64,000 bases of DNA from Bacteroidales bacterium (GCA_003141895.1 PLNT01000046.1:1-64000); one strand, 5' to 3'. Positions 1 to 64,000 are shown, counted from the stretch's first letter. The notes: generated from the letters alone by a model not told the origin. Made by a program: numbers and translations.

Positions 1-35
1 ACGGCTATGCCCTTTAGGGGGGAAGGGGGGCCAAA
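1..35. repeat. GC-rich palindromic repeat fragment
   Basis: The left edge holds a C-run/G-run element (ccctttaggggggaagg and following G-run) like the palindromic repeats near 2707, 26958, 31007, 31774 and 63387. It is cut by the window edge, so the full unit is not visible. It sits just upstream of the efflux operon. Confidence 0.5.
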
Positions 36-73
36 ACAACACAAAAATTTACAAAACAATACCTTAAAACAAT

Positions 74-967
74 ATGAAAACCAGAACATTAATAATAATT
101 GCAGTCATTCTCCTGGCAGGATGCAAAAATAAAACTGAAAAAGCTGATGCTTATGGAAATTTTGAAGCAACTGAAGTTACAGTATCAGCCGAAACAAGTG
201 GACGTGTTCTCCAATTTGATCCAGTTGAGGGAAGCCAGGTTGATAAGGGAGCCATTATTGCTCTTGTAGATACAACTGTTCTTCATCTTCAAAAGGCGGA
301 AATAGAAGCTGGCATGAAAAGTGTATTGGTACGGCTGGTTTCTGTCAATGCACAGAACGATGTTCTTAATCAACAGATAACCAATCAAAATGTAAATGTG
401 TCCAGGATCGAAAAGATGCTTAAAGATTCGGCCGCAACGCAAAAACAATATGATGACGTTACCGGACAGGTTGCCGTTCTTCAAAAACAAATTGCGGCAA
501 ATAACACACAGAAAGCGTCAGTTTCCACTGAACAGGCAGTTTACGAATCAAAAAGAGCCAGCGTAAATGAACAGATTAACAGGTGCACAATAAAAAGTCC
601 GCTCAAAGGTACTGTTATAGAAAAGTACGCAGAAGCCGGAGAACTGACGGCTCCGGGTAAGCCCCTTGTAAGAATAGCAGATCTCTCAGTAATAAAACTG
701 AAAGTCTATGTTAGCGGCGCTCAGCTTGGAAAAATAAAAACAGGTCAATCGTGTACAGTAAGAATTGATAATGGAGTAAAAGGATATCAATCCTTCCCCG
801 GAACGATAAGTTATATTTCTGAAAAAGCAGAATTTACACCTAAAATCATTCAGACAAAAGAGGAGCGTGTTATATTGGTCTATGCAGTGAATATAGATGT
901 TGTAAATGACGGAACCCTTAAATCGGGAATGCCGGGTGAAGCTCTCTTCACAGCTGAAAAGAATTAA
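74..967 (+). CDS. HlyD-type membrane fusion lipoprotein of an efflux pump
   Basis: Periplasmic adaptor that would link the ABC-2 transporter encoded downstream to an outer-membrane channel. The N-terminus is a lipoprotein signal ending in the lipobox LAGC (Cys17). Residues about 35-68 and 170-205 form the split biotinyl-lipoyl domain, around a helical hairpin of about 90 residues rich in Gln, Asn and Lys. A beta-barrel domain follows (about 205-290). At 297 residues it is the size of the YbhG/YhiI group. Only 2 bp separate it from the first ATPase, so the two are clearly co-transcribed. No TolC-like gene is seen; it could lie upstream of the window. Substrate unknown. Confidence 0.88.
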   Translation: MKTRTLIIIAVILLAGCKNKTEKADAYGNFEATEVTVSAETSGRVLQFDPVEGSQVDKGAIIALVDTTVLHLQKAEIEAGMKSVLVRLVSVNAQNDVLNQQITNQNVNVSRIEKMLKDSAATQKQYDDVTGQVAVLQKQIAANNTQKASVSTEQAVYESKRASVNEQINRCTIKSPLKGTVIEKYAEAGELTAPGKPLVRIADLSVIKLKVYVSGAQLGKIKTGQSCTVRIDNGVKGYQSFPGTISYISEKAEFTPKIIQTKEERVILVYAVNIDVVNDGTLKSGMPGEALFTAEKN

Positions 968-969
968 AG

Positions 970-1881
970 ATGGTACAAGCTATAGAGGCAACTGGAATTT
1001 TTAAATCATTCGGATCAACAAAAGCTCTGGAAGACATTTCATTCTCAGTAAATGAAAGCGAGATTTTTGGTTTCATCGGTCCCGATGGATCAGGTAAAAC
1101 AACCCTTTTCAGGACCATTACCACTCTCCTTCTGCCCGACAAAGGGAGAATGAAAGTTCTCGGAATGGATGTTATCAAAGACTACAAGGAACTCCGGAAA
1201 AATATTGGTTATATGCCCGGAAGATTCAGCCTGTATCAGGATCTGTCAGTCGAAGAAAATCTGAATTTCTATGCAACAGTTTTCGGAACTACTGTTGAAG
1301 AAAATTATGACCTTATTTCTGATATCTATTCCCATATAGAACCTTTTAAAAAGAGACTTACCGGAAAGCTTTCGGGTGGGATGAAACAAAAACTTGCACT
1401 TTCATGCGCCCTGATACATAAACCTCGACTTCTTGTCCTTGATGAACCAACAACTGGAGTAGATGCAGTCTCAAGATCAGAGTTCTGGGATATGCTGGGT
1501 AAATTGCGTCAATATAATATAACTATCATTGTTTCTACACCATACATGGATGAAGCTATCAGGTGCGACAGAGTAGGTCTGATACAAAATGGTAAAATAT
1601 TGTCTATTGATACACCTCAAAAAATAAAAGAAGGGTTTAGCAGAAAACTATTTACAGTAAAAGCATCAGAAAAATACAAACTCATTTTATCTCTCAGGAA
1701 AAATCCGGGTATTCTTACTGCATATCCTTTTGGCGACTCAATTCATGTGACTTTAGCTGACGAAAGTGCAGATAGAACTCTTCTGAATTATCTTAAAAAT
1801 GATGGAATAGATGATGCGGTTATTCAGGAAGCGGAAGCAGGAATTGAAGACAGGTTCCTTGAGCTAATGGAAATAGAATAA
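970..1881 (+). CDS. ABC transporter ATP-binding protein 1 (degenerate Q- and H-loops)
   Basis: First of two ATPases of a YbhF/YhiH-type drug or lipid exporter; would act on the cytoplasmic face with the two permeases at 2805 and 3960. Walker A is GPDGSGKTT (Lys43), the signature LSGGM is at 134-138, and Walker B ends LDEP (Asp158, Glu159). The Q-loop glutamine is replaced by Gly84 (GYMPGRF) and the H-loop histidine by Pro191 (STPYMDEA). A C-terminal extension (about 225-303) resembles the regulatory tail of the CcmA/NodI branch. The intact Walker B and signature suggest that it pairs asymmetrically with the second ATPase rather than being dead. Confidence 0.9.
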   Translation: MVQAIEATGIFKSFGSTKALEDISFSVNESEIFGFIGPDGSGKTTLFRTITTLLLPDKGRMKVLGMDVIKDYKELRKNIGYMPGRFSLYQDLSVEENLNFYATVFGTTVEENYDLISDIYSHIEPFKKRLTGKLSGGMKQKLALSCALIHKPRLLVLDEPTTGVDAVSRSEFWDMLGKLRQYNITIIVSTPYMDEAIRCDRVGLIQNGKILSIDTPQKIKEGFSRKLFTVKASEKYKLILSLRKNPGILTAYPFGDSIHVTLADESADRTLLNYLKNDGIDDAVIQEAEAGIEDRFLELMEIE

Positions 1882-1913
1882 ATGCTCAGGGCTCAGAATG
1901 AAAAAAGCAGTGT

Positions 1914-1950
1914 CACTCCGCGAAAAACTCCGTGTTACTCCGTGGTTAAA
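1914..1950. repeat. Short CTCCG-rich repeat between the ATPase genes
   Basis: The gap between the two ATPase genes contains three imperfect copies of an ACTCCGYG unit spaced about a turn of DNA apart, ending in GTGGTTAA. It has no coding sense and looks like a small dispersed repeat rather than a promoter. Whether it is present elsewhere in the genome cannot be seen here. Confidence 0.4.
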
Positions 1951-1973
1951 TAAAAATGTGAATAAAAAACAAG

Positions 1974-2753
1974 ATGGAAAAAGTTCAGGAAAAAGTAATC
2001 ATAGCTCATGATCTTGTAAAAAAGTTTGGAACTTTTGTTGCCAATGATAATCTCAACTTTGAAGTTTACGCTGGTGAGATTTTTGGATTTCTAGGGGCTA
2101 ACGGAGCAGGAAAGACAACTACTATAAGGATACTCTCAGGCCTCTCTAAGCCTACATCAGGCGAAGTTAAGGTTGCCGGGTTTGATGCTTACCATCAGAC
2201 AGAACAGATTAAGAAGAATATTGGCTATATGTGTCAGAAATTCTCTCTTTATGAAGATCTTACAGTTAAGGAAAATATTGTTCTCTATGGAGGAATTTAT
2301 GGGATGTCCAGAACTCTTATCTCTGAAAGACTCAGGGAACTGCTTGAAAAATTGCATTTCGAGGAATATGAAAACAGAATGATCTCAGATCTTCCTCTTG
2401 GTTTACGGCAAAAACTCGCTTTTTCAGTTGCGATCCTTCACAATCCCAAAATAGTGTTTCTTGATGAACCAACCGGCGGAGTCGATCCTATAACAAGGAG
2501 ACAATTCTGGGAGTCGATATATGAAACAGCATCAAGAGGCATAACTGTTTTTGTTACAACTCATTATATGGATGAAGCTGAATATTGCGACCGTATCTCA
2601 ATAATGAGTGACGGCAAAATTGTCGCCCTGGACACTCCCGCTGAATTGAAAAAACAATATAATTCAAAGAGCATCGATGAGGTATTTATTAAGATAGCGA
2701 GACCTGCTACCCAGGGTAGCCCCCCCTTGGGGGGGTTGGGGGGTAGAAATTAA
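1974..2753 (+). CDS. ABC transporter ATP-binding protein 2 (degenerate signature)
   Basis: Second ATPase of the efflux operon. Walker A GANGAGKTT (Lys47), Q-loop Gln88 (GYMCQKF), Walker B LDEP (Asp164, Glu165) and H-loop His197 (TTHYMDEA) are all intact. The ABC signature is LPLGLRQ (140-146) instead of LSGGQ, so it cannot contact the gamma phosphate normally in the partner site. The last dozen residues (ATQGSPPLGGLGG...) are encoded by a GC-rich palindromic repeat that has entered the 3' end of the gene; the family core ends at about residue 243. 51 bp separate it from the permease gene. Confidence 0.9.
   Translation: MEKVQEKVIIAHDLVKKFGTFVANDNLNFEVYAGEIFGFLGANGAGKTTTIRILSGLSKPTSGEVKVAGFDAYHQTEQIKKNIGYMCQKFSLYEDLTVKENIVLYGGIYGMSRTLISERLRELLEKLHFEEYENRMISDLPLGLRQKLAFSVAILHNPKIVFLDEPTGGVDPITRRQFWESIYETASRGITVFVTTHYMDEAEYCDRISIMSDGKIVALDTPAELKKQYNSKSIDEVFIKIARPATQGSPPLGGLGGRN
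2707..2743. repeat. GC-rich palindromic repeat inside the 3' end of an ATPase gene
   Basis: C-run and G-run arms (ccccccc tt ggggggg) preceded by a small CTACCCAGGGTAG palindrome. It is read through in frame by the preceding ATPase gene and supplies its last residues and a nearby stop. The same kind of element occurs intergenically elsewhere in the window. Confidence 0.7.
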
Positions 2754-2804
2754 GGATGTTGATGGTTCTTGCAGCATATCAGATATTAAATTGATTATTA
2801 ATTC

Positions 2805-3914
2805 ATGAAACGATTTCTTGGTTTTGTAAAAAAAGAGTTCCTGCATATTTTCAGGGATTACAGAACACTATTTATATTGTTTGGCATCCCTGCTGCTCAG
2901 ATACTGATTTTTGGATATGCAGTAAGCACCGATATAAAAAACGCAGGAGTTGCCTTCCTCGATCTTTCTCATGATGAAGTAACTCAGAAACTTACAGACA
3001 AGATCATCTCTTCGGGGTTTTTCAAAAAAACTGAGACATTGCTGAATTATAATGATATTGATAAAGTTTTTAAAAAGGGAAAAACAAAAGCTGTAATAAT
3101 ATTCGAGGCAGATTTCGGTAAAAAACTGATAAGTGAAGGAAAAGCATCACTTGATATAATAGCAGATGGGTCTGAACCAAACACCGCTACACTCATAACA
3201 AACTACACAGCTGCAATAGTAAATGATTTTACAATGAGTCTGGCGGGTTCTTCTTTAAACAACTCAGTACATATAAGTCCGGAAGTTAAAATGTTCTATA
3301 ATCCCGAACTTAAGAGTAATTTTATGTTTGTGCCGGGAGTTATTACTCTTATTCTGATTCTGATCTGTGCTCTTATGACTTCAGTAACGATAACCCGTGA
3401 AAAGGAATTTGGTACAATGGAAGTCTTGCTTGTCTCCCCTCTCCGTCCGGTTCAGATAATACTGGGCAAAGTGATACCGTATTTTATCCTTTCATTCATA
3501 AACGTTCTTCTTATTCTTGCACTCTCGTGGCTCGTATTCGAACTCCCGGTTAAAGGAAGCCTTATACTGCTTCTGGCAGAATGCATGCTTTATATACTTA
3601 TGAGTTTAAGCCTGGGTATCCTTATTTCAACGGTATCAAAAACTATGCAGCAGGCTATCTTTATCTCCCTTATTGGACTGATGCTACCAACTATTTTACT
3701 TTCAGGATTTATTTTCCCGATAGAAAATATGCCAAAGATCTATGATTATATAAGCTCAATCCTGCCTCCGAGATATTTTATAATCATAATCAAAAACATA
3801 ATTATAAAAGGGACCGGTTTATTTTATATCTGGAAAGAAACTCTGATATTGATTGTTATGACGCTTGCCTTTATAGGATTGAGTGTCAGAAACTTCAAAA
3901 TAAGATTGGAATAA
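2805..3914 (+). CDS. ABC-2 type permease 1
   Basis: Inner-membrane permease of the YhhJ/YbhS/YbhR kind (369 residues). One N-terminal membrane helix (about 22-42) is followed by a large extracytoplasmic domain (about 45-175). A C-terminal bundle of five helices (about 178-367) contains the family's cytoplasmic coupling segment TREKEFGTMEVLLVSPLRP. It should form the channel with the second permease and be powered by the two upstream ATPases. The ATG start gives the expected MKRFLGFVKKEF amphipathic N-terminus. Confidence 0.9.
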   Translation: MKRFLGFVKKEFLHIFRDYRTLFILFGIPAAQILIFGYAVSTDIKNAGVAFLDLSHDEVTQKLTDKIISSGFFKKTETLLNYNDIDKVFKKGKTKAVIIFEADFGKKLISEGKASLDIIADGSEPNTATLITNYTAAIVNDFTMSLAGSSLNNSVHISPEVKMFYNPELKSNFMFVPGVITLILILICALMTSVTITREKEFGTMEVLLVSPLRPVQIILGKVIPYFILSFINVLLILALSWLVFELPVKGSLILLLAECMLYILMSLSLGILISTVSKTMQQAIFISLIGLMLPTILLSGFIFPIENMPKIYDYISSILPPRYFIIIIKNIIIKGTGLFYIWKETLILIVMTLAFIGLSVRNFKIRLE

Positions 3915-3915
3915 A

Positions 3916-3946
3916 CCCCCGGACCGCAAACCGCACGCCGCATACC
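3916..3946. repeat. Short ACCGC-rich repeat between the permease genes
   Basis: The junction of the two permease genes holds a run of ACCGC/GCCGC units (accgcaaaccgcacgccgc) of clearly different composition from the AT-rich neighbouring genes. It looks like a small dispersed repeat; no function can be assigned. Confidence 0.4.
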
Positions 3947-3959
3947 ATAAAGAAATAAT

Positions 3960-5078
3960 ATGAGAACAATATTTTACCTTATACGAAAAGAATTTTTGCA
4001 GATTTTCAGGAATAAATTTATTTCAAAAGCAATTTTTGCAGTTCCTGTTCTGCAGATGCTGATTCTTGTTCCTGCTGTAACATTCGAGTTAAAGAACGTC
4101 AAAATCGCAATCGTTGATAAAGATATGACCTCTGAATCGAGAGGTCTTATAAGCAAGCTTGATGGTTCAACATTCTTCAGGGTTTCTTATTTAATTTTTT
4201 CGGAAAACGAGGCCAATAACCTTTTACACAGAAACAAATGCAGCATGGTCATCCAGATCCCATCAGGTTTCGGAAAGGATATCGGCACCGGGAAACAAGG
4301 AAAGCTTCTTGCAACCATTGATGCTGTTAATGCCTCATCGGCCGAGCTTTCATGGGCTTATCTCAATGGAGTTATCCTTGATTACAATACTGATCTGATT
4401 AAACAAAATATTTCAACTCTTCCGCTCGGTCCGGTATCGCGTATAGAAATAAATAACAGATACTGGTATAATGAATTACTTAATTATAAATACTACATGT
4501 TACCCGGGATACTTGTAATCCTGGTTACTGCAATAGGCTTCCTGCTCGCTGGTTTAAATATGGTTCGGGAAAAAGAGATCGGAACCATTGAGCAGATAAA
4601 CGTGACTCCGGTAAGAAAGTATCATTTCATTATTGCAAAGATGGTACCTTTTCTTCTTATAGGGCTTATTGATCTTGCATTGGGGCTGATAATAGGAAAA
4701 ATCGCATTTGACATACCTTTTGAAGGGAGTATACTGGTTATGTTCCTTGGCAGCACAATTTTCCTGGTAGCTGTCCTTGGCCTGGCACTTTTTATTTCGA
4801 CATTCTCTGGCACGCAACAGCAATATATGTTTGTCGCATTTTTCTGTATGGTTATATTTATCCTTATGAGCGGGATCTTTACCCCATATGAAAGTATGCC
4901 AATGTGGGCACAGGATTTTAATATGATTAATCCTGTTGCTTACCTGATGCGTATTAACAGGATGGTAATGCTAAAGGGCTCAACAATTCAGGATATAAGC
5001 AGAGAACTCTATTCGCTTATACTAATTGCAGTTGTCTTTACTACTCTTGCAGTTAGAAGATACAGGAAGACAGCTTAA
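3960..5078 (+). CDS. ABC-2 type permease 2
   Basis: Paralogue of the preceding permease and likely second half of the channel (372 residues). It has the same plan: an N-terminal helix after MRTIFYLIRKEFLQIFR, an extracytoplasmic domain (about 45-175), then five or six helices with the coupling segment VREKEIGTIEQINVTPVRK. Last gene of the operon. Its TAA stop is shared with the stop of the convergent receptor-phosphatase gene through the sequence TTAA, a 4-bp overlap. Confidence 0.9.
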   Translation: MRTIFYLIRKEFLQIFRNKFISKAIFAVPVLQMLILVPAVTFELKNVKIAIVDKDMTSESRGLISKLDGSTFFRVSYLIFSENEANNLLHRNKCSMVIQIPSGFGKDIGTGKQGKLLATIDAVNASSAELSWAYLNGVILDYNTDLIKQNISTLPLGPVSRIEINNRYWYNELLNYKYYMLPGILVILVTAIGFLLAGLNMVREKEIGTIEQINVTPVRKYHFIIAKMVPFLLIGLIDLALGLIIGKIAFDIPFEGSILVMFLGSTIFLVAVLGLALFISTFSGTQQQYMFVAFFCMVIFILMSGIFTPYESMPMWAQDFNMINPVAYLMRINRMVMLKGSTIQDISRELYSLILIAVVFTTLAVRRYRKTA

Positions 5079-8000
5079 ACCCGCAACCCAATCAACAAAA
5101 TATCGTCTATCTGACCACAATGTTTGCTATGAACGGTCGGAAAGTTTATCCATTCTTCAAGAACATTTATATAGACTTCCTTCTGAAATGCCATTTCGTA
5201 TTGCTGATTATCAAGCAGCATCTGTTTAAATCTGGGAACCATAAATTTTTTCCCATTCTCGCCTCCAAACTGATCTATAAACCCATCCGAAAAAAGGTAT
5301 AATGTATCTCCCTTTTGTAAACGGAATTCATGCTCAGTGAAATCGGTCATGACAGAATGGTATCCGATTGGCATCCTGTCTCCCTTTTCCTCAATGATGA
5401 TAAATTCATTTTTGACTTTTCGTATAATATAAAGAGGATTATAGGCACCTGAATACCATAATTTTTTTGTCTTCTTATCATACGTACAAAGAGCAATATC
5501 CATACCCTCTTTACTTGACAATAATTTATCCTCTTCCTTAAGAGCTGAAATTATGTTTGTTCGTAAAGATATTAAGATAGAAGAAGGGTTAATTATTCCA
5601 GATTCATTAACAATTTTTTGCAGAAAGCTTATTCCGAGCATGCTCATAAGAGCTCCAGGAACTCCATGACCTGTACAATCAGCGGCAGTGAATATAATGT
5701 GATTTTTTTCTTCTGTCATCCAATAGAAATCTCCGCTTACAATGTCTTTTGGTCTGAAAAGAATAAAATAATCTGAAAATGTATTTTTAAGTATCAATTC
5801 TTCAGGTAGTACAGCTTGCTGAATCCTTCCTGCACTCTTAATGCTATCTGTTATCTCCTGTTTCTGGTTCGTTACAACATCCCTCTGCCGTTCAATTTCA
5901 TTTTTCTGTTCAACCACTTCAAGAGTACGTTCAAGAACAATTTTTTCAAGTTTGATCTTTTCATTTCTTAAATTTCTCTCTCTTATTCTGATAATCAAAA
6001 TGATAATACCTATAAAACATATAAAGGCCGGGATATAAAACCATGGCGTTTGCCAGAACGGCGGTTTGATCAAAAAATGATATGTTGAAGGTTCACCTGT
6101 TAATCCAAATTTGTTTCTTGCTTTAACCTTGAATGTGTAGGCACCAGGTTGCAATCCCGGAAAAACGACCTCTCTGAGCTTACTGTATGGGGACCATTCC
6201 TTACTCTGGTTCTCAAGAAAATATGAAAACTCAAGCTCGTCGGGATTATTATAGCAAAAGCCTGTGAAATCAAACGTCACATGGTTTGATTTATGAGAAA
6301 GCACCAGATTCTCAGGAAGATTTGACCATCTGCTGATTTTTGTATTTTTAGTAGTCCAGTCAACCTTTTCAAAAAAAAGTTTAATTCCGGTAATTGATGT
6401 GCCCGGTAAATAAGTATAATTAAAATCCATTCCGGGATCATATCGCACAAGACCGTTTTTTGTCCCAAACCAGATCAAACCGTCATTATCAGCGGAAATT
6501 GAATTAGGAATGTTTTCGCCCCCAAAAAAACCATCAGACATATCATAATGAACCAATTTCTTTATATTCTGCTTTTTATCTAATGATAAAAGATCAAAAC
6601 CTTTATCATTCCCCGCCGCTAATATTGTATCACAAATAAAACGAAGAGAATTTACAGTATTGGACATAACCATATCGTTCGATGACACAGCTGATATCGG
6701 GATTGTATCTTTTTTGGTATCAAACTTAAAAATCCCGCCCCCGATAGTTCCAATCCAGATGTTGCCCGACGGATCTTCAGCCAGTGAGGTAACTTTTAAA
6801 ACAGAAAGTCCGTCTTCAGATCCGAAATTTGTAAATTGAATGTCATCAGTATTTATCAACGATTTCCTTTCGAACCTGACCATGCCTCCTAGCGTACCTA
6901 TCCAGACAGTCCCTTTTTTGTCCTCAATAATTGTTGAGATTTCATTATTGATAAATCTCTGATCCTGGCTTAAGAAAATAAATTTATCACCTGATAATCT
7001 GCCAACCCCGCCTGAAGTACCTATCCACATGCTCTTATAGCTGTCGTAAAAAAGACTAGTTATTTTCTTATTGTCAAGCTGGTTATTCCAGGAGAACTGT
7101 GAAAGCTTATCTTTATCAAGAATATTAATTCCATTATTGGTTCCAATCCAAATCCGATCGTCGCCAGATTTTGCAAGTGCATTGACGCCAACATCATTTA
7201 AACCATTTTTATTGGAGTAATAAGTTAAACGTTTGATATTATTTCTGTCTTTCATAAACTTTGACAGGCCTTCTTCTGTAGCAACGTAAAAGATGTTATT
7301 GTCATCAAATAATACACCCTGTACTTGTGAACCCATTATCCCGTTATTCTCACTATAGCTAATAAATTTTTCATCTTTGAACATTAACGCTCCCTCATCG
7401 AACGATGCGAACCACATATTGCCTTCCCTGTCTTCAATTATTTTAAGAATCTGGTTTGTAAGTAGTCCATTATCTTTGTTCAGTATGCCTGTAATTTTGC
7501 CATCCCGCAGTTTTATTATCCCATTTTTGTCGGTTGCAAACCATAGTTCATCTTTGTTCTTGCTGAAAATATCCCAGATTTGCAGGTTAGGAATGATACT
7601 ATTCACTAAACAAGGTTCGAGAAAACAGGATTTATTCTCCGGAGATAATTTGGCTGTAAAGAGACCGTGACCATCAGTACCAATCCAAACTGTACCGTTG
7701 TTGTCGGGTTCAATTGATAAAACAGATGCTGAGCCTGTATAGGATCTTTCTACCTTTTTTATTTTTTGTGAGGAATCATCTGTAAATTCAACAATGCTTA
7801 GTCCGCCTACCATCCCCAGCCAAAGCTTCCTGTCGTGATCCTCATACATAGAATAAATGAAATTACTTAAAAGCCCGTCATCTGCTGAATAATTAATTAT
7901 TGTTATCGAATCTCCATATGATAGTCTTGCAAGTCCTTTGGCCCAGACAGCAGCCCAGATTATGCCATTTTTCCCCTCAACTATTTTCATAATCGAATTC

Positions 8001-8362
8001 CCGCTAAGACCTTCTTTCCCCCCGACTGAAAGAAATTTATAGCCGTCATAAAGGGTCAATCCATTGTCGGTGCCAATCCAGATGTTTCCCTTACTGTCTT
8101 CAAGTAAACTTCTGACTGTATTGCCTGTCAGACCATTGGTTTTGTTGAATGTTTCAAATTTCTGACCGTCGAAACGAGACACTCCTCCTCCGTCTGTTCC
8201 CATCCAGATATATCCCCGTGAGTCCTGAAGTAAACAATAGACAGATGATTGGGAAAGTCCTTCCTCCACAGAATATCTTTTGAAAAAATATCTTTGCGGG
8301 AGGAGATTAGTCTGAAGGAGAATCGTAAATGCAAGAAAAATTATGGCTCTTTTTTGCATCAC
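5075..8362 (-). CDS. Propeller sensor with Y_Y_Y domain fused to SpoIIE/PP2C phosphatase (copy 1)
   Basis: Predicted inner-membrane receptor phosphatase, 1095 residues. A signal peptide (to about residue 20) is followed by about 14 Reg_prop blades with repeated GxIWIGTxGG motifs (about 25-680), the arrangement known from hybrid two-component sensors. Next come a Y_Y_Y domain (about 690-760), one membrane helix (about 770-790), a coiled coil (about 795-845) and a SpoIIE-type phosphatase. The phosphatase metal-site motifs are visible: SGDFYW, DCTGHGVPGALMS, FSDGFIDQFG and the terminal QIDDILLI. There is no histidine kinase or receiver domain. It lies 38 bp downstream of a caspase-like gene, and the same pair recurs at 55302-60885. 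Phosphoprotein substrate unknown; no STAS or RsbW-type partner is in the window. Confidence 0.87.
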   Translation of the reverse strand: MMQKRAIIFLAFTILLQTNLLPQRYFFKRYSVEEGLSQSSVYCLLQDSRGYIWMGTDGGGVSRFDGQKFETFNKTNGLTGNTVRSLLEDSKGNIWIGTDNGLTLYDGYKFLSVGGKEGLSGNSIMKIVEGKNGIIWAAVWAKGLARLSYGDSITIINYSADDGLLSNFIYSMYEDHDRKLWLGMVGGLSIVEFTDDSSQKIKKVERSYTGSASVLSIEPDNNGTVWIGTDGHGLFTAKLSPENKSCFLEPCLVNSIIPNLQIWDIFSKNKDELWFATDKNGIIKLRDGKITGILNKDNGLLTNQILKIIEDREGNMWFASFDEGALMFKDEKFISYSENNGIMGSQVQGVLFDDNNIFYVATEEGLSKFMKDRNNIKRLTYYSNKNGLNDVGVNALAKSGDDRIWIGTNNGINILDKDKLSQFSWNNQLDNKKITSLFYDSYKSMWIGTSGGVGRLSGDKFIFLSQDQRFINNEISTIIEDKKGTVWIGTLGGMVRFERKSLINTDDIQFTNFGSEDGLSVLKVTSLAEDPSGNIWIGTIGGGIFKFDTKKDTIPISAVSSNDMVMSNTVNSLRFICDTILAAGNDKGFDLLSLDKKQNIKKLVHYDMSDGFFGGENIPNSISADNDGLIWFGTKNGLVRYDPGMDFNYTYLPGTSITGIKLFFEKVDWTTKNTKISRWSNLPENLVLSHKSNHVTFDFTGFCYNNPDELEFSYFLENQSKEWSPYSKLREVVFPGLQPGAYTFKVKARNKFGLTGEPSTYHFLIKPPFWQTPWFYIPAFICFIGIIILIIRIRERNLRNEKIKLEKIVLERTLEVVEQKNEIERQRDVVTNQKQEITDSIKSAGRIQQAVLPEELILKNTFSDYFILFRPKDIVSGDFYWMTEEKNHIIFTAADCTGHGVPGALMSMLGISFLQKIVNESGIINPSSILISLRTNIISALKEEDKLLSSKEGMDIALCTYDKKTKKLWYSGAYNPLYIIRKVKNEFIIIEEKGDRMPIGYHSVMTDFTEHEFRLQKGDTLYLFSDGFIDQFGGENGKKFMVPRFKQMLLDNQQYEMAFQKEVYINVLEEWINFPTVHSKHCGQIDDILLIGLRV

Positions 8363-8400
8363 AAATTTTAAAGGTTTTGGGGTTCTGGATAATATACTGA

Positions 8401-10227
8401 TTATTTCATTATAAAAATAAACTGTCCTCCTTCATCACCTGTATTCTTTATAGGGCTGTAGATTGGAGTCTGATATGAATTATTAACAACCGGAACCTTA
8501 AGAAAGTCGAATAGCTGACCGGCATCATAATATTTTTCTGTATTCTTTGTCAATGCCTCTAAAAAGTAATAAGCAAAAATCGAATGGTTATCTTTTCCTT
8601 TATCAAGTACCGGTTCCACTCCACCTGATGTCAGTGCCTTTCTGCTGTTCAGTGAATACATTTTAGAATAGTATTTGGCGGAGTTATCATAAGGGATCGT
8701 GATAGTTTTGCCTCTGAAAATATCGCCGCTGAAGCATGCATCAGTAACAAGCAGAGTGTGTTTTGAATGAATCCCTGACAGAAATGATTTTATATCTTCG
8801 TTCGAGATGTATTTTGAAATTGATTTTGAGGATGCATCAACCGGGACCCAGAACCCTTTGTCCATATTCTGAATATAATCGCCATGCCCTGAATAGTATA
8901 TCATTACGTTATCATTCTCCTTTACTTTCTGGAGAAGAAACTCAAACTCCTTCATAATATTATCGCGGGTAGCGTCTTGATTATAAAGCGTTTTAATATA
9001 TTTGAAGGTATATTTTGACGACAATAGATCAGCAACACTCTTTGCATCATTGACAGCATTTTTCAATCTGGGCCATTCTCCGCTATATTCATCTATCCCG
9101 ATAACAAGTCCATAGTATTCTCCAACCTGAACTGATTTCATAGCCTGGGCAACATTCAGTCCCTTTAAAGGATCGCCGCGAAACTCTGAATAGTTCTGAG
9201 CTACTGACCGGTCCAAACTTCTATTTAAAGGATGGTCAATTTTTATTGAAAGATCAAGATCATTAACATTTGTGATATCGGCTCCTGCAATATCAAATTT
9301 CACTGTTAATGTTGAGTCGGTATAGTCTTTATTGGCAAAAAACTGAAGTTTTATCTGTTGTTCCTCTCCCTGTTTGAGTGCCGTAACATTTTTGAAATCA
9401 GCAGATTCTGTATTTGCTGGCAGTTTATAACTGATGGTCAGGCTATCCGCGTCTTTATTCCCGACGTTTTTCAGGTTCAATGTCAAAGTAACCGGTTTGC
9501 CAATTGATACTTTATCATTATTTGTATCAAACTTATAATCCATTATAAGCACCTTCGATTTATCCTGATCCTTTTTATCAAGATAAGCAATATCGATATT
9601 GTCAACAATAATTGTTGATTTCTCTCCGACCTGAAACCCGAACATGTTTCCAAAAAATGGTTCAAAGGGCATAGAATGCACAAGTTTCTCATTGAGGAAG
9701 AAATAGTACATGTTTCCTGCTTTCCTTACTGTAAGCTTATTAAAAGCGTACCTGTTTACTTTGTCTGAAAGAGTGAATGGAACATAATCCTGGAATTGTC
9801 CATTGTATTTGTCGAGAGTAAAATGACCTGCTCCAGTCAGAAGAAAATCGAATTGCCTGAATGGATTAACTGCTTTCCCCCATTGCAGGCCGTAACCTTT
9901 GTCAATTTCCCCTTCTACAAATTTAACTGAGATTTCAATTTCGAAGTTACGCTTCTGATCGATTATCACCGGGAGCAGATCTTCTTTTGGTTTATCAGTT
10001 AATGACTGGAACACAAGCTGACCATCTTCAATTCTTTCCGACCAGCTATTCTCTTCTATGCCGAGGAGCCAGTAATTACTAAACTTTGTGAAATCATCCT
10101 TGAAGATGGGCTGGGATTTCAGATCCTTGCTGTAATTATAATCAGCCGGTGAAATTTTTTCCTGAGCTGAAACCGGTAGGGCTAAGATTGTGAGTAAAAT
10201 TAGCCAAAACGTCTTTTTTAACTGCAT
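8401..10227 (-). CDS. Secreted caspase-like protease (peptidase C14) with N-terminal beta domains
   Basis: 608 residues with a Sec signal peptide (cleavage near Ala21-Gln22). Residues about 35-220 look like a concanavalin/LamG-type beta sandwich, about 228-335 like a CARDB-type Ig domain, and 370-608 are the caspase fold. The catalytic dyad is visible as His448 in YYSGHGD and Cys498 in TDACFSGD. The signal peptide suggests it acts in the periplasm or outside the cell. It is the upstream gene of a pair with the receptor phosphatase at 5075, so a functional link is inferred. Substrate and cleavage specificity are unknown. Start chosen at the ATG that begins the signal peptide MQLKKTFW. Confidence 0.85.
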   Translation of the reverse strand: MQLKKTFWLILLTILALPVSAQEKISPADYNYSKDLKSQPIFKDDFTKFSNYWLLGIEENSWSERIEDGQLVFQSLTDKPKEDLLPVIIDQKRNFEIEISVKFVEGEIDKGYGLQWGKAVNPFRQFDFLLTGAGHFTLDKYNGQFQDYVPFTLSDKVNRYAFNKLTVRKAGNMYYFFLNEKLVHSMPFEPFFGNMFGFQVGEKSTIIVDNIDIAYLDKKDQDKSKVLIMDYKFDTNNDKVSIGKPVTLTLNLKNVGNKDADSLTISYKLPANTESADFKNVTALKQGEEQQIKLQFFANKDYTDSTLTVKFDIAGADITNVNDLDLSIKIDHPLNRSLDRSVAQNYSEFRGDPLKGLNVAQAMKSVQVGEYYGLVIGIDEYSGEWPRLKNAVNDAKSVADLLSSKYTFKYIKTLYNQDATRDNIMKEFEFLLQKVKENDNVMIYYSGHGDYIQNMDKGFWVPVDASSKSISKYISNEDIKSFLSGIHSKHTLLVTDACFSGDIFRGKTITIPYDNSAKYYSKMYSLNSRKALTSGGVEPVLDKGKDNHSIFAYYFLEALTKNTEKYYDAGQLFDFLKVPVVNNSYQTPIYSPIKNTGDEGGQFIFIMK

Positions 10228-10247
10228 GGCTATAAATATTTGTTAAT

Positions 10248-10255
10248 CAAATATA
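10248..10255 (-). promoter_or_regulatory. Putative -7 element of the caspase/phosphatase operon (copy 1)
   Basis: On the minus strand TATATTTG matches the Bacteroidota -7 consensus TAnnTTTG, 20 bp before the caspase start codon. No convincing -33 TTTG is seen at the usual 19-21 bp spacing, so this is a weak call. Confidence 0.35.
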
Positions 10256-10404
10256 CAAAATCTATAATATCTGAATATTATATATAAAGTTTAGTCAACC
10301 TGATTCCTTCTCAAGGTAAATGTTCATACCTGTATGTTTGCATAAAAGTCAGCTTCTTATATTGTTTCAATAGGCTCAATCATAATTAAATAAAGAAAAA
10401 TAAA

Positions 10405-10437
10405 TTTGCATTATTCTTTATTTCGTTGTAAATTTTG
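10405..10437 (+). promoter_or_regulatory. Promoter of giant adhesin 1, shared with adhesin 2
   Basis: TTTG (10405-10408), 20 bp, then TAAATTTTG (10429-10437), close to the Bacteroidota -33/-7 consensus. A block around the -7 element, TTTCGTTGTAAATTTTGTGG and the following AG, is identical in front of the second giant adhesin gene (17137-17158), with the same 20-bp spacing. The transcribed leader before the ATG at 10464 also contains AAACCTGAT in both genes. This points to common regulation. Confidence 0.7.
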
Positions 10438-10463
10438 TGGAGTTTTCTTTAAACCTGATCGTG

Positions 10464-13400
10464 ATGAAACAATTTCTTCTAAAGAAACAGGTTATTTTTT
10501 TAGCTATTGTTTTCATTTTATTAGGCCATAACCTATTTTCTCAAACATTTGTTGAACAAACCAGTATTGTTCTGCCCGGAGTAACAAACGGTTCCGTTTC
10601 CTGGGGTGATTATAATAATGATGGATATCTTGACATTCTATTGACAGGCAAGACAGGAATTGATCCAAACTTTTATCCGATTTCAAGAATTTTCAAAAAT
10701 AATAAGAATAATACCTTCTCGGAACAAACAACCATTTCTTTAAGAGATGTGGAATCCAGCTCTGTTACCTGGGGCGATTATGACAATGACGGGTATATTG
10801 ATATATTATTAAGCGGAAGCTGGGGTGCCAACATATACAGAAACAATGGTAACAACACATTTACTGACCTGACTGGCCTTCCATTAATTGGTCTTTGGGG
10901 GGGGTCGGTTGCCTGGGGAGATTGTGATAACGATGGATATCTGGATATATTACTGGCTGGAAGTGGCAATTCAAAAATCTACCGGAACCTGGGAAATAAC
11001 CTCTTTATTGAGCAAAGCGCCATTTCACTGACAGATGTCAATAATATTGTTTCAGTTGCATGGGGAGATTATAATAATGACGGATATCCTGACATCCTTT
11101 TAACCGGTCAGGAGAAAGGAGGCGCTAGTGTCTCTAAAGTCTATCGGAATAATGGAAATAATACTTTTACGGAACAAACTGGCATTCATTTAACAGGAGT
11201 TCTAGGGAGTTCTGTTGCATGGGGTGATTATAACAACGATGGATATCTGGATATTTTATTGACAGGTGCTAGTTCAGAAGGCATCGTTTCCAGGATCTAC
11301 GGCAACAATGGCGATAATACTTTTACCGAACAAACCGGCATTTCGTTGACAGGAGTAATGAATGGTTCAGTTGCCTGGGGTGATTACAATAATGATGGAT
11401 ATCTGGATATTTTATTAACTGGTACAACAAATGGAAATAATAATGGTGCTATCACTAAAATTTATCGCAATAACGGCGATAATAGCTTTACTGAACAGAC
11501 AGGTATTTCATTAACAGGAGTTGCCTCAAGTTCAGTGGCATGGGGTGATTATGATAACGATGGAGACCTGGATATTCTGTTAACAGGACTAAGTGCAAAT
11601 GGCCAGATAATTTCCAAAATATACAGGAACGATATTGTTAATCCCAATACAAAACCTTCAATTCCGGCCAATCTAAATGCTGCCATAAATAACGGAATTG
11701 TAACATTCACATGGAATAAAGCATCTGATAATCAAACAGCACAGAACGGATTAAGTTACAATCTGTATGTTTATGAATCAGGTCAGACAAATTATAAAAC
11801 TACACAACATGCATTCCGCCAAAGTGATATCTTAAATGGAAGCCGGCTTATAGCAAAAACGGGGAACATTCAGTGGAGCACTACTGGTTATGCTTTAAAT
11901 AACCTGCCTCCTTATAAAACATATTATTGGACAGTACAGGCAGTCGACAATGGTCTTTTAGGTGGTCCTTTTGCTGCCGAACAAAGTTTCATTATGCCAT
12001 TGTACAAACCTACTACCCAGGCAAGTTATCTGAAGATCACCAGTTTGCAGGATAATCAGATGACTCTGAACTGGGCAAATGGAGGAGGAACAAAACGGGT
12101 TGTTTTCATAAAACAGGGAACAAACGGAAATGCTGACCCGGTTGACAATACAACTTATGCTCTGAATGGTTTAACCCCCGGAGGATGGAGATGTGTTTAC
12201 AATGGTAATGAAAGTTCAGCAACGATAGCCGGATTAATAATCAATACAAGCTATATAGTTCATGTAATAGAGTATAATGGATCGTCAGGTAGTGAAAAAT
12301 ATCTGACTTCCGGAGCAGCAAGTAATCCGTTGCCGTTTAGTTCAATATTTACGGAACAATCGGGTATTAATCTGGAAGGCGTTATTGGGATCTCAGCATG
12401 GGGCGATTATGACAATGATGGAAATCTTGATATTTTATTGACAGGAAGCAATCTTTCTTTAGTTTATCACAACAATGGGAATAACAGTTTTACTAAACAG
12501 ACAGGTATTTCATTAACAGGTATTTGGAGTGGTTCAGCAGCATGGGGGGATTATAATAACGACAACTTTCTGGATATTATATTGACAGGTTTTAATGGGC
12601 CTGCAGAAAGCGGCGGGCCTGTCTCTAAAATCTATAAGAATGACAGAAATAATAACTTTATTGAACAAACCGGCATTTCATTACCACCGATATATCAAAG
12701 TTCAGTTGCCTGGGGTGATTACAATGGCGATGGCTATCTGGATATCTTACTTACCGGTCAGACAGCCTCTGGTTATCTTTCAAAAATATTCTCCAACAAC
12801 GGAGACAATACTTTTTCAGATCTCACCGGTCCTTCATTAACTGCATTTTACAGGAGTTTCGTGGCCTGGGGCGATTACGACAATGACGGTTACCCTGATA
12901 TTCTGTTGACAGGACGATCTATATCCTGGCCGATTTCTAAACTTTATCATAACAATGGTGATGGCACCTTTACGGAAAATACCGGTGTTTCTTTACCTGG
13001 TGTTGAAGATAGTTCTGTTGACTGGGGTGATTATGATAATGATGGCTACCCGGATATTATATTGACAGGCACAGATATAACCGGTTACAGAAATTCAAAG
13101 ATTTACAGGAACAATGGAAATAATACATTCACAGAGCAGCAAAATATTCATCTGACCGGAGTTACATCGGGTTCCGTAAAATGGGGAGATTATGATAACG
13201 ATGGCAACCTGGATATTCTGTTGACAGGTTATTCAGACTCCGGACCGGTTGCCAAAATTTATCGTAATAATGGTGATAATACTTTTGCCGAACAATCTGG
13301 TATTCCTTTAACAGCTGTCTATGGAAAGAGTTCGGCAATCTGGGGGGATTACGATAATGACGGAGATCTTGATATTCTGCTAACTGGGATTGATGCAAAT

Positions 13401-16400
13401 GGTAATAATATTTCAAAAATTTACAGGAATAATATTGAAAAAATCAATAAGATTCCCGTACATCCTGATAATCTGAGTTATGAGATCAAGGGCAAAAATG
13501 CTCTTTTGAAGTGGGACAGAGTCACAACAGATGAAACTTCATCAAAATCCATTACATATAATATAAAAGTTGGAAGAAAAAGTGGTGCATCAAATTTTGT
13601 TCCTTGCAATTCTGATTTAAATGGTTTCAGGCGAATAGCAGAAAGGGGCAATACCCAGTTTAACACAACTTTTCTTTTTAAAAACCTCCGATGGGATACA
13701 ACTTATTATGCCAGTGTGCAGGCAATAGATAACTCATTTAAAGGCGGAGCTTTTTCAAATGAGGTCCAGTTTAAAACTAGTCCAGTACAGGCATCTGATC
13801 TCAATGCGACTCATATCAATAACAGTTCGATCATGCTAAAATGGAAAAGAGGGAATGGAGACCGATGCATAGTTTTTGCCAGGGAAGGTACCTCCGGAAC
13901 AGCTAACCCACAGAATTTCACAACATACTTTGCCAGCCCGGTATTTGCTGAAGGTTCGCCGCTGGGTTCAACCGACTGGTATTGCGTTTATAAGGGAGAG
14001 GCAGATTCAGTTTTACTCAGCGGTCTGAACCCGCAAAAGAATTATACTATTTACACTATTGAATTCCAGGGCAAAATTGGTTCCGAGATTTATGCCCCGT
14101 CACCAACTTCAGAAAATATGGGCATATTCAGTTCTTCATTATTCAGCGAACAAACTGGTATCCAACTAAGTAGCATTGGGTTTAGCTCAGTTACATGGGG
14201 CGATTATGATAATGATGGATATGCTGATATTCTCGTTACCGGTAATCCTGGTCCTGTTAACAGCTCAGTCACTAAAATCTACCATAACAATGGTGACAAT
14301 ACTTTTTCTGAACAAACCAGCATTTCCTTACCAGGAGTCTCTTTTAGTTCTGTCGCCTGGGGTGATTATAATAATGACGGATTTCTGGATATTTTATTGA
14401 CAGGTGTTACAAGTTCGGTTTATCTTTCAAAAATCTACAAGAACAATGGCAACAACACTTTCACTGAACAAACTGGCATTTCATTACCTGGCGTTGATGT
14501 ATCTTCAGTTGCCTGGGGCGATTATGATAATGATGGAAATCTCGATTTTCTGTTAACAGGGCAATCCTATGATGGATATATTTCTAAACTCTACAGAAAC
14601 AACGGCGATAATACTTTTACTGAACAGACAGGCATTTCTTTGCCGGGAATCGCATCCGGGTCTCTTGGATGGGGCGATTATAATAATGACGGCAATCTGG
14701 ATTTTTTATTGACAGGCTATACTGGTTCAAATGGTGTCTCAAAAATTTATCGAAACAATGGAGATAATACATTTAGTGACCAAACAAACATCTTACCAGC
14801 TGGTCTTTCAGCTGGTTCCGCTGCCTGGGGAGATTATGACAATGATGGTTATCTTGATATTCTATTGACGGGAAATGGTTATTCTAAAATCTACCACAAC
14901 AATGGAGATAATACTTTTACTGAACAAACAGGCATTCATTTGACAGGAATAAATTATGGTTCTGCAGCCTGGGGCGATTATGATAATGACGGATTCCTTG
15001 ATATTTTATTAACAGGTAGCACAGGCTCAAGTTATATTTCCAGGATCTATCATAACAATGGTGATAATACCTTCACTGAGGAAACCGGAATTTTACTGAC
15101 TGATGTAGACTGGAGTTCAATAGCCTGGTGCGATTACGATAATGATGGCGATCTGGATATATTAATGACAGGATTTGATGCAAGCAGTAACGCAATTTCA
15201 AAAATATACCGGAATAATCTGGTCGCTAAATCAGGTACATTTGCTCCAAATATCAAACCTTCTGCTCCAACTAATTTAACAAGTTCAATAAGTCCAGGCA
15301 AAACTGAATTGACATGGTCCCCGGTAAATAATGATGAAACTCCGGATAATGCTATGAGCTATAATCTCCGGTTCAAATTAAAAGATGCTACACAATGGAA
15401 ATTTGCACCCCAGGCAGCCGAAAATGGGTACAGGCGGGTTCCGGCCATGGGAAATCTGCAGCTGAACAAAAGCTTCAGATTGAAAAACCTTTCACCGGGA
15501 ACATATTACTGGCAGGTTCAGGCTGTTGATCAGGGATATGCAGGAGGTGCCTGGTCTGCTTTGAATTCATTTACTGTTAAGAACACCCAGGCTTTCTTTA
15601 AATCTGATACCGTATGCCGCGGTTCGGCTACTCATTTTACTGATCAATCTGCTGCCTCTGATGGAATTGCGTCATGGAAATGGGATTTCAAAGATGGCAC
15701 AACATCTGCATTGCAGAATCCAACTCATATTTTTAGTTCAGGCGGCACACATAACGTTAAATTAGTAGTTACCAGCAATAGCGGGGTAAAGGACACTATT
15801 GAACATAACGTAATTGTTAAAGTCAGACCAATTACTGATTTCTCTGCGACAACTGTCTGCCAGGGAAGTGAAACAGTTTTAAATAACCTTACAAATACTT
15901 CAGGGCTAAATATCACTTCATGGTCATGGGATTATGGTGACGGTAAGGGTTCAACATTTCAGAGTCCCGGATCACATGGTTACCTCCTTGCCGGTGATTA
16001 CAAGCTAACTTTATTAGCTGTTGCAAATAATGGTTGCTCCGATACCATTAAAAAGACTGTTACAGTTGGAACAATTCCTGTGGCAGAAATTACAGCAAGT
16101 AAACCGCTCACCTTTTGCGCAGGAGATAATGTAACCTTGTCAGTAAGTGCAGATACAGATTATTCATATAAATGGTTACTTGACAGCACAGCTATAACTG
16201 ATGCAACAAAAAATAGTTTTACCGCAACACAATCCGGAAAATACTCTGTTGAAGTAACAAATACCAAAGGATTATGCAAGACAATTTCCTCACTCGTATC
16301 GGTAACGAGTCTTTCAATGCCGGTCACCCCCGTAATAATTACTGAAAATTATGAGGAAGGCAAGTGCCCGGGGAATAGTGAGATTATTCTTCGGGTTGAT

Positions 16401-17072
16401 CAGCCCGGTGCAGAGTATAGTTATCAATGGAAACGAAACGGGACAGCAATAAGCGATGCCACAGGAAGCAGCTACATCGGGTTTCTTCCAGCCGGTGACT
16501 ATACCGTAGCGGTTAATCAGTCCGCTTGCATATCTGAATCTGCGGTTAAGACACTTGTTTTTGATAATGCTCCTGAAAAACCTTACATATTTGCGAAGGG
16601 CCCTACTGTCTGGTACCTTGCATGTAATACTGTCAACGCCCCTCAATACAAATGGTACTATAACGGTAATCTGATTCCTGAAGCAACCGGTTATTTATAT
16701 GTTGCAAACCAGAACCTTGGTAAATACTTTGTAAGCATTGGGAATGACAAAGGCTGCTTTACTGCCAGTGATGAAATAACTATTCCACCTGTTATTACTG
16801 GTTTAGAAGATATTGATCTGGGCAAGGGAATAAAAATCTACCCCAACCCTACTACAGGTAAGTTCACAATGGAGATGGATAACGACATTTATGGTGATTT
16901 GGGTATAAGTGTTATGAACCAGGCAGGGAAAGAAGTTCTGAAGTTAAGGCTTAAGAAAACGACGGAACATTTTTCAACGCAGATTGATCTTAACGGACAG
17001 CCTAAAGGTCTTTATCTCATTAACACTACATCAGGCAAATATTTCAGAACTGATAAAATCGCAATTGAGTGA
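10464..17072 (+). CDS. Giant secreted FG-GAP/VCBS propeller adhesin with T9SS sorting domain
   Basis: About 2202 residues from the ATG at 10464 (signal peptide MKQFLLKKQVIF to LFSQ); a GTG at 10437 is in frame but lies in the promoter. I count 21 FG-GAP-like repeats with the core WGDYNNDGYLDILLTG, whose D-x-N-x-D-G-x-x-D loop suits Ca2+. They fall in three blocks of seven (about 10590-11640, 12390-13440, 14190-15230), each expected to be a seven-bladed propeller and followed by fibronectin-III-like domains. Then come two PKD domains (WKWDFKDG, WSWDYGDG; about 15595-16065), Ig-like modules and a type A T9SS C-terminal domain starting IKIYPNPTTGKF (about 16830-17070). Exported through type IX secretion and probably held at the cell surface; ligand unknown. 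Confidence 0.85.
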   Translation: MKQFLLKKQVIFLAIVFILLGHNLFSQTFVEQTSIVLPGVTNGSVSWGDYNNDGYLDILLTGKTGIDPNFYPISRIFKNNKNNTFSEQTTISLRDVESSSVTWGDYDNDGYIDILLSGSWGANIYRNNGNNTFTDLTGLPLIGLWGGSVAWGDCDNDGYLDILLAGSGNSKIYRNLGNNLFIEQSAISLTDVNNIVSVAWGDYNNDGYPDILLTGQEKGGASVSKVYRNNGNNTFTEQTGIHLTGVLGSSVAWGDYNNDGYLDILLTGASSEGIVSRIYGNNGDNTFTEQTGISLTGVMNGSVAWGDYNNDGYLDILLTGTTNGNNNGAITKIYRNNGDNSFTEQTGISLTGVASSSVAWGDYDNDGDLDILLTGLSANGQIISKIYRNDIVNPNTKPSIPANLNAAINNGIVTFTWNKASDNQTAQNGLSYNLYVYESGQTNYKTTQHAFRQSDILNGSRLIAKTGNIQWSTTGYALNNLPPYKTYYWTVQAVDNGLLGGPFAAEQSFIMPLYKPTTQASYLKITSLQDNQMTLNWANGGGTKRVVFIKQGTNGNADPVDNTTYALNGLTPGGWRCVYNGNESSATIAGLIINTSYIVHVIEYNGSSGSEKYLTSGAASNPLPFSSIFTEQSGINLEGVIGISAWGDYDNDGNLDILLTGSNLSLVYHNNGNNSFTKQTGISLTGIWSGSAAWGDYNNDNFLDIILTGFNGPAESGGPVSKIYKNDRNNNFIEQTGISLPPIYQSSVAWGDYNGDGYLDILLTGQTASGYLSKIFSNNGDNTFSDLTGPSLTAFYRSFVAWGDYDNDGYPDILLTGRSISWPISKLYHNNGDGTFTENTGVSLPGVEDSSVDWGDYDNDGYPDIILTGTDITGYRNSKIYRNNGNNTFTEQQNIHLTGVTSGSVKWGDYDNDGNLDILLTGYSDSGPVAKIYRNNGDNTFAEQSGIPLTAVYGKSSAIWGDYDNDGDLDILLTGIDANGNNISKIYRNNIEKINKIPVHPDNLSYEIKGKNALLKWDRVTTDETSSKSITYNIKVGRKSGASNFVPCNSDLNGFRRIAERGNTQFNTTFLFKNLRWDTTYYASVQAIDNSFKGGAFSNEVQFKTSPVQASDLNATHINNSSIMLKWKRGNGDRCIVFAREGTSGTANPQNFTTYFASPVFAEGSPLGSTDWYCVYKGEADSVLLSGLNPQKNYTIYTIEFQGKIGSEIYAPSPTSENMGIFSSSLFSEQTGIQLSSIGFSSVTWGDYDNDGYADILVTGNPGPVNSSVTKIYHNNGDNTFSEQTSISLPGVSFSSVAWGDYNNDGFLDILLTGVTSSVYLSKIYKNNGNNTFTEQTGISLPGVDVSSVAWGDYDNDGNLDFLLTGQSYDGYISKLYRNNGDNTFTEQTGISLPGIASGSLGWGDYNNDGNLDFLLTGYTGSNGVSKIYRNNGDNTFSDQTNILPAGLSAGSAAWGDYDNDGYLDILLTGNGYSKIYHNNGDNTFTEQTGIHLTGINYGSAAWGDYDNDGFLDILLTGSTGSSYISRIYHNNGDNTFTEETGILLTDVDWSSIAWCDYDNDGDLDILMTGFDASSNAISKIYRNNLVAKSGTFAPNIKPSAPTNLTSSISPGKTELTWSPVNNDETPDNAMSYNLRFKLKDATQWKFAPQAAENGYRRVPAMGNLQLNKSFRLKNLSPGTYYWQVQAVDQGYAGGAWSALNSFTVKNTQAFFKSDTVCRGSATHFTDQSAASDGIASWKWDFKDGTTSALQNPTHIFSSGGTHNVKLVVTSNSGVKDTIEHNVIVKVRPITDFSATTVCQGSETVLNNLTNTSGLNITSWSWDYGDGKGSTFQSPGSHGYLLAGDYKLTLLAVANNGCSDTIKKTVTVGTIPVAEITASKPLTFCAGDNVTLSVSADTDYSYKWLLDSTAITDATKNSFTATQSGKYSVEVTNTKGLCKTISSLVSVTSLSMPVTPVIITENYEEGKCPGNSEIILRVDQPGAEYSYQWKRNGTAISDATGSSYIGFLPAGDYTVAVNQSACISESAVKTLVFDNAPEKPYIFAKGPTVWYLACNTVNAPQYKWYYNGNLIPEATGYLYVANQNLGKYFVSIGNDKGCFTASDEITIPPVITGLEDIDLGKGIKIYPNPTTGKFTMEMDNDIYGDLGISVMNQAGKEVLKLRLKKTTEHFSTQIDLNGQPKGLYLINTTSGKYFRTDKIAIE

Positions 17073-17119
17073 TATTCAATCTTTAAAACTAGCCGGATTT
17101 ACCAGATTAGAATAAATAC

Positions 17120-17153
17120 TTTTGCTTTTATCCGAATTTCGTTGTAAATTTTG
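17120..17153 (+). promoter_or_regulatory. Promoter of giant adhesin 2, copy of the adhesin 1 promoter
   Basis: TTTG (17121-17124), 20 bp, then TAAATTTTG (17145-17153). The block TTTCGTTGTAAATTTTGTGG plus AG is identical to the one before adhesin 1, while the flanking bases differ. The conserved spacing and sequence imply a duplicated regulatory region. The start codon is at 17186. Confidence 0.7.
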
Positions 17154-17185
17154 TGGAGATTTATTCAAACCTGATTGAAATTTTT

Positions 17186-20100
17186 ATGAAAACTAAAATC
17201 TCGATATTTTTTTTAGTTTTTTGCTTATCTCTTTTAAGCACGTTTTCAAATGCACAGGGGGTTTGGGAGGTACAAAATCCATTACCAACATGTGAGCCTC
17301 TAAATGGTAGTTATTGGTTGAACTCTACAAATCTCTGGGCAGTGGGCGACAACGGTACAATTCTTAAGACAGTTGATGGAAATACATGGACCAAATTGAA
17401 TTCGGGGACAACTTCTTATTTATATGGTGTTTATTTTTTTGATGCTAATATTGGTTGGGCAGTTGGTTCAAATGGAACAATTCTGAAAAGCACAAATGGG
17501 GGATCAACCTGGACCTCAGAGACAAGTGGTACTACTCAGGAATTATATAAGGTGCATTTCATAGATTCAAACACAGGATTTATTGTTGGTGGTACATATG
17601 CATCAGGATCTGGAATAATTCTAAAAACTACAAATGGAGGTAACACCTGGAATATACTGCTAAGCGGTTATGCATATAATTTTTATGATTTTGATTTCAT
17701 TGATACAAATAACGGATGGGTAGTTGGAGATCATGGAACGATATTAAAAACCCAAAATGGGGGAAATGCCTGGACAGCACAAGTAAGTAATACTACGAAT
17801 GATCTTTATACGATTCAATTTATTAATTCAAATATTGGGTGGGCCATAGGCTCTAGCGGACGAATATTGAAAACTATTGATGGCGGAATTACATGGAACC
17901 CACAAACCAGCGGTGTTAATGCAGGACTAATTGCTTGTTATTTTGCCGACACTCAAACAGGATGGATTGCAGGAGAGCATTACATTTTAAAAACTATTGA
18001 TGGTGGTCAAAATTGGTTAGTCAAAAGTAATTCTACTTATGATTATTTTAACAGTATCTGTTTTGCAGATATATCAACAGGGTGGGTTATAGGTAACAAA
18101 ATTTTAAGAACAGTTGATGGAGGTACTTCATGGATAAATTTAATAACAGGAGTCTCTAATTATGCTTTAATGAGCATTTATTTCTCTGATGCCAATACAG
18201 GATGGTCTGTTGGTGTAGGTGGAACAATTTTAAAAACAATTAATGGAGGTTTAAGTTGGTTATCTCAAACAAGCAATACTAGCAATGATTTGTATGGTGT
18301 ACAATTTGTAGATAATAATAATGGATGGGCAGTAGGAGCATCTGGTACTATATTAAGAACTAACAATAGAGGTTTAAATTGGATAGTTGTTACCAGCGGT
18401 ACGAGTGATTATTTATTTAGTGTATTTTTTTTTAATGCAAGTAATGGCTGGGCTGTGGGGGGAGCTTCTTCTGGTACTGCACTTTTTACTATTGATGGAG
18501 GCCAAACTTGGACGGTTAAAGCAAATCTGCCATCGAAACAATTAAATTATGTCCATTTTTTTGATGCAAGTAACGGATTGGCTTTAGCACCATTGTCTCT
18601 CACAGCATCGACCTTGTTGAAAACAGCTACTGGTGGCAATTCCTGGACATCTAAAACAATTAATTTAGCACTGAATGAAGTCTTTTTTATTGATCCCAAT
18701 ACCGCATGGGCTATTGGATCTAATGGATCAAATATTTACAAAACGACAGATGGAGGAACAACATGGACAACACAGGTTAGTTCTTCAGGGTTTATGGGTC
18801 TCTTCTTTTATGATGCTGCAAAAGGTTGGGTTGCAAGAACTGATGGTGCAGTTCATGGAAACCTTACTATGCAGAAAACTACTGATGGTGGTTCCACTTG
18901 GGTGATTGAGAAAATTCCTTCTCTATCTGTAACTAAAACATATTTTGTGAAGCCTAAAGTTGGATGGGCCGCCGGATTTAATGGAATGATAATACATTAT
19001 ACTGATTATAGTCCAACCACTCAGGCAAGTAACGTTTCAATTGCTGGAACCACCTATCAAAACATAAACGTCTCCTGGACACGTGGAAATGGTAACCAGG
19101 GTGCTCTGTTTGCCAAACAAACAAATACAGGTACCTGTACACCAGATGTGAATGTTACATATTTACCAAATGCCACTTTTGGATTAGGCGATCAGGTTGG
19201 CAGTACCGGTTGGTATTGTGTTTATAATGGCATGGGGACTTCTGCTTCAATTTCCGGGTTGCAAGCAAACACAGCTTATACATTTCAGGTTTGCGAGTAC
19301 AATTTCAGCCCTGATTTCACTCATTATAATTCCACCACAGCAACAAATAATCCCATAACAGCTACTACTGCAATTGCACCTCCTCAGATTACAACTAACC
19401 CGGTTGCTGTCACCAAATGCGAAAATCTTTCAACCACCTTTTCCACCTCTGCCTCAGGAACGGGGCTAAGCTATCAATGGCAGGTCAATTCAGGACCGGG
19501 ATTTGTGAATGTTACTGATGATGCTGTCTATTCCGGCAGCCAGACTGCTACTCTAACTCTGACAGGTATTCCGGCTAGTCTGAATTCATATAAGTATCAC
19601 TGTGTTGTTTCAAACACCTCAGGCAGTGCCACAAGTAATGATGCTGTTTTGACCGTTAATCCTTTACCTGTAACTCCTTCTGATATTTCTGGCTCCCAGA
19701 TAGTTTGTTTAAACAGCATTTATCCCTATAGTGTATCACCTATCGCAAATGCAAGCACATATACATGGACCTATCCTGCCGGTTTTTCGGTAACAAGTAT
19801 TATAGATAACAATATTAATTTAACAACTTCATCCGGAGCTGTCACCGGTAACATTACTGTTCAGGGCCTTAACGGCTGTGGATCGGGTCCTGTAAAAAGT
19901 TTCCCGGTCAGTGTGAGGAACCTGCCGGCAAATGCTTCCCAGATAACCGGATTGAACAGTGTCTGTACCGGAAGTATAAATATCGGATACAATACAGCAA
20001 CAATTTCAGATGCGGATTATTATGTCTGGTCATTGCCTTTGGGAGCCACAGGTACAAGTTCAACCAATTCCATTATGGTAAGTTATGGAACTAATCCACT

Positions 20101-21448
20101 TACAGATCAGATAACTGTCAAAGGGCATAATATTTGTGGTGATGGGGTCCAGAGTGTTCTCCCGGTTTCTGTAAATACAGTGCCTGAAGCAATCGGTACA
20201 ATTTCAGGCAGTTCAAATTTATGTAAAAACCAGAAAGATGTTTTGTTTTCTATAAATGCAATTCCAAATGCTACCTCCTATTCATGGACATTACCTCAGG
20301 GCATAGCGGGCTCTAATTCAATGAATAGTGTGTCGCTGAATATTGGTCCGGATGCTTTCTCAGGAGATGTTAAGGTTTCAGGAGTAAATTCATGCGGTAC
20401 TGGTGCTGAAATAGTATTTCCTGTAATAGTTGATGCCGCTCCTGATTCTGCAGGACCTATTACCGGTCCGGCAAAAGTTTGCGGAGGAGAAACTAATGTA
20501 CAATATTCAGTTCCCAAATCAGACAAAGCTACCTCTTATATCTGGTCGCTCCCTGATGGGACAAGTGAAACAACAATTGCAAATAAAATTGCATTGAATT
20601 TTGATAATAATACTATATCAGGCAACCTGACTGTTTCACCTGTTAACTCATGTGGAAGTGGCAATAGCAAAAGTTTATTTATTGATGTTACCGTTCCATC
20701 TAAACCTGAAATAACTTCAGATAACTACAAGGCAGGAAGCTGTCTTGGAGAAACACCTCTGAAACTAAGTGTTAAAGAGGCTTTGCCCGGATATAATTAT
20801 TTGTGGTACAAGAACGGAGCTTCAATTAGCTCAGTTGCGTCATCTTATCTCGAAGGATATCTTTCAAGTGGTTATTATACCGTTGAAGCAGATCTAGACG
20901 GATGTACATCACAGTCTGAAATCTTCAAAGTACTCTTTTCGGATGCTCCTGAAAAACCGGTTATTTATTCCAAAGGGCCGACAGTATGGTACCTCGCATG
21001 CAGTAATGAGAATGCACCACACTACAAATGGTATTATAATGGGAGCATAATACCCGGAGAAGATAAATCTGTCTATGTAGCCGCTCAGAATCTCGGAAAA
21101 TATTATGTACTGGTAGGAAATGCCAATGGATGCTATACTGCAAGTGATGAAATAACTATCCCTTCTATTATTATGGGTATCGATGACATTGATCTGAATT
21201 CAGGAATAAAAATCTACCCAAATCCCACAACCGGAAAGTTAACTATCGAAATGAACAATAAATTATTTGGCGATTTGATGATCAATATTCTTAATCAGGA
21301 AGGAAAAGTAGTATCCTCTAAGAAAATAAAGAAGACAACTGAAGAATTACTCGACCAGACCGATCTAAGTGCATTATCAAAAGGAATCTATTATATTCAT
21401 TTGATTATCAATGATTTTAATTCATCCCAGAAAATAATTATAGAATAA
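17186..21448 (+). CDS. Secreted YCF48/BNR-repeat protein with Ig/PKD-like modules and T9SS sorting domain
   Basis: 1420 residues from the ATG at 17186, which opens a clear signal peptide (MKTKISIFFLVF to SNAQ). About 14 YCF48/BNR-like repeats with GWAVGxxGTILKTxDGGxTW (about 17330-19010) would form one or two propellers. They are followed by a fibronectin-III-like domain (about 19010-19370), an Ig-like domain, and four roughly 85-residue PKD-like modules, each with a TYTWTYP/YVWSLP core (about 19680-20690). The tail is an Ig-like pair and a type A T9SS domain beginning IKIYPNPTTGKL. The last 250 residues are closely related to those of adhesin 1. Surface or extracellular; role unknown, adhesion or glycan binding inferred. 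Confidence 0.85.
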   Translation: MKTKISIFFLVFCLSLLSTFSNAQGVWEVQNPLPTCEPLNGSYWLNSTNLWAVGDNGTILKTVDGNTWTKLNSGTTSYLYGVYFFDANIGWAVGSNGTILKSTNGGSTWTSETSGTTQELYKVHFIDSNTGFIVGGTYASGSGIILKTTNGGNTWNILLSGYAYNFYDFDFIDTNNGWVVGDHGTILKTQNGGNAWTAQVSNTTNDLYTIQFINSNIGWAIGSSGRILKTIDGGITWNPQTSGVNAGLIACYFADTQTGWIAGEHYILKTIDGGQNWLVKSNSTYDYFNSICFADISTGWVIGNKILRTVDGGTSWINLITGVSNYALMSIYFSDANTGWSVGVGGTILKTINGGLSWLSQTSNTSNDLYGVQFVDNNNGWAVGASGTILRTNNRGLNWIVVTSGTSDYLFSVFFFNASNGWAVGGASSGTALFTIDGGQTWTVKANLPSKQLNYVHFFDASNGLALAPLSLTASTLLKTATGGNSWTSKTINLALNEVFFIDPNTAWAIGSNGSNIYKTTDGGTTWTTQVSSSGFMGLFFYDAAKGWVARTDGAVHGNLTMQKTTDGGSTWVIEKIPSLSVTKTYFVKPKVGWAAGFNGMIIHYTDYSPTTQASNVSIAGTTYQNINVSWTRGNGNQGALFAKQTNTGTCTPDVNVTYLPNATFGLGDQVGSTGWYCVYNGMGTSASISGLQANTAYTFQVCEYNFSPDFTHYNSTTATNNPITATTAIAPPQITTNPVAVTKCENLSTTFSTSASGTGLSYQWQVNSGPGFVNVTDDAVYSGSQTATLTLTGIPASLNSYKYHCVVSNTSGSATSNDAVLTVNPLPVTPSDISGSQIVCLNSIYPYSVSPIANASTYTWTYPAGFSVTSIIDNNINLTTSSGAVTGNITVQGLNGCGSGPVKSFPVSVRNLPANASQITGLNSVCTGSINIGYNTATISDADYYVWSLPLGATGTSSTNSIMVSYGTNPLTDQITVKGHNICGDGVQSVLPVSVNTVPEAIGTISGSSNLCKNQKDVLFSINAIPNATSYSWTLPQGIAGSNSMNSVSLNIGPDAFSGDVKVSGVNSCGTGAEIVFPVIVDAAPDSAGPITGPAKVCGGETNVQYSVPKSDKATSYIWSLPDGTSETTIANKIALNFDNNTISGNLTVSPVNSCGSGNSKSLFIDVTVPSKPEITSDNYKAGSCLGETPLKLSVKEALPGYNYLWYKNGASISSVASSYLEGYLSSGYYTVEADLDGCTSQSEIFKVLFSDAPEKPVIYSKGPTVWYLACSNENAPHYKWYYNGSIIPGEDKSVYVAAQNLGKYYVLVGNANGCYTASDEITIPSIIMGIDDIDLNSGIKIYPNPTTGKLTIEMNNKLFGDLMINILNQEGKVVSSKKIKKTTEELLDQTDLSALSKGIYYIHLIINDFNSSQKIIIE

Positions 21449-21455
21449 ATAAACC

Positions 21456-23375
21456 ATGAAACGATCTTCAATATTCTTATTCGTTCTTATGTTTCTCTAT
21501 ATGCCCAAAATAATGGGGGTCGAATTTTCTGCCAAGGAGAAGTCAATAATCTATACAAATGCCATCCAGGTTCTTCAGAACTACCAGTCGATTGTAAACC
21601 AGGTAGGAGAATCTGTCGTAAATAATATTGAAAAGGCTAAAAGCGGTTCGGAAAGCTTTCTGGAGCTATTTGTCAACAGACAGGTATTGATCTATAATGA
21701 CCTCGATCCGGCACATAAACTAAGTGAATTCTATGAAGCTGAGACATATTCATCAAATATAATCCTCTGGTATCCCGACGGGCTCTCCATACAGCTCGAT
21801 CTTGAAAACGCCAGGGTAAGCGATATTATGACACATGAAGAAAATGTGTACTCAATAGATATATTGGTGAAAAAAACTATCAATGGAAATTATCTGAATC
21901 AGACACTGAATAAAAATGTCGAAGAACTGACTTTCAGAATCGCCTTTGGATTGCAAAACAAATCGATAACAAATTTTAAAATCGTCGGAATCAGGAATGC
22001 CTCATCAAATTATGTAATTGACTACACACAGGCTCTGAAAGAGGTTAATAATGTTGATTTTAATGCTGATGATATGACAAAAATCAGGGGCGAGCTAAAA
22101 TCTTTACTTAAAGACTATTCAAATTATTTATCACTTCTTGGTGATCCCCAGGAACAGGCCGATGACAAAGAGTTCTATAAAACAAGTTTCATAAAATTAT
22201 TCCAGTCCGGTGATATAAAGATATTTAATGATTTCAGCCCGCAACCACTGACCAGCCTGATTTCTGTTACCGATTACCTTTCAGGCTTTTTGTCTGATTA
22301 CCCTTCCGGCATAAAGAATCTGTCGATCAATACCGACTCTGCAAAATTCGGTAAAGTAATGAAGACCGATAAGGAGAATTATTATACATATGTAAATGCT
22401 GATAAGTTCTTCTCGGGAAATTACAAGGGGAAGGATGTCTTCCGCAAAATGTTTCCTCTGATTTTTAAAATATCTTTTAAAGCTTCAGGAAAAACATTTA
22501 CAGATTTCACAATCAGCAGCATTGATATCTCATCTGTAAACTTCTACCAGGCATCTGCAGGGAATGCAGACAAAAAACCTGAAATCATTATTAAACCCGT
22601 TACACGAAAAGGACTGGGCCTGTCATTTACGGCATCATATGGTCAGACTCAAATCAATTCGAAGGATATAACAACCCTGACTGTAGCAAACGCCCAGCAT
22701 TCATGGAAAGTTACTCCCATGTACGGTTATCTGACTGCCCTGGGAGTGAATTACTTTTTTACTGATAATATTGCAGTAAAAAGCGGAATAGAATTCAGTA
22801 AATATTCAGAAAAATACAACCTGAACGGATCATTTACCAATAATGTCCTTTCAACAGATATCAATTCATCATCTTATTATAAACAAATTGACGTAAATTT
22901 AGATTCGGTAGTAAATATTAATTATATAACAATCCCTGTTTTAATAAATTTCGTGAGCGGGAAACCAGGAAGATTTGGTTTTTACGTTGAAGCTGGTGCT
23001 AAGATTTCAATTCCGGTCAGTGCATCATATTCAAGCAAAGGAAGTTTTAAAACATCCGGCAACTATCCCACTAACCCAAGTGTAATTCAGAATCTTAGTT
23101 TGCCAGAACTTGGATTCTACAACCGGGAAGGCACTATTAATAAAGGTGATATTGACTTTAAAGGATTAAATTTTTCTCTTTACAGTTCTATAGGAATAAA
23201 TATACCTTTGGGATACTATTCTTCTATCAGTATGGGTCCTGAAATGAATTTAGGGTTAACTGACATATTAAGTGATAAGAAAAAATATGTGGATATTTTC
23301 GGAAAATCATATGTTCATCAACCAACAAAAATTATGAACTTTGGCATCAGAATAAGCCTGACATACAAATTGTAG
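21456..23375 (+). CDS. Unknown exported protein: two repeated N-terminal domains plus outer-membrane beta-barrel
   Basis: 639 residues, 7 bp after the second adhesin, so probably in its operon. Signal peptide to about residue 21. Residues about 24-182 and 200-365 look like two diverged copies of one alpha/beta domain (helix, LF.....I.ND..P motif, then beta strands ending in NFKIVGI or DFTISSI). Residues about 385-639 alternate hydrophobic and polar positions with many Tyr, Gly and Phe (GLGLSFTASYG, YITIPVLINF, GFYVEAGAKIS) and end MNFGIRISLTYKL, typical of a PorT/OMP_b-brl outer-membrane barrel. I do not recognise the N-terminal domain; an NTF2-like fold is possible. May anchor or help the neighbouring T9SS proteins. 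Confidence 0.75.
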   Translation: MKRSSIFLFVLMFLYMPKIMGVEFSAKEKSIIYTNAIQVLQNYQSIVNQVGESVVNNIEKAKSGSESFLELFVNRQVLIYNDLDPAHKLSEFYEAETYSSNIILWYPDGLSIQLDLENARVSDIMTHEENVYSIDILVKKTINGNYLNQTLNKNVEELTFRIAFGLQNKSITNFKIVGIRNASSNYVIDYTQALKEVNNVDFNADDMTKIRGELKSLLKDYSNYLSLLGDPQEQADDKEFYKTSFIKLFQSGDIKIFNDFSPQPLTSLISVTDYLSGFLSDYPSGIKNLSINTDSAKFGKVMKTDKENYYTYVNADKFFSGNYKGKDVFRKMFPLIFKISFKASGKTFTDFTISSIDISSVNFYQASAGNADKKPEIIIKPVTRKGLGLSFTASYGQTQINSKDITTLTVANAQHSWKVTPMYGYLTALGVNYFFTDNIAVKSGIEFSKYSEKYNLNGSFTNNVLSTDINSSSYYKQIDVNLDSVVNINYITIPVLINFVSGKPGRFGFYVEAGAKISIPVSASYSSKGSFKTSGNYPTNPSVIQNLSLPELGFYNREGTINKGDIDFKGLNFSLYSSIGINIPLGYYSSISMGPEMNLGLTDILSDKKKYVDIFGKSYVHQPTKIMNFGIRISLTYKL

Positions 23376-23398
23376 TAATATCCGAAATCAATAAATAG

Positions 23399-24049
23399 AT
23401 GGTTAAGAAACTTCTCACAATAGTATTAGCTACCGCGATAAGCCTGATTGCATCAAGCCAGACAAAAACTGCTGTTACAAGTAAACAGGCAAAAATTACT
23501 GACGAAATCAATCTAAGTCCATCCGACATAGAATTATTCAAAGAACAGACAAAACAGAAAGTTGAAGAGTTTCAACAATATATCGTAACCCTTGGAAACA
23601 AAAATGAGCCGGCCGAAAAACGCAATATGGCTGAAAAAGAGGCCTTAAAGCTTTTTTACAATGGTGCCCAGATGGAGATAACAACTATAAAGCCCGACGG
23701 ATCGATCCAGAAAATAAACCGTCCAATGGAAAAATATCTCGCAAGGCTCAAATCTCTGCCATTTACGAAGGTTATCATTAAATTCTATGATATAGCTTAT
23801 ATCAGTGAGTTTACTAAGGGCCCTGACGGCAAATATTACTCCACTGCTACTATTATCCAGGAGTTTACCGGTTTCACTAACGATGAAATCGTCTACAAAG
23901 ATGTCACAAAAAAAGAAGTTGAGATCATTGTTGATCTTGTAGAGGACAAATTCTTTAACGAAAAAAGATGGAAAATCTTTCTTGGGGATATTAAGGCAAC
24001 AGAAACAAAATCAACAGAAACTGAAACAAAATCAACAGTACTAAAATGA
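23399..24049 (+). CDS. Unknown small secreted protein with one copy of the neighbouring domain
   Basis: 216 residues with a Sec signal peptide (MVKKLLTIVL to ASSQ). The mature part (about 38-200) resembles the domain found twice in the preceding protein: an N-terminal helix, LGN, ALKLFYNG, YLARLKSLPFTKVIIKFYDI, then KYYSTATIIQEF and a final strand. The C-terminus is a short Thr/Lys/Glu-rich tail. 23 bp after the barrel protein and overlapping the next gene by 4 bp (ATGA), so translationally coupled to it. No recognised family. Confidence 0.7.
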   Translation: MVKKLLTIVLATAISLIASSQTKTAVTSKQAKITDEINLSPSDIELFKEQTKQKVEEFQQYIVTLGNKNEPAEKRNMAEKEALKLFYNGAQMEITTIKPDGSIQKINRPMEKYLARLKSLPFTKVIIKFYDIAYISEFTKGPDGKYYSTATIIQEFTGFTNDEIVYKDVTKKEVEIIVDLVEDKFFNEKRWKIFLGDIKATETKSTETETKSTVLK

Positions 24050-24900
24050 CTTTAATACCTGTTCCAGGAAGACTTGTTGCTTTAATATTCTTTCTTCTCC
24101 TGGTTGCAAAAAATAATAATTGCTATTCTCAAACAATTGTTAAACAGGAAAACCAGAATGAAAAAAATTTCCTGGTACGCACAAAACAATTTAATGAGTT
24201 TGTTGACCGGTTCAATTATAAAGTAAATTTCCATGGAGACAGCGCTGATTCAGAATTCAAATCAAAAATTCCTCGCGACAAATTAATTAATTCCCTGTTC
24301 GACCTGAAAGATCCTCGTGTGGATCCAAATAACGAAAGGTATTCTAAAAAATATGTTGACGAAAAAACAGAATTTATCAGCGAGATGATCCTTAAGAATC
24401 TTTCAATAAATAAACATTCCGGTAAAATAATTGCTGAAGCAAGATCACGTGTGCTTTTAAAAGGAACTCCTCATGTCATCAGCATTTTTCTTTCCCAGGA
24501 AGTTTCAGGGAATAATACGGTAAAATGGGTTATAAATGATGTAAAAGGCGATCTTTTTAATTTCTTTAAAAGTGATACTTCTCTCGTTAGATTTATTCCT
24601 CCGTCAAGCAATGAAACTGACTTCCTAAACCTTAAAAGAGCGCTGGATGATACCGATCACCTGCAATATTACTCTTCAAAAGATTATTGTCCTGATTATC
24701 TTTCGGTATTTTATTATATGATTAATTCCAAACTAATCCAATTTGAATATACTGAAGAGATAATATACCACATCATCGATATCCCAGGCTGGTTCATTAA
24801 AGTAAAGGAATTTAACAGGAATGAGATGAATTCCGGATGGCTCATTACAGATATAGGGAAGAATACATTTGATAAGTTCAATTATCTGAAAAACAATTAA
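24046..24900 (+). CDS. Unknown secreted protein, last gene of the adhesin operon
   Basis: 284 residues. A signal peptide or single helix (RLVALIFFLLLVAKNNNCYSQ) is followed by a domain that may be another remote relative of the two upstream proteins (RDKLINSLFDLKDPRVDPNN, then beta-rich segments ending VKWVINDVKGDLFN). A C-terminal part ends in WFIKVKEFNRNEMNSGWLI. Start overlaps the previous stop by 4 bp. Function unknown; exported, co-transcribed with the barrel protein. Confidence 0.7.
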   Translation: MTLIPVPGRLVALIFFLLLVAKNNNCYSQTIVKQENQNEKNFLVRTKQFNEFVDRFNYKVNFHGDSADSEFKSKIPRDKLINSLFDLKDPRVDPNNERYSKKYVDEKTEFISEMILKNLSINKHSGKIIAEARSRVLLKGTPHVISIFLSQEVSGNNTVKWVINDVKGDLFNFFKSDTSLVRFIPPSSNETDFLNLKRALDDTDHLQYYSSKDYCPDYLSVFYYMINSKLIQFEYTEEIIYHIIDIPGWFIKVKEFNRNEMNSGWLITDIGKNTFDKFNYLKNN

Positions 24901-25019
24901 AAATTATTTTCCTGATAATTAGAAGCCACTTCAGTTTTCTTCATCTCATTATGAAGCTTTTTCAGTCTTATTTACGTTGCTTCCAGGGGTCAGCTCTAAA
25001 AGGTTCGATCAAATATTTA

Positions 25020-25027
25020 TATATTTG
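25020..25027 (+). promoter_or_regulatory. Putative -7 element before mutL
   Basis: TATATTTG matches TAnnTTTG, 68 bp before the mutL start. No good -33 element is seen. The rest of the 24901-25095 gap holds no recognisable feature. Confidence 0.3.
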
Positions 25028-25095
25028 CAAAGTTGTATGAACAATGGATAAAGCTGTCTCTTTTATAAACTAATCCGTCTTTAATATTATAATAA

Positions 25096-26907
25096 ATGCC
25101 TGATGTAATAAAGCTTTTGCCCGATTCGGTAGCCAACCAGATAGCTGCAGGAGAAGTAATACAAAGGCCTGCTTCTGTTGTAAAAGAGTTAGTTGAGAAC
25201 TCGGTCGATGCCGGAGGAAAATACATCAGGGTAATAATAAAGGATTCAGGGAAAACCTTAATCCAAATAATTGACGACGGGTCAGGGATGTCAGAAACTG
25301 ATGCCCGGCTATCATTTGAAAGACACGCTACATCAAAAATAACTACTGCCCAGGATCTTTTCGCAATTACTACAAAAGGATTCAGAGGAGAAGCTCTCGC
25401 TTCAATAGCTGCAGTTGCAATGGTTGAGCTTAAAACACGGCGGGAAGACAGTGAGACAGGGATCATGGTTGTGATAAGTGGCTCAAAGGTTGAAATGCAG
25501 GAACCATGCAGCTGCCCGGTCGGTTCAAGTTTTTCAGTAAAAAATCTTTTCTACAACATACCTGCCAGACGGAAGTTCCTTAAATCTGACAATACCGAGA
25601 TAAGACATATTGTCAATGAATTCCAGAAAATCGCCCTGGCACATCCTGACATAAGGTTTTCACTTCATCATAACGATTCTGAGATATACAATTTAACTTC
25701 CGGCAATCTGCGACAGAGGATAATCGGAGTTTTTGGAAAGCAAATAAACCAGGATCTGATTACACTTGAGACTGAAACAAGCCTGATCAGCATAAAAGGA
25801 TTTGTAGGGAAACCTGAAAATGCAAGAAGAACTTATGGAGAACAATTTTTTTTTGTGAATAACCGGTACATGAAGCATCCATATTTTCACAAAGCAGTTG
25901 TTGAAGCTTATCAGAACATTCTTCCTGTTGAAGCTATCCCATCATACTTCATTTTCATGGGAGCCGACCCTGCATCGATCGATATAAATATTCATCCTAC
26001 CAAGACGGAGATAAAATTTGAGGATGAGAGATCCATATGGCAAATACTCATGGCATCAGTAAGGGAAGCTCTCGGCAGATTCAATATTGTTCCATCACTC
26101 GATTTTGAAAATGAAGCACTTGTAGATATCCCTGTGATGATGAGGACCACCGGGACAATGCCTGATCAACCAAAGATAGAGATCAATACGCAATTTAATC
26201 CATTTGATGGTGAAGAGCGGTCGCCTGTACGATCAGGTTTTGTTGAACGTTTTGAAAGAGAAAATACTGCCAGCTGGGAAAAGTTATATACGGCTCATGA
26301 AAAGGAAAATGAAAATCCTGAACAATTTGAAAAGATAAGGGAGTCGACAAGAAAATTCTTTCAGATTAAAAATAAGTACTTTGTCTGCCCTGTCAAATCG
26401 GGATTAATGCTAATCGACCAGAAAAGAGCGCATGAAAGAGTCCTTTATGAAAGATTTCTTGACTCTCTGAGCAATGACAGGGCAATTAGCCAGGTGGAAC
26501 TATTTCCGGTAACAGCGGAATTAAATCCTGCCGATTACTATATTCTGAAGGAAATAGAAAACGAACTTCGTATACTCGGATTCAGTTTCCAGCATTCCGG
26601 GAAAAACAAGATTACTATCACTGGTAGACCTGCAGATAGTAGCTCATCCGATCCTCTTGAGATACTAGAGATATTACTTCAGGATTATAAAAACACCCAG
26701 GCGGAGCCTTCAATAAGTGCTAAAGAGAAAGTCGCAACCGGCATGGCATGCGCATCAGCAATTCCTTATGGAAAAGTTCTGAGCCAGGGAGAAATGGAAG
26801 ATCTGTTTGATACACTTTTTGCGTGCAAATCGCCAAACTATTCTCCAAAAGGAAAGCCTGTCATAAGTATTATAAGCCTCGAGGATATTGATAAAAGATT
26901 TAAGTAA
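25096..26907 (+). CDS. mutL: DNA mismatch repair protein MutL
   Basis: GHKL ATPase that couples mismatch recognition by MutS to strand excision. 603 residues with the hallmark N-terminal motifs NQIAAGEVIQRPASVVKELVENSVDAG, DDGSGM, RHATSKI and GFRGEALASI. The C-terminal dimerisation domain keeps the general layout but lacks the metal ligands of endonuclease-type MutL. DQHA is DQKR (within LIDQKRAHERVLYE), and the CPHGRP motif is SPKGKP (near residue 588). This predicts no nicking activity of its own. Loss of these ligands also occurs, from memory, in other Bacteroidota MutL proteins. Followed by the rhomboid genes, a common order in the phylum. Confidence 0.95.
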   Translation: MPDVIKLLPDSVANQIAAGEVIQRPASVVKELVENSVDAGGKYIRVIIKDSGKTLIQIIDDGSGMSETDARLSFERHATSKITTAQDLFAITTKGFRGEALASIAAVAMVELKTRREDSETGIMVVISGSKVEMQEPCSCPVGSSFSVKNLFYNIPARRKFLKSDNTEIRHIVNEFQKIALAHPDIRFSLHHNDSEIYNLTSGNLRQRIIGVFGKQINQDLITLETETSLISIKGFVGKPENARRTYGEQFFFVNNRYMKHPYFHKAVVEAYQNILPVEAIPSYFIFMGADPASIDINIHPTKTEIKFEDERSIWQILMASVREALGRFNIVPSLDFENEALVDIPVMMRTTGTMPDQPKIEINTQFNPFDGEERSPVRSGFVERFERENTASWEKLYTAHEKENENPEQFEKIRESTRKFFQIKNKYFVCPVKSGLMLIDQKRAHERVLYERFLDSLSNDRAISQVELFPVTAELNPADYYILKEIENELRILGFSFQHSGKNKITITGRPADSSSSDPLEILEILLQDYKNTQAEPSISAKEKVATGMACASAIPYGKVLSQGEMEDLFDTLFACKSPNYSPKGKPVISIISLEDIDKRFK

Positions 26908-26957
26908 TATGATACACCAATCGCATAAAATAATTGGTTGTTTAACCCTCTTCCCAA

Positions 26958-27010
26958 CCTTCCCCCACGGGGGAAGGAGTAAGAAACTGACATTTCCCCC
27001 TTGGGGGAAA
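26958..27010. repeat. Pair of GC-rich palindromes downstream of mutL
   Basis: Two hairpin-forming units lie in tandem: CCTTCCCCC/GGGGGAAGG around AC (26958-26977) and TTTCCCCC/GGGGGAAA around TT (26993-27010). They are members of the dispersed C-run/G-run family of this window and may stop transcription after mutL. The remaining gap up to 27168 shows nothing else recognisable. Confidence 0.65.
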
Positions 27011-27168
27011 CAGGAAAGGGGGTCATCCAGAATAATTATAAATCGATAGTATGGCGCAATATTAAATTTTGTTAAAGGCAGTTTTTGTTATGACAAATTG
27101 ACTGAATGTAACAGACAAAGATTTTTGGCCCGACAATTGAAGTTAGAAAAAGAAATAAAAAAATTGAG

Positions 27169-27912
27169 ATGAACGGATACGGCAGAGGAATCCTGGGATT
27201 ACCCCCGGTTGTGAAAAATATCATAATGATTAATGTTTTGATGCTTCTGGCTTATTATGCAGCAGGAAGCGTTTTCGGGGTTGATCTCAATGCATTGCTT
27301 GGGCTTTATTTTCCAAAATCGGAACAATTCAAGCCTTTGCAGATTGTCACCCATATGTTTATGCATGCAAACTTCTGGCATATATTCTTCAATATGTATG
27401 CCTTGTTCATATTCGGGCCGATTCTGGAGAATGTGTGGGGGCCAAAACGTTTCTTCATTTTCTATATGGTTTGCGGATTAGGAGCAGCATTTACTCATGA
27501 AACGGTTATCTTCTTTCAGTATAATCATCTTATTAATAGTATGAGTCCTGATAATCTGCAGGCAGTTATTTCTGAAGGTGCGAACTATCTTCGACAGGGA
27601 AAGGTATTTACCGAGCCTGATATGCAAAATCTTCAGATATTGCTTAATACTCCAACTGTTGGTGCTTCGGGAGCTATATTCGGTGTTTTGCTTGCATTTG
27701 GAGTTCTTTTCCCAAATACTCAATTGATGCTGCTTATTCCACCCATTCCTATAAAGGCAAAATGGCTTGTTTTGGGCTATGGAGCTCTTGAACTTTTCCT
27801 TGCAGTAACACAACCGGGGAGTAATATAGCTCATGCTGCTCATCTTGGCGGCATGCTTTTTGGATATATTCTGATCAGGTATTGGAGAAAAACAACTAAT
27901 ACTTTGTACTGA
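27169..27912 (+). CDS. Rhomboid family intramembrane serine protease
   Basis: 247-residue inner-membrane protein with six predicted helices. The catalytic serine lies in GASGAIFG (about residue 167) and the catalytic histidine in AHAAHLGGMLFGY near the C-terminus. The L1-loop region HMFMHANFWHIFFNMYALFIFG is typical. A hydrophilic insertion of about 50 residues (FFQYNH to LLNTP) separates helices before the active serine. The TGA stop overlaps the ATG of the next rhomboid gene by one base. Substrate unknown. Confidence 0.92.
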   Translation: MNGYGRGILGLPPVVKNIIMINVLMLLAYYAAGSVFGVDLNALLGLYFPKSEQFKPLQIVTHMFMHANFWHIFFNMYALFIFGPILENVWGPKRFFIFYMVCGLGAAFTHETVIFFQYNHLINSMSPDNLQAVISEGANYLRQGKVFTEPDMQNLQILLNTPTVGASGAIFGVLLAFGVLFPNTQLMLLIPPIPIKAKWLVLGYGALELFLAVTQPGSNIAHAAHLGGMLFGYILIRYWRKTTNTLY

Positions 27913-28799
27913 TGGGGATCTTTGATGACATAAGATTAACCTTCAGAAAAGGGAATAATCTTACAAAGCTTATCTATATTAATGTTGCAGTATTTATTCT
28001 GATAACGATTGTTGCTGTTATTGGATTTCTGCTTAATAACAATATAATATCTGAAAAAACCCTCGAACTTCTCTCGGTGCCTGCTTCTCTTAAAGTCTTG
28101 CTCGTACGTCCCTGGACATTGATCACCTATATGTTCACTCATAAAGATATTTGGCACATCCTGTTCAACATGTTATGGTTGTATTGGTTTGGCAGAATCT
28201 TTCTTGAATATCTAGATGAAAGGAAGCTTGTTGCTGTATATCTTCTCGGCGGAATTTGCGGAGCCCTGGTATATATTATCTCATTCAATGTCTTTCCGGC
28301 CTTTACATCCGTAGTTGCTGATTCTGCTGCTATTGGAGCTTCTGCATCGGTAATGGCCATTGTGGTCGCAATTGCAGTATATGTACCGGATTATACTGTG
28401 CAGATCTTTTTATTTGGAAGGATAAAGATAAAGTATATGGCTCTGGCGATATTTGTCCTTACCTCAGTTATGGACTTTTCAGTAAACTCAGGAGGAAAGC
28501 TCGCTCATATTGGAGGGGCTTTTTTCGGTTATTTCTATATAATAAATCTGAAACAGGGGCACGATATCGGAAAGGGATTTAATAAAATAATTGACTTTTT
28601 TGTAACTATGTTTAAACCAAGAAAAAGGCTTAAAGTCACTCACAAAAAAGTTGCTACTGAATTTGAATATAATAAAATCAGGGCTGAACATCAGACGAAA
28701 ATAAACCTCATTTTGGATAAAATATCCAAAGGAGGTTATGATAGCCTGACTAAGGAAGAGAAGGAAGCACTTTTTAAGGAGAGTCAGAAAAAAAATTGA
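27912..28799 (+). CDS. Rhomboid family protein 2 with cytoplasmic tail
   Basis: 295 residues, translationally coupled to the first rhomboid (TGATG). Rhomboid motifs: FTHKDIWHILFNMLWLYWFG, catalytic-serine motif GASASVMA (Ala instead of the usual second Gly after Ser), and histidine in AHIGGAFFGY. The C-terminal 80 residues are charged and cytoplasmic and end in a helical segment ISKGGYDSLTKEEKEALF. The GxSx serine and histidine are both present, so activity is plausible despite the Ala. It may work with the first protein as a pair. Confidence 0.88.
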   Translation: MGIFDDIRLTFRKGNNLTKLIYINVAVFILITIVAVIGFLLNNNIISEKTLELLSVPASLKVLLVRPWTLITYMFTHKDIWHILFNMLWLYWFGRIFLEYLDERKLVAVYLLGGICGALVYIISFNVFPAFTSVVADSAAIGASASVMAIVVAIAVYVPDYTVQIFLFGRIKIKYMALAIFVLTSVMDFSVNSGGKLAHIGGAFFGYFYIINLKQGHDIGKGFNKIIDFFVTMFKPRKRLKVTHKKVATEFEYNKIRAEHQTKINLILDKISKGGYDSLTKEEKEALFKESQKKN

Positions 28800-28911
28800 C
28801 ACCAACTATTTAACAGTTGGTACAACTTTTACACCTTATCGTCAAAAAACATTCTTCCGGAATAAATGTTCCTGTTAATAGTACTATTTTCGTAATCACA
28901 AATTATTGTAA

Positions 28912-29988
28912 TTGAGAATAATCCTTTATAAAACTCTGCTAGCCGTAAATGTTGTCTTTGCTTTTACGCTTCTCATTTCATATCTCGCGGTAATAATTAG
29001 TCCCGGGGATTTTGCGCTGCCTGCATTTTTCGGTCTCGCTTATCCTTATCTACTCTTAATCAATATCATACTTGTTATTGTCTGGGCTATGTTATTAAGA
29101 TTTGAAGCCTTGATATCATTAATTATTATTGCCATCGGTTTCAATCACTTCTCAAATTATATCCAACTCACAAGAGGCTCGGGAGATAAGAATAATACGT
29201 ATAAGGTGTTGAGTTATAATGTACGTCTATTCAATTTTTTTGAATACAATAACGGATCCACATCTGAAAAGAAAGTTATTGAATTCATAAAAACACAAAA
29301 ACCCGATATAATCTGTCTGCAGGAGTTTTTTCTGTCGGGTAATCCGACACTGGAAGAGGCAACTATCATTACCTCCCTGGGTGGCAAATATTATTCTCAC
29401 ATGAAAGTCTCGGGTAGCGGCAAAAACAGGTTTTATGGAATTATCACCTTAAGCAAATTCCCTATTGTTGGCAAAGGTGAAATTGTGCACCAGGGATCTT
29501 CAAGCCGTTCGATTTATACAGACGTGCTGATTGATAAGGATACAATAAGGATCTTCAATAATCATCTTCAGTCCTTCAGGTTAAAAAGAATGGAACGTTC
29601 GTTTATCGAAGAATTAACTTCTTCGGATGCTAAACAGAGCGAAATGAAAACCTTATCAGTCAGTCTCAGGAAAGGATTCGTAAACAGGGCTCTTCAGGCG
29701 CAGGTTCTGAAAGAACAGGTAAACAAATCACCTTATCCGGTATTGGTAGTGGGGGACTTTAATGATACGCCTGTATCATATTCGTACACCAAAATCCGCA
29801 GAGGACTTCATGATTCTTTTGTCAATTCAGGATATGGTGCAGGATTCACATACAAGGGGAATTATCCACCAAACAGGATAGATTATATTTTGTATGATAA
29901 TTCTTTCATTAATAGCTTTTTTGAGATAATTAAAGTGAGGTATTCCGACCATTATCCTATAGTAGCCTATTTCAAAAAGAAAAACTAA
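28912..29988 (+). CDS. Membrane-anchored endonuclease/exonuclease/phosphatase (EEP) family protein
   Basis: 358 residues. Two or three N-terminal membrane helices (to about residue 85) precede an EEP domain with the motifs SYNVRLFN, ICLQEF, GDFNDTP and the terminal SDHYPIVAYF (catalytic His) plus RIDYIL. The start is a TTG; no upstream ATG is in frame and the next internal ATG would cut the membrane region. Fourth gene in the mutL-rhomboid-rhomboid order. Could hydrolyse a phosphodiester in nucleic acid, lipid or a signalling molecule; the topology places the domain on the membrane. Overlaps the convergent dehydratase by 4 bp (CTAA). Confidence 0.85.
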   Translation: MRIILYKTLLAVNVVFAFTLLISYLAVIISPGDFALPAFFGLAYPYLLLINIILVIVWAMLLRFEALISLIIIAIGFNHFSNYIQLTRGSGDKNNTYKVLSYNVRLFNFFEYNNGSTSEKKVIEFIKTQKPDIICLQEFFLSGNPTLEEATIITSLGGKYYSHMKVSGSGKNRFYGIITLSKFPIVGKGEIVHQGSSSRSIYTDVLIDKDTIRIFNNHLQSFRLKRMERSFIEELTSSDAKQSEMKTLSVSLRKGFVNRALQAQVLKEQVNKSPYPVLVVGDFNDTPVSYSYTKIRRGLHDSFVNSGYGAGFTYKGNYPPNRIDYILYDNSFINSFFEIIKVRYSDHYPIVAYFKKKN

Positions 29989-30929
29989 AAGGGTAGTTTT
30001 CTGAAATCCACATTCCCTCCGGAAATGATCAGTCCGATTTTTTTACCTCTGAATAAATCAGGGTTTTCTTTAACTGTTGCAAGAACTGTTGCTGATGATG
30101 GCTCTATAATTATTTTCATTCTCTCCCAGACAAGAAGCATACACTCAATTATTGTTTCTTCCCTCACTGTCAGAATTCTGTCTACATTCTTTTTAATTAT
30201 GGAAAAAGTAAGTTCACTTAAAGATGTAAGAAGTCCGTCAGCACATGTTAAAGGATTAACCGAAGGTGTAAGCTGACCGGTGGAGAAAGAAATGAAAGCA
30301 TCATTTGCATTAAGAGGCTCAGCACCAATAACCTGAATTGCCTTATTGATACCTTTCACGCATGCGGAGGTACCACTTAACAGACCACCACCACCGACTG
30401 GTGCTATAACAATATCAAGGTCATTCTTTTCGTTGAGAAGTTCAAGAGCGGCAGTCCCCTGACCGCAGATTACATTAAAATTATCGTAAGGATGGATAAG
30501 GGTTGCGCCAGTTTTCTCCATTATCAATTTTGTTGCATCTTCACGGGCCTGCAGGGTAGGTTTACAAAAGGTAATATGGGCGCCGTAACCAGCAACTGCA
30601 TTTTTCTTCACAAGAGGTGCAGTCTCGGGCATAACAATATTTGCTTTTATTCCATTCATTCTTGCAGCCAGTGCCAGAGCCGCCGCATGATTACCAGAGG
30701 AATGGGTTACAACACCTTTAAGTTTCTCCTCATCTGACATTGAAAGTACCGCATTCGTTGCACCCCTGAACTTAAATGCGCCAACCTTTTGAAAATTCTC
30801 ACATTTAAAGAAAAGCTCACAGTCATAAAGTTCATTTAGCTGATGAGATGTCAGAATGGGAGTATGATGAATGAATGACTTGATTCTTGAATAAGCTGCC
30901 TGGATATCGCTAAGTTCGGGTATTTTCAT
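29985..30929 (-). CDS. PLP-dependent threonine/serine dehydratase family protein
   Basis: Fold-type II PLP enzyme of about 314 residues from the ATG at 30929 (an in-frame ATG at 30947 adds six residues). The PLP lysine is in QKVGAFKFRGA (Lys53), the substrate loop is SSGNHAAA and the phosphate-binding glycine loop is VGGGGLLSG. There is no ACT regulatory domain, so it belongs with catabolic threonine dehydratases and serine racemases rather than IlvA. Expected reaction: threonine to 2-oxobutanoate or serine to pyruvate, cytoplasmic. Racemase activity cannot be excluded. Confidence 0.9.
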   Translation of the reverse strand: MKIPELSDIQAAYSRIKSFIHHTPILTSHQLNELYDCELFFKCENFQKVGAFKFRGATNAVLSMSDEEKLKGVVTHSSGNHAAALALAARMNGIKANIVMPETAPLVKKNAVAGYGAHITFCKPTLQAREDATKLIMEKTGATLIHPYDNFNVICGQGTAALELLNEKNDLDIVIAPVGGGGLLSGTSACVKGINKAIQVIGAEPLNANDAFISFSTGQLTPSVNPLTCADGLLTSLSELTFSIIKKNVDRILTVREETIIECMLLVWERMKIIIEPSSATVLATVKENPDLFRGKKIGLIISGGNVDFRKLPF

Positions 30930-31006
30930 GAAGTAGGTTTTTTTCAAAAATAATACTTTTCCCGGGATTGCCCGCCACCCCCCCTAAATGGTGACTTTCA
31001 AATTTA

Positions 31007-31062
31007 TTTAAAGCACAGTATTAGTCCCCCTTTAGGGGGACGGCCGCGTAGCGGCCAGGGGG
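31007..31062. repeat. Dispersed GC-rich repeat, copy upstream of ppa
   Basis: Begins TTTAAAG, then GTATTAGTCCCCCTTTAGGGGG, a CGGCCGCGTAGCGGCC hairpin and a closing G-run. A close copy with the same order of parts lies on the other side of ppa at 31774-31830. C-runs of the same kind also precede it (30977-30984). Confidence 0.75.
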
Positions 31063-31167
31063 TTTACCTTTAAAAATGTTTTATATTTTGATTATTTTTA
31101 TAAACAAAAGTTCATAATTTGTGTCTTATAGTAGGTTTAAAATTTAATTTCATTAAATGATCACTTC

Positions 31168-31722
31168 ATGAAAAACTCTGCTCATCCCTGGCATTCGGTT
31201 GATACAGGGAAAAATGCGCCAATTTCTGTAAAAAGCATTATTGAGATTCCAAAAGGATCTAATGGCAAATACGAATTGGATAAGGCTACCGGTTTGCTAC
31301 GTCTCGACAGGGTGTTATTTTCGTCTGTCCACTATCCGGCTAACTATGGGTTTATCCCACAGACCTATTGTGATGACCACGATCCTCTTGATATACTGGT
31401 TATTTGTTCCATAGAACTTTTTCCAATGAGTATAGTCGAGGCAAAAGTAATCGGAGCGATGGAAATGATTGATGGTGATGAACGGGATGATAAAATAATT
31501 GCAGTTGCCGGCAATGATATGTCTGTTAATTATATCAACGAATTATCTGAGCTTCCGCCTCATACACTCGTAGAATTAAAAAGGTTTTTTGAAGATTATA
31601 AAAAACTTGAACATAAAAATGTAATTGTGGAACAATTTCTGAACAAGGAAAAAGCCTATGATATTATCGTTGAGGGGATGAGGCTCTATCAGGAAAAGAA
31701 GGAAGTACTGTTACAATCCTGA
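31168..31722 (+). CDS. ppa: Soluble inorganic pyrophosphatase (family I)
   Basis: Hydrolyses pyrophosphate to two phosphates in the cytoplasm. 184 residues with family I landmarks: [29 protein letters not shown] and the metal-binding [11 protein letters not shown], then [11 protein letters not shown]. Monocistronic between two copies of a GC-rich repeat. Two membrane pyrophosphatases lie 5-11 kb away, so this organism encodes three ways to deal with pyrophosphate within about 11 kb. Confidence 0.95.
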
Positions 31723-31773
31723 GGTAACACCCCCAAAGGGGGGCTATAGTTTCATTTTAATCACTAAAATTCG

Positions 31774-31830
31774 TTTAAAGTACCGTATTTGTCCCCCTTT
31801 AGGGGGGACCGCCGTATAGAGGCGAGGGGG
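31774..31830. repeat. Dispersed GC-rich repeat, copy downstream of ppa
   Basis: TTTAAAG, then CCGTATTTGTCCCCCTTTAGGGGGG, GACCGCCGTATAGAGGCGAGGGGG: the same order of parts as the copy at 31007, with substitutions that keep the hairpins approximately paired. A further CCCCCAAAGGGGGG palindrome lies at about 31730. Likely to be transcribed from ppa and could act as a terminator. Confidence 0.75.
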
Positions 31831-31860
31831 TCGCCTACAAGATCTCTACAAAATTAATGA

Positions 31861-32262
31861 CTACCGTGTCTTAGCCGTAGCAATTATCATTTTTGAATTC
31901 AACCTGTTGCCGAGAGAGAGCACATTAACCAAATCCTGGATGGGAAGTGAATTATCAAAACGCAGCATTATAAAAGCATCCGGAGAATGTGTCAGTTCTT
32001 TCTTTAATTGCGCTTCAAGTGCATCAAAAGGCACCTGCATATTGTTCACATAATAAACCTTCTCTTTTGTCATGGTAAGATTAATTTCCTTCTTCTGAAG
32101 TGTCTGGCTGTTCCTTGAATTTGGCAATGACACCCTTATCATGCTCGGGTTCAGCAATGTTGAAATAATGATGAAGAACAGCATGAGAAAAAACATGATG
32201 TCGTTCATAGAAGAAGTAAATACTTCAGCAGTAAAATCTTTTTTCTTGCGAAGGCTTATCAT
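31861..32262 (-). CDS. ExbD/TolR-type biopolymer transport protein (pair 1)
   Basis: 133-residue stator partner of a proton-driven ExbB/ExbD or TolQ/TolR motor. A basic N-terminus precedes one membrane helix containing the proton-carrying Asp21 in SSMNDIMFFLMLFF; the remainder is the periplasmic ExbD/TolR domain. Overlaps the upstream ExbB gene by 4 bp. Close paralogue of the protein at 33854. No TonB or TolA gene is adjacent. Confidence 0.9.
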   Translation of the reverse strand: MISLRKKKDFTAEVFTSSMNDIMFFLMLFFIIISTLLNPSMIRVSLPNSRNSQTLQKKEINLTMTKEKVYYVNNMQVPFDALEAQLKKELTHSPDAFIMLRFDNSLPIQDLVNVLSLGNRLNSKMIIATAKTR

Positions 32263-32963
32263 TTTGACGGACTTTTTAACAGATCAATAAAGTTCATCGC
32301 ATTCCATTCAAGCTGGTGGATAGCCTTATTTACCATGATATTGAGCCAGTGATATCCTATATATGCGACTATACCTACAATTAGTCCCGATGCGCTGGAG
32401 ACCATTTTGACATAAAGTCCGGCAGAAACACTACCAATACTTACATCGCTTGTCATAGAAATATTGAAGAATATTTTTATTACTCCGATTATAGTTCCCA
32501 GGAAACCAAACATTGGAGCAATACCTGCTATTACAGCCAGTATTTGAATATTTTTTTCAAGATCATATACTTCAAATTTGCCGGCAATCTCGATTGACTC
32601 TTCGATTTCTTTGATAGGTTTACCTAAACGTGATATTCCTTTTTCAATCATCCGGGCAATAGGTTTTGAAGTACTCCTGCAAAGGGCGAGTGCTGCATCG
32701 GTTCTGCCATTAAGAATATATTCATGAATACTGTTCATAAAGTCTACATCTGAGCTGATATGTCGTCTGATAGTCAAATAACGTTCAATAAACACATAGA
32801 CAGCAATTATCGAAAGCAACGCTATGGGTATCATTATGATGCCTCCCTTCATAATAATATCTATCATTTTTGTTGCTTCAGGTGCGTGTTGAATGGGAAG
32901 TGCTACACCCGATTTATTCAGAGTATCAAGGGTCTGTGTAATTTCAGAAAAGACAGCGGTCAT
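32259..32963 (-). CDS. MotA/TolQ/ExbB proton channel protein (pair 1)
   Basis: 234 residues, three membrane helices. Residues about 36-60 form the first helix, and the conserved C-terminal pair is IAPMFGFLGTIIGVIKIF and SASGLIVGIVAYIGYHWL. Forms the proton channel with the ExbD encoded by the overlapping next gene. Divergent from an equivalent pair that starts 226 bp away. The energised outer-membrane partner is unknown. Confidence 0.92.
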   Translation of the reverse strand: MTAVFSEITQTLDTLNKSGVALPIQHAPEATKMIDIIMKGGIIMIPIALLSIIAVYVFIERYLTIRRHISSDVDFMNSIHEYILNGRTDAALALCRSTSKPIARMIEKGISRLGKPIKEIEESIEIAGKFEVYDLEKNIQILAVIAGIAPMFGFLGTIIGVIKIFFNISMTSDVSIGSVSAGLYVKMVSSASGLIVGIVAYIGYHWLNIMVNKAIHQLEWNAMNFIDLLKSPSK

Positions 32964-33127
32964 ATAGATTAGTATTATTGTTACTATTCAAAACGAGAAC
33001 TGAAAAGAAAAATTATCAACTCGGGAAAATATTAAATTAATGTCTGAGTTAAAGTTAGCAGATTAAAACCCAAATTTAGTTGTTACAACAGGTTTTTCCT
33101 AAAGAGTTAGTACATTTGTTTATATAA

Positions 33128-33154
33128 AATTCCCTGCTTCACGAGCCGGGAATT
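33128..33154 (+). promoter_or_regulatory. Leader hairpin before ExbB/ExbD pair 2
   Basis: AATTCCC and GGGAATT flank an inner GCT/AGC stem, giving a hairpin in the probable 5' leader 35 bp before the start codon at 33190. TACATTTG at 33111-33118 matches the -7 consensus just upstream. No T-run follows, so it is not a standard terminator; it may affect translation or mRNA stability. Confidence 0.4.
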
Positions 33155-33189
33155 ATTAATAACTTTGTTGGCTTAAAAAAAGAATAAAT

Positions 33190-33852
33190 ATGCTTTACAA
33201 TTACATTCTACTGGCGATTGATCAACCACACTTAAAGGACACTAACTCAGTTAATAATGTGGCAGAACTGCTTATGAAGGGAGGTTTTATTATGATCCCT
33301 ATTCTTTTATTATCTATTTTCAGTATTTATCTTTTCATAGAAAGGTTTTTATATATAAGAAAAACCACAATCGTTGATCAGGCACTTGTTTTCAATATTA
33401 TTGATGAACTCCGGAACAAAAGATCAGAGGATGCCCTGGCTCATTCAAGGAATATTGACACATCTCTGGGAAGAATACTCGAAAGCGGGCTAAGTCAGGG
33501 TGGAAAAACCCCTCAGGAAATGGAGAATTATATGGAAGCAACAGCCAACCTCGAGATTTCAGAGATGGAAAAAAACACAGGCTATCTTGGCATAATTGCA
33601 GGTATTGCTCCCATGTTAGGTTTCATTGGAACAATTGCCGGTGTAATCAAGATCTTCTATAACATCTCACTGGCTGATAACATCAGTATCGGAATTATTG
33701 CCGGAGGATTATACCAGAAAATGATCTGCAGCGGCACAGGATTAATTGTAGGTGTTATTGCTTACAGTTGTTATCATTATTTGCAAATGATGATTGACCG
33801 CTATTCCATTGATATGCAAAGACAGGTTAATGAGGTTATAAAGGTTTTGTAA
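33190..33852 (+). CDS. MotA/TolQ/ExbB proton channel protein (pair 2)
   Basis: 220-residue paralogue of the divergent ExbB at 32259. Same three-helix plan, with GGFIMIPILLLSIFSIYLFIERF, IAPMLGFIGTIAGVIKIFYNI and GTGLIVGVIAYSCYHYL. One base separates it from its ExbD. Probably a second stator with its own partner or expression condition. Confidence 0.92.
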   Translation: MLYNYILLAIDQPHLKDTNSVNNVAELLMKGGFIMIPILLLSIFSIYLFIERFLYIRKTTIVDQALVFNIIDELRNKRSEDALAHSRNIDTSLGRILESGLSQGGKTPQEMENYMEATANLEISEMEKNTGYLGIIAGIAPMLGFIGTIAGVIKIFYNISLADNISIGIIAGGLYQKMICSGTGLIVGVIAYSCYHYLQMMIDRYSIDMQRQVNEVIKVL

Positions 33853-33853
33853 A

Positions 33854-34258
33854 ATGATTATCAAAAGAAAAAAACACTTTAAGGCGGAAGTCAGTACTTC
33901 TTCTCTGAATGACATAATGTTTTTTCTGCTTTTGTTTTTTCTGATAGTCTCTTCACTCGCAAATCCGAATGTGATAAAGTTATTATTGCCCAACTCAAAA
34001 TCTGCTCAGAATCTTACTAAGCAACAAATAACATTGTCTGTAACCAGGGATAAAAAATATTACCTCGATAGTCATCAGATTAGTTTCGATGATATTGAAC
34101 CATTATTAAAAGCAAGAATAAGCACACTTCAGGAACCAACTGTTATTCTGAGGATGGAACAATCACTTACTGTCCAGGATCTTGCTGATCTACTTGAAAT
34201 TGGCACGCGTCTAAAGGTAAAAATGGTAATGGCCACAAACAAGACTCCCGGTTCGTAG
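33854..34258 (+). CDS. ExbD/TolR-type biopolymer transport protein (pair 2)
   Basis: 134 residues, paralogue of the protein at 31861. Basic N-terminus, proton-carrying Asp20 in SSLNDIMFFLLLFF, then the periplasmic domain with VILRMEQSLTVQDL matching IMLRFDNSLPIQDL in the other copy. It ends 28 bp before the convergent OmpA-type lipoprotein gene. Confidence 0.9.
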   Translation: MIIKRKKHFKAEVSTSSLNDIMFFLLLFFLIVSSLANPNVIKLLLPNSKSAQNLTKQQITLSVTRDKKYYLDSHQISFDDIEPLLKARISTLQEPTVILRMEQSLTVQDLADLLEIGTRLKVKMVMATNKTPGS

Positions 34259-34285
34259 TTTATAACTGAATTCGCCGAAATCTCT

Positions 34286-35209
34286 TTAGTTTTGCAGTAA
34301 TTTCATTATTTCGTCCAGTTTTGGAGAAAGAATTATCTCTGTTCTTCTGTTCGTGGCTCTTCCTTCCGGAGTATCATTTTCAGATTTCGGAAAAAATTCG
34401 CCTTTCCCAGAGGCAGTCACCCTAATGGGCGCAATATTATAATCAGTAGTAAGAATCCTGACAATTGATGTGGCTCTTGCAACACTTAGATCCCAGTTAT
34501 CTTTATAAATATTTGTTTTTATTGGTACATTATCTGTATGCCCTTCCACAAGGATATCGATGTCAGGGTTTTTATCCAGAACTTCGCTTAACAACTTCAA
34601 AGCATTTTTCCCTTTGTCTTCAACGGCAGAACTTCCCGATTGGAATAATAGTTTATCTGACATTGAAACGTACACTTTTCCGTTCTTTATTTCAACCGAC
34701 AGTTCATCAGAATTAAATCCGAGCAAAGCATTACGTAAAATACTATTCAGTCTATTTGTGATGGAATCCTGTTTTGCAATAATACGTTGCATCTCAGTCA
34801 ATGATTTTTCTCTTTCGGCAAGCTGTCTTTCTTTTGTGTTCAGCTCATCAGATTTAGCTTCCATAGCTTTGTTGAACTGGTCAGTTTTTGAAAGGTTCTC
34901 ATCGATTAATTTTCTGTATTTCCCATCTAAAGCATTATTTTTATCGGATAAGGAATTATATCTGACGGTAAGGTCAGTGTACCTGCTAGTTATCCGCATT
35001 ATTGTATCCTTTAACACGATGATTTCTCTTTCTTTTGCTGCCAGATTAGAACATAATTTATCTCTTTCTATAACTACTGTTTTAAGGTTTTTGCTCCACA
35101 AACCAGGTACCTTAGCGGGTTTTGAATCACCACATTTATATACCGGAGCACAACCAATCAGTAGTACAAATAATGTCAATGGAAATAATAATTTGTTTAT
35201 CCTTTTCAT
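34286..35209 (-). CDS. OmpA-family peptidoglycan-binding lipoprotein
   Basis: 307 residues. Lipobox LLIGC (Cys20) for outer-membrane attachment, a long coiled coil (about 45-150) and a C-terminal OmpA domain (about 175-300). The peptidoglycan-contact motifs are ILVEGHTDNVPI, WDLSVARATSIVRIL and ATNRRTEI. The lipid anchor, coiled spacer and OmpA domain recall Pal or a MotB-type tether. Located next to ExbB/ExbD motors, which fits a Tol-Pal-like envelope role, although it is on the opposite strand to pair 2. Confidence 0.9.
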   Translation of the reverse strand: MKRINKLLFPLTLFVLLIGCAPVYKCGDSKPAKVPGLWSKNLKTVVIERDKLCSNLAAKEREIIVLKDTIMRITSRYTDLTVRYNSLSDKNNALDGKYRKLIDENLSKTDQFNKAMEAKSDELNTKERQLAEREKSLTEMQRIIAKQDSITNRLNSILRNALLGFNSDELSVEIKNGKVYVSMSDKLLFQSGSSAVEDKGKNALKLLSEVLDKNPDIDILVEGHTDNVPIKTNIYKDNWDLSVARATSIVRILTTDYNIAPIRVTASGKGEFFPKSENDTPEGRATNRRTEIILSPKLDEIMKLLQN

Positions 35210-35405
35210 TTTTCTTTCGTTTTAAATAGTAATTCTAAGACAAACTAATATGATTAAATGTTGTAGCTTATTTATAAAGTATTAAATACCTCAAAATAAA
35301 GTTTTGAAATGAGGGATCAAAAGTAACTCCATAATTGATATGATATACAAAAATGTTTTTAACTTACATTCTGCTTTTTTCTATAGTAATTCAAATCCAC
35401 ATAAG

Positions 35406-36821
35406 ATGAAAAAAATATTTCATTCTCTTTTCAATAATAACCTCAAGAAAATCTTAACGTTAACTGCGATATTATTTTCTCCGTTGAGTCTTTTTGCTGC
35501 TGGAAGCTCTGTTCCTTCAATAGGACCGGTAAGGTTAGAATTTATCATTTTCGGTCTGATTCTTCTTGGGGTCGCACTTTTTCACAAGCAAACATTCTGG
35601 GTAGCTGTGATCGGCCTGACAGTATTATTGACCTTCAAGCTGGTTTTTGATCCCGGATTTCACCTCATGCAACATCTTTTCGGAAATACACCCTTTGGTG
35701 AGCAAATAATGGATAAAGCATTGCGCCAGGGAGAATGGGGGATAATTCTTAATCTTCTTGGTCTTTTACTTGGTTTCGCCATTTTATCGAAAATATTTGA
35801 AGAATCAGGCGTACCTGACATTTTACCCAGATTCCTCCCTGACGACTGGAAAGGTCCGTTTCTTCTGCTGGTATTTGTATTTGTGCTATCCTCATTTCTT
35901 GATAATATCGCCGCAGCGCTTATTGGCGGGGCTATCGCAATTGTTGTCTTTAAAAAGAGAGTTCATTTAGGCTATATTGTTGCAATCGTTGCTGCCAGCA
36001 ATGGAGGAGGCAGCGGAAGTGTTGTAGGAGACACCACAACAACGATGATGTGGATAGACGGTGTAAGTGCACTCAATGTTCTGCATGGATTTGTTGCAGC
36101 CGGAACAGCACTTCTGTTTTTTGCATGGTTTGCCTCCCATCAGCAGGACAAGTATCAAAGAATACAGAAAGACGCTAATCCAAATGCTAAAGTTGATTGG
36201 GTAAAATTATTTAACGTTGCTCTGATGCTTGCTGGTGCAATTATTTCAAACATACTATACGATATGCCTGCACTGGGAGTATGGATAGCAATCCTTATCG
36301 GAGCTCTTCTCAGACCGGTACCATGGAAAGAAGTTCCGGGCGCCATCAAGGGATCCATTTTCCTGCTATGTCTTGTATTTTGTGCCTCGCTTATGCCTGT
36401 TGATGAACTCCCGAAGGCTTCATGGATCACTGCACTTGCACTGGGGTTCCTTTCATCAGTATTTGACAATATCCCTCTTACGAAGCTTTGTCTCGAACAG
36501 GGTCATTTTGACTGGGGAATGCTCGCATATAGTGTCGGATTCGGTGGCTCAATGATATGGTTTGGTTCTTCAGCAGGCGTAGCTATCACAAGTAAATTTC
36601 CTGAATCACGGGATGTTGTTCTCTGGGTTAAAAACGGTTGGCATGTTGCTGCTGCATATATAATCGGATTCTTTGCATTATATCTCATAATGGGATGGGA
36701 ACCGGCGGACAATAAAGAACATAAAATCGTTAATTGTCCTGTTCCGGGTTGTCCCATGGGCAAGGTACCATTAACGGAGAATATACCAGGGACAATTGGT
36801 TACCTGGAGTTGATAAAATAG
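35406..36821 (+). CDS. Ion transporter superfamily carrier (NhaD/CitMHS-like)
   Basis: About 471 residues from the ATG at 35406, which opens a signal-like helix (MKKIFHSLFNN to SLFAAG); an earlier in-frame ATG at 35340 adds a non-helical stretch. At least ten membrane helices. Two inverted-repeat halves each contain a re-entrant motif, SSFLDNIAAALIGG and SSVFDNIPLTKLCL, and glycine-rich SNGGGSGSVVGDTTTTM and GFGGSMIWFGSSAG turns. This is the pattern of NhaD antiporters and citrate/tricarboxylate carriers. Substrate is not decidable by eye. Nearby ion-pumping pyrophosphatases make Na+ or H+ exchange plausible. Confidence 0.75.
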   Translation: MKKIFHSLFNNNLKKILTLTAILFSPLSLFAAGSSVPSIGPVRLEFIIFGLILLGVALFHKQTFWVAVIGLTVLLTFKLVFDPGFHLMQHLFGNTPFGEQIMDKALRQGEWGIILNLLGLLLGFAILSKIFEESGVPDILPRFLPDDWKGPFLLLVFVFVLSSFLDNIAAALIGGAIAIVVFKKRVHLGYIVAIVAASNGGGSGSVVGDTTTTMMWIDGVSALNVLHGFVAAGTALLFFAWFASHQQDKYQRIQKDANPNAKVDWVKLFNVALMLAGAIISNILYDMPALGVWIAILIGALLRPVPWKEVPGAIKGSIFLLCLVFCASLMPVDELPKASWITALALGFLSSVFDNIPLTKLCLEQGHFDWGMLAYSVGFGGSMIWFGSSAGVAITSKFPESRDVVLWVKNGWHVAAAYIIGFFALYLIMGWEPADNKEHKIVNCPVPGCPMGKVPLTENIPGTIGYLELIK

Positions 36822-36862
36822 ACCCGGGTATACCTCATCCATATTTCAGACTATGATGATGA

Positions 36863-36952
36863 GATTGCTTCGTCGTTTCACTCCTCGCAATGACCGTTAA
36901 TTTGATAATGTACAACGTCATTGCGAGCCTGACGAAGGAAGGCGTGGCAATC
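36863..36952. repeat. Inverted pair of GATTGC...CGCAATGAC repeats
   Basis: Left arm GATTGCTTCGTCG...CTCGCAATGAC (36863-36894) and right arm GTCATTGCGAG...GGCAATC (36917-36952) are inverted copies of a dispersed repeat type seen in many bacterial genomes (from memory). They lie between convergent genes and could fold into a large hairpin in either transcript. Confidence 0.65.
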
Positions 36953-37008
36953 TTCCAATCCCATGGCATGACCCTACTGGAAAAATGCTCGCTCTGCAAC
37001 AAAAAAGC

Positions 37009-37032
37009 AGGGACGTTGCATGCAACGTCCCT
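37009..37032. repeat. Perfect 24-bp palindrome
   Basis: AGGGACGTTGCA followed directly by its exact reverse complement TGCAACGTCCCT. Located 27 bp beyond the stop codon of the first membrane pyrophosphatase, between convergent genes. As RNA it would fold to a hairpin in either orientation; as DNA it could bind a dimeric protein. Probably a short mobile or repeat element. Confidence 0.7.
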
Positions 37033-37058
37033 ACGAATTCATTAATATCCTGGATTTA

Positions 37059-39359
37059 CTATCCAAACAAACTCCACGCAACAGTAACACCTGCCATAAC
37101 GACAGCAACCATTGACATAAGCTTAATAAGAATATTCATTGAAGGGCCACACGTATCTTTAAACGGATCACCTACGGTATCTCCTACGATACTTGCTTTA
37201 TGGCATTCACTTTTCTTACCGCCATAATTTCCTCTTTCAATATATTTTTTAGCATTATCCCATGCTCCACCTGCGTTGTTTAGCATACTGGCAAGAGTAA
37301 AACCGGTGGTCATTCCACCCATCAATAACCCGACAACTCCGGGAACACCAAAAATGATACCAGTTACAACAGGAACAATAATTGCCATTAGAGCAGGAAC
37401 AACCATTTCTTTCTGTGCTCCTTTGGTTGCAATTGCGACGCATTTAGCATACTCAGGTCTCCCGGTTCCTTCCATAATACCTGGAATTTCACGGAACTGA
37501 CGTCTTACTTCGTCAACCATTCTTCCTGCATTCCTTCCGACTGCTTTCATAGCCATTGCAACAAATACAAAACACATCATTGCTCCAATGAAAAGGCCAG
37601 CAAGTAATATGGGATTAAAAAGTGAAAGATTATATGCTGAAACAAAATCTTTGATTCCTGCATGTGAAACTTCGATAGCACTTTGACCAGCCTGAAGAGC
37701 TGCCGGAGCATGACTCTTATAGAACAAGACATCACCGATCTGTTTATAACCATCAACGCTTTTGTCAGCAAGTCTGCCAAGCCAGAGTTTTACTTCTTCC
37801 ATATATGCTGCAACAAGTGCAAGTGCAGTAAGAGCAGCTGAACCAATAGCAAAACCTTTACCGGTAGCTGCTGTCGTATTTCCAAGACCGTCAAGGGCAT
37901 CAGTTCTTTCCCTGACCTCTTCTGGTAAACCTGCCATTTCAGCATTGCCTCCTGCGTTATCTGCAATTGGTCCGAATGCATCAGTAGCAAGTGTAACTCC
38001 CAGTGTTGAAAGCATACCTACAGAAGCGAAACCAATGCCGTATACGCCCATTGCAAAGTTGTGGAAACCACCCGCGAAACCATAAGCAGCTATAATACCG
38101 CCTACAATTGTCAGAACAGGCAGCCAGGTAGAAAACATACCAACAGCCATACCTTCAATAATAACTGTTGCCGGTCCCGTCTGAGATTGTTCTGCTATAC
38201 CCTGTGTAGGTTTATATCCGTCAGAAGTATAATATTCTGTTGCCTGACCAATTATTACACCCGCAACAAGTCCTGCAACTGCAGCGCCGAAAACACCCCA
38301 GGTAATCCACTGTGCATAAGCCATTGCGGCCAAAACAACCAGTATAAGAGCTGAACTTCCTCCTGTTCCAAGCAGAAGTGCTCTGAGAAGGGTTTTTGGA
38401 GAAGCCGATTCTTTTGTTCTTACCATATATATTCCGGCGATTGACAATAAGATTCCGATTGCTGAAACCAACATAGGAGCTATAATAGCTTTAATCTGAA
38501 AATCATTTTGTCCTGCTATCATTGGAAGAGCAGCACCGAGAGCAGCTGTTGCAAGTATTGAACCTGCATATGATTCATAAAGGTCTGCCCCCATACCGGC
38601 TACGTCACCTACATTATCACCAACGTTGTCAGCAATAGTTGCAGGGTTACGTGGATCGTCTTCCGGAATGCCTGCTTCTATTTTTCCGACAAGGTCAGCA
38701 CCAACATCAGCAGCCTTTGTAAAGATACCACCACCAACACGTGCAAAGAGTGCCTGAGTTGATGCCCCCATACCGAATGTGATCATGGTTGCTGTAATCT
38801 CAACAAATTTCTGGTGCTCATCAATTCCTTTCGTTACAAAATTAAGTCCCAGGAAATTTAATCCTGTAGCCATGTGTTCAGGTGTAAATACAACTTTCGT
38901 CAGAAAGATAAACCATGCAGCAATATCAAGAAGTGCGAATCCAACTACAACAAGACCCATAACGGCCCCGCTTCGCAATGCCACCTGTAATCCTTTGTTA
39001 AGAGATTTTGATGCAGCCCAGGCTGTTCTGTTTGATGCAAAAGTTGCGGTCTTCATCCCCAGATAACCGCAGAGGCCTGAGAAAATACCTCCGGTAAGAA
39101 AGGCCACAGGAACAAATGGGTTCTGAACCCCAATATATGCCAGTACGGATAATAATACGACAAGAATTATAAAGATCTTGCCAACAACAGTATATTGGCT
39201 TTTCAGGTAGGCCATTGCACCTTCTCGAACATATTCAGCAATCTCCTTCATCTTTTCTGTTCCTTCATCCTGAACTTTCATACCTTTATAAAAGATCCAG
39301 GCGAACAACAATGCGCAAAGAGCTGAAATTGGAACAATCCAGAATAAGCTACTAATCAT
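37059..39359 (-). CDS. hppA: Membrane ion-pumping pyrophosphatase, K+-dependent type
   Basis: 766 residues, about 16 membrane helices; uses pyrophosphate hydrolysis to export Na+ and/or H+. Core motifs are [20 protein letters not shown] and [21 protein letters not shown]. The subclass marker is [10 protein letters not shown] (about 37855-37884): Ala at the position where K+-independent enzymes have Lys, so K+ dependence is predicted. Pumped ion not decidable by eye; K+-dependent members include Na+, H+ and mixed pumps. Co-oriented with, and 261 bp downstream of, a second pump of the opposite class. Confidence 0.93.
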
Positions 39360-39530
39360 AATTTAAGTTTTAAGAGTTTAATAAATATCAAAACAATTAA
39401 TATATATTCTTAATTATTTAAGCATTTTCGAGATTCAGGCAAGTTAAAGAGCAATGAAAATTAATATTAATAAAAATATTTGGTTTTTAATGATTTCATA
39501 ATAATAGTTGCACAATTGTTATCAACAAAG

Positions 39531-39563
39531 ATGTAGAGACAGGACTGAGACCTGTCTCTACAT
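39531..39563. terminator. Perfect 13-bp hairpin between the two pyrophosphatase genes
   Basis: ATGTAGAGACAGG (39531-39543), a 7-base loop and CCTGTCTCTACAT (39551-39563). On the plus strand TTTT follows; on the minus strand it lies 58 bp after the stop of the upstream pyrophosphatase gene and could separate its transcript from the next one. It may equally be a dispersed hairpin repeat, like the 24-bp palindrome at 37009. Confidence 0.5.
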
Positions 39564-39620
39564 TTTAAACAATAGAAAAAACTTATGTTGCTTTAATCCT
39601 TGCGGACCAAAACTCAGGTT

Positions 39621-41900
39621 TTATTGGATGAATACTTCTTTCTTAAATCCGCCTCTCTTGGAGAATGTTATGGCTCCGATAATAATCACAAGACATATCA
39701 CACCAGTAACAAACATTCCAACTGAGGCCTGTCCTGGTTTCTGATAAGCTATAATAACAGGAGCTGACAGAAGTGACACCAGGTTTATAACTTTAATCAT
39801 TGGGTTAAGAGCTGGTCCTGCAGTATCCTTGAGTGGATCACCAACTGTATCACCAACAACAGCTGCATGATGAGCATCTGATCCCTTACCGCCATAAAGG
39901 CCGTCTTCAATAGTCTTTTTAGCATTATCCCATGCACCGCCTGCCCCGGCCATAAATACTGCCAATAGCTGACCTGAAAGGATTACCCCGGCAAGGAAAC
40001 CGCCAAGGGCTTCAACCCCCAGAAGTGCACCAATTAATATTGGAGAAACAACAGCAATCAGCGCGAGAGGAATGAGTTCTCTCTGTGCAGAAACAGTGCA
40101 TATATCAACAGCTCTCTGATAATCAGGTTTTACAGTACGCTCTATTATCCCGGGTATTCTGAACTGACGACGAACTTCTTCCACAATCTGAGCGGCCGCA
40201 CGTGTTACAGCATTTATAGTCAGAGAAGAAAACAGGAATGGAATTGTTCCTCCTATAAGGAGTCCAATAAATACCATTGGAACAGAGATACGAATACCGG
40301 TTTCAATCAGCTGGGCTGATTTTTCAAATCCCATCTGGATCTGAACTTTGCTGACATCAGTGATGAATGAACCGAACAATGCAACTGCAGCAATAACTGC
40401 GGAACCTATGGCAACACCTTTTGTAATAGCTTTGGTTGTGTTACCGGTAGCATCAAGAGAATCCATTATCTTGCGTGCATCTTTATCAAGATGAGAAAGT
40501 TCTCCAACACCGTTGGCGTTATCTGCAATTGGTCCAAATGCATCCATTGCAACATTATTCCCTGTAAGAGTTAACATACCGATTCCGGTCATTGCCACAC
40601 CATAAAGAACGTAAACGATCGGTTGACCGTAATATATCATTACCGATGCAAAAATTGTTACAGCGATAACCAGAGTCTGCCAGACAGCAATTTCAAATCC
40701 ATAACTCATACCCTTAAGTATGAGTGTTGCAGAACCTGTTTTTGCATTTTTTGCAATATCCTTAACTGGGTGATAATTCCCATCGGTGAAGTGTTTAGTT
40801 ATTTCATCAAGAACTATTGCAAGAGCAATACCAACAACTACCGAAAGAAAAGAATGCCAGTCATGAAGATAGAAATATGACAGAACACCAAAAGCGGCAA
40901 TACTTATTGCAGCTGAGGAATAGAATCCTTTGTTGATAGATTTAAGTGCGTTGTTAGTTTTATCGTCTTTGCTACCTTTTACAAGATAGGTACCAACAAT
41001 TGAGGAGAGAACTCCGATACCTCTCACAAGCAGAGGGAATATAATCCACGATAGTTGGTGTGTCTGGGTAAATAACACAACCCCAAGTATTAATGTAGAT
41101 ACGATTGTAACTTCATATGATTCGAATATGTCAGCTGCCATCCCGGCACAGTCGCCAACATTATCTCCTACCAGGTCGGCGATAACTGCGGCATTTCGTT
41201 CGTCATCTTCAGGAAGACCAGCCTCAACTTTTCCTACAAGGTCAGCGCCAACATCCGCAGCCTTTGTATAGATACCGCCACCTACTCTCATGAATAGTGC
41301 AAGTAAAGTACCACCAAAGCCAAATCCAAGAAGAGTATCAGGAGAAGCAACACCGAAAATAATAAAAATCAATGTGCCACCGAGAAGTCCTAAACCGTCA
41401 GTTAACATTCCGGTCACTGTACCTGCACGATAAGCAATTTTTAATGCTTCGGAGAAGCTTCTTCTTGAAGCTGAAGCTACCCTTACGTTCGCCTGAACAG
41501 CCATTCTCATACCGAACTGACCAACCATAAGGGAGAAAACAGCACCCATAATAAAAGCAACTGCTCTTCCAAAACCAATTACCAATTTTAACGATTCATC
41601 TGAATATCCTACAAAACGCAGTTTTGACTCTTCAGTCGGAGGAACCACGTATACTGAAAGGAATAGAATTACCGTAAATACAAAAATAAGAGGAACAATT
41701 GTCTTCAACTGACGCTTAAGATAAGCATTTGCTCCCAGTCGTATGCCATCCCAGACATCCTGCATCTTTTCAGTCCCTTTATCACATGCCATGACCTGTC
41801 TTCTAAGAAACAGTGCATAGGCAAGACCGAAAAACGCAATTACCAGAACGCTCCAGATTGCAACAACTTCAAAAGGGGTTGCCCCCGGTAAACTAACCAT
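39621..41900 (-). CDS. hppA: Membrane ion-pumping pyrophosphatase, K+-independent type
   Basis: 759 residues, about 16 helices. Core motifs are [20 protein letters not shown] and DNVGDCAGMAADIFESYE. The subclass marker GNTTKAITKG (about 40416-40445) has Lys in place of the K+-site Ala, the signature of K+-independent, proton-pumping enzymes. It differs widely from the neighbouring pump, so the pair is not a recent duplication. Likely to energise the membrane with protons from biosynthetic pyrophosphate. Confidence 0.93.
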   Translation of the reverse strand: MVSLPGATPFEVVAIWSVLVIAFFGLAYALFLRRQVMACDKGTEKMQDVWDGIRLGANAYLKRQLKTIVPLIFVFTVILFLSVYVVPPTEESKLRFVGYSDESLKLVIGFGRAVAFIMGAVFSLMVGQFGMRMAVQANVRVASASRRSFSEALKIAYRAGTVTGMLTDGLGLLGGTLIFIIFGVASPDTLLGFGFGGTLLALFMRVGGGIYTKAADVGADLVGKVEAGLPEDDERNAAVIADLVGDNVGDCAGMAADIFESYEVTIVSTLILGVVLFTQTHQLSWIIFPLLVRGIGVLSSIVGTYLVKGSKDDKTNNALKSINKGFYSSAAISIAAFGVLSYFYLHDWHSFLSVVVGIALAIVLDEITKHFTDGNYHPVKDIAKNAKTGSATLILKGMSYGFEIAVWQTLVIAVTIFASVMIYYGQPIVYVLYGVAMTGIGMLTLTGNNVAMDAFGPIADNANGVGELSHLDKDARKIMDSLDATGNTTKAITKGVAIGSAVIAAVALFGSFITDVSKVQIQMGFEKSAQLIETGIRISVPMVFIGLLIGGTIPFLFSSLTINAVTRAAAQIVEEVRRQFRIPGIIERTVKPDYQRAVDICTVSAQRELIPLALIAVVSPILIGALLGVEALGGFLAGVILSGQLLAVFMAGAGGAWDNAKKTIEDGLYGGKGSDAHHAAVVGDTVGDPLKDTAGPALNPMIKVINLVSLLSAPVIIAYQKPGQASVGMFVTGVICLVIIIGAITFSKRGGFKKEVFIQ

Positions 41901-41927
41901 AATGAATATACAATTTAAAGATTAATA

Positions 41928-42692
41928 CTATATTGATCTAAAGAATTCATAATTAATGTTTTCCAGTTCTGAAAGAGAAGGATAAGGATAGAAGAGAATT
42001 TCATCCTTTGAGCCAACGTAGAATCCACTTTCTATTGTCCTGTACAAAAGTGATCCGGAATATACTCTCTGAACTGTTTTCATGTGTTTTTCGTATTCCC
42101 CGCTCAATATCTCAAGACAATCACGAAGATGTCCGATGTTTGAATAAGGTAACTGTTCTGCTGAACCACCAAGTGGATTAGTCGCTAATTCCCCCAGTTT
42201 CAAATCAACATAAAACAGTTTTGGAAGAACGATGGGAATGGATCCGTCAGTGAGTTTCTTTAAAAATGCAGATGGCGTCAATTCACTGGCGACCAATGGA
42301 GTAACCGGACATAATTCCTGAAAAAGATGCAGTTTCCCCAATATTTCCTTTGAGTTGTCGTAGACAACTTTCTTCAATTCAAGGGTATGTCCGCTATCTG
42401 TTGTAAGATAAAGATTCTTGAGAGCAGATAAAGGAATCATTTCCAGAGTTTTATAAACCGAAAGATAGACGGAGCTTTTTGGTTTGCCATCTGGTTTCTG
42501 AACACATCTGGAGTTCAGACTTTTCATGTCAATCAGATTCTCAATTTTATCAAGATCAACTTCAAAGAAAATTGCCTGACCTTTATTTCTTTTTTTTGTT
42601 CCTGTTGAGAGGTACGCTCCAAAATCTGCCGGAGGAAGCATCGAAGCTATCAATGCTTCTGGTGTTGCTGTTAGATAAATGAACTTATTCAT
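41928..42692 (-). CDS. Conserved hypothetical protein next to the pyrophosphatases
   Basis: About 254 residues from the ATG at 42692 (MNKFIYLTATPEALIASMLPP); an in-frame ATG at 42716 is less likely. Cytoplasmic: no signal or membrane helix. The N-terminal half (LTATPEALIASMLPPADFGAYLSTG, then QAIFFEVDLDKI) reads like a regulatory or ligand-binding alpha/beta protein; the C-terminal half is mixed. I do not recognise the family. 27 bp separate its stop from the start of the K+-independent pump downstream, so both are likely transcribed together. Confidence 0.7.
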   Translation of the reverse strand: MNKFIYLTATPEALIASMLPPADFGAYLSTGTKKRNKGQAIFFEVDLDKIENLIDMKSLNSRCVQKPDGKPKSSVYLSVYKTLEMIPLSALKNLYLTTDSGHTLELKKVVYDNSKEILGKLHLFQELCPVTPLVASELTPSAFLKKLTDGSIPIVLPKLFYVDLKLGELATNPLGGSAEQLPYSNIGHLRDCLEILSGEYEKHMKTVQRVYSGSLLYRTIESGFYVGSKDEILFYPYPSLSELENINYEFFRSI

Positions 42693-42856
42693 AGGCTTAT
42701 TATTATTATAGATCAATTTAAATCAAGACAATACAGGTTTCAAAAATGAGGAAAAAAACAAAAGTACGGAAGGTACAAATATAGAACAGATTTATATTCT
42801 GCCAAACAAAAAAATCAAAACAGTAAATTTTAACACTTAAAAAATGTTAATTAATG

Positions 42857-43507
42857 TTAAGTGTCTGTTTTTCTGTCATTTCCTGATTTTAGTTTATTTT
42901 TAATGGAATTAATAACAAATGGTATAGAGGTTATTACTATCAGAAAAATGACAATATACCCAAGATAATCTTTTATACCGGGGATATATTTCCCCATATA
43001 ATAACCTGTTAAAACCAATGCATTCACCCAGAAGAACGCTCCAACAAGACTATATATAAAGAATTTATGGAGTTCCAGTTTTACAATACCGGCAACAATC
43101 GGGGCAAATGTGCGGACAACAGGCAGAAACCTGCTTAATATAATTGTTTTTTTACCATGCTTCCTATAAAATTCGTTAGCAGCCACTAGGTGTTCCTGGC
43201 GGAACAGTAGCCCCGATTTCCTCTTAAAAAGCAAAGGTCCTACCTTTTTTCCGAAACCATAACCTACCATGTTTCCGGCAACCGCGGCAATAATTATTAA
43301 AACAACAAGAAGAAAAGGATGTACGTCAAGGATCCCGGTTGAACACAACAATCCTGCTGTAAAGAGCAGAGAATCACCTGGCAGAAAAAACCCGACAAAC
43401 AAACCGGTCTCGGCAAACACAACAAACATAAGCAGATAGATCCCTCCGAAATGTATTATACTTTCAGGGTTTACAAGTTGTTTTAAGAACTCAAATATAT
43501 CGTGCAT
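42857..43507 (-). CDS. DedA/VTT family membrane protein
   Basis: 216 residues from the ATG at 43507 (MHDIFEFLKQ); an earlier start at 43540 would overlap dapF. DedA features are present: the FAETGLFVGFFLPGDSLLFTAG re-entrant motif, the GYGFGKKVG segment, and SRFLPVVRTFAPIVAGI with its essential Arg residues. Proteins of this group act as undecaprenyl-phosphate or phospholipid flippases, or support membrane homeostasis. Follows dapF closely. Confidence 0.9.
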   Translation of the reverse strand: MHDIFEFLKQLVNPESIIHFGGIYLLMFVVFAETGLFVGFFLPGDSLLFTAGLLCSTGILDVHPFLLVVLIIIAAVAGNMVGYGFGKKVGPLLFKRKSGLLFRQEHLVAANEFYRKHGKKTIILSRFLPVVRTFAPIVAGIVKLELHKFFIYSLVGAFFWVNALVLTGYYMGKYIPGIKDYLGYIVIFLIVITSIPFVINSIKNKLKSGNDRKTDT

Positions 43508-43529
43508 GAAATCCGATTTTGAGATTTTT

Positions 43530-44408
43530 TCAACCCCCAAATGGCTTGTTCAGATCTTCCAGCAATTCAGCTCCCAGTACTCCTCTGGCGATTTCGCGTA
43601 CGCCTCCTGTCATCCGGATGTTCCAGTTTTTATCGATTTGAATCTTCAGCGTTCCTCCCTGCATATGCATGGTAAGATCACCTTTGAGCAGACCTCTTTT
43701 AACGAGAATGCATGATGCTGCACAGGATGAGCTGCCTGATGCCAGTGTAAATCCGGCTCCGCGTTCCCAGATCAGAATCTGCGCGTCGTGATCAGAAAGG
43801 ACCTTTGCAAACTGAACATTGATACGATTGGGAAACAATGCATGATTTTCCAGTAATGGCCCATATGTCCGTATTTCTTTCTCATCCAGTTCCTGCATGA
43901 TAACAACACAATGCGGATTGCCTACTGAGACACAATTCACTTCAAATTCCCGGTTGCCTGCCATTATTTTTTGCCCGATGAACTCCGGTTGATCCGAATT
44001 GACTGGTATATCGTGTGAAGTAAAGATTGCCTTCCCCATATCCACACTAATAAGAGTTGCTTTCCCTTTTTCTTCTTCTGCGATTTCCGCATAAACAATA
44101 TCGGTGAGTGTCTCAACAGAAAATTTCCGGGTCCTGGCATGGCCATAATCATAAAGATACTTGCATAAGATCCGCAATCCGTTGCCGCTTTTTTCAGCTT
44201 CTGAACCGTCGGGATTATAAACCCTGAAACCGAAATCAGCTTTTGCCGACGGAACCATCATAACAATACCATCGGATCCTATCCCGAAATGGATGTTGCA
44301 CAAACGCATTATCGCCTGTTTAGTGAGTTGAAAATCTATATTTGAACTCTCAAGAACAATGTATTCATTGCCTAAACCGTGCATCTTAACAAAACTGTTC
44401 TTCTCCAT
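43530..44408 (-). CDS. dapF: Diaminopimelate epimerase homologue with both catalytic Cys replaced by Ser
   Basis: 292 residues with the DapF fold landmarks MHGLGNEYIVLE, NPDGSEAE, GNPHCVVI, NVQFA and WERGAG. The two catalytic motifs are altered. The first reads AEKSGNGLR (Ser74 where family members have Cys in CGNG), and the second reads ASGSSSCAA (Ser224 where they have ACGTG). The codons are AGC and TCA, so a sequencing error is improbable. DapF normally interconverts LL- and meso-diaminopimelate, and the neighbours lysA and dapL make that substrate likely. With Ser/Ser it may be slow, catalyse another reaction, or be inactive while another racemase serves. Confidence 0.82.
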   Translation of the reverse strand: MEKNSFVKMHGLGNEYIVLESSNIDFQLTKQAIMRLCNIHFGIGSDGIVMMVPSAKADFGFRVYNPDGSEAEKSGNGLRILCKYLYDYGHARTRKFSVETLTDIVYAEIAEEEKGKATLISVDMGKAIFTSHDIPVNSDQPEFIGQKIMAGNREFEVNCVSVGNPHCVVIMQELDEKEIRTYGPLLENHALFPNRINVQFAKVLSDHDAQILIWERGAGFTLASGSSSCAASCILVKRGLLKGDLTMHMQGGTLKIQIDKNWNIRMTGGVREIARGVLGAELLEDLNKPFGG

Positions 44409-44432
44409 CTTTAACTGAATGTAGTCGGAATA

Positions 44433-45689
44433 TTAAAGCATAAAATTTTTAACCAGGTCATCAAAGGTATCTCTTCGCCGTATAAGCCGTGGGTTGCCGT
44501 CGGCCTGTATCAGGACTTCAGCCGGCCGCAGGCGACTGTTATAATTCGAGCTCATTGAATATCCATAAGCACCGCTATCCAGCACACCAAGAATATCATT
44601 CTCAAGGATTTCAGGCAGTTTCCTGTCTTTTGCAATTATATCACCCGTTTCGCATATATTGCCTACTATGTTCACGTTTTCTTCTTTTAACGATGGAATG
44701 TCATTTCCCCGGTATATTTCAATATCATGATGGGAGTCGTACATCACAGGACGAATAAGCACATTAAATCCCAGGTCGGTGCCTATATATTTAATATTAT
44801 AATTTGTTTTAATCGCATTTACCTTACCGAGCAGGATACTTGATTCAGCAACGATGTACCGTCCGGGCTCAATCTTGAACTCTATATCTTTTCCATATTC
44901 TTTTACCCAAGAATTTATTACTTTCGTAAGCTTTCCACCAAGATCTTTAAGGTCAAGCCTGGGTTGATCAGATTGTTTATTATATGGAATTCCAAATCCT
45001 CCTCCCAGGTCAACAAACTCCAGGTCGTCGAATTGCCTGGCTATGGAAAGTATGTTGCCGGTACTCTTCAGGTAGGCTTCACTGTCCATGAAGAGTGAAC
45101 CTATGTGCTGGTTAATTCCGATTAATCTAAGGTTATATTTTTCGATGATTTTTTTTACCTCGGGAATACTGCTCATTTCGATACCAAACTTGGTTTTTTG
45201 ACCGGCAGTTGTCACCTTCTCATGATGCCCGGCGCCTACTCCAGGATTCAACCTGAATGAAACTTTACCTCCTGGGTTGAGCTTACCAAACATAGTCAGC
45301 TGCGAAACAGAATCGACAGAAATTTTTACACCTTCATTTATTGCATAGCTAAATTCATCTTCACTAACATTATTGCTGATATATAATATTTCCTCAGGTT
45401 TATACCCGGCCATTCTGTTCAGATATATTTCGCCGGGTGACATGGCGTCAGCCCGTAGTCCTTCACTCCTTACAATCTTAATTAATTCGAGGTTACTATT
45501 AGCCTTGAGAGAATAATTTACAGTGAAATTTGAATAGGAAATTAGTCCTTTCAGATCACGACACCGCAGGCGCAGAATGTTCTCATTATATGTATAGAGC
45601 GGAGTTCCGTATTTCTCAATCAGTTGAAACGGATCTGTCTTGCCAAAAAACTTCTTTTCGCTGCTTACTTTGGAATAAATATAATTCAT
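44433..45689 (-). CDS. lysA: Diaminopimelate decarboxylase
   Basis: PLP enzyme of the alanine-racemase-like fold: meso-diaminopimelate to L-lysine and CO2. 418 residues from the ATG at 45689 ([16 protein letters not shown]); the open frame continues upstream through the divergent dapL start and is not coding there. The PLP lysine is in NYSLKANSN; other motifs are [32 protein letters not shown] and CETGD. 24 bp before the dapF-like gene in the same direction, forming a lysine/cell-wall block with divergent dapL. Confidence 0.93.
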
Positions 45690-45715
45690 TGTTTTAAGAT
45701 CAAAAGTAACTTTAA

Positions 45716-45723
45716 TATATTTG
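45716..45723 (+). promoter_or_regulatory. Putative -7 element for dapL in the lysA-dapL divergent gap
   Basis: TATATTTG matches TAnnTTTG, 17 bp before the dapL start. On the other strand, TACTTTTG (45701-45708) fits the same consensus for lysA. The 51-bp gap must therefore hold two overlapping promoters, which would couple expression of the two genes. Confidence 0.45.
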
Positions 45724-45740
45724 CGGCTAAAATATACAAA

Positions 45741-46973
45741 ATGGCGCAGATTAACGATAATTATTTTAAACTTCAGGCTGGCTATCTGTTTCCGGAAATT
45801 GGTCGACGGGTTCGTGAATTTCAAAAAGAACATCCCACAGCCGATATCATAAAAATGGGGATCGGCGATGTAACGCAACCACTTACACCTTCGGTTATCC
45901 ATGCTTTTCATGAAGGTGTTGAAGAAATGTCGAAAGCTGAAACATTTAAAGGATACGGTCCCGAACAGGGGTATGATTTTCTGCGCGAAGCCATAGCAAA
46001 AAACGACTACCACGATCGCGGTGCTGATATACAACCTGACGAGATTTTCGTTTCAGATGGCTCAAAATGTGATACTGGCAATATTCTGGAGATCTTTGGC
46101 CTGAACAATGTCATAGCCGTGCAGGACCCGGTTTATCCGGTATATGTCGATACAAGCGTGATGGCTGGCCGCACCGGGGAATATCTTGGAAACGGGTATT
46201 ACGACAGATTGGTATATCTGCCCTGTACTGCTGAAAATGGCTTTATTCCTGAAATTCCTGAAAAGAAAGTGGATATAATCTTCCTCTGCTATCCTAACAA
46301 TCCTACAGGAACAACAGCTGGCAAAACAGAGTTAAAGAAATGGGTCGACTATGCGATTAAAAACAAATGCATAATACTTTATGATTCAGCATATGAGGCT
46401 TATATTTCTGATCCCCAAATTCCTCATTCAATATATGAAATTGAAGGAGGCAAAGAAGTAGCAATCGAATTCCGCAGTTTTTCAAAAACCGCAGGATTTA
46501 CCGGAACCCGATGTGCATATACGGTTATCCCGAAGAATCTTGTTGCTTCAACTTCTGACGGATCAGAGAAACCCTTATATCCCCTATGGTTAAGAAGACA
46601 TACAACAAAATTCAACGGAGTATCATACCCTGTTCAGAAAGCTGCTGCTGCTATCTTTTCACCTGAAGGAAAGAAAGAAGTGAGGGCAACAATCAACTAC
46701 TATATGAACAATGCTAAGATCCTTCGAGAAAGTCTTGCCAAACTGGGTTTTCAGGTCTTTGGCGGTGTTAATGCCCCATATGTATGGCTAAATTCAGGAA
46801 GGCAAATTAAATCCTGGGAACTTTTTGATAAACTGCTTTATGAAGCCCATGTGGTTGGTACTCCCGGTTCAGGCTTTGGCCCCTCAGGTGAAGGATACTT
46901 CAGATTTTCTTCATTCGCCACACACGAAAGTGTGATGAAAGCTATGGAAAGACTTGGAAATCTCAAATGGTAG
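45741..46973 (+). CDS. dapL: LL-diaminopimelate aminotransferase
   Basis: Fold-type I PLP enzyme that converts tetrahydrodipicolinate to LL-diaminopimelate in one step, using glutamate. 410 residues, the usual length for DapL. Start chosen at the ATG of [12 protein letters not shown], 51 bp from divergent lysA. Diagnostic motifs: [48 protein letters not shown], and the PLP lysine in [16 protein letters not shown]. Its presence implies the aminotransferase variant of the lysine pathway. Confidence 0.95.
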
Positions 46974-47178
46974 GTACTAAGCAGGTTTAGAGTTTTTCGA
47001 AACACTTTCATGATTTTAGAGTGTCAAATATCATTATCGTAACCAGTGAATAATTCACAAACGAGTATATCTTTCTTAATGAGGCATTTAAAGAGTAAGA
47101 TATTACGGCATGATCTTTGACAACTTATTAGTGATTAAAACGTTTAAAATAATGATATTTAAAAATCATTTGCTAAAA

Positions 47179-47209
47179 ATTGTTAATTATTGTTTTTGTG
47201 TTAAATTTG
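47179..47209 (+). promoter_or_regulatory. Promoter of the glycosyltransferase-tsaC operon
   Basis: ATTG (47179-47182), 19 bp, then TAAATTTG (47202-47209), an exact match to TAnnTTTG at the usual spacing, ending 26 bp before the start codon. The rest of the 46974-47235 gap is AT-rich and holds nothing recognisable. Confidence 0.55.
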
Positions 47210-47235
47210 AACACAATCCTAACTGATGCCAATGT

Positions 47236-47997
47236 ATGCCTAAAATATCTGCCGTAATTATCACGTATAATGAAGAGCAATTCATCGATAAATGTCTCGC
47301 ATCCCTGAAGGGGGTGGCGGATGAGATAGTTGTTGTGGATTCATTTTCTACGGATACCACAGAAGACATTTGTAAAAAACATAACGTCCGGTTCATAAAA
47401 CATGCATTCGAAGGTTTCCGTGATCAGAAGAATTTCGCTCTCCAACTTGCCAGTTATAAAAATATACTTTCACTCGATGCTGATGAAGCTCTCTCTGACC
47501 AGCTCAGGGAATCAATATTAGCAGTTAAAGAAAGATGGGAATTTGATGGTTATGTTTTTAACAGGCGCAGCAATTATTGTGGGACATGGATAAATCATTC
47601 TGAATGGTATCCTGACAAACAATTAAGAATGTTCTACACCGACCATGGTAAATGGGGTGTATTAAACCTGCACGAAAAATTCATGATGTCAAACGGGGCC
47701 ACAATCGGAAAAATGAAAGGCGACTTGCTTCATTGGCCTTTCTTATCCCTTCAGGACCATATCAATAAAATGAAAAAATATTCAGCTATTGGTGCTGAAG
47801 AATTCCATAAAGCAGGAAAAAAGGCGAATATATTTACACCCTATATACATTATTTATGGGGGTTTTTCAGAGCTTATATCGTTCACAGAGGAATACTTGA
47901 TGGTCGTAACGGATTCCTGATCTGCTCCCTTTATGCAAAATCCACTTTTAATAAGTACAAAAAACTAAGGGAGCTTAATAGAAGTTCTGAACGATGA
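47236..47997 (+). CDS. Glycosyltransferase family 2 (WaaE/KdtX-like)
   Basis: 253-residue GT-A enzyme. N-terminal ISAVIITYNEE and VVVDSFSTDTTEDI, nucleotide-sugar/metal motif SLDADEALS (DxD-like), and a conserved region HEKFMMSNG...LLHWPF. A weakly hydrophobic C-terminal part (YIHYLWGFFRAYIVHRG) probably associates with the membrane. Members of this group add sugars to lipopolysaccharide core. 10 bp precede tsaC, so co-transcription is likely. Confidence 0.88.
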   Translation: MPKISAVIITYNEEQFIDKCLASLKGVADEIVVVDSFSTDTTEDICKKHNVRFIKHAFEGFRDQKNFALQLASYKNILSLDADEALSDQLRESILAVKERWEFDGYVFNRRSNYCGTWINHSEWYPDKQLRMFYTDHGKWGVLNLHEKFMMSNGATIGKMKGDLLHWPFLSLQDHINKMKKYSAIGAEEFHKAGKKANIFTPYIHYLWGFFRAYIVHRGILDGRNGFLICSLYAKSTFNKYKKLRELNRSSER

Positions 47998-48007
47998 GAT
48001 CGTTTAA

Positions 48008-48577
48008 ATGACTTTTGAAGAAGATATAAAGGAGTCACTTAATACCCTTAGAAAAGGAGGTATTATACTCTATCCGACAGATACTATATGGGGATTCGGC
48101 TGTGATCCTACAAATGAATCAGCAGTCAGTGGTATCTTCAAATTAAAATCAAGAGAAGAAAATAAAAGTCTGATCCTTCTTGCTGACGGGATATCAATGA
48201 TTGAACGTTATGTTAAAGATGTTCCTGAAATTGTTTATGAACTCGTTGAAGTTTCTGACACCCCTCTTACAATAATCTACCCTGGGGGAAAGAACCTTGC
48301 ACCGGGTGTATGCAGCCATGACGGGTCGATCGGTATAAGAATCTGTAAGGATGAGTTTTGTAGTGAACTGATCGGCCGGTTTCGGAAACCGATCGTTTCA
48401 ACTTCAGCAAATTTAAGCGGTAGATCTTCCCCCGGGAATTTCAGTGAAATTGAGGAAAACCTTATCGGCAAAATTGATTATGTTGTAAAATATCGTCAGG
48501 ACGACCGGTGCAAAAATTCTGCATCTCCGGTCATCAAAATTAATAAAGACGGCTCAATAAAAATAATAAGGAAGTAG
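48008..48577 (+). CDS. tsaC: L-threonylcarbamoyladenylate synthase (Sua5/YrdC family)
   Basis: Makes threonylcarbamoyl-AMP for the t6A37 tRNA modification. 189 residues, single YrdC domain: GGIILYPTDTIWGFGCDP, FKLKSREENKSLILL, PLTIIYPG, GSIGIRI and PIVSTSANLSG. No Sua5 C-terminal domain, so the TsaC type. Stop codons of this gene and the convergent DUF2807 gene are one base apart. Confidence 0.93.
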   Translation: MTFEEDIKESLNTLRKGGIILYPTDTIWGFGCDPTNESAVSGIFKLKSREENKSLILLADGISMIERYVKDVPEIVYELVEVSDTPLTIIYPGGKNLAPGVCSHDGSIGIRICKDEFCSELIGRFRKPIVSTSANLSGRSSPGNFSEIEENLIGKIDYVVKYRQDDRCKNSASPVIKINKDGSIKIIRK

Positions 48578-48578
48578 T

Positions 48579-49277
48579 TTATCTCGATCTGACTTTGCCA
48601 GAACCCGATACATGTGCATCAACTCTGGGATTACCTTCGTAAGTGACATTACCGCTGCCAGATACACTTGCCAATAGAGATTCTGTGACATTACATGTGC
48701 AATTCCCGCTTCCGGAAATGTGTATATCAGCTTTATTAATCCTTACAGATTCACCTGTAAAGTTTCCTGATCCGCTTACTGAGATTCCCGTTTTAGAAGC
48801 AGTTCCGTTTCCAAGAATTATGTCTCCCGAACCTGATATGCTACAATCAAGATTTGATACTGATATTTCGTTTGCATATAATTTACCGCTTCCGCTAACG
48901 CTCAGATTGAGATCATCGCTCTTAACAGCATCTTTGATCTCAGCTTTTCCGGAACCGGAAACACCTAATCCTTCTATTTCAGGCATAGTTACATAAACAG
49001 TAACCTTTTCGTCAAAATGGAATTTCCAGTTTTCCTTTTTTATAATAAGTTTGTTCCCTGAGACTTCAGTTATTATTTCATCAAGATACTTCCTATCTCC
49101 TTCCAGAACTACTTTAAATTCAGGACCAAAGTTGATATACAGATTCCCTGACACTCCAAAGCTTACCTTTGTAAAACCCTTCACATCGCGGGTTTCTTTT
49201 GTGTCAGATTGCCCTTTTACGGTCCCGGCAGATGCAATAATCAAAATGATTGCTGAAATGAAAATCATCCTTTTCAT
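48579..49277 (-). CDS. Exported DUF2807 (GIN domain) beta-helix protein
   Basis: 232 residues with a signal peptide (MKRMIFISAIILIIASAG to VKGQ). The mature protein is built from seven [VI]SGSG turns spaced about 20 residues apart (for example GVSGSGKAE, SVSGSGKLY, HISGSGNCT), characteristic of the head/GIN domain of DUF2807 right-handed beta helices. Periplasmic or surface exposed. Biological role unknown. Confidence 0.88.
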   Translation of the reverse strand: MKRMIFISAIILIIASAGTVKGQSDTKETRDVKGFTKVSFGVSGNLYINFGPEFKVVLEGDRKYLDEIITEVSGNKLIIKKENWKFHFDEKVTVYVTMPEIEGLGVSGSGKAEIKDAVKSDDLNLSVSGSGKLYANEISVSNLDCSISGSGDIILGNGTASKTGISVSGSGNFTGESVRINKADIHISGSGNCTCNVTESLLASVSGSGNVTYEGNPRVDAHVSGSGKVRSR

Positions 49278-49364
49278 AATGTCGTGGTTTAATAATAGTT
49301 TAATTCATACCAGTAAAAGACTCACTTTCCTGGGAAAAGCTGCACGTATACAGAAAAATTTAGT

Positions 49365-49883
49365 TCAATTTATTTCAATCAAACCGGCTGGAATATCCAT
49401 GAAGATCTTTTTCCCTTTATTATCGATTCTAACGATAAAATCTTCATGGAAAGGTATCAGAATACTTTTTTTATCTGGGGATATTACAGTAATTAACCAC
49501 TGTCCGTTATTTGACATTTCATCGGAAATTATTCCGAGTGACTTATTCCCGTTTATAAACACATTATAACCGATCAGATCCGGGTTATGCAGGTTACTGA
49601 TACTGATATTTGTTCCTGAAGTCAGAAAAATTCTACAGCCTATGAATTCACTGATTCTTTCATTGGATGTATACCCTTCAAACTGTAATTTTAGAATGTC
49701 AGCACCGGAATACTCAATATCGGAAATAAAAAAAGGAACCGGTTTCCCTTCAACTTCAAGAAAGACCGATTCCATTTGGGGTATATTTTCAGTAAAGATT
49801 TTCTCTAACCTAACTGCTACGGATCCCTCATAACCGCTCACTTTCGTGATTCGTCCCAGCAATATGTCGCTTTTGTAAGCCAT
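49365..49883 (-). CDS. rimM: Ribosome maturation factor RimM
   Basis: Assists maturation of the 30S head by binding S19 and the 16S rRNA 3' domain. About 172 residues from the ATG at 49883 (MAYKSDILLGRITKVSGYEGSVAVR); an ATG at 49907 is also possible and would start 4 bp after rpsP. N-terminal RimM barrel, then a PRC-barrel segment with DLIGYNVFING and ILIPFHEDFIVRID. The order rpsP-rimM is widespread in bacteria. Confidence 0.88.
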   Translation of the reverse strand: MAYKSDILLGRITKVSGYEGSVAVRLEKIFTENIPQMESVFLEVEGKPVPFFISDIEYSGADILKLQFEGYTSNERISEFIGCRIFLTSGTNISISNLHNPDLIGYNVFINGNKSLGIISDEMSNNGQWLITVISPDKKSILIPFHEDFIVRIDNKGKKIFMDIPAGLIEIN

Positions 49884-49911
49884 CGGATCGCAGATCCCTA
49901 TGACCATTGGA

Positions 49912-50505
49912 CTATTCCTGAGGCTTATCTTCCGCAGGGGTCTCTGGTGCAGATTCTTCAGTTGCAGGAGCCTGATCTGTTACTTCAGGTGCAGCTTCTT
50001 CAGCTGTTGCTTCGGCTTTGTCACCTGCTGCTGCTTTCGCAGCCAGATCAGCATTCTTCTTTGCAAGTTTTGCTGCTCTTGCTTCATTAACGTGTTTTTC
50101 AACTGATAGTCTTTTCCCTAGTTCATCATCCTGGGATTTTTCAAGATTTGATTTTTTAGCTTCGATTTTTGCTTCATTCTGCTTAATCCAATCTTCAAAT
50201 CTTTTAGTTGCTTCGGCCTCATCAAATGCTCCTTTAACAACTCCTTCAAGAAGATGTTTTTTTATAAGTACACCTTTATAAGACAGGATAGCTCTACAGG
50301 TATCTGTAGGTAATGCGCCGTTTTGCAGCCAAGTTAACGCTTTATCGAAATCGAGTTCGATTGTTGCGGGGTTAGTAACCGGATTATAAGATCCGATCTT
50401 TTCAATATATCTGCCATCACGTGGCGATCTGCTATCTGCAACCACAATGTGGTAGAAGGCCAGTTTCTTCCGGCCTTTTCTAGCTAATCTGATTTTAACT
50501 GCCAT
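49912..50505 (-). CDS. rpsP: 30S ribosomal protein S16 with long acidic tail
   Basis: 197 residues. The first 80 are a standard S16 ([57 protein letters not shown]). The remainder is a charged helical stretch and an Ala/Glu/Pro-rich tail about 60 residues long. Extended S16 proteins are common in Bacteroidota (from memory), but this tail is about as long as the core. The intergenic stretch up to 50802 carries promoters for both directions. Confidence 0.93.
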
Positions 50506-50802
50506 TAATTCTTACGCTTATTTATTTAACTTGTTTAAAAAATTGTGGCTGCAAAGATATAATTTTTATTATAACTAATAGGAATCTTAAACCTAATTTT
50601 ATTGATTTCCTATCTTTAACCTACCCGGGAGATGTTCATCCGGCACATTTTTGTTCCGTTTAACGAAATGCATATTATGCATTACAGAAGTCCGTTTCCG
50701 GACTGACTTAATAATTTTAATGGTATCTTTTTGAAGCCCGACTTAATTCTATTTTGAGTATTTTTGTAAATTAATATAACAAGGTTTATCTAAGATTATT
50801 TT
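50506..50802. promoter_or_regulatory. Divergent rpsP-dnaE intergenic region
   Basis: 297 bp without genes. On the minus strand TATCTTTG (50552-50559) and on the plus strand TATTTTTG (50759-50766) match the -7 consensus for rpsP and dnaE. A small AATGCATATTATGCATT palindrome is at about 50667. No RNA gene or leader-peptide signal is recognised. Confidence 0.35.
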
Positions 50803-53800
50803 ATGGCAGGTTTTGCTCATTTACATGTTCATACTCAATACTCTATTCTGGATGGAGCATCCAACATTCCATTACTGATCGATAAGGTTAAAACCCTTGG
50901 CATGGAGGCCGTAGCAATAACCGATCATGGTAATATGTTCGGCGTAAAGGAATTTCATAATAGCGCGTCGAAGAAAGGTATTAAGCCAATTATAGGCTGT
51001 GAAATGTACGTTGCCAGAAGATCGATTGAGAATGTCTCCGGAAAAGAGGATCGGTCGGGAGATCATCTGATACTGCTTGCCAAAAATCTCATCGGATATA
51101 AAAATCTGATTAAGCTAGTTTCAATTGCCTGGATAAAAGGCTTTTATTATAAACCAAGAGTTGATAAACAACTTCTCTTAAAATACAAAGAAGGATTAAT
51201 AGCCTCTTCGGCCTGCCTGGGTGGAGAGATCCAGGATGAGATACTTAATGGGTCACTGGCAGGTGCTGAAGCTGCTTTGAAGAATTATCTTGAAATATTC
51301 GGTGAAGATTTCTACCTGGAGATTCAAAGACATGAGACTTATGACCCAGAGGCCGACAGAACTGCTTTTCCTCTGCAGCAGAAAATCGTAGAAGCTTTCA
51401 AAAAACTGGCAGTTAAGTATAATGTCCCTGTGATTGCCACTAACGACGTTCATTTTATTAATGCAGAAGATGCTGAAGCACACGACAGACTTATTTGTAT
51501 AAATACTGCGAAGGATATTGATGATCCCAACAGATTAAGATACTCAAAACAGGAGTACGTAAAGAGTGAGGAAGAAATGCGGGTCATTTTCAGCGATATT
51601 CCTGAAGCAATAGATAATGTAGCCGGACTGGTGTCAAAAATTGAGAAGTACAAACTCGATCACGATCCTATTATGCCGGAATTCGACTTGCCTGAAGGAC
51701 ATACAGACAAAGATGAATATCTAAGATTTCTGACCTATAAAGGTGCGTCTGACAGATGGGGAACTCTTATAAAGGAACAAACTGACAGGCTCGACTTTGA
51801 ATTGCAAATGATTGCCCAAATGGGATTTCCAGGGTATTTTCTTATTGTCCAGGATTTTCTCCGGGCTGCCAGGGAAATGGGTGTTTCTGTAGGTCCCGGA
51901 AGAGGATCTGCAGCGGGGTCAGCTGTTGCTTATTGTCTCAGAATCACAGATATTGACCCGATAAAATATGGTCTTCTGTTTGAACGTTTTCTGAATCTCG
52001 ACCGTATTTCCATGCCTGATATTGATATCGACTTTGATGAAGACGGGCGGGAAGCTGTTTTGAAATATGTTGTTAATAAATACGGGCATGATAAAGTAGC
52101 CCATATTATTACCTTCGGATCGATGGCAGCTAAAATGGCTATCCGCGACGTGGCAAGGGTCCAAAAATTACCCCTGCCCGATGCTGACCGTCTGGCAAAA
52201 TTAATTCCCGAAAGGCCCGGCATAACACTTAAGGCAGCATATGCTGAAGTTCCCGAACTGGCACGTGAAAGGGAATCATCAAATAAACTTATTGCGCAGA
52301 CTCTGAAATATGCAGAGGTTCTTGAAGGTTCAGTCAGACAAACAGGTGTACATGCCTGTGGTATAATTATCGGAAAAGATTCTCTTGATAATTATATCCC
52401 ATTATGTACTGCAAAAGATACTGATCTTTATGCCACACAGTACGATGGTAGTCATGTCGAGTCAGTGGGGCTTCTTAAAATGGATTTTCTTGGATTAAAG
52501 ACACTCTCCATCATTAAGGATGCAATTGACAACATAAAAAAATCAAAAGGAATAGTTATTGACGTCGATACTATGCCTCTTGATGACAAAAAAACTTTTG
52601 AACTATTCAGTAATGGCGAAACAACCGGGATATTCCAGTTTGAATCCACAGGGATGAAGCGCTACCTGAGAGATCTTGAGCCAAACCGGCTTGAAGATCT
52701 GATTGCCATGAATGCTCTCTACCGTCCCGGACCGATGGAGTATATTCCAAAATTCATCCGGCGTAAGCATGGCATGGAAAAGATTGATTATCCTATTCCT
52801 GTTATGGAAAAATATCTTGATGATACATATGGTATCACAGTATACCAGGAGCAGGTGATGTTACTATCTCAGGAACTTGCAGGCTTTACAAAGGGCGAGG
52901 CTGATTCGCTCAGAAAAGCCATGGGAAAAAAGAAGCGTTCAATTATGGACGAGATGAAGCTGAAGTTTCAGGAGGGTTGTTCTAAGAAAGGATATGATGT
53001 AGAAATTGTAAATAAGATCTGGTCCGACTGGGAAGCATTTGCCCAGTATGCCTTCAATAAATCACATTCAACCTGCTATGCCCTTGTAGCCTTTCAGACA
53101 GGGTATCTTAAAGCAAATTATCCCGCTGAGTATATGGCTGCAGTTCTCAGCCGTAATATCAGTGACATAAAAAAGATTACAACCTTCATGGATGAGACCC
53201 GACGCATGGGTATGGAAGTACTCGGACCTGATGTGAATGAGAGTAATGTTAAATTTACTGTAAATAAAGACGGGAACATCAGATTCGGTCTTGGTGCAAT
53301 AAAGGGAGTCGGTGAAAGTGCAGTTTTACAGCTAATTGAGGAAAGAGAAAAGAATGGACTTTATAAAGATATTTATGATCTTGTTGAAAGAGTGAACCTT
53401 AATTCACTTAATAAAAAGAACCTTGAAGCGATGGCTGTAGCAGGCGCTTTTGATTGTTTCACGAAAATAACCAGGGCTCAGTATTTTTCACTTGATACAA
53501 AAGGGTCAAGCTTTATAGAAAGTCTAATCCGGTTTGGCAATAATTCAAAATTGGTAAAGAGTTCCAGCCAGCAATCACTTTTCGGAGAGACTGGCGGATT
53601 TGACATGATAAAGCCGGAACCCGCCCCTTGTCCGGATTGGCCGAAACTTGAGAAGCTTAACAGGGAAAAAGAAGTGATTGGGATCTACCTGTCATCTCAT
53701 CCTCTCGATGACTTTAAACTGGAGATCAGTACCTTTACCACTGCGACTCTTGCAGATCTGCAAAATCTCCGTGAATATCTCGAGCGCGATGTAACTGTAG

Positions 53801-54288
53801 CGGGTATGGTGATTGACATAAAAACCGGTATAGGGAAAAATGGCAAACCCTATGGCTCCTTTACATTGCAGGACTATTCAGATTCCTTCAGGTTTATGCT
53901 GTTTGATAAAGACTACATTGACAATAGTAAATTCTTCATTGTAGGATACTATCTCATGGTAAAAGGAAGGGTTCAGAAAAGGAGATATAAAGAAGATGAA
54001 ATTGAATTCAAAATTAAGACTATTAATCTTCTGTCGAGTGTCAAGGATGAACTTATTAAAACAGTTACCCTGAAAATTGATCCCGAAAATATTGATCACG
54101 AAATGATCAATGATTTGAAATCCCTTATTAACGAAAATAAAGGCGAAACTGAACTCAAATTCCTTTTCATTGATTCGGATGATAAGATATCATTACCGAT
54201 GTTTTCACGTACTTTCAGGATAAGACTGAATAACGAACTTCTGACATACATTGAGGATCATCCGGGAATAGAATTCAAAGTAAATTAG
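50803..54288 (+). CDS. dnaE: DNA polymerase III alpha subunit
   Basis: Replicative polymerase, 1161 residues, DnaE1 type. The N-terminal PHP domain keeps its metal ligands (HLHVHTQYS, TDHGNMFG, GCEMYV, SSACLGG, TNDVHF), so it may retain the metal-dependent exonuclease lost in the E. coli protein. The polymerase catalytic aspartates are in PDIDIDFD, near GPGRGSAAGS. A clamp-binding motif QQSLFG lies near residue 928, followed by an OB domain (TVAGMVIDIKTGIGKNGKPYG) and a C-terminal tau-binding region. The thioredoxin gene follows after 59 bp with its own promoter-like motif. Confidence 0.96.
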   Translation: MAGFAHLHVHTQYSILDGASNIPLLIDKVKTLGMEAVAITDHGNMFGVKEFHNSASKKGIKPIIGCEMYVARRSIENVSGKEDRSGDHLILLAKNLIGYKNLIKLVSIAWIKGFYYKPRVDKQLLLKYKEGLIASSACLGGEIQDEILNGSLAGAEAALKNYLEIFGEDFYLEIQRHETYDPEADRTAFPLQQKIVEAFKKLAVKYNVPVIATNDVHFINAEDAEAHDRLICINTAKDIDDPNRLRYSKQEYVKSEEEMRVIFSDIPEAIDNVAGLVSKIEKYKLDHDPIMPEFDLPEGHTDKDEYLRFLTYKGASDRWGTLIKEQTDRLDFELQMIAQMGFPGYFLIVQDFLRAAREMGVSVGPGRGSAAGSAVAYCLRITDIDPIKYGLLFERFLNLDRISMPDIDIDFDEDGREAVLKYVVNKYGHDKVAHIITFGSMAAKMAIRDVARVQKLPLPDADRLAKLIPERPGITLKAAYAEVPELARERESSNKLIAQTLKYAEVLEGSVRQTGVHACGIIIGKDSLDNYIPLCTAKDTDLYATQYDGSHVESVGLLKMDFLGLKTLSIIKDAIDNIKKSKGIVIDVDTMPLDDKKTFELFSNGETTGIFQFESTGMKRYLRDLEPNRLEDLIAMNALYRPGPMEYIPKFIRRKHGMEKIDYPIPVMEKYLDDTYGITVYQEQVMLLSQELAGFTKGEADSLRKAMGKKKRSIMDEMKLKFQEGCSKKGYDVEIVNKIWSDWEAFAQYAFNKSHSTCYALVAFQTGYLKANYPAEYMAAVLSRNISDIKKITTFMDETRRMGMEVLGPDVNESNVKFTVNKDGNIRFGLGAIKGVGESAVLQLIEEREKNGLYKDIYDLVERVNLNSLNKKNLEAMAVAGAFDCFTKITRAQYFSLDTKGSSFIESLIRFGNNSKLVKSSSQQSLFGETGGFDMIKPEPAPCPDWPKLEKLNREKEVIGIYLSSHPLDDFKLEISTFTTATLADLQNLREYLERDVTVAGMVIDIKTGIGKNGKPYGSFTLQDYSDSFRFMLFDKDYIDNSKFFIVGYYLMVKGRVQKRRYKEDEIEFKIKTINLLSSVKDELIKTVTLKIDPENIDHEMINDLKSLINENKGETELKFLFIDSDDKISLPMFSRTFRIRLNNELLTYIEDHPGIEFKVN

Positions 54289-54299
54289 AGAGAAATCGC

Positions 54300-54307
54300 T
54301 ATCTTTG
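54300..54307 (+). promoter_or_regulatory. Putative -7 element of trxA
   Basis: TATCTTTG matches TAnnTTTG and is followed by GCA as in many Bacteroidota promoters, 40 bp before the trxA start. No clear -33 element. Confidence 0.4.
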
Positions 54308-54347
54308 CAGAACGATAATAATATGAAAATTCAAAACATAAATTAAT

Positions 54348-54665
54348 ATGTCAACAGAGGTTAATGATAAAAATTTCGATGAACTTGTAATAAAATCTGA
54401 CAAACCGGTTCTGGTTGATTTTTGGGCAGAATGGTGCGGACCTTGCAGAATGGTTGCCCCGATAATGGAAGAGATTTCACATGAATACGATGGAAAAGTT
54501 CTGGTGGTGAAATGTGATGTAGACAGCAGTCCTGAGGTTGCTGCAAAATACAGCATCAGAAATATTCCTACTGTACTTTATTTTAAAGGCGGGAAGGTAG
54601 CTGACAAACAAGTTGGTGCTGTTCCAAAGAATAACTTTGTGGCAAAGCTTAATGCTCTTATCTAA
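54348..54665 (+). CDS. trxA: Thioredoxin
   Basis: 105-residue cytoplasmic disulfide reductase. Active site WAEWCGPCRM, buried Asp in VLVDFWAEW, cis-proline loop RNIPTVLYFKGG. No signal peptide. Followed by an intrinsic terminator and then the LOG gene. Confidence 0.96.
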   Translation: MSTEVNDKNFDELVIKSDKPVLVDFWAEWCGPCRMVAPIMEEISHEYDGKVLVVKCDVDSSPEVAAKYSIRNIPTVLYFKGGKVADKQVGAVPKNNFVAKLNALI

Positions 54666-54686
54666 GAAACTAATTTTATATAATAC

Positions 54687-54718
54687 AGGCCGTTCGGGTA
54701 ATCTGTAACGGCCTTTTT
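54687..54718 (+). terminator. Intrinsic terminator after trxA
   Basis: AGGCCGTT (54687-54694), a 12-base loop, AACGGCCT (54707-54714) and a run of T to 54718. A perfect 8-bp GC-rich stem with a U-tail, 22 bp after the trxA stop and just before the LOG gene at 54730. Confidence 0.85.
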
Positions 54719-54729
54719 AATAATCTTTT

Positions 54730-55305
54730 ATGACTATATGCGTTTTTGCCTCATCGAGCAGCCGGATTGACAATAAATATGCTGCTGAAGCTACTTTGCT
54801 TGGAACGCTTCTGGCCAGAGCTAAGATGGATGTGATATACGGAGGAGGAGGTATTGGATTGATGGGCTGTCTGGCTGATGCGGTTATCTCGAATGGAGGA
54901 AAGATAACAGGTGTAATTCCGTCTTTTATGATAGATGAAGGCTGGGATCATGCATCAGTCAGCGATATGATAGTTACCACTGACATGGGTGAAAGAAAAA
55001 AGACAATGTTTTCCAGAGCAGATGCTGTTGTTGCATTACCCGGCGGAGTCGGCACACTTGAAGAACTAACAGAAGCGATGACTCTTAAGCAACTGGGAAT
55101 CTATCAGGGCCAGATCATAATTCTTAATACCCTCAACTTTTACAATTCATTAATTGAGTTTCTCGAACATATGATAGCCGGACATTTCATAAGAAATGAG
55201 CACAAAGGAATATGGGAAATTGCATCTTCACCCGAAGAAGTTATTACCCTTCTTTTGAATAAAGAAAACTGGCACGACGATCCAAGAAGTATTGCAAGAA
55301 TCTAA
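54730..55305 (+). CDS. LOG family protein (nucleoside 5'-monophosphate phosphoribohydrolase)
   Basis: 191 residues with the Rossmann-type LOG motifs YGGGGIGLMG and PGGVGTLEELTEAMTLKQLG (PGGxGTxxE), the nucleotide-cleaving signature. Enzymes of this family remove ribose 5-phosphate from AMP or cytokinin nucleotides; bacterial substrates are often AMP or unknown. Start just after the trxA terminator. Its TAA stop overlaps the stop of the convergent receptor phosphatase by 4 bp (CTAA). Confidence 0.9.
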   Translation: MTICVFASSSSRIDNKYAAEATLLGTLLARAKMDVIYGGGGIGLMGCLADAVISNGGKITGVIPSFMIDEGWDHASVSDMIVTTDMGERKKTMFSRADAVVALPGGVGTLEELTEAMTLKQLGIYQGQIIILNTLNFYNSLIEFLEHMIAGHFIRNEHKGIWEIASSPEEVITLLLNKENWHDDPRSIARI

Positions 55306-58300
55306 CTCTCAGGAATTTTTGTTCCTATAAACATAATATCGTCTACCTGGTTGAGATCACCTTTCCATGTTAAGATCTCTTGTTCCAGCCTGTCTTTTTG
55401 CAAACATATAGGTAGACTCCAAATTTCGGAAAGCAGCTTTTTAACGTTCCCCGATTTATATTTTTTTACTTCAGGCGACCCAAACTGATCAGCATATCCG
55501 TCAGAACACATGTATAGCATATCCCCGGGCTGAATATCGACAAACTGATTGGTAAAATTCTTCTTCTCGTCCATAGTTGTCATCCCTATCGGAAATCTGT
55601 CTCCCTTATAAGTGAAAACTTCACCTTTTCTGACTATATAAATAGGGTTATAAGCTCCAGCGAATTCAAGTGTAAAGTTCTTTTTATTGAAGGCAACAAG
55701 AGCAAGATCCATCCCATCATTTATTGCCCTTTCATGACGCTGCAAGAGAGATTTCATAACTTCAATGTTAAGCTGGTCAACAATTGCTGAAGGACGGGTT
55801 AATCCGTATTCTCTTACAACCTTATTGAGAGAATTATGGCCAATGATTGACATAAAAGCTCCTGGTACGCCGTGCCCGGTACAGTCAACAGCGGCGATGA
55901 ATTGCCAGTCACCATTATCATACATCCAGTAAAAGTCCCCGCTCACTATATCCTTAGGCATGAACAGAACAAAGGTCTCTTTAAATGTATCTTCTTTAGG
56001 CAGCATTGCTCTCTGTATACGCTCTGCATATCTGATACTTGCAGTAATATCTTTGTTTTTCTCCTCGATTTCCATACTTTTCTGCACTACTTCTGCAGTT
56101 CTCTCTTTCACCTTCTCCTCGAGAATAAGTTTTTCTTTCACAAGATTCTTTTCCCTGATTTTTATATATGTAACAATTCCAACAACAATTAAAACGATTG
56201 AAAGTACAATAAACCACCATGTTTGGTAAAAAGGCGGCTTAATCACAAAATGAAAAGAGACAGGTTTATTATTCCAGATACCCTGGCTGTTACTGGCAAT
56301 GACATTAAATGTATACTTACCCGGAGTCAAAGCTGAATAGATAGCTCTTGTCTGATCAGTCACAGGCAGCCAGTCCTTATCAGCTCCATCAAGTTTCACT
56401 TTATATTTTACAACATCAGGGTTTGTAAGACAGATGCTATAATAATCAAACAGAAGTGCTTTCTGGTTGTACTTCAACTTTAGTCCCTGCCCCATTGCGT
56501 GAGGCTTATAGTTTACCTGCAGACTCAAAAGATGAGTCAGCGGTTCAAGGCTATGGGTTGCCAGTTCAGATGGATTCAGGTGGGTTGCACCGTTCGCAGT
56601 ACCAAACCAAAAATCACCTTTTGGTCCTTTGAAAACTGCATTCGCTTTAGTCTCAATTCCGATAAATCCGTTTCTTTCGGTATAAGAGAATATCCTTTTA
56701 GTCTCAGGGAAATACCTGTTCAGACCATTATTTGTACCAATATAAATACTGCCATCGTCTCCGGTTGAAAGAAGATTGATATTATTAGACAACAAACCAT
56801 CCTTCTGATTTATGGTCATTACAATTGAATCGTTCCTGAATGCTTTCAATCCCTCACTGGTACCAATCCACAGGGTTCCTTTCTTATCCATAACAAAAGT
56901 TTTTGTTAAAATCCCGTATAAAGCCGGAACCCTCTTGAAATCCTTTGTGACGGAATTAAACTTTATAACTCCCGGCAGCTTTCCTCCTATTTTCTCAATT
57001 CCAATCCACATATTACCTTCCGGATCGCAATAAAGGGCAGATATTTCCGCGATTATTACGTTGTCCATGGAGTTATACCTCTTGAAATTTTGCTCATCGA
57101 TAGTCCCTACTGATACTCCTTCAACAGTGCCTATCCATAAATTATTATTTTTATCTATCTCAAGGGCTTTAACCTGCCCGCCCTTATAAAGCGTAGAGTT
57201 AATTAATGGTTGAGATTCGAACCTGGAGCCTTTAATATTATACATGATCACACCGCCTTCATTTGAGCCTACCCATATATTCCCATTTTTATCTGCCCTC
57301 AGAAATCTTACATCTTCAGAAATCTCATTACTCATCTTATTATAAAAAAGAGTTTTCTTTTCTCCCCCCGGGTAATATCTTGAAATGCCGGCATTTGTTC
57401 CGAACCATACTCCACCAGTTAGATCCTCACAGATTGCGTTAACATTCGGATTAACCAGTATATCTTTTTCATTGATCGTATTAAACGCATCTCCTTTATA
57501 AATTGTGAGTCCATTGTCGCGATCAGCAATCAGAATATTGCCTTCCACGTCCTCAATAATCTTGTATATATTAGTTGGAATAAGGCCGTCTCCTGAATTA
57601 AAAATCCTGAATTTATCTCCGTCAAATAATGCGATTCCCCCACCCCAGGTTCCGATCCAAACGCGGCCCCGTCTGTCTTCAGTTATGCAACTTACCGCAT
57701 TACTGGCAACACCCATCTTTATCAGATCATAATATTCCATCCGGCTTTCGGACATTATATACTTGTAGACTCCTCCATTATAGGTGCCGAACCAAAAATT
57801 CCGATGGCTATCCTCAAATAAACAGATAGTGCTGAAGTAATTAGTCATATGAGGCATGCGGAAGCCTTCAAATTTCTTATCATCATTATTGTACTTTTTC
57901 ACACCCACAGCGGTAACACATACTAATGATCCATCTTTGATTTTGGTTGCGTCAAAAACCTGGTCACTGATCCCTTCCTTCCCCTTGAATATTTTAACTT
58001 TCATATGGTGGATATCCTTTACAGGAAAGTCTGTTTGAATAGCCCCGTCATAAGATGAGGTAAACCATAATTTATCTTTAACCTGGACAATACCGGTAAT
58101 GTCACCGGTAAGTTTTAACGAATCGAAAGCCACCTGTTCAAATTTCTGTCCGTCATAACGTGAAATACCACCATTCAGATGTCCAAACCAGATATATCCA
58201 AGTGAATCTTCGGTTATACGTTTAACGCCTCCGCTGGCCAGATTATCCGCTGAAGTAAAGTTTTCAAACTTTTTGCCGTCGAAACGTGAAAGTCCGTTTC

Positions 58301-58493
58301 CTGTTCCAAGCCAGATATAATCTTTTGAATCCTGAAGAAGAGTGTTTACTTTCTGCTCACTCAGACCCTGTTTTACGCTGTAATTATCAAAGAAATATTT
58401 CTGCGTTTGTCCTGACAGAGTTGTAACTGGTAGAAAAAGCATAAGCCAGACAAATAGTCTTGTCTGGCTTCTAAAGTAATTTATGTAATACAT
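55302..58493 (-). CDS. Propeller sensor with Y_Y_Y domain fused to SpoIIE/PP2C phosphatase (copy 2)
   Basis: 1063 residues, same plan as the protein at 5075. A signal/anchor N-terminus (ending LSGQTQ) precedes about 14 Reg_prop blades (DSKDYIWLGTGNGLSRFDG and relatives, to about 640). A Y_Y_Y domain, one membrane helix (WWFIVLSIVLIVVGIVTYI), a coiled coil and a SpoIIE phosphatase follow. Catalytic motifs are SGDFYWMYD, DCTGHGVPGAFMS, CSDGYADQFG and QVDDIMFIG, so the phosphatase should be active. It begins 7 bp after the caspase gene. Ligand and phosphoprotein substrate are unknown; periplasmic sensing with cytoplasmic dephosphorylation is inferred from topology. Confidence 0.87.
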   Translation of the reverse strand: MYYINYFRSQTRLFVWLMLFLPVTTLSGQTQKYFFDNYSVKQGLSEQKVNTLLQDSKDYIWLGTGNGLSRFDGKKFENFTSADNLASGGVKRITEDSLGYIWFGHLNGGISRYDGQKFEQVAFDSLKLTGDITGIVQVKDKLWFTSSYDGAIQTDFPVKDIHHMKVKIFKGKEGISDQVFDATKIKDGSLVCVTAVGVKKYNNDDKKFEGFRMPHMTNYFSTICLFEDSHRNFWFGTYNGGVYKYIMSESRMEYYDLIKMGVASNAVSCITEDRRGRVWIGTWGGGIALFDGDKFRIFNSGDGLIPTNIYKIIEDVEGNILIADRDNGLTIYKGDAFNTINEKDILVNPNVNAICEDLTGGVWFGTNAGISRYYPGGEKKTLFYNKMSNEISEDVRFLRADKNGNIWVGSNEGGVIMYNIKGSRFESQPLINSTLYKGGQVKALEIDKNNNLWIGTVEGVSVGTIDEQNFKRYNSMDNVIIAEISALYCDPEGNMWIGIEKIGGKLPGVIKFNSVTKDFKRVPALYGILTKTFVMDKKGTLWIGTSEGLKAFRNDSIVMTINQKDGLLSNNINLLSTGDDGSIYIGTNNGLNRYFPETKRIFSYTERNGFIGIETKANAVFKGPKGDFWFGTANGATHLNPSELATHSLEPLTHLLSLQVNYKPHAMGQGLKLKYNQKALLFDYYSICLTNPDVVKYKVKLDGADKDWLPVTDQTRAIYSALTPGKYTFNVIASNSQGIWNNKPVSFHFVIKPPFYQTWWFIVLSIVLIVVGIVTYIKIREKNLVKEKLILEEKVKERTAEVVQKSMEIEEKNKDITASIRYAERIQRAMLPKEDTFKETFVLFMPKDIVSGDFYWMYDNGDWQFIAAVDCTGHGVPGAFMSIIGHNSLNKVVREYGLTRPSAIVDQLNIEVMKSLLQRHERAINDGMDLALVAFNKKNFTLEFAGAYNPIYIVRKGEVFTYKGDRFPIGMTTMDEKKNFTNQFVDIQPGDMLYMCSDGYADQFGSPEVKKYKSGNVKKLLSEIWSLPICLQKDRLEQEILTWKGDLNQVDDIMFIGTKIPES

Positions 58494-58500
58494 ATAATTC

Positions 58501-60846
58501 CTATTTTGTAACGAAGAAGAATGTTCCGTTCATAACATCCAACCCTTGTATATTTCCGAATTTTGGCTTCTGGCCTTTGTCAGTTGCCACGGCAGCAGTA
58601 ACGTATTTAACCACAGTCTCGATAGGAATACATGCATTCTTGTTATTCAAAAGAGTACTGGCGAAGGTTGCTGTGAATTTTGAATTATCTGATGCTTCTT
58701 CATATCCTGCAGAAGAGAAAACCTGTGCTGATTTGGCACCGGCTACCAGAGTATTATCGCATGAAGGAGCACCATTAGCTGATCGCATAGCAGAATAAAA
58801 TCCAGGACCGGACTCGCAAGCGTCGGATACCACAAGTGTATGAACGATAACATCACTATAACCCTGCAATCCGGCTTTTAAAGAATTGATATTAAAATAA
58901 GTAAACTCATCATCACGTTTTGCATCGACTGGAATCCAGTAGCCAACATCATTGATAAACTTACCATGGCCGGCGTACCAAACCAGTAATGACTTAACCT
59001 GATTTTTCTTAACCTGATCACGAAGCTCAATATTGAAAAACCTTTCCATCTCAGCTTTCGTCATATCTTTCTTATGAATAATATTATGAATCTGATAATT
59101 AGCGAGAGCTCTCTGGATTGTGCTTATATCTTTGATAGGTCCGTCGAGACTTGCAAATGTTTCATAACTTGAGTTTTCTATAAGTACTGCCCAGGTTCTT
59201 CCCATAGGATTATTAGTTGCGATCTGGGCATTATCCCTGTTGATCACGAATTCTGTCTCCTGCCTGTTACCATAAATATCCTCAGCTACAACGGTAAACT
59301 TATTTAAATTTGAGATATCAAGTGTTGCTGAGAATGAGGGATTTAATTCATTGGGATTATAACTTGCTGTAAAATTTCCCACAGTAATTGATTTGATCAT
59401 ACTCTCATCCGAGATTTTACCCTGAATTGCAATATTTGGAGTAGGAGTATCAAGCAGAACCTGTCTGTCTTCAGATGTATAAGGAGCAACTATATTTATT
59501 ATAGGAGGATTGGTTTCGGTCCGTCTGAGTGCATAACTAAGAACTTTCTCATTATCATAATCATCTATGGCAGAAAATGTAATTTTATCCAGACCGGTTA
59601 CATTGACATTAGCAAGAAATTCATTCCCTCCATTTTTTTCTACCATTGTAATCGGCTCTTTATTAATGGTAAGTGATTTAATTTTGCTTTTGTCTTTAAC
59701 CATTCCTGTAATAAGAATAGCGGTTTTATCGCCTTTGATTTCTAAAGTATCTTTAGCCGGTACAGGGCTTATAAGAGATATCTCAGGAGGAACTGTCTCC
59801 CTGTTAAGCTCGTAAAGCCTTTTCTGTGAAGCCTGTAACATTTCCTGTGCTTTTTGATCATATTTTGCCAGCTGAGTAATTTTATTATAATCTTCCATTG
59901 CTTTATCATAATTCATGATCTCTTCATATGATTTAGCCCTGGCATAATAAGCATCCGGGTCTTCCATTTTAAGTCCAGCCTTTAAGTTGATACACTTTGT
60001 AAAATCGTTAATAGCGTTTACATGCTGGTTAAAATCCTGGTAGCATTTTGCCCGCGCAAAGTAGAAAATCGGATTGCCGGGGTCTATCATGATGGTTTTT
60101 GAAATATCATTGATAGCGTTCGGATAATCAAGGTTTTTCATATACACTTTTGCCCTTTGCAAATAAGCTGAAGTATTTCGGTCGTTGTTCTTGATGACCT
60201 CGTTGCACTGATTCATTGCTTCCATAGGATTTGAGGTGGTAAGTAGATCAGCCAGTTCAATCCGGGGCTCAGCCAGCTTCTTATCTTTTGAAATAGATTT
60301 CTCTAATTCCTTTTTAGCAAGTACCTCGTTTTCCAGCCTCCTGTAAATGATCCCACGCCAGTAATAGTCCATTGGTGTATCCTTTATTATAATCACAGTA
60401 TCAGAAGCCTGAAGAGCCTGTCCATACTTTTTCAGATTAATCAGACTGATCACCTTTTCAGGGTAAATCTTCGCATTGCGCCTGTCATTGGCAGATGCGT
60501 GGTTAAGGAGCTTCAAAGCTTCTTCATAATTACCCATCTTGTTGCAGATGGCACCTATACTTATCAAAGCATCAACATCTTTAGGTGCAAAGACCAGGGT
60601 TTTTTCAAAATCAGCTTTTGCTTCAGCATATTTTGCTTGCATTTCGTAGGCCTTTCCGCGTGCTGTATAATAGTCGGGATTTCTAGGTTCAAGGCCTATT
60701 GCACTTGTGAACTGAACGATAGCGTCATCAAACATTTGTTTTTCAACAAACTCTGTTCCTGCTTTGTAATACTTCTTGGCACTTTGCCCAAAAGAACATA
60801 CTGCCACCAGGAGAATGGTTGCCATTAAAAATGCTCGCTTCTTCAT
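58501..60846 (-). CDS. Secreted TPR caspase-like protease (peptidase C14)
   Basis: 781 residues from the ATG at 60846, which opens a signal peptide (MKKRAFLMATILLVAVCSFGQ); an ATG at 60885 lies in the promoter. About eight TPR units (about 22-345) are followed by two Ig-like beta domains (about 350-440 and 445-540), then a caspase fold (about 545-781). The dyad is His627 in WYAGHGK and Cys677 in SDACESGPGF, 50 residues apart exactly as in the other caspase of the window. Predicted periplasmic or secreted. The TPRs suggest a scaffold or partner-binding role. Paired with the receptor phosphatase downstream. Confidence 0.85.
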   Translation of the reverse strand: MKKRAFLMATILLVAVCSFGQSAKKYYKAGTEFVEKQMFDDAIVQFTSAIGLEPRNPDYYTARGKAYEMQAKYAEAKADFEKTLVFAPKDVDALISIGAICNKMGNYEEALKLLNHASANDRRNAKIYPEKVISLINLKKYGQALQASDTVIIIKDTPMDYYWRGIIYRRLENEVLAKKELEKSISKDKKLAEPRIELADLLTTSNPMEAMNQCNEVIKNNDRNTSAYLQRAKVYMKNLDYPNAINDISKTIMIDPGNPIFYFARAKCYQDFNQHVNAINDFTKCINLKAGLKMEDPDAYYARAKSYEEIMNYDKAMEDYNKITQLAKYDQKAQEMLQASQKRLYELNRETVPPEISLISPVPAKDTLEIKGDKTAILITGMVKDKSKIKSLTINKEPITMVEKNGGNEFLANVNVTGLDKITFSAIDDYDNEKVLSYALRRTETNPPIINIVAPYTSEDRQVLLDTPTPNIAIQGKISDESMIKSITVGNFTASYNPNELNPSFSATLDISNLNKFTVVAEDIYGNRQETEFVINRDNAQIATNNPMGRTWAVLIENSSYETFASLDGPIKDISTIQRALANYQIHNIIHKKDMTKAEMERFFNIELRDQVKKNQVKSLLVWYAGHGKFINDVGYWIPVDAKRDDEFTYFNINSLKAGLQGYSDVIVHTLVVSDACESGPGFYSAMRSANGAPSCDNTLVAGAKSAQVFSSAGYEEASDNSKFTATFASTLLNNKNACIPIETVVKYVTAAVATDKGQKPKFGNIQGLDVMNGTFFFVTK

Positions 60847-60882
60847 TTGTCTAAAACTTAGGTTAATTTCTCTTACAACTTT

Positions 60883-60914
60883 CAAAAATAGAAAATTTTC
60901 TTCTAATAATCAAT
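60883..60914 (-). promoter_or_regulatory. Promoter of the caspase/phosphatase operon (copy 2)
   Basis: Read on the minus strand: ATTG (60911-60914), 20 bp, TATTTTTG (60883-60890), matching the -33/-7 consensus at the right spacing, 36 bp before the chosen caspase start. The -33 part overlaps the end of ribD, so the module has its own promoter rather than depending on ribD. Confidence 0.55.
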
Positions 60915-61953
60915 GCCTTAAATATATTTCAAGAATACTTCCGCTAAAAACTGTTTTTGAAACATGAATTCCGCTGATCAAAGGCGCTGTCACTCCTTCC
61001 CTGAAATATTCCGTACCCTTGAAAATTCGGGCCTCATCCCACAATCCTTCATTAATAAAATGATTAAGTACCTTCCCGCCCCCTTCTATAAATAATGATT
61101 GATATCCGGCATTATAAAGATAATCTGATATCTGAATTGCTGAGGACACATTTTCTTTTAGTACTATCTTTTTTGCTTCTGGAATGTACGAACCGGAATT
61201 ATGAGTAAAAACAATTGATGTATTATTTGTACTTTTTACAAATGATCCTGTGTTGATATTACCCGAACTGCTGAGAATAAGTTTTAACGGATCAGGTCCT
61301 GTCCATTCACGTACATTCAATTTTGGTGAATCAGCACGTATTGTTTCCGCTCCTACAAGGATTGTTTGTTCTGAGGCTCTCCATTTGTGAACCAATATTC
61401 TTTCAGATTTGCCGGTAATCCTGGTTGGCTTTTGCTTTTCAGATCTTTCTATATCGAGAAATCCATCTGCACTCTGCGCCCATTTCAGGATAATATATGG
61501 CCGCTTTTTCTCATGAAATGTAAAAAACCTCTTGTTCAGGCTTCTGCATTCGTTTTCCAGAACTCCTGATTTTACTTCGCAACCGGCATCTTTGAGTTTC
61601 TTTATCCCCTGTCCCGATACTTTATCACTCGAATCGATTGTTCCAATTACTACCCTTGGGATTTTATTTGCAATAATAAAATCAGCGCATGGCGGAGTTT
61701 TGCCAAAATGGGAACACGGTTCCAGGTTTACATAAAGAGTTGATGAGGTTAACTTTGATTTGTCAGTTACTGAATTTATTGCATTTACTTCAGCGTGAAC
61801 TTCCCCTGCCCTCAGATGATATCCTTCTCCTAAAATTTTATCCTCACAAACGATTACAGATCCCACCATCGGATTTGGATAAGTCATACCTTCTGCTTTA
61901 GAAGCTAGCTCAATGCACCTTCGCATAAATTTATTTTCGTCGGTTTCCACCAT
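60910..61953 (-). CDS. ribD: Bifunctional riboflavin biosynthesis deaminase/reductase RibD
   Basis: 347 residues. The N-terminal deaminase has zinc motifs HAEVNAI and PCSHFGKTPPC; the C-terminal reductase (about 150-347) has the NADPH-binding regions LKWAQSADGFL and GAETIRADSPKLNVR. Catalyses deamination of 2,5-diamino-6-ribosylamino-pyrimidinone phosphate and reduction of the ribose side chain. Divergent from prmC with 26 bp between the start codons. Confidence 0.95.
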   Translation of the reverse strand: MVETDENKFMRRCIELASKAEGMTYPNPMVGSVIVCEDKILGEGYHLRAGEVHAEVNAINSVTDKSKLTSSTLYVNLEPCSHFGKTPPCADFIIANKIPRVVIGTIDSSDKVSGQGIKKLKDAGCEVKSGVLENECRSLNKRFFTFHEKKRPYIILKWAQSADGFLDIERSEKQKPTRITGKSERILVHKWRASEQTILVGAETIRADSPKLNVREWTGPDPLKLILSSSGNINTGSFVKSTNNTSIVFTHNSGSYIPEAKKIVLKENVSSAIQISDYLYNAGYQSLFIEGGGKVLNHFINEGLWDEARIFKGTEYFREGVTAPLISGIHVSKTVFSGSILEIYLRH

Positions 61954-61979
61954 CTCAGTGAAAATACTAAATTTGACTT

Positions 61980-62846
61980 ATGGCTGTCAAGATACAAACT
62001 ATAAAGGATATCAGATTTTATCTTAAAAAGGAACTACATGATATTTACACTGAACCTGAAATAAGAGTTCTGTCCGATATACTTATTAAGACTATAACCG
62101 GTATCACAAAGTTGCATCAGCTTTATGATAATGTATATCCAGTTGCCGGCGATGAGGCTGACAAAATCATAAAATTCGCCGGGAAGCTTAAATCGGGTAC
62201 GCCTGTCCAATACATTATTGGTGAAACAACTTTCTATAATTGTACAATTAAAGTAAATGGTTCAACTCTAATTCCACGACCTGAAACAGAGGAGCTTGTT
62301 GATCTGATTATAAGGCAAAATATGGATTATTATGGCAATATTATTGATTTCGGGACAGGTTCAGGCTGTATAGCGATTGCCCTTGCTGTTAATCTGAAGC
62401 ACTCAAATGTTACTGGAACAGATATATCAGATGAAGCCATCAGAATTGCACACCAAAACAGTATTCTGAATAATGTAAGGGTTAACTTCTTAACTGATGA
62501 TATTTTCAACCCTCATCCGGAAGAATTGTCAAAAGCCGGAATAATAGTGAGCAATCCGCCGTATGTCCGCAATTCGGAAAAACTTCATATGTCTGAAAAT
62601 GTCCTCGGCTTTGAACCTCATTTGGCCTTATTTGTTAACGATTCAGAACCTTTGGTTTTTTATGATGCTATCCTGAAGCTTGCAGAGAAACTTTTACTTC
62701 CGGGTGGCCGGATCTATTTTGAGATAAATGAAGCGATGGGATCGCCTCTGGTTAAGTTACTTGAATCATTTGGTTATTCGGAAATAATAATTACTTCAGA
62801 CATAAATGATAAACAAAGAATTATCGAAGGCAGAAAAAAAGTCTGA
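61980..62846 (+). CDS. prmC: Peptide chain release factor N5-glutamine methyltransferase
   Basis: SAM-dependent enzyme that methylates the GGQ glutamine of RF1/RF2. 288 residues with an N-terminal helical domain, TPVQYIIGETTFY, LIPRPETEEL, SAM-binding DFGTGSGCIAIAL and the catalytic NPPYV. Overlaps recX by 41 bp, indicating translational coupling. Confidence 0.95.
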   Translation: MAVKIQTIKDIRFYLKKELHDIYTEPEIRVLSDILIKTITGITKLHQLYDNVYPVAGDEADKIIKFAGKLKSGTPVQYIIGETTFYNCTIKVNGSTLIPRPETEELVDLIIRQNMDYYGNIIDFGTGSGCIAIALAVNLKHSNVTGTDISDEAIRIAHQNSILNNVRVNFLTDDIFNPHPEELSKAGIIVSNPPYVRNSEKLHMSENVLGFEPHLALFVNDSEPLVFYDAILKLAEKLLLPGGRIYFEINEAMGSPLVKLLESFGYSEIIITSDINDKQRIIEGRKKV

Positions 62847-63306
62847 GAAAACGTTGTTCAGGATTGGTCTTGACAAGGCTATGGGTCAATGCTCGCGTCG
62901 GGAGTTTTGTGTCGATGACATACGCAGTAAACTATCTTTATGGGGGCTTGAGAAGAATGATGCTGAAAAGGTTATCAGAACACTTATATCTGAAAAATTT
63001 ATAGATGAAACAAGATATGCATCAGCTTTTGTAAGAGACAAATTTAAATATAATAAATGGGGACGGGTTAAAATTGCTGCTCATCTCAAAAGAAAGAAGA
63101 TCCCTGAAGATACAATAAATGAAGCGATCAGAGCAGTTGACAATGATCAGTATATCTATTTTTTAAAGAGATTACTGGAAGGCCACAGGAGAACCATAAA
63201 AGCCAAAAACAAATATGATCTTAAGTCAAAACTGCTTCGTTACGGATTATCAAAGGGGTTTGAGAGCAACTTGCTCTATGATATTTTAAATGAGCTGGAT
63301 GAATAA
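62806..63306 (+). CDS. recX: Regulatory protein RecX
   Basis: 166-residue modulator of RecA filaments. Three-helix repeat motifs: CSRREFCVDDIRSKL, LISEKFIDETRYASAFVRDKF, and NKWGRVKIAAHLKRKKIPEDTINEAI. The start at 62806 lies inside the end of prmC; a TTG at 62855 would shorten it by about 16 residues. Confidence 0.88.
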   Translation: MINKELSKAEKKSEKTLFRIGLDKAMGQCSRREFCVDDIRSKLSLWGLEKNDAEKVIRTLISEKFIDETRYASAFVRDKFKYNKWGRVKIAAHLKRKKIPEDTINEAIRAVDNDQYIYFLKRLLEGHRRTIKAKNKYDLKSKLLRYGLSKGFESNLLYDILNELDE

Positions 63307-63386
63307 ATATCAGGGCCATACACTCCGACATTAGGACATTACGTATCTAAGAGTCAAATCTAAAATTAAAGGACCTTAACAGTATA

Positions 63387-63463
63387 ATTCCCCTCCCTGG
63401 AGGGGTTAGGGGTGGGTTTTCCCCCGAAATTAACCCACCCCTTGCCCCTCCCAGGAGGGGAAT
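63387..63463. repeat. Long imperfect inverted repeat between recX and the DUF2752 gene
   Basis: Arms ATTCCCCTCCCTGGAGGGG...GGGTGGGTT and AACCCACCCC...CCCAGGAGGGGAAT, each about 32 bp and itself containing a small palindrome, around a short C-rich centre. Largest member of the C-run/G-run family in the window. Lies between convergent genes and could terminate both transcripts. Confidence 0.75.
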
Positions 63464-63486
63464 GAAGAAGGTAATGATCATGAAAT

Positions 63487-63909
63487 TCAGATTCCTGAAA
63501 AAATACTCGCTATAAACGGCCAGAAGACCACCAGAAAGATTATAGCTGATCCGATACAATCTACAATAATTAATTGCTTTCGTGTATCTGAATACCTGAT
63601 ATAGAATATTGAGAATGCTATCCTTAACATAAACTGGGCTAAAAAAAATAGAAATATCCGCATCCCGTACACATTCCACTGGTATGCTTCCGCGAATCTG
63701 CCTCTTATTATTAATGAAAAACTGTGTGAAAGTCCGCATGAGATGCATGGCTGGCTTGTTAATTCCTCATGAATGCAGGCGACTGGATAATTATTTTTTT
63801 CTGGTGAAAAAATGCCGGAGTATGCAAAAATCAGCAATATAACTCCGGCAAAAAATATATTAATAAAGAGGTAAGGTTCATTTCTGAATCTTACCTTCAA
63901 GTTCTGCAT
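63487..63909 (-). CDS. DUF2752 family membrane protein
   Basis: About 140 residues from the ATG at 63909 (MQNLKVRFRNEP); upstream in-frame ATGs would overlap the preceding gene. Three membrane helices and the family motif CISCGLSHSFSLIIRGRFAEAYQWNVYG, with the Cys-x-x-Cys-Gly typical of DUF2752. Inner membrane; function unknown. It starts 4 bp after the stop of the truncated upstream gene, so they form an operon. Confidence 0.85.
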   Translation of the reverse strand: MQNLKVRFRNEPYLFINIFFAGVILLIFAYSGIFSPEKNNYPVACIHEELTSQPCISCGLSHSFSLIIRGRFAEAYQWNVYGMRIFLFFLAQFMLRIAFSIFYIRYSDTRKQLIIVDCIGSAIIFLVVFWPFIASIFSGI

Positions 63910-63913
63910 ATTA

Positions 63914-64000
63914 TCACTTTTTCTTTTTGACAATAACATGTTTCTTAATACTATCTGGTTTCTGCACACTATCACTTTTTGAAGTGTTTCCACCTTCAAG
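63914..64000 (-). CDS. C-terminus of an unidentified gene cut by the window edge
   Basis: Only 28 codons and a TGA are inside the window. The residues (…EGGNTSKSDSVQKPDSIKKHVIVKKKK) form a Ser/Lys-rich, probably disordered tail. The position 4 bp upstream of the DUF2752 gene and the clean stop support a real reading frame. Identity cannot be given. Confidence 0.6.
   Translation of the reverse strand, partial: LEGGNTSKSDSVQKPDSIKKHVIVKKKK

Follow-up and report, generated by a model that had tools for sequence, protein, structure and literature searches.

Type-A cargo of the T9SS is attached to lipopolysaccharide or released after PorV. PorV is the general carrier that receives type-A substrates from the SprA translocon, and those of type B have dedicated PorP/SprF barrels, which are encoded alongside and have been proposed to be their anchors (PMC12618676, PMC12635249, PMC9143113, PMC10994853). 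PorV as well as the PorP/SprF carriers are 14-stranded, FadL-type barrels (PMC9143113), and sprF-like genes are located directly 3' of the type-B cargo genes (PMC12618676). With their type-B cargo, the PorP/SprF barrels are the precedent for the holding of a secreted protein (PMC9143113, PMC12618676). A small barrel of the system, PorG, acts via cysteines in its C-tail (PMC12635249). Dedicated barrels have so far been described for type-B cargo only, whereas type-A cargo has been described with one general carrier, PorV.

Here, we describe a locus of a Bacteroidales bacterium in which a barrel gene follows two giant type-A cargo genes. It is part of a stretch of 64,000 nucleotides (GCA_003141895.1 PLNT01000046.1:1-64000), referred to as the window. 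The first cargo (10437-17072, + strand, 2211 aa) has FG-GAP, fn3 and PKD domains, the second (17153-21448, +, 1431 aa) has a YCF48-type propeller and PKD_6, and both carry a type A CTD (TIGR04183, 38 and 44 bits with a cut-off of 23); no toxin domain was found at their C-termini, which are T9SS type A sorting domains according to Pfam and TIGR04183. Three genes on the same strand follow, A (21456-23375, 639 aa), B (23399-24049, 216 aa) and C (24046-24900, 284 aa). The tight three-gene cluster behind the adhesins that a preliminary description had proposed was confirmed with exact coordinates: A starts 7 bp past the end of the second adhesin, A and B are separated by 23 bp and B and C overlap by 4 bp. 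The export of all three proteins, claimed as well, is suggested by N-termini that look like signal peptides by eye. mutL is located 3' of A-B-C, and a promoter and terminator scan of the locus gave matches at chance level only. A barrel gene directly 3' of a giant secreted protein is also found in SprB-SprF and PG1035-PorP-PorE, and in the latter PorE, a periplasmic protein that has a cell-wall-binding domain, is a partner comparable to the periplasmic modules described below. However, the cargo is of type B in these systems but of type A here.

The sole Pfam match of A is OMP_b-brl_2 (PF13568, 33.6 bits with a cut-off of 27), in agreement with the C-terminal outer-membrane barrel that had been claimed for the 639-residue protein. 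A search of PDB sequences gave no match, and the PorP/SprF models of Pfam and NCBIfam (PF11751 / TIGR03519) are absent from A and likewise from its plain relatives. In a model of moderate confidence (mean pLDDT 72, pTM 0.38, from 9 sequences), the putative signal peptide is followed by two domains, D1 (residues 22-192; 21519-22031, +) and D2 (residues 193-374; 22032-22577, +), each with a pair of helices followed by strands, a further helix and a last sheet, and by a barrel of about eight strands (residues 375-639; 22578-23372, +). With this model, Foldseek found OmpA, OmpW, OmpX and similar barrels as the best PDB matches of the barrel part. The non-barrel matches were four out of four chains of TcpC (3ub1; E 1.7e-5 to 2.8e-5, probability 1.0), but the TM-scores to 3ub1 were low and the match is thus local. 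According to DSSP, the order of elements in the modelled D1 and D2 is alpha-alpha-beta-alpha-beta(3-4), the cone fold of the NTF2-like superfamily. Based on this topology and the TcpC match, D1 and D2 are predicted to be NTF2-like, with TcpC as the closest solved structure; no NTF2-like family of Pfam matched A or B. TcpC and the VirB8-like, NTF2-fold proteins of conjugation resemble A in having tandem NTF2-like domains outside the inner membrane, where they are building blocks of an envelope machine. They differ in that no sequence similarity was detected and that A has an outer-membrane barrel, is from a Gram-negative organism and has no link to DNA transfer.

What, then, is the relation of A to the known barrels of the T9SS? 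Compared with the FadL family barrels PorP and SprF, with their 14 strands, A would have a smaller barrel of another family, as far as the model can tell, and the periplasmic part consists of NTF2-like domains with B and C, or of a fused OmpA domain in relatives of A, often in the presence of a caspase. PorG and other small outer-membrane barrels of the T9SS are of similar kind and from the same phylum, but A does not contain a single cysteine, so that a disulfide link as in PorG is not to be expected, and A is not a core T9SS gene. Since the genome encodes SprA, PorV and nine PorP/SprF genes elsewhere, A adds to the carriers and replaces none of them. By analogy, A most likely works like PorP/SprF without being a member of that group, having another barrel and type-A cargo. 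PADLOC defence models matched none of A, B and C, and an identity as defence system was dropped.

The preliminary description had seen, by eye, the same domain twice in the 639-residue protein and once in the 216-residue protein, and both observations were borne out by profile comparison. D1 and D2 are related with an hhalign probability of 98% (E 4e-15, 165 columns), in line with their modelled topology, and D2, which is nearest to B, is related to the B family with 96% (E 4e-9, 147 columns); the inputs were alignments of orthologues and distant relatives, and controls with reversed alignments stayed at or below about 1%. Independently, a search of relatives with B alone also picked up the D2 part in two orthologues of A (E 5e-4 and 1e-3). 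Of the LF-ND-P signature by which the domain had been recognised, LF is kept in the 216-residue protein and ND is absent; homology rests on the whole-domain profiles. B had no match in Pfam, NCBIfam, PADLOC or PDB sequences and can be called NTF2-like only by its homology to D2. In two distant loci (L129, L132), B is 67% identical to the B of the window, as compared to 35% for A and about 32% for C. Between families, B is about twice as conserved as A and C, and this marks B as the constrained part of A-B-C.

A further copy, tentatively assigned to the 284-residue protein, was not found. Profiles gave no link of C to any copy of the domain (hhalign 0.1-8%), and the model of C (pLDDT 89, 49 sequences) has another topology with two blocks, each with helices followed by three strands. 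Foldseek with this model gave nothing significant (PDB structures at E 0.25 or above, viral structures at E 0.01 or above), and there was no match in Pfam, NCBIfam, PADLOC or PDB sequences. C as an NTF2-like copy was therefore ruled out; compared with PDB and viral structures, its modelled fold is a candidate new one.

A profile built from ten barrels defines the family of A, designated A7, with relatives in 33 of 149 Bacteroidales genomes. Gene order was counted in 50 fetched loci with 49 family members, the ORFs of which came from a simple six-frame script; in these counts and in those of distribution, related genomes are treated as independent. A protein with a type-A CTD is encoded immediately upstream on the same strand in 37 of the 49 members, but in only 1 of 261 other genes of these loci. 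When the ten loci seen earlier, which had partly been chosen by context, are left out and only those fetched by barrel similarity are considered, the count is 27/39. Nearly all of the other 12 of the 49 follow a large ORF on the same strand without a detected CTD. The architecture is variable: 26 members consist of the plain barrel, 17 are extended at the C terminus and 6 have NTF2-like domains. The extension was an OmpA-family domain in all eight tested, which indicates that fusion of the barrel to periplasmic modules occurred repeatedly. Binding to the cell wall is a known property of OmpA domains and fits a holding role of the family. Barrels with a single NTF2-like domain lie directly 5' of a C14 caspase in 5/5 cases, as opposed to 0/42 for plain or OmpA barrels. 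Barrels with two such domains are accompanied by B and C, and in most cases by a caspase gene and a SpoIIE-propeller gene in divergent orientation. A7 is a widespread, undescribed family that probably provides dedicated outer-membrane partners of secreted giants, likely for holding or processing at the surface. One locus of this kind (L070:1-5679) has, besides a one-NTF2 barrel and a caspase, genes for an OmpA/CARDB protein and for a C25 peptidase of the gingipain type that carries SprB repeats.

The order adhesin-A-B-C is found in six loci of the genus of the window (G042, G010, G013, G015, L031, L033), with mutL next in most of them, and outside the genus in G172 (f19), G178 (f25) and G134 (f88). 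G042 has a second copy of A directly 3' of a second adhesin, and in L033:302-2051 the A gene is in two frames, either by an assembly error or as a broken copy. Eight of the 48 genus members have homologues of the adhesins (E <= 1e-50). Six of these eight have at least one of A, B and C (in G002 a C fragment alone), as opposed to 0/40 of the others at comparable similarity (Fisher p 2e-6, relatedness ignored), so that the co-conservation with adhesins to be expected from the preliminary description was indeed seen within the genus. In the two exceptions a 452-aa one-NTF2 barrel (G018) and a plain 295-aa barrel (G023) follow the adhesin. A pattern search of genome contigs gave three loci, all from close relatives. 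Co-conservation with the T9SS machine is not informative, since 76 of the 78 genomes tested have SprA, whether or not they have C.

Divergent to the adhesins, the window encodes an exported caspase-fold (C14) protease with a CARDB domain (8401-10227, - strand, 608 aa; PF00656, 69.3 bits) in which the catalytic pair is present in YYSGHG (His) and TDACFSG (Cys), and a sensor-like protein with a Reg_prop propeller, Y_Y_Y and a SpoIIE phosphatase (5075-8362, -, 1095 aa; Pfam). The divergent pair is kept beside the adhesins in five further genomes (G042/L060, G010/L072, G013/L214, G178/L213 and G134/L215), across f1, f25 and f88. A caspase is in the matching place in L031, L060, L072, L213, L214 and L215; the locus L031 ends after it. 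In G172 (f19), A-B-C has no caspase nearby and the caspase-SpoIIE pair is not beside the cargo.

B and C also occur outside the adhesin context. C is present in 78 of 393 Bacteroidales genomes and in 41 of 204 genera, and B-C is thus a conserved, unnamed pair in about a fifth of the genomes sampled, one member of which is a candidate new fold. In the commonest order, B and C are preceded by a small lipoprotein whose tail is NTF2-like and followed by an LRR protein with an NTF2-like N-terminus; B is related to the LRR protein N-termini with an hhalign probability of 93% and to the lipoprotein tail with 90%. This operon (L064-L067, L103-L127 and others) is widespread and unnamed, its products all seem to be exported, the LRR proteins have roughly 810-900 aa, and often there is no caspase anywhere in the genome. 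Beyond the order, other families of the class also have B-C together with genes for a lipoprotein and an LRR protein. Alternatively, a caspase with an NTF2-like tail (a weaker link, 65%) precedes B and C. The sole C14 gene of the genome adjoins B-C in G050, G209, G371 and G208, and two C14 genes flank it in G400. L139 brings together B, C, a caspase, a T9SS protein with SprB repeats and two proteins that carry the domain at their N-terminus. An NTF2-like N-terminus was also suspected, by eye, in a 362-aa barrel protein next to a caspase-B-C locus (L130), but profiles gave 12% at best. Since there are B-C loci with neither T9SS cargo nor barrel, most frequently of the lipoprotein-LRR form, the pair is not specific for adhesins, and the NTF2-like/C core is shown by this to be a more general part of the envelope. 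No report of the A-B-C set was found in the literature on NTF2, LRR and caspase in Bacteroidales, and the B-C core and the fold of C look undescribed so far. Other genes near B-C are Ser/Thr protein kinases (L116:6345-7970 and L141:7103-8686), one of them with MORN repeats, and in L116:9734-11293 a C homologue of 519 aa has an additional papain-like stretch at its C terminus, in which the catalytic Cys seems, by eye, to be Ser.

Taken together, we consider it moderately probable that A-B-C is a cargo-dedicated outer-membrane complex for the holding or processing of type-A T9SS adhesins. A would be the dedicated partner of the adhesins encoded just upstream, with its barrel in the outer membrane and in touch with the secreted adhesin. 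D1 and D2 would extend into the periplasm and associate with B, as the separate NTF2-like subunit, as well as with C, and the assembly would be a holder on the envelope side; the neighbouring exported caspase may process the cargo or a component of the set, and the SpoIIE-propeller protein may couple the set to a signal. The analysis shows the homologies, the fold of D1 and D2 as predicted by the model, the gene order across the family and the repeated association with caspases; we infer that the proteins are exported, where they sit in the membrane, that they touch each other, that their job is anchoring and all that caspase and phosphatase would do. A role dedicated to the cargo is argued from gene position, holding rather than carrying from a barrel that is small and has exchangeable modules in the periplasm, including one of a cell-wall-binding type, and processing of something in the set from the caspase neighbour. 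A surface complex that anchors or matures the giants had been proposed at the outset. The order of barrel after type-A cargo, the co-occurrence of A-B-C with the adhesins and the conserved caspase neighbour speak for such a complex, in which anchoring and maturation would be its putative tasks; that all of its parts share one domain does not hold for C. Points against a holder are the occurrence of B-C without cargo or barrel, the availability of PorV and the lipopolysaccharide route to type-A cargo, and the lack of a nearby caspase in G172.

A sensor in the envelope, in which the NTF2-like pocket binds a ligand or a cell-wall fragment and controls caspase and SpoIIE phosphatase, with the adhesins as output and not as client, would account for the SpoIIE-propeller gene as a conserved divergent neighbour, for the kinases that adjoin B-C in L116 and L141 and for B-C with LRR proteins and caspases where there are no adhesins. 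It is unlikely, however, because the entire barrel family is associated with T9SS cargo, in most cases without a signalling gene, and because no phosphatase was seen in the lipoprotein-LRR operons examined. Quite improbable, in our opinion, is that A collects the adhesins from the SprA translocon as a cargo-specific carrier, as SprF does for SprB: the modelled barrel with its roughly eight strands is OmpA/OmpW-like, whereas the carriers are of the 14-stranded FadL type (PMC9143113), A matches no carrier family in Pfam or NCBIfam, and PorV and nine PorP/SprF genes are already present elsewhere in the genome, although the gene does have the position of sprF after sprB, and sprF-like genes do follow type-B cargo (PMC12618676).

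That A-B-C and the adhesins are mere neighbours without a working link, for example in an island beside mutL, is compatible with the other partners of B-C elsewhere. We consider it very improbable, since the adhesin-barrel order recurs across the order with plain, OmpA-fused and NTF2-bearing barrels and since the barrel was duplicated together with the adhesin in G042. Polymorphic-toxin systems have been described with immunity proteins of the NTF2 and LRR types and with caspases as processing peptidases (PMC3482391), and one could imagine giants that carry a toxin, a caspase that frees it and NTF2/LRR proteins that confer immunity. This deserves hardly any credence: the cargo C-termini are sorting domains and not toxins, signal peptides are recognised by eye in B, C and the LRR proteins, and B-C is usually single-copy, conserved and not diversified.

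Returning to the complex dedicated to type-A adhesins, it is tempting to generalise. Bacteroidota may have a second, undescribed route to hold or mature giants of type A, each with its own small barrel and interchangeable periplasmic modules (OmpA; one NTF2-like domain and a caspase; two NTF2-like domains, B and C), and the B-C core, with a new fold in C, may be a general envelope scaffold that is combined anew with an LRR protein, a lipoprotein or an exported caspase. We regard this wider view as tentative and somewhat doubtful. If true, a barrel family of this kind, dedicated to type-A giants and equipped with interchangeable periplasmic parts and an associated caspase, would be an added route of surface display in a phylum that is dominant in many microbiomes.

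The caspase of the window shares its catalytic His and Cys motifs with other exported C14 caspases of Bacteroidota. What sets the caspases described here apart is that they are bound by gene order to NTF2-like barrels and to B-C, and some of them have the NTF2-like tail, with the weaker link mentioned above (65%). In one locus, the gene that precedes B-C where a caspase would be expected (L131:10989-11864) lacks the His/Cys motifs but retains the tail; apparently, it is a dead caspase. The window itself encodes a second SpoIIE-propeller-like protein (55302-58493, -), about 31% identical to the one on the adhesin side. It is adjoined by a TPR protein of 794 aa (58501-60885, -), the C-terminal part of which resembles the caspase protein.
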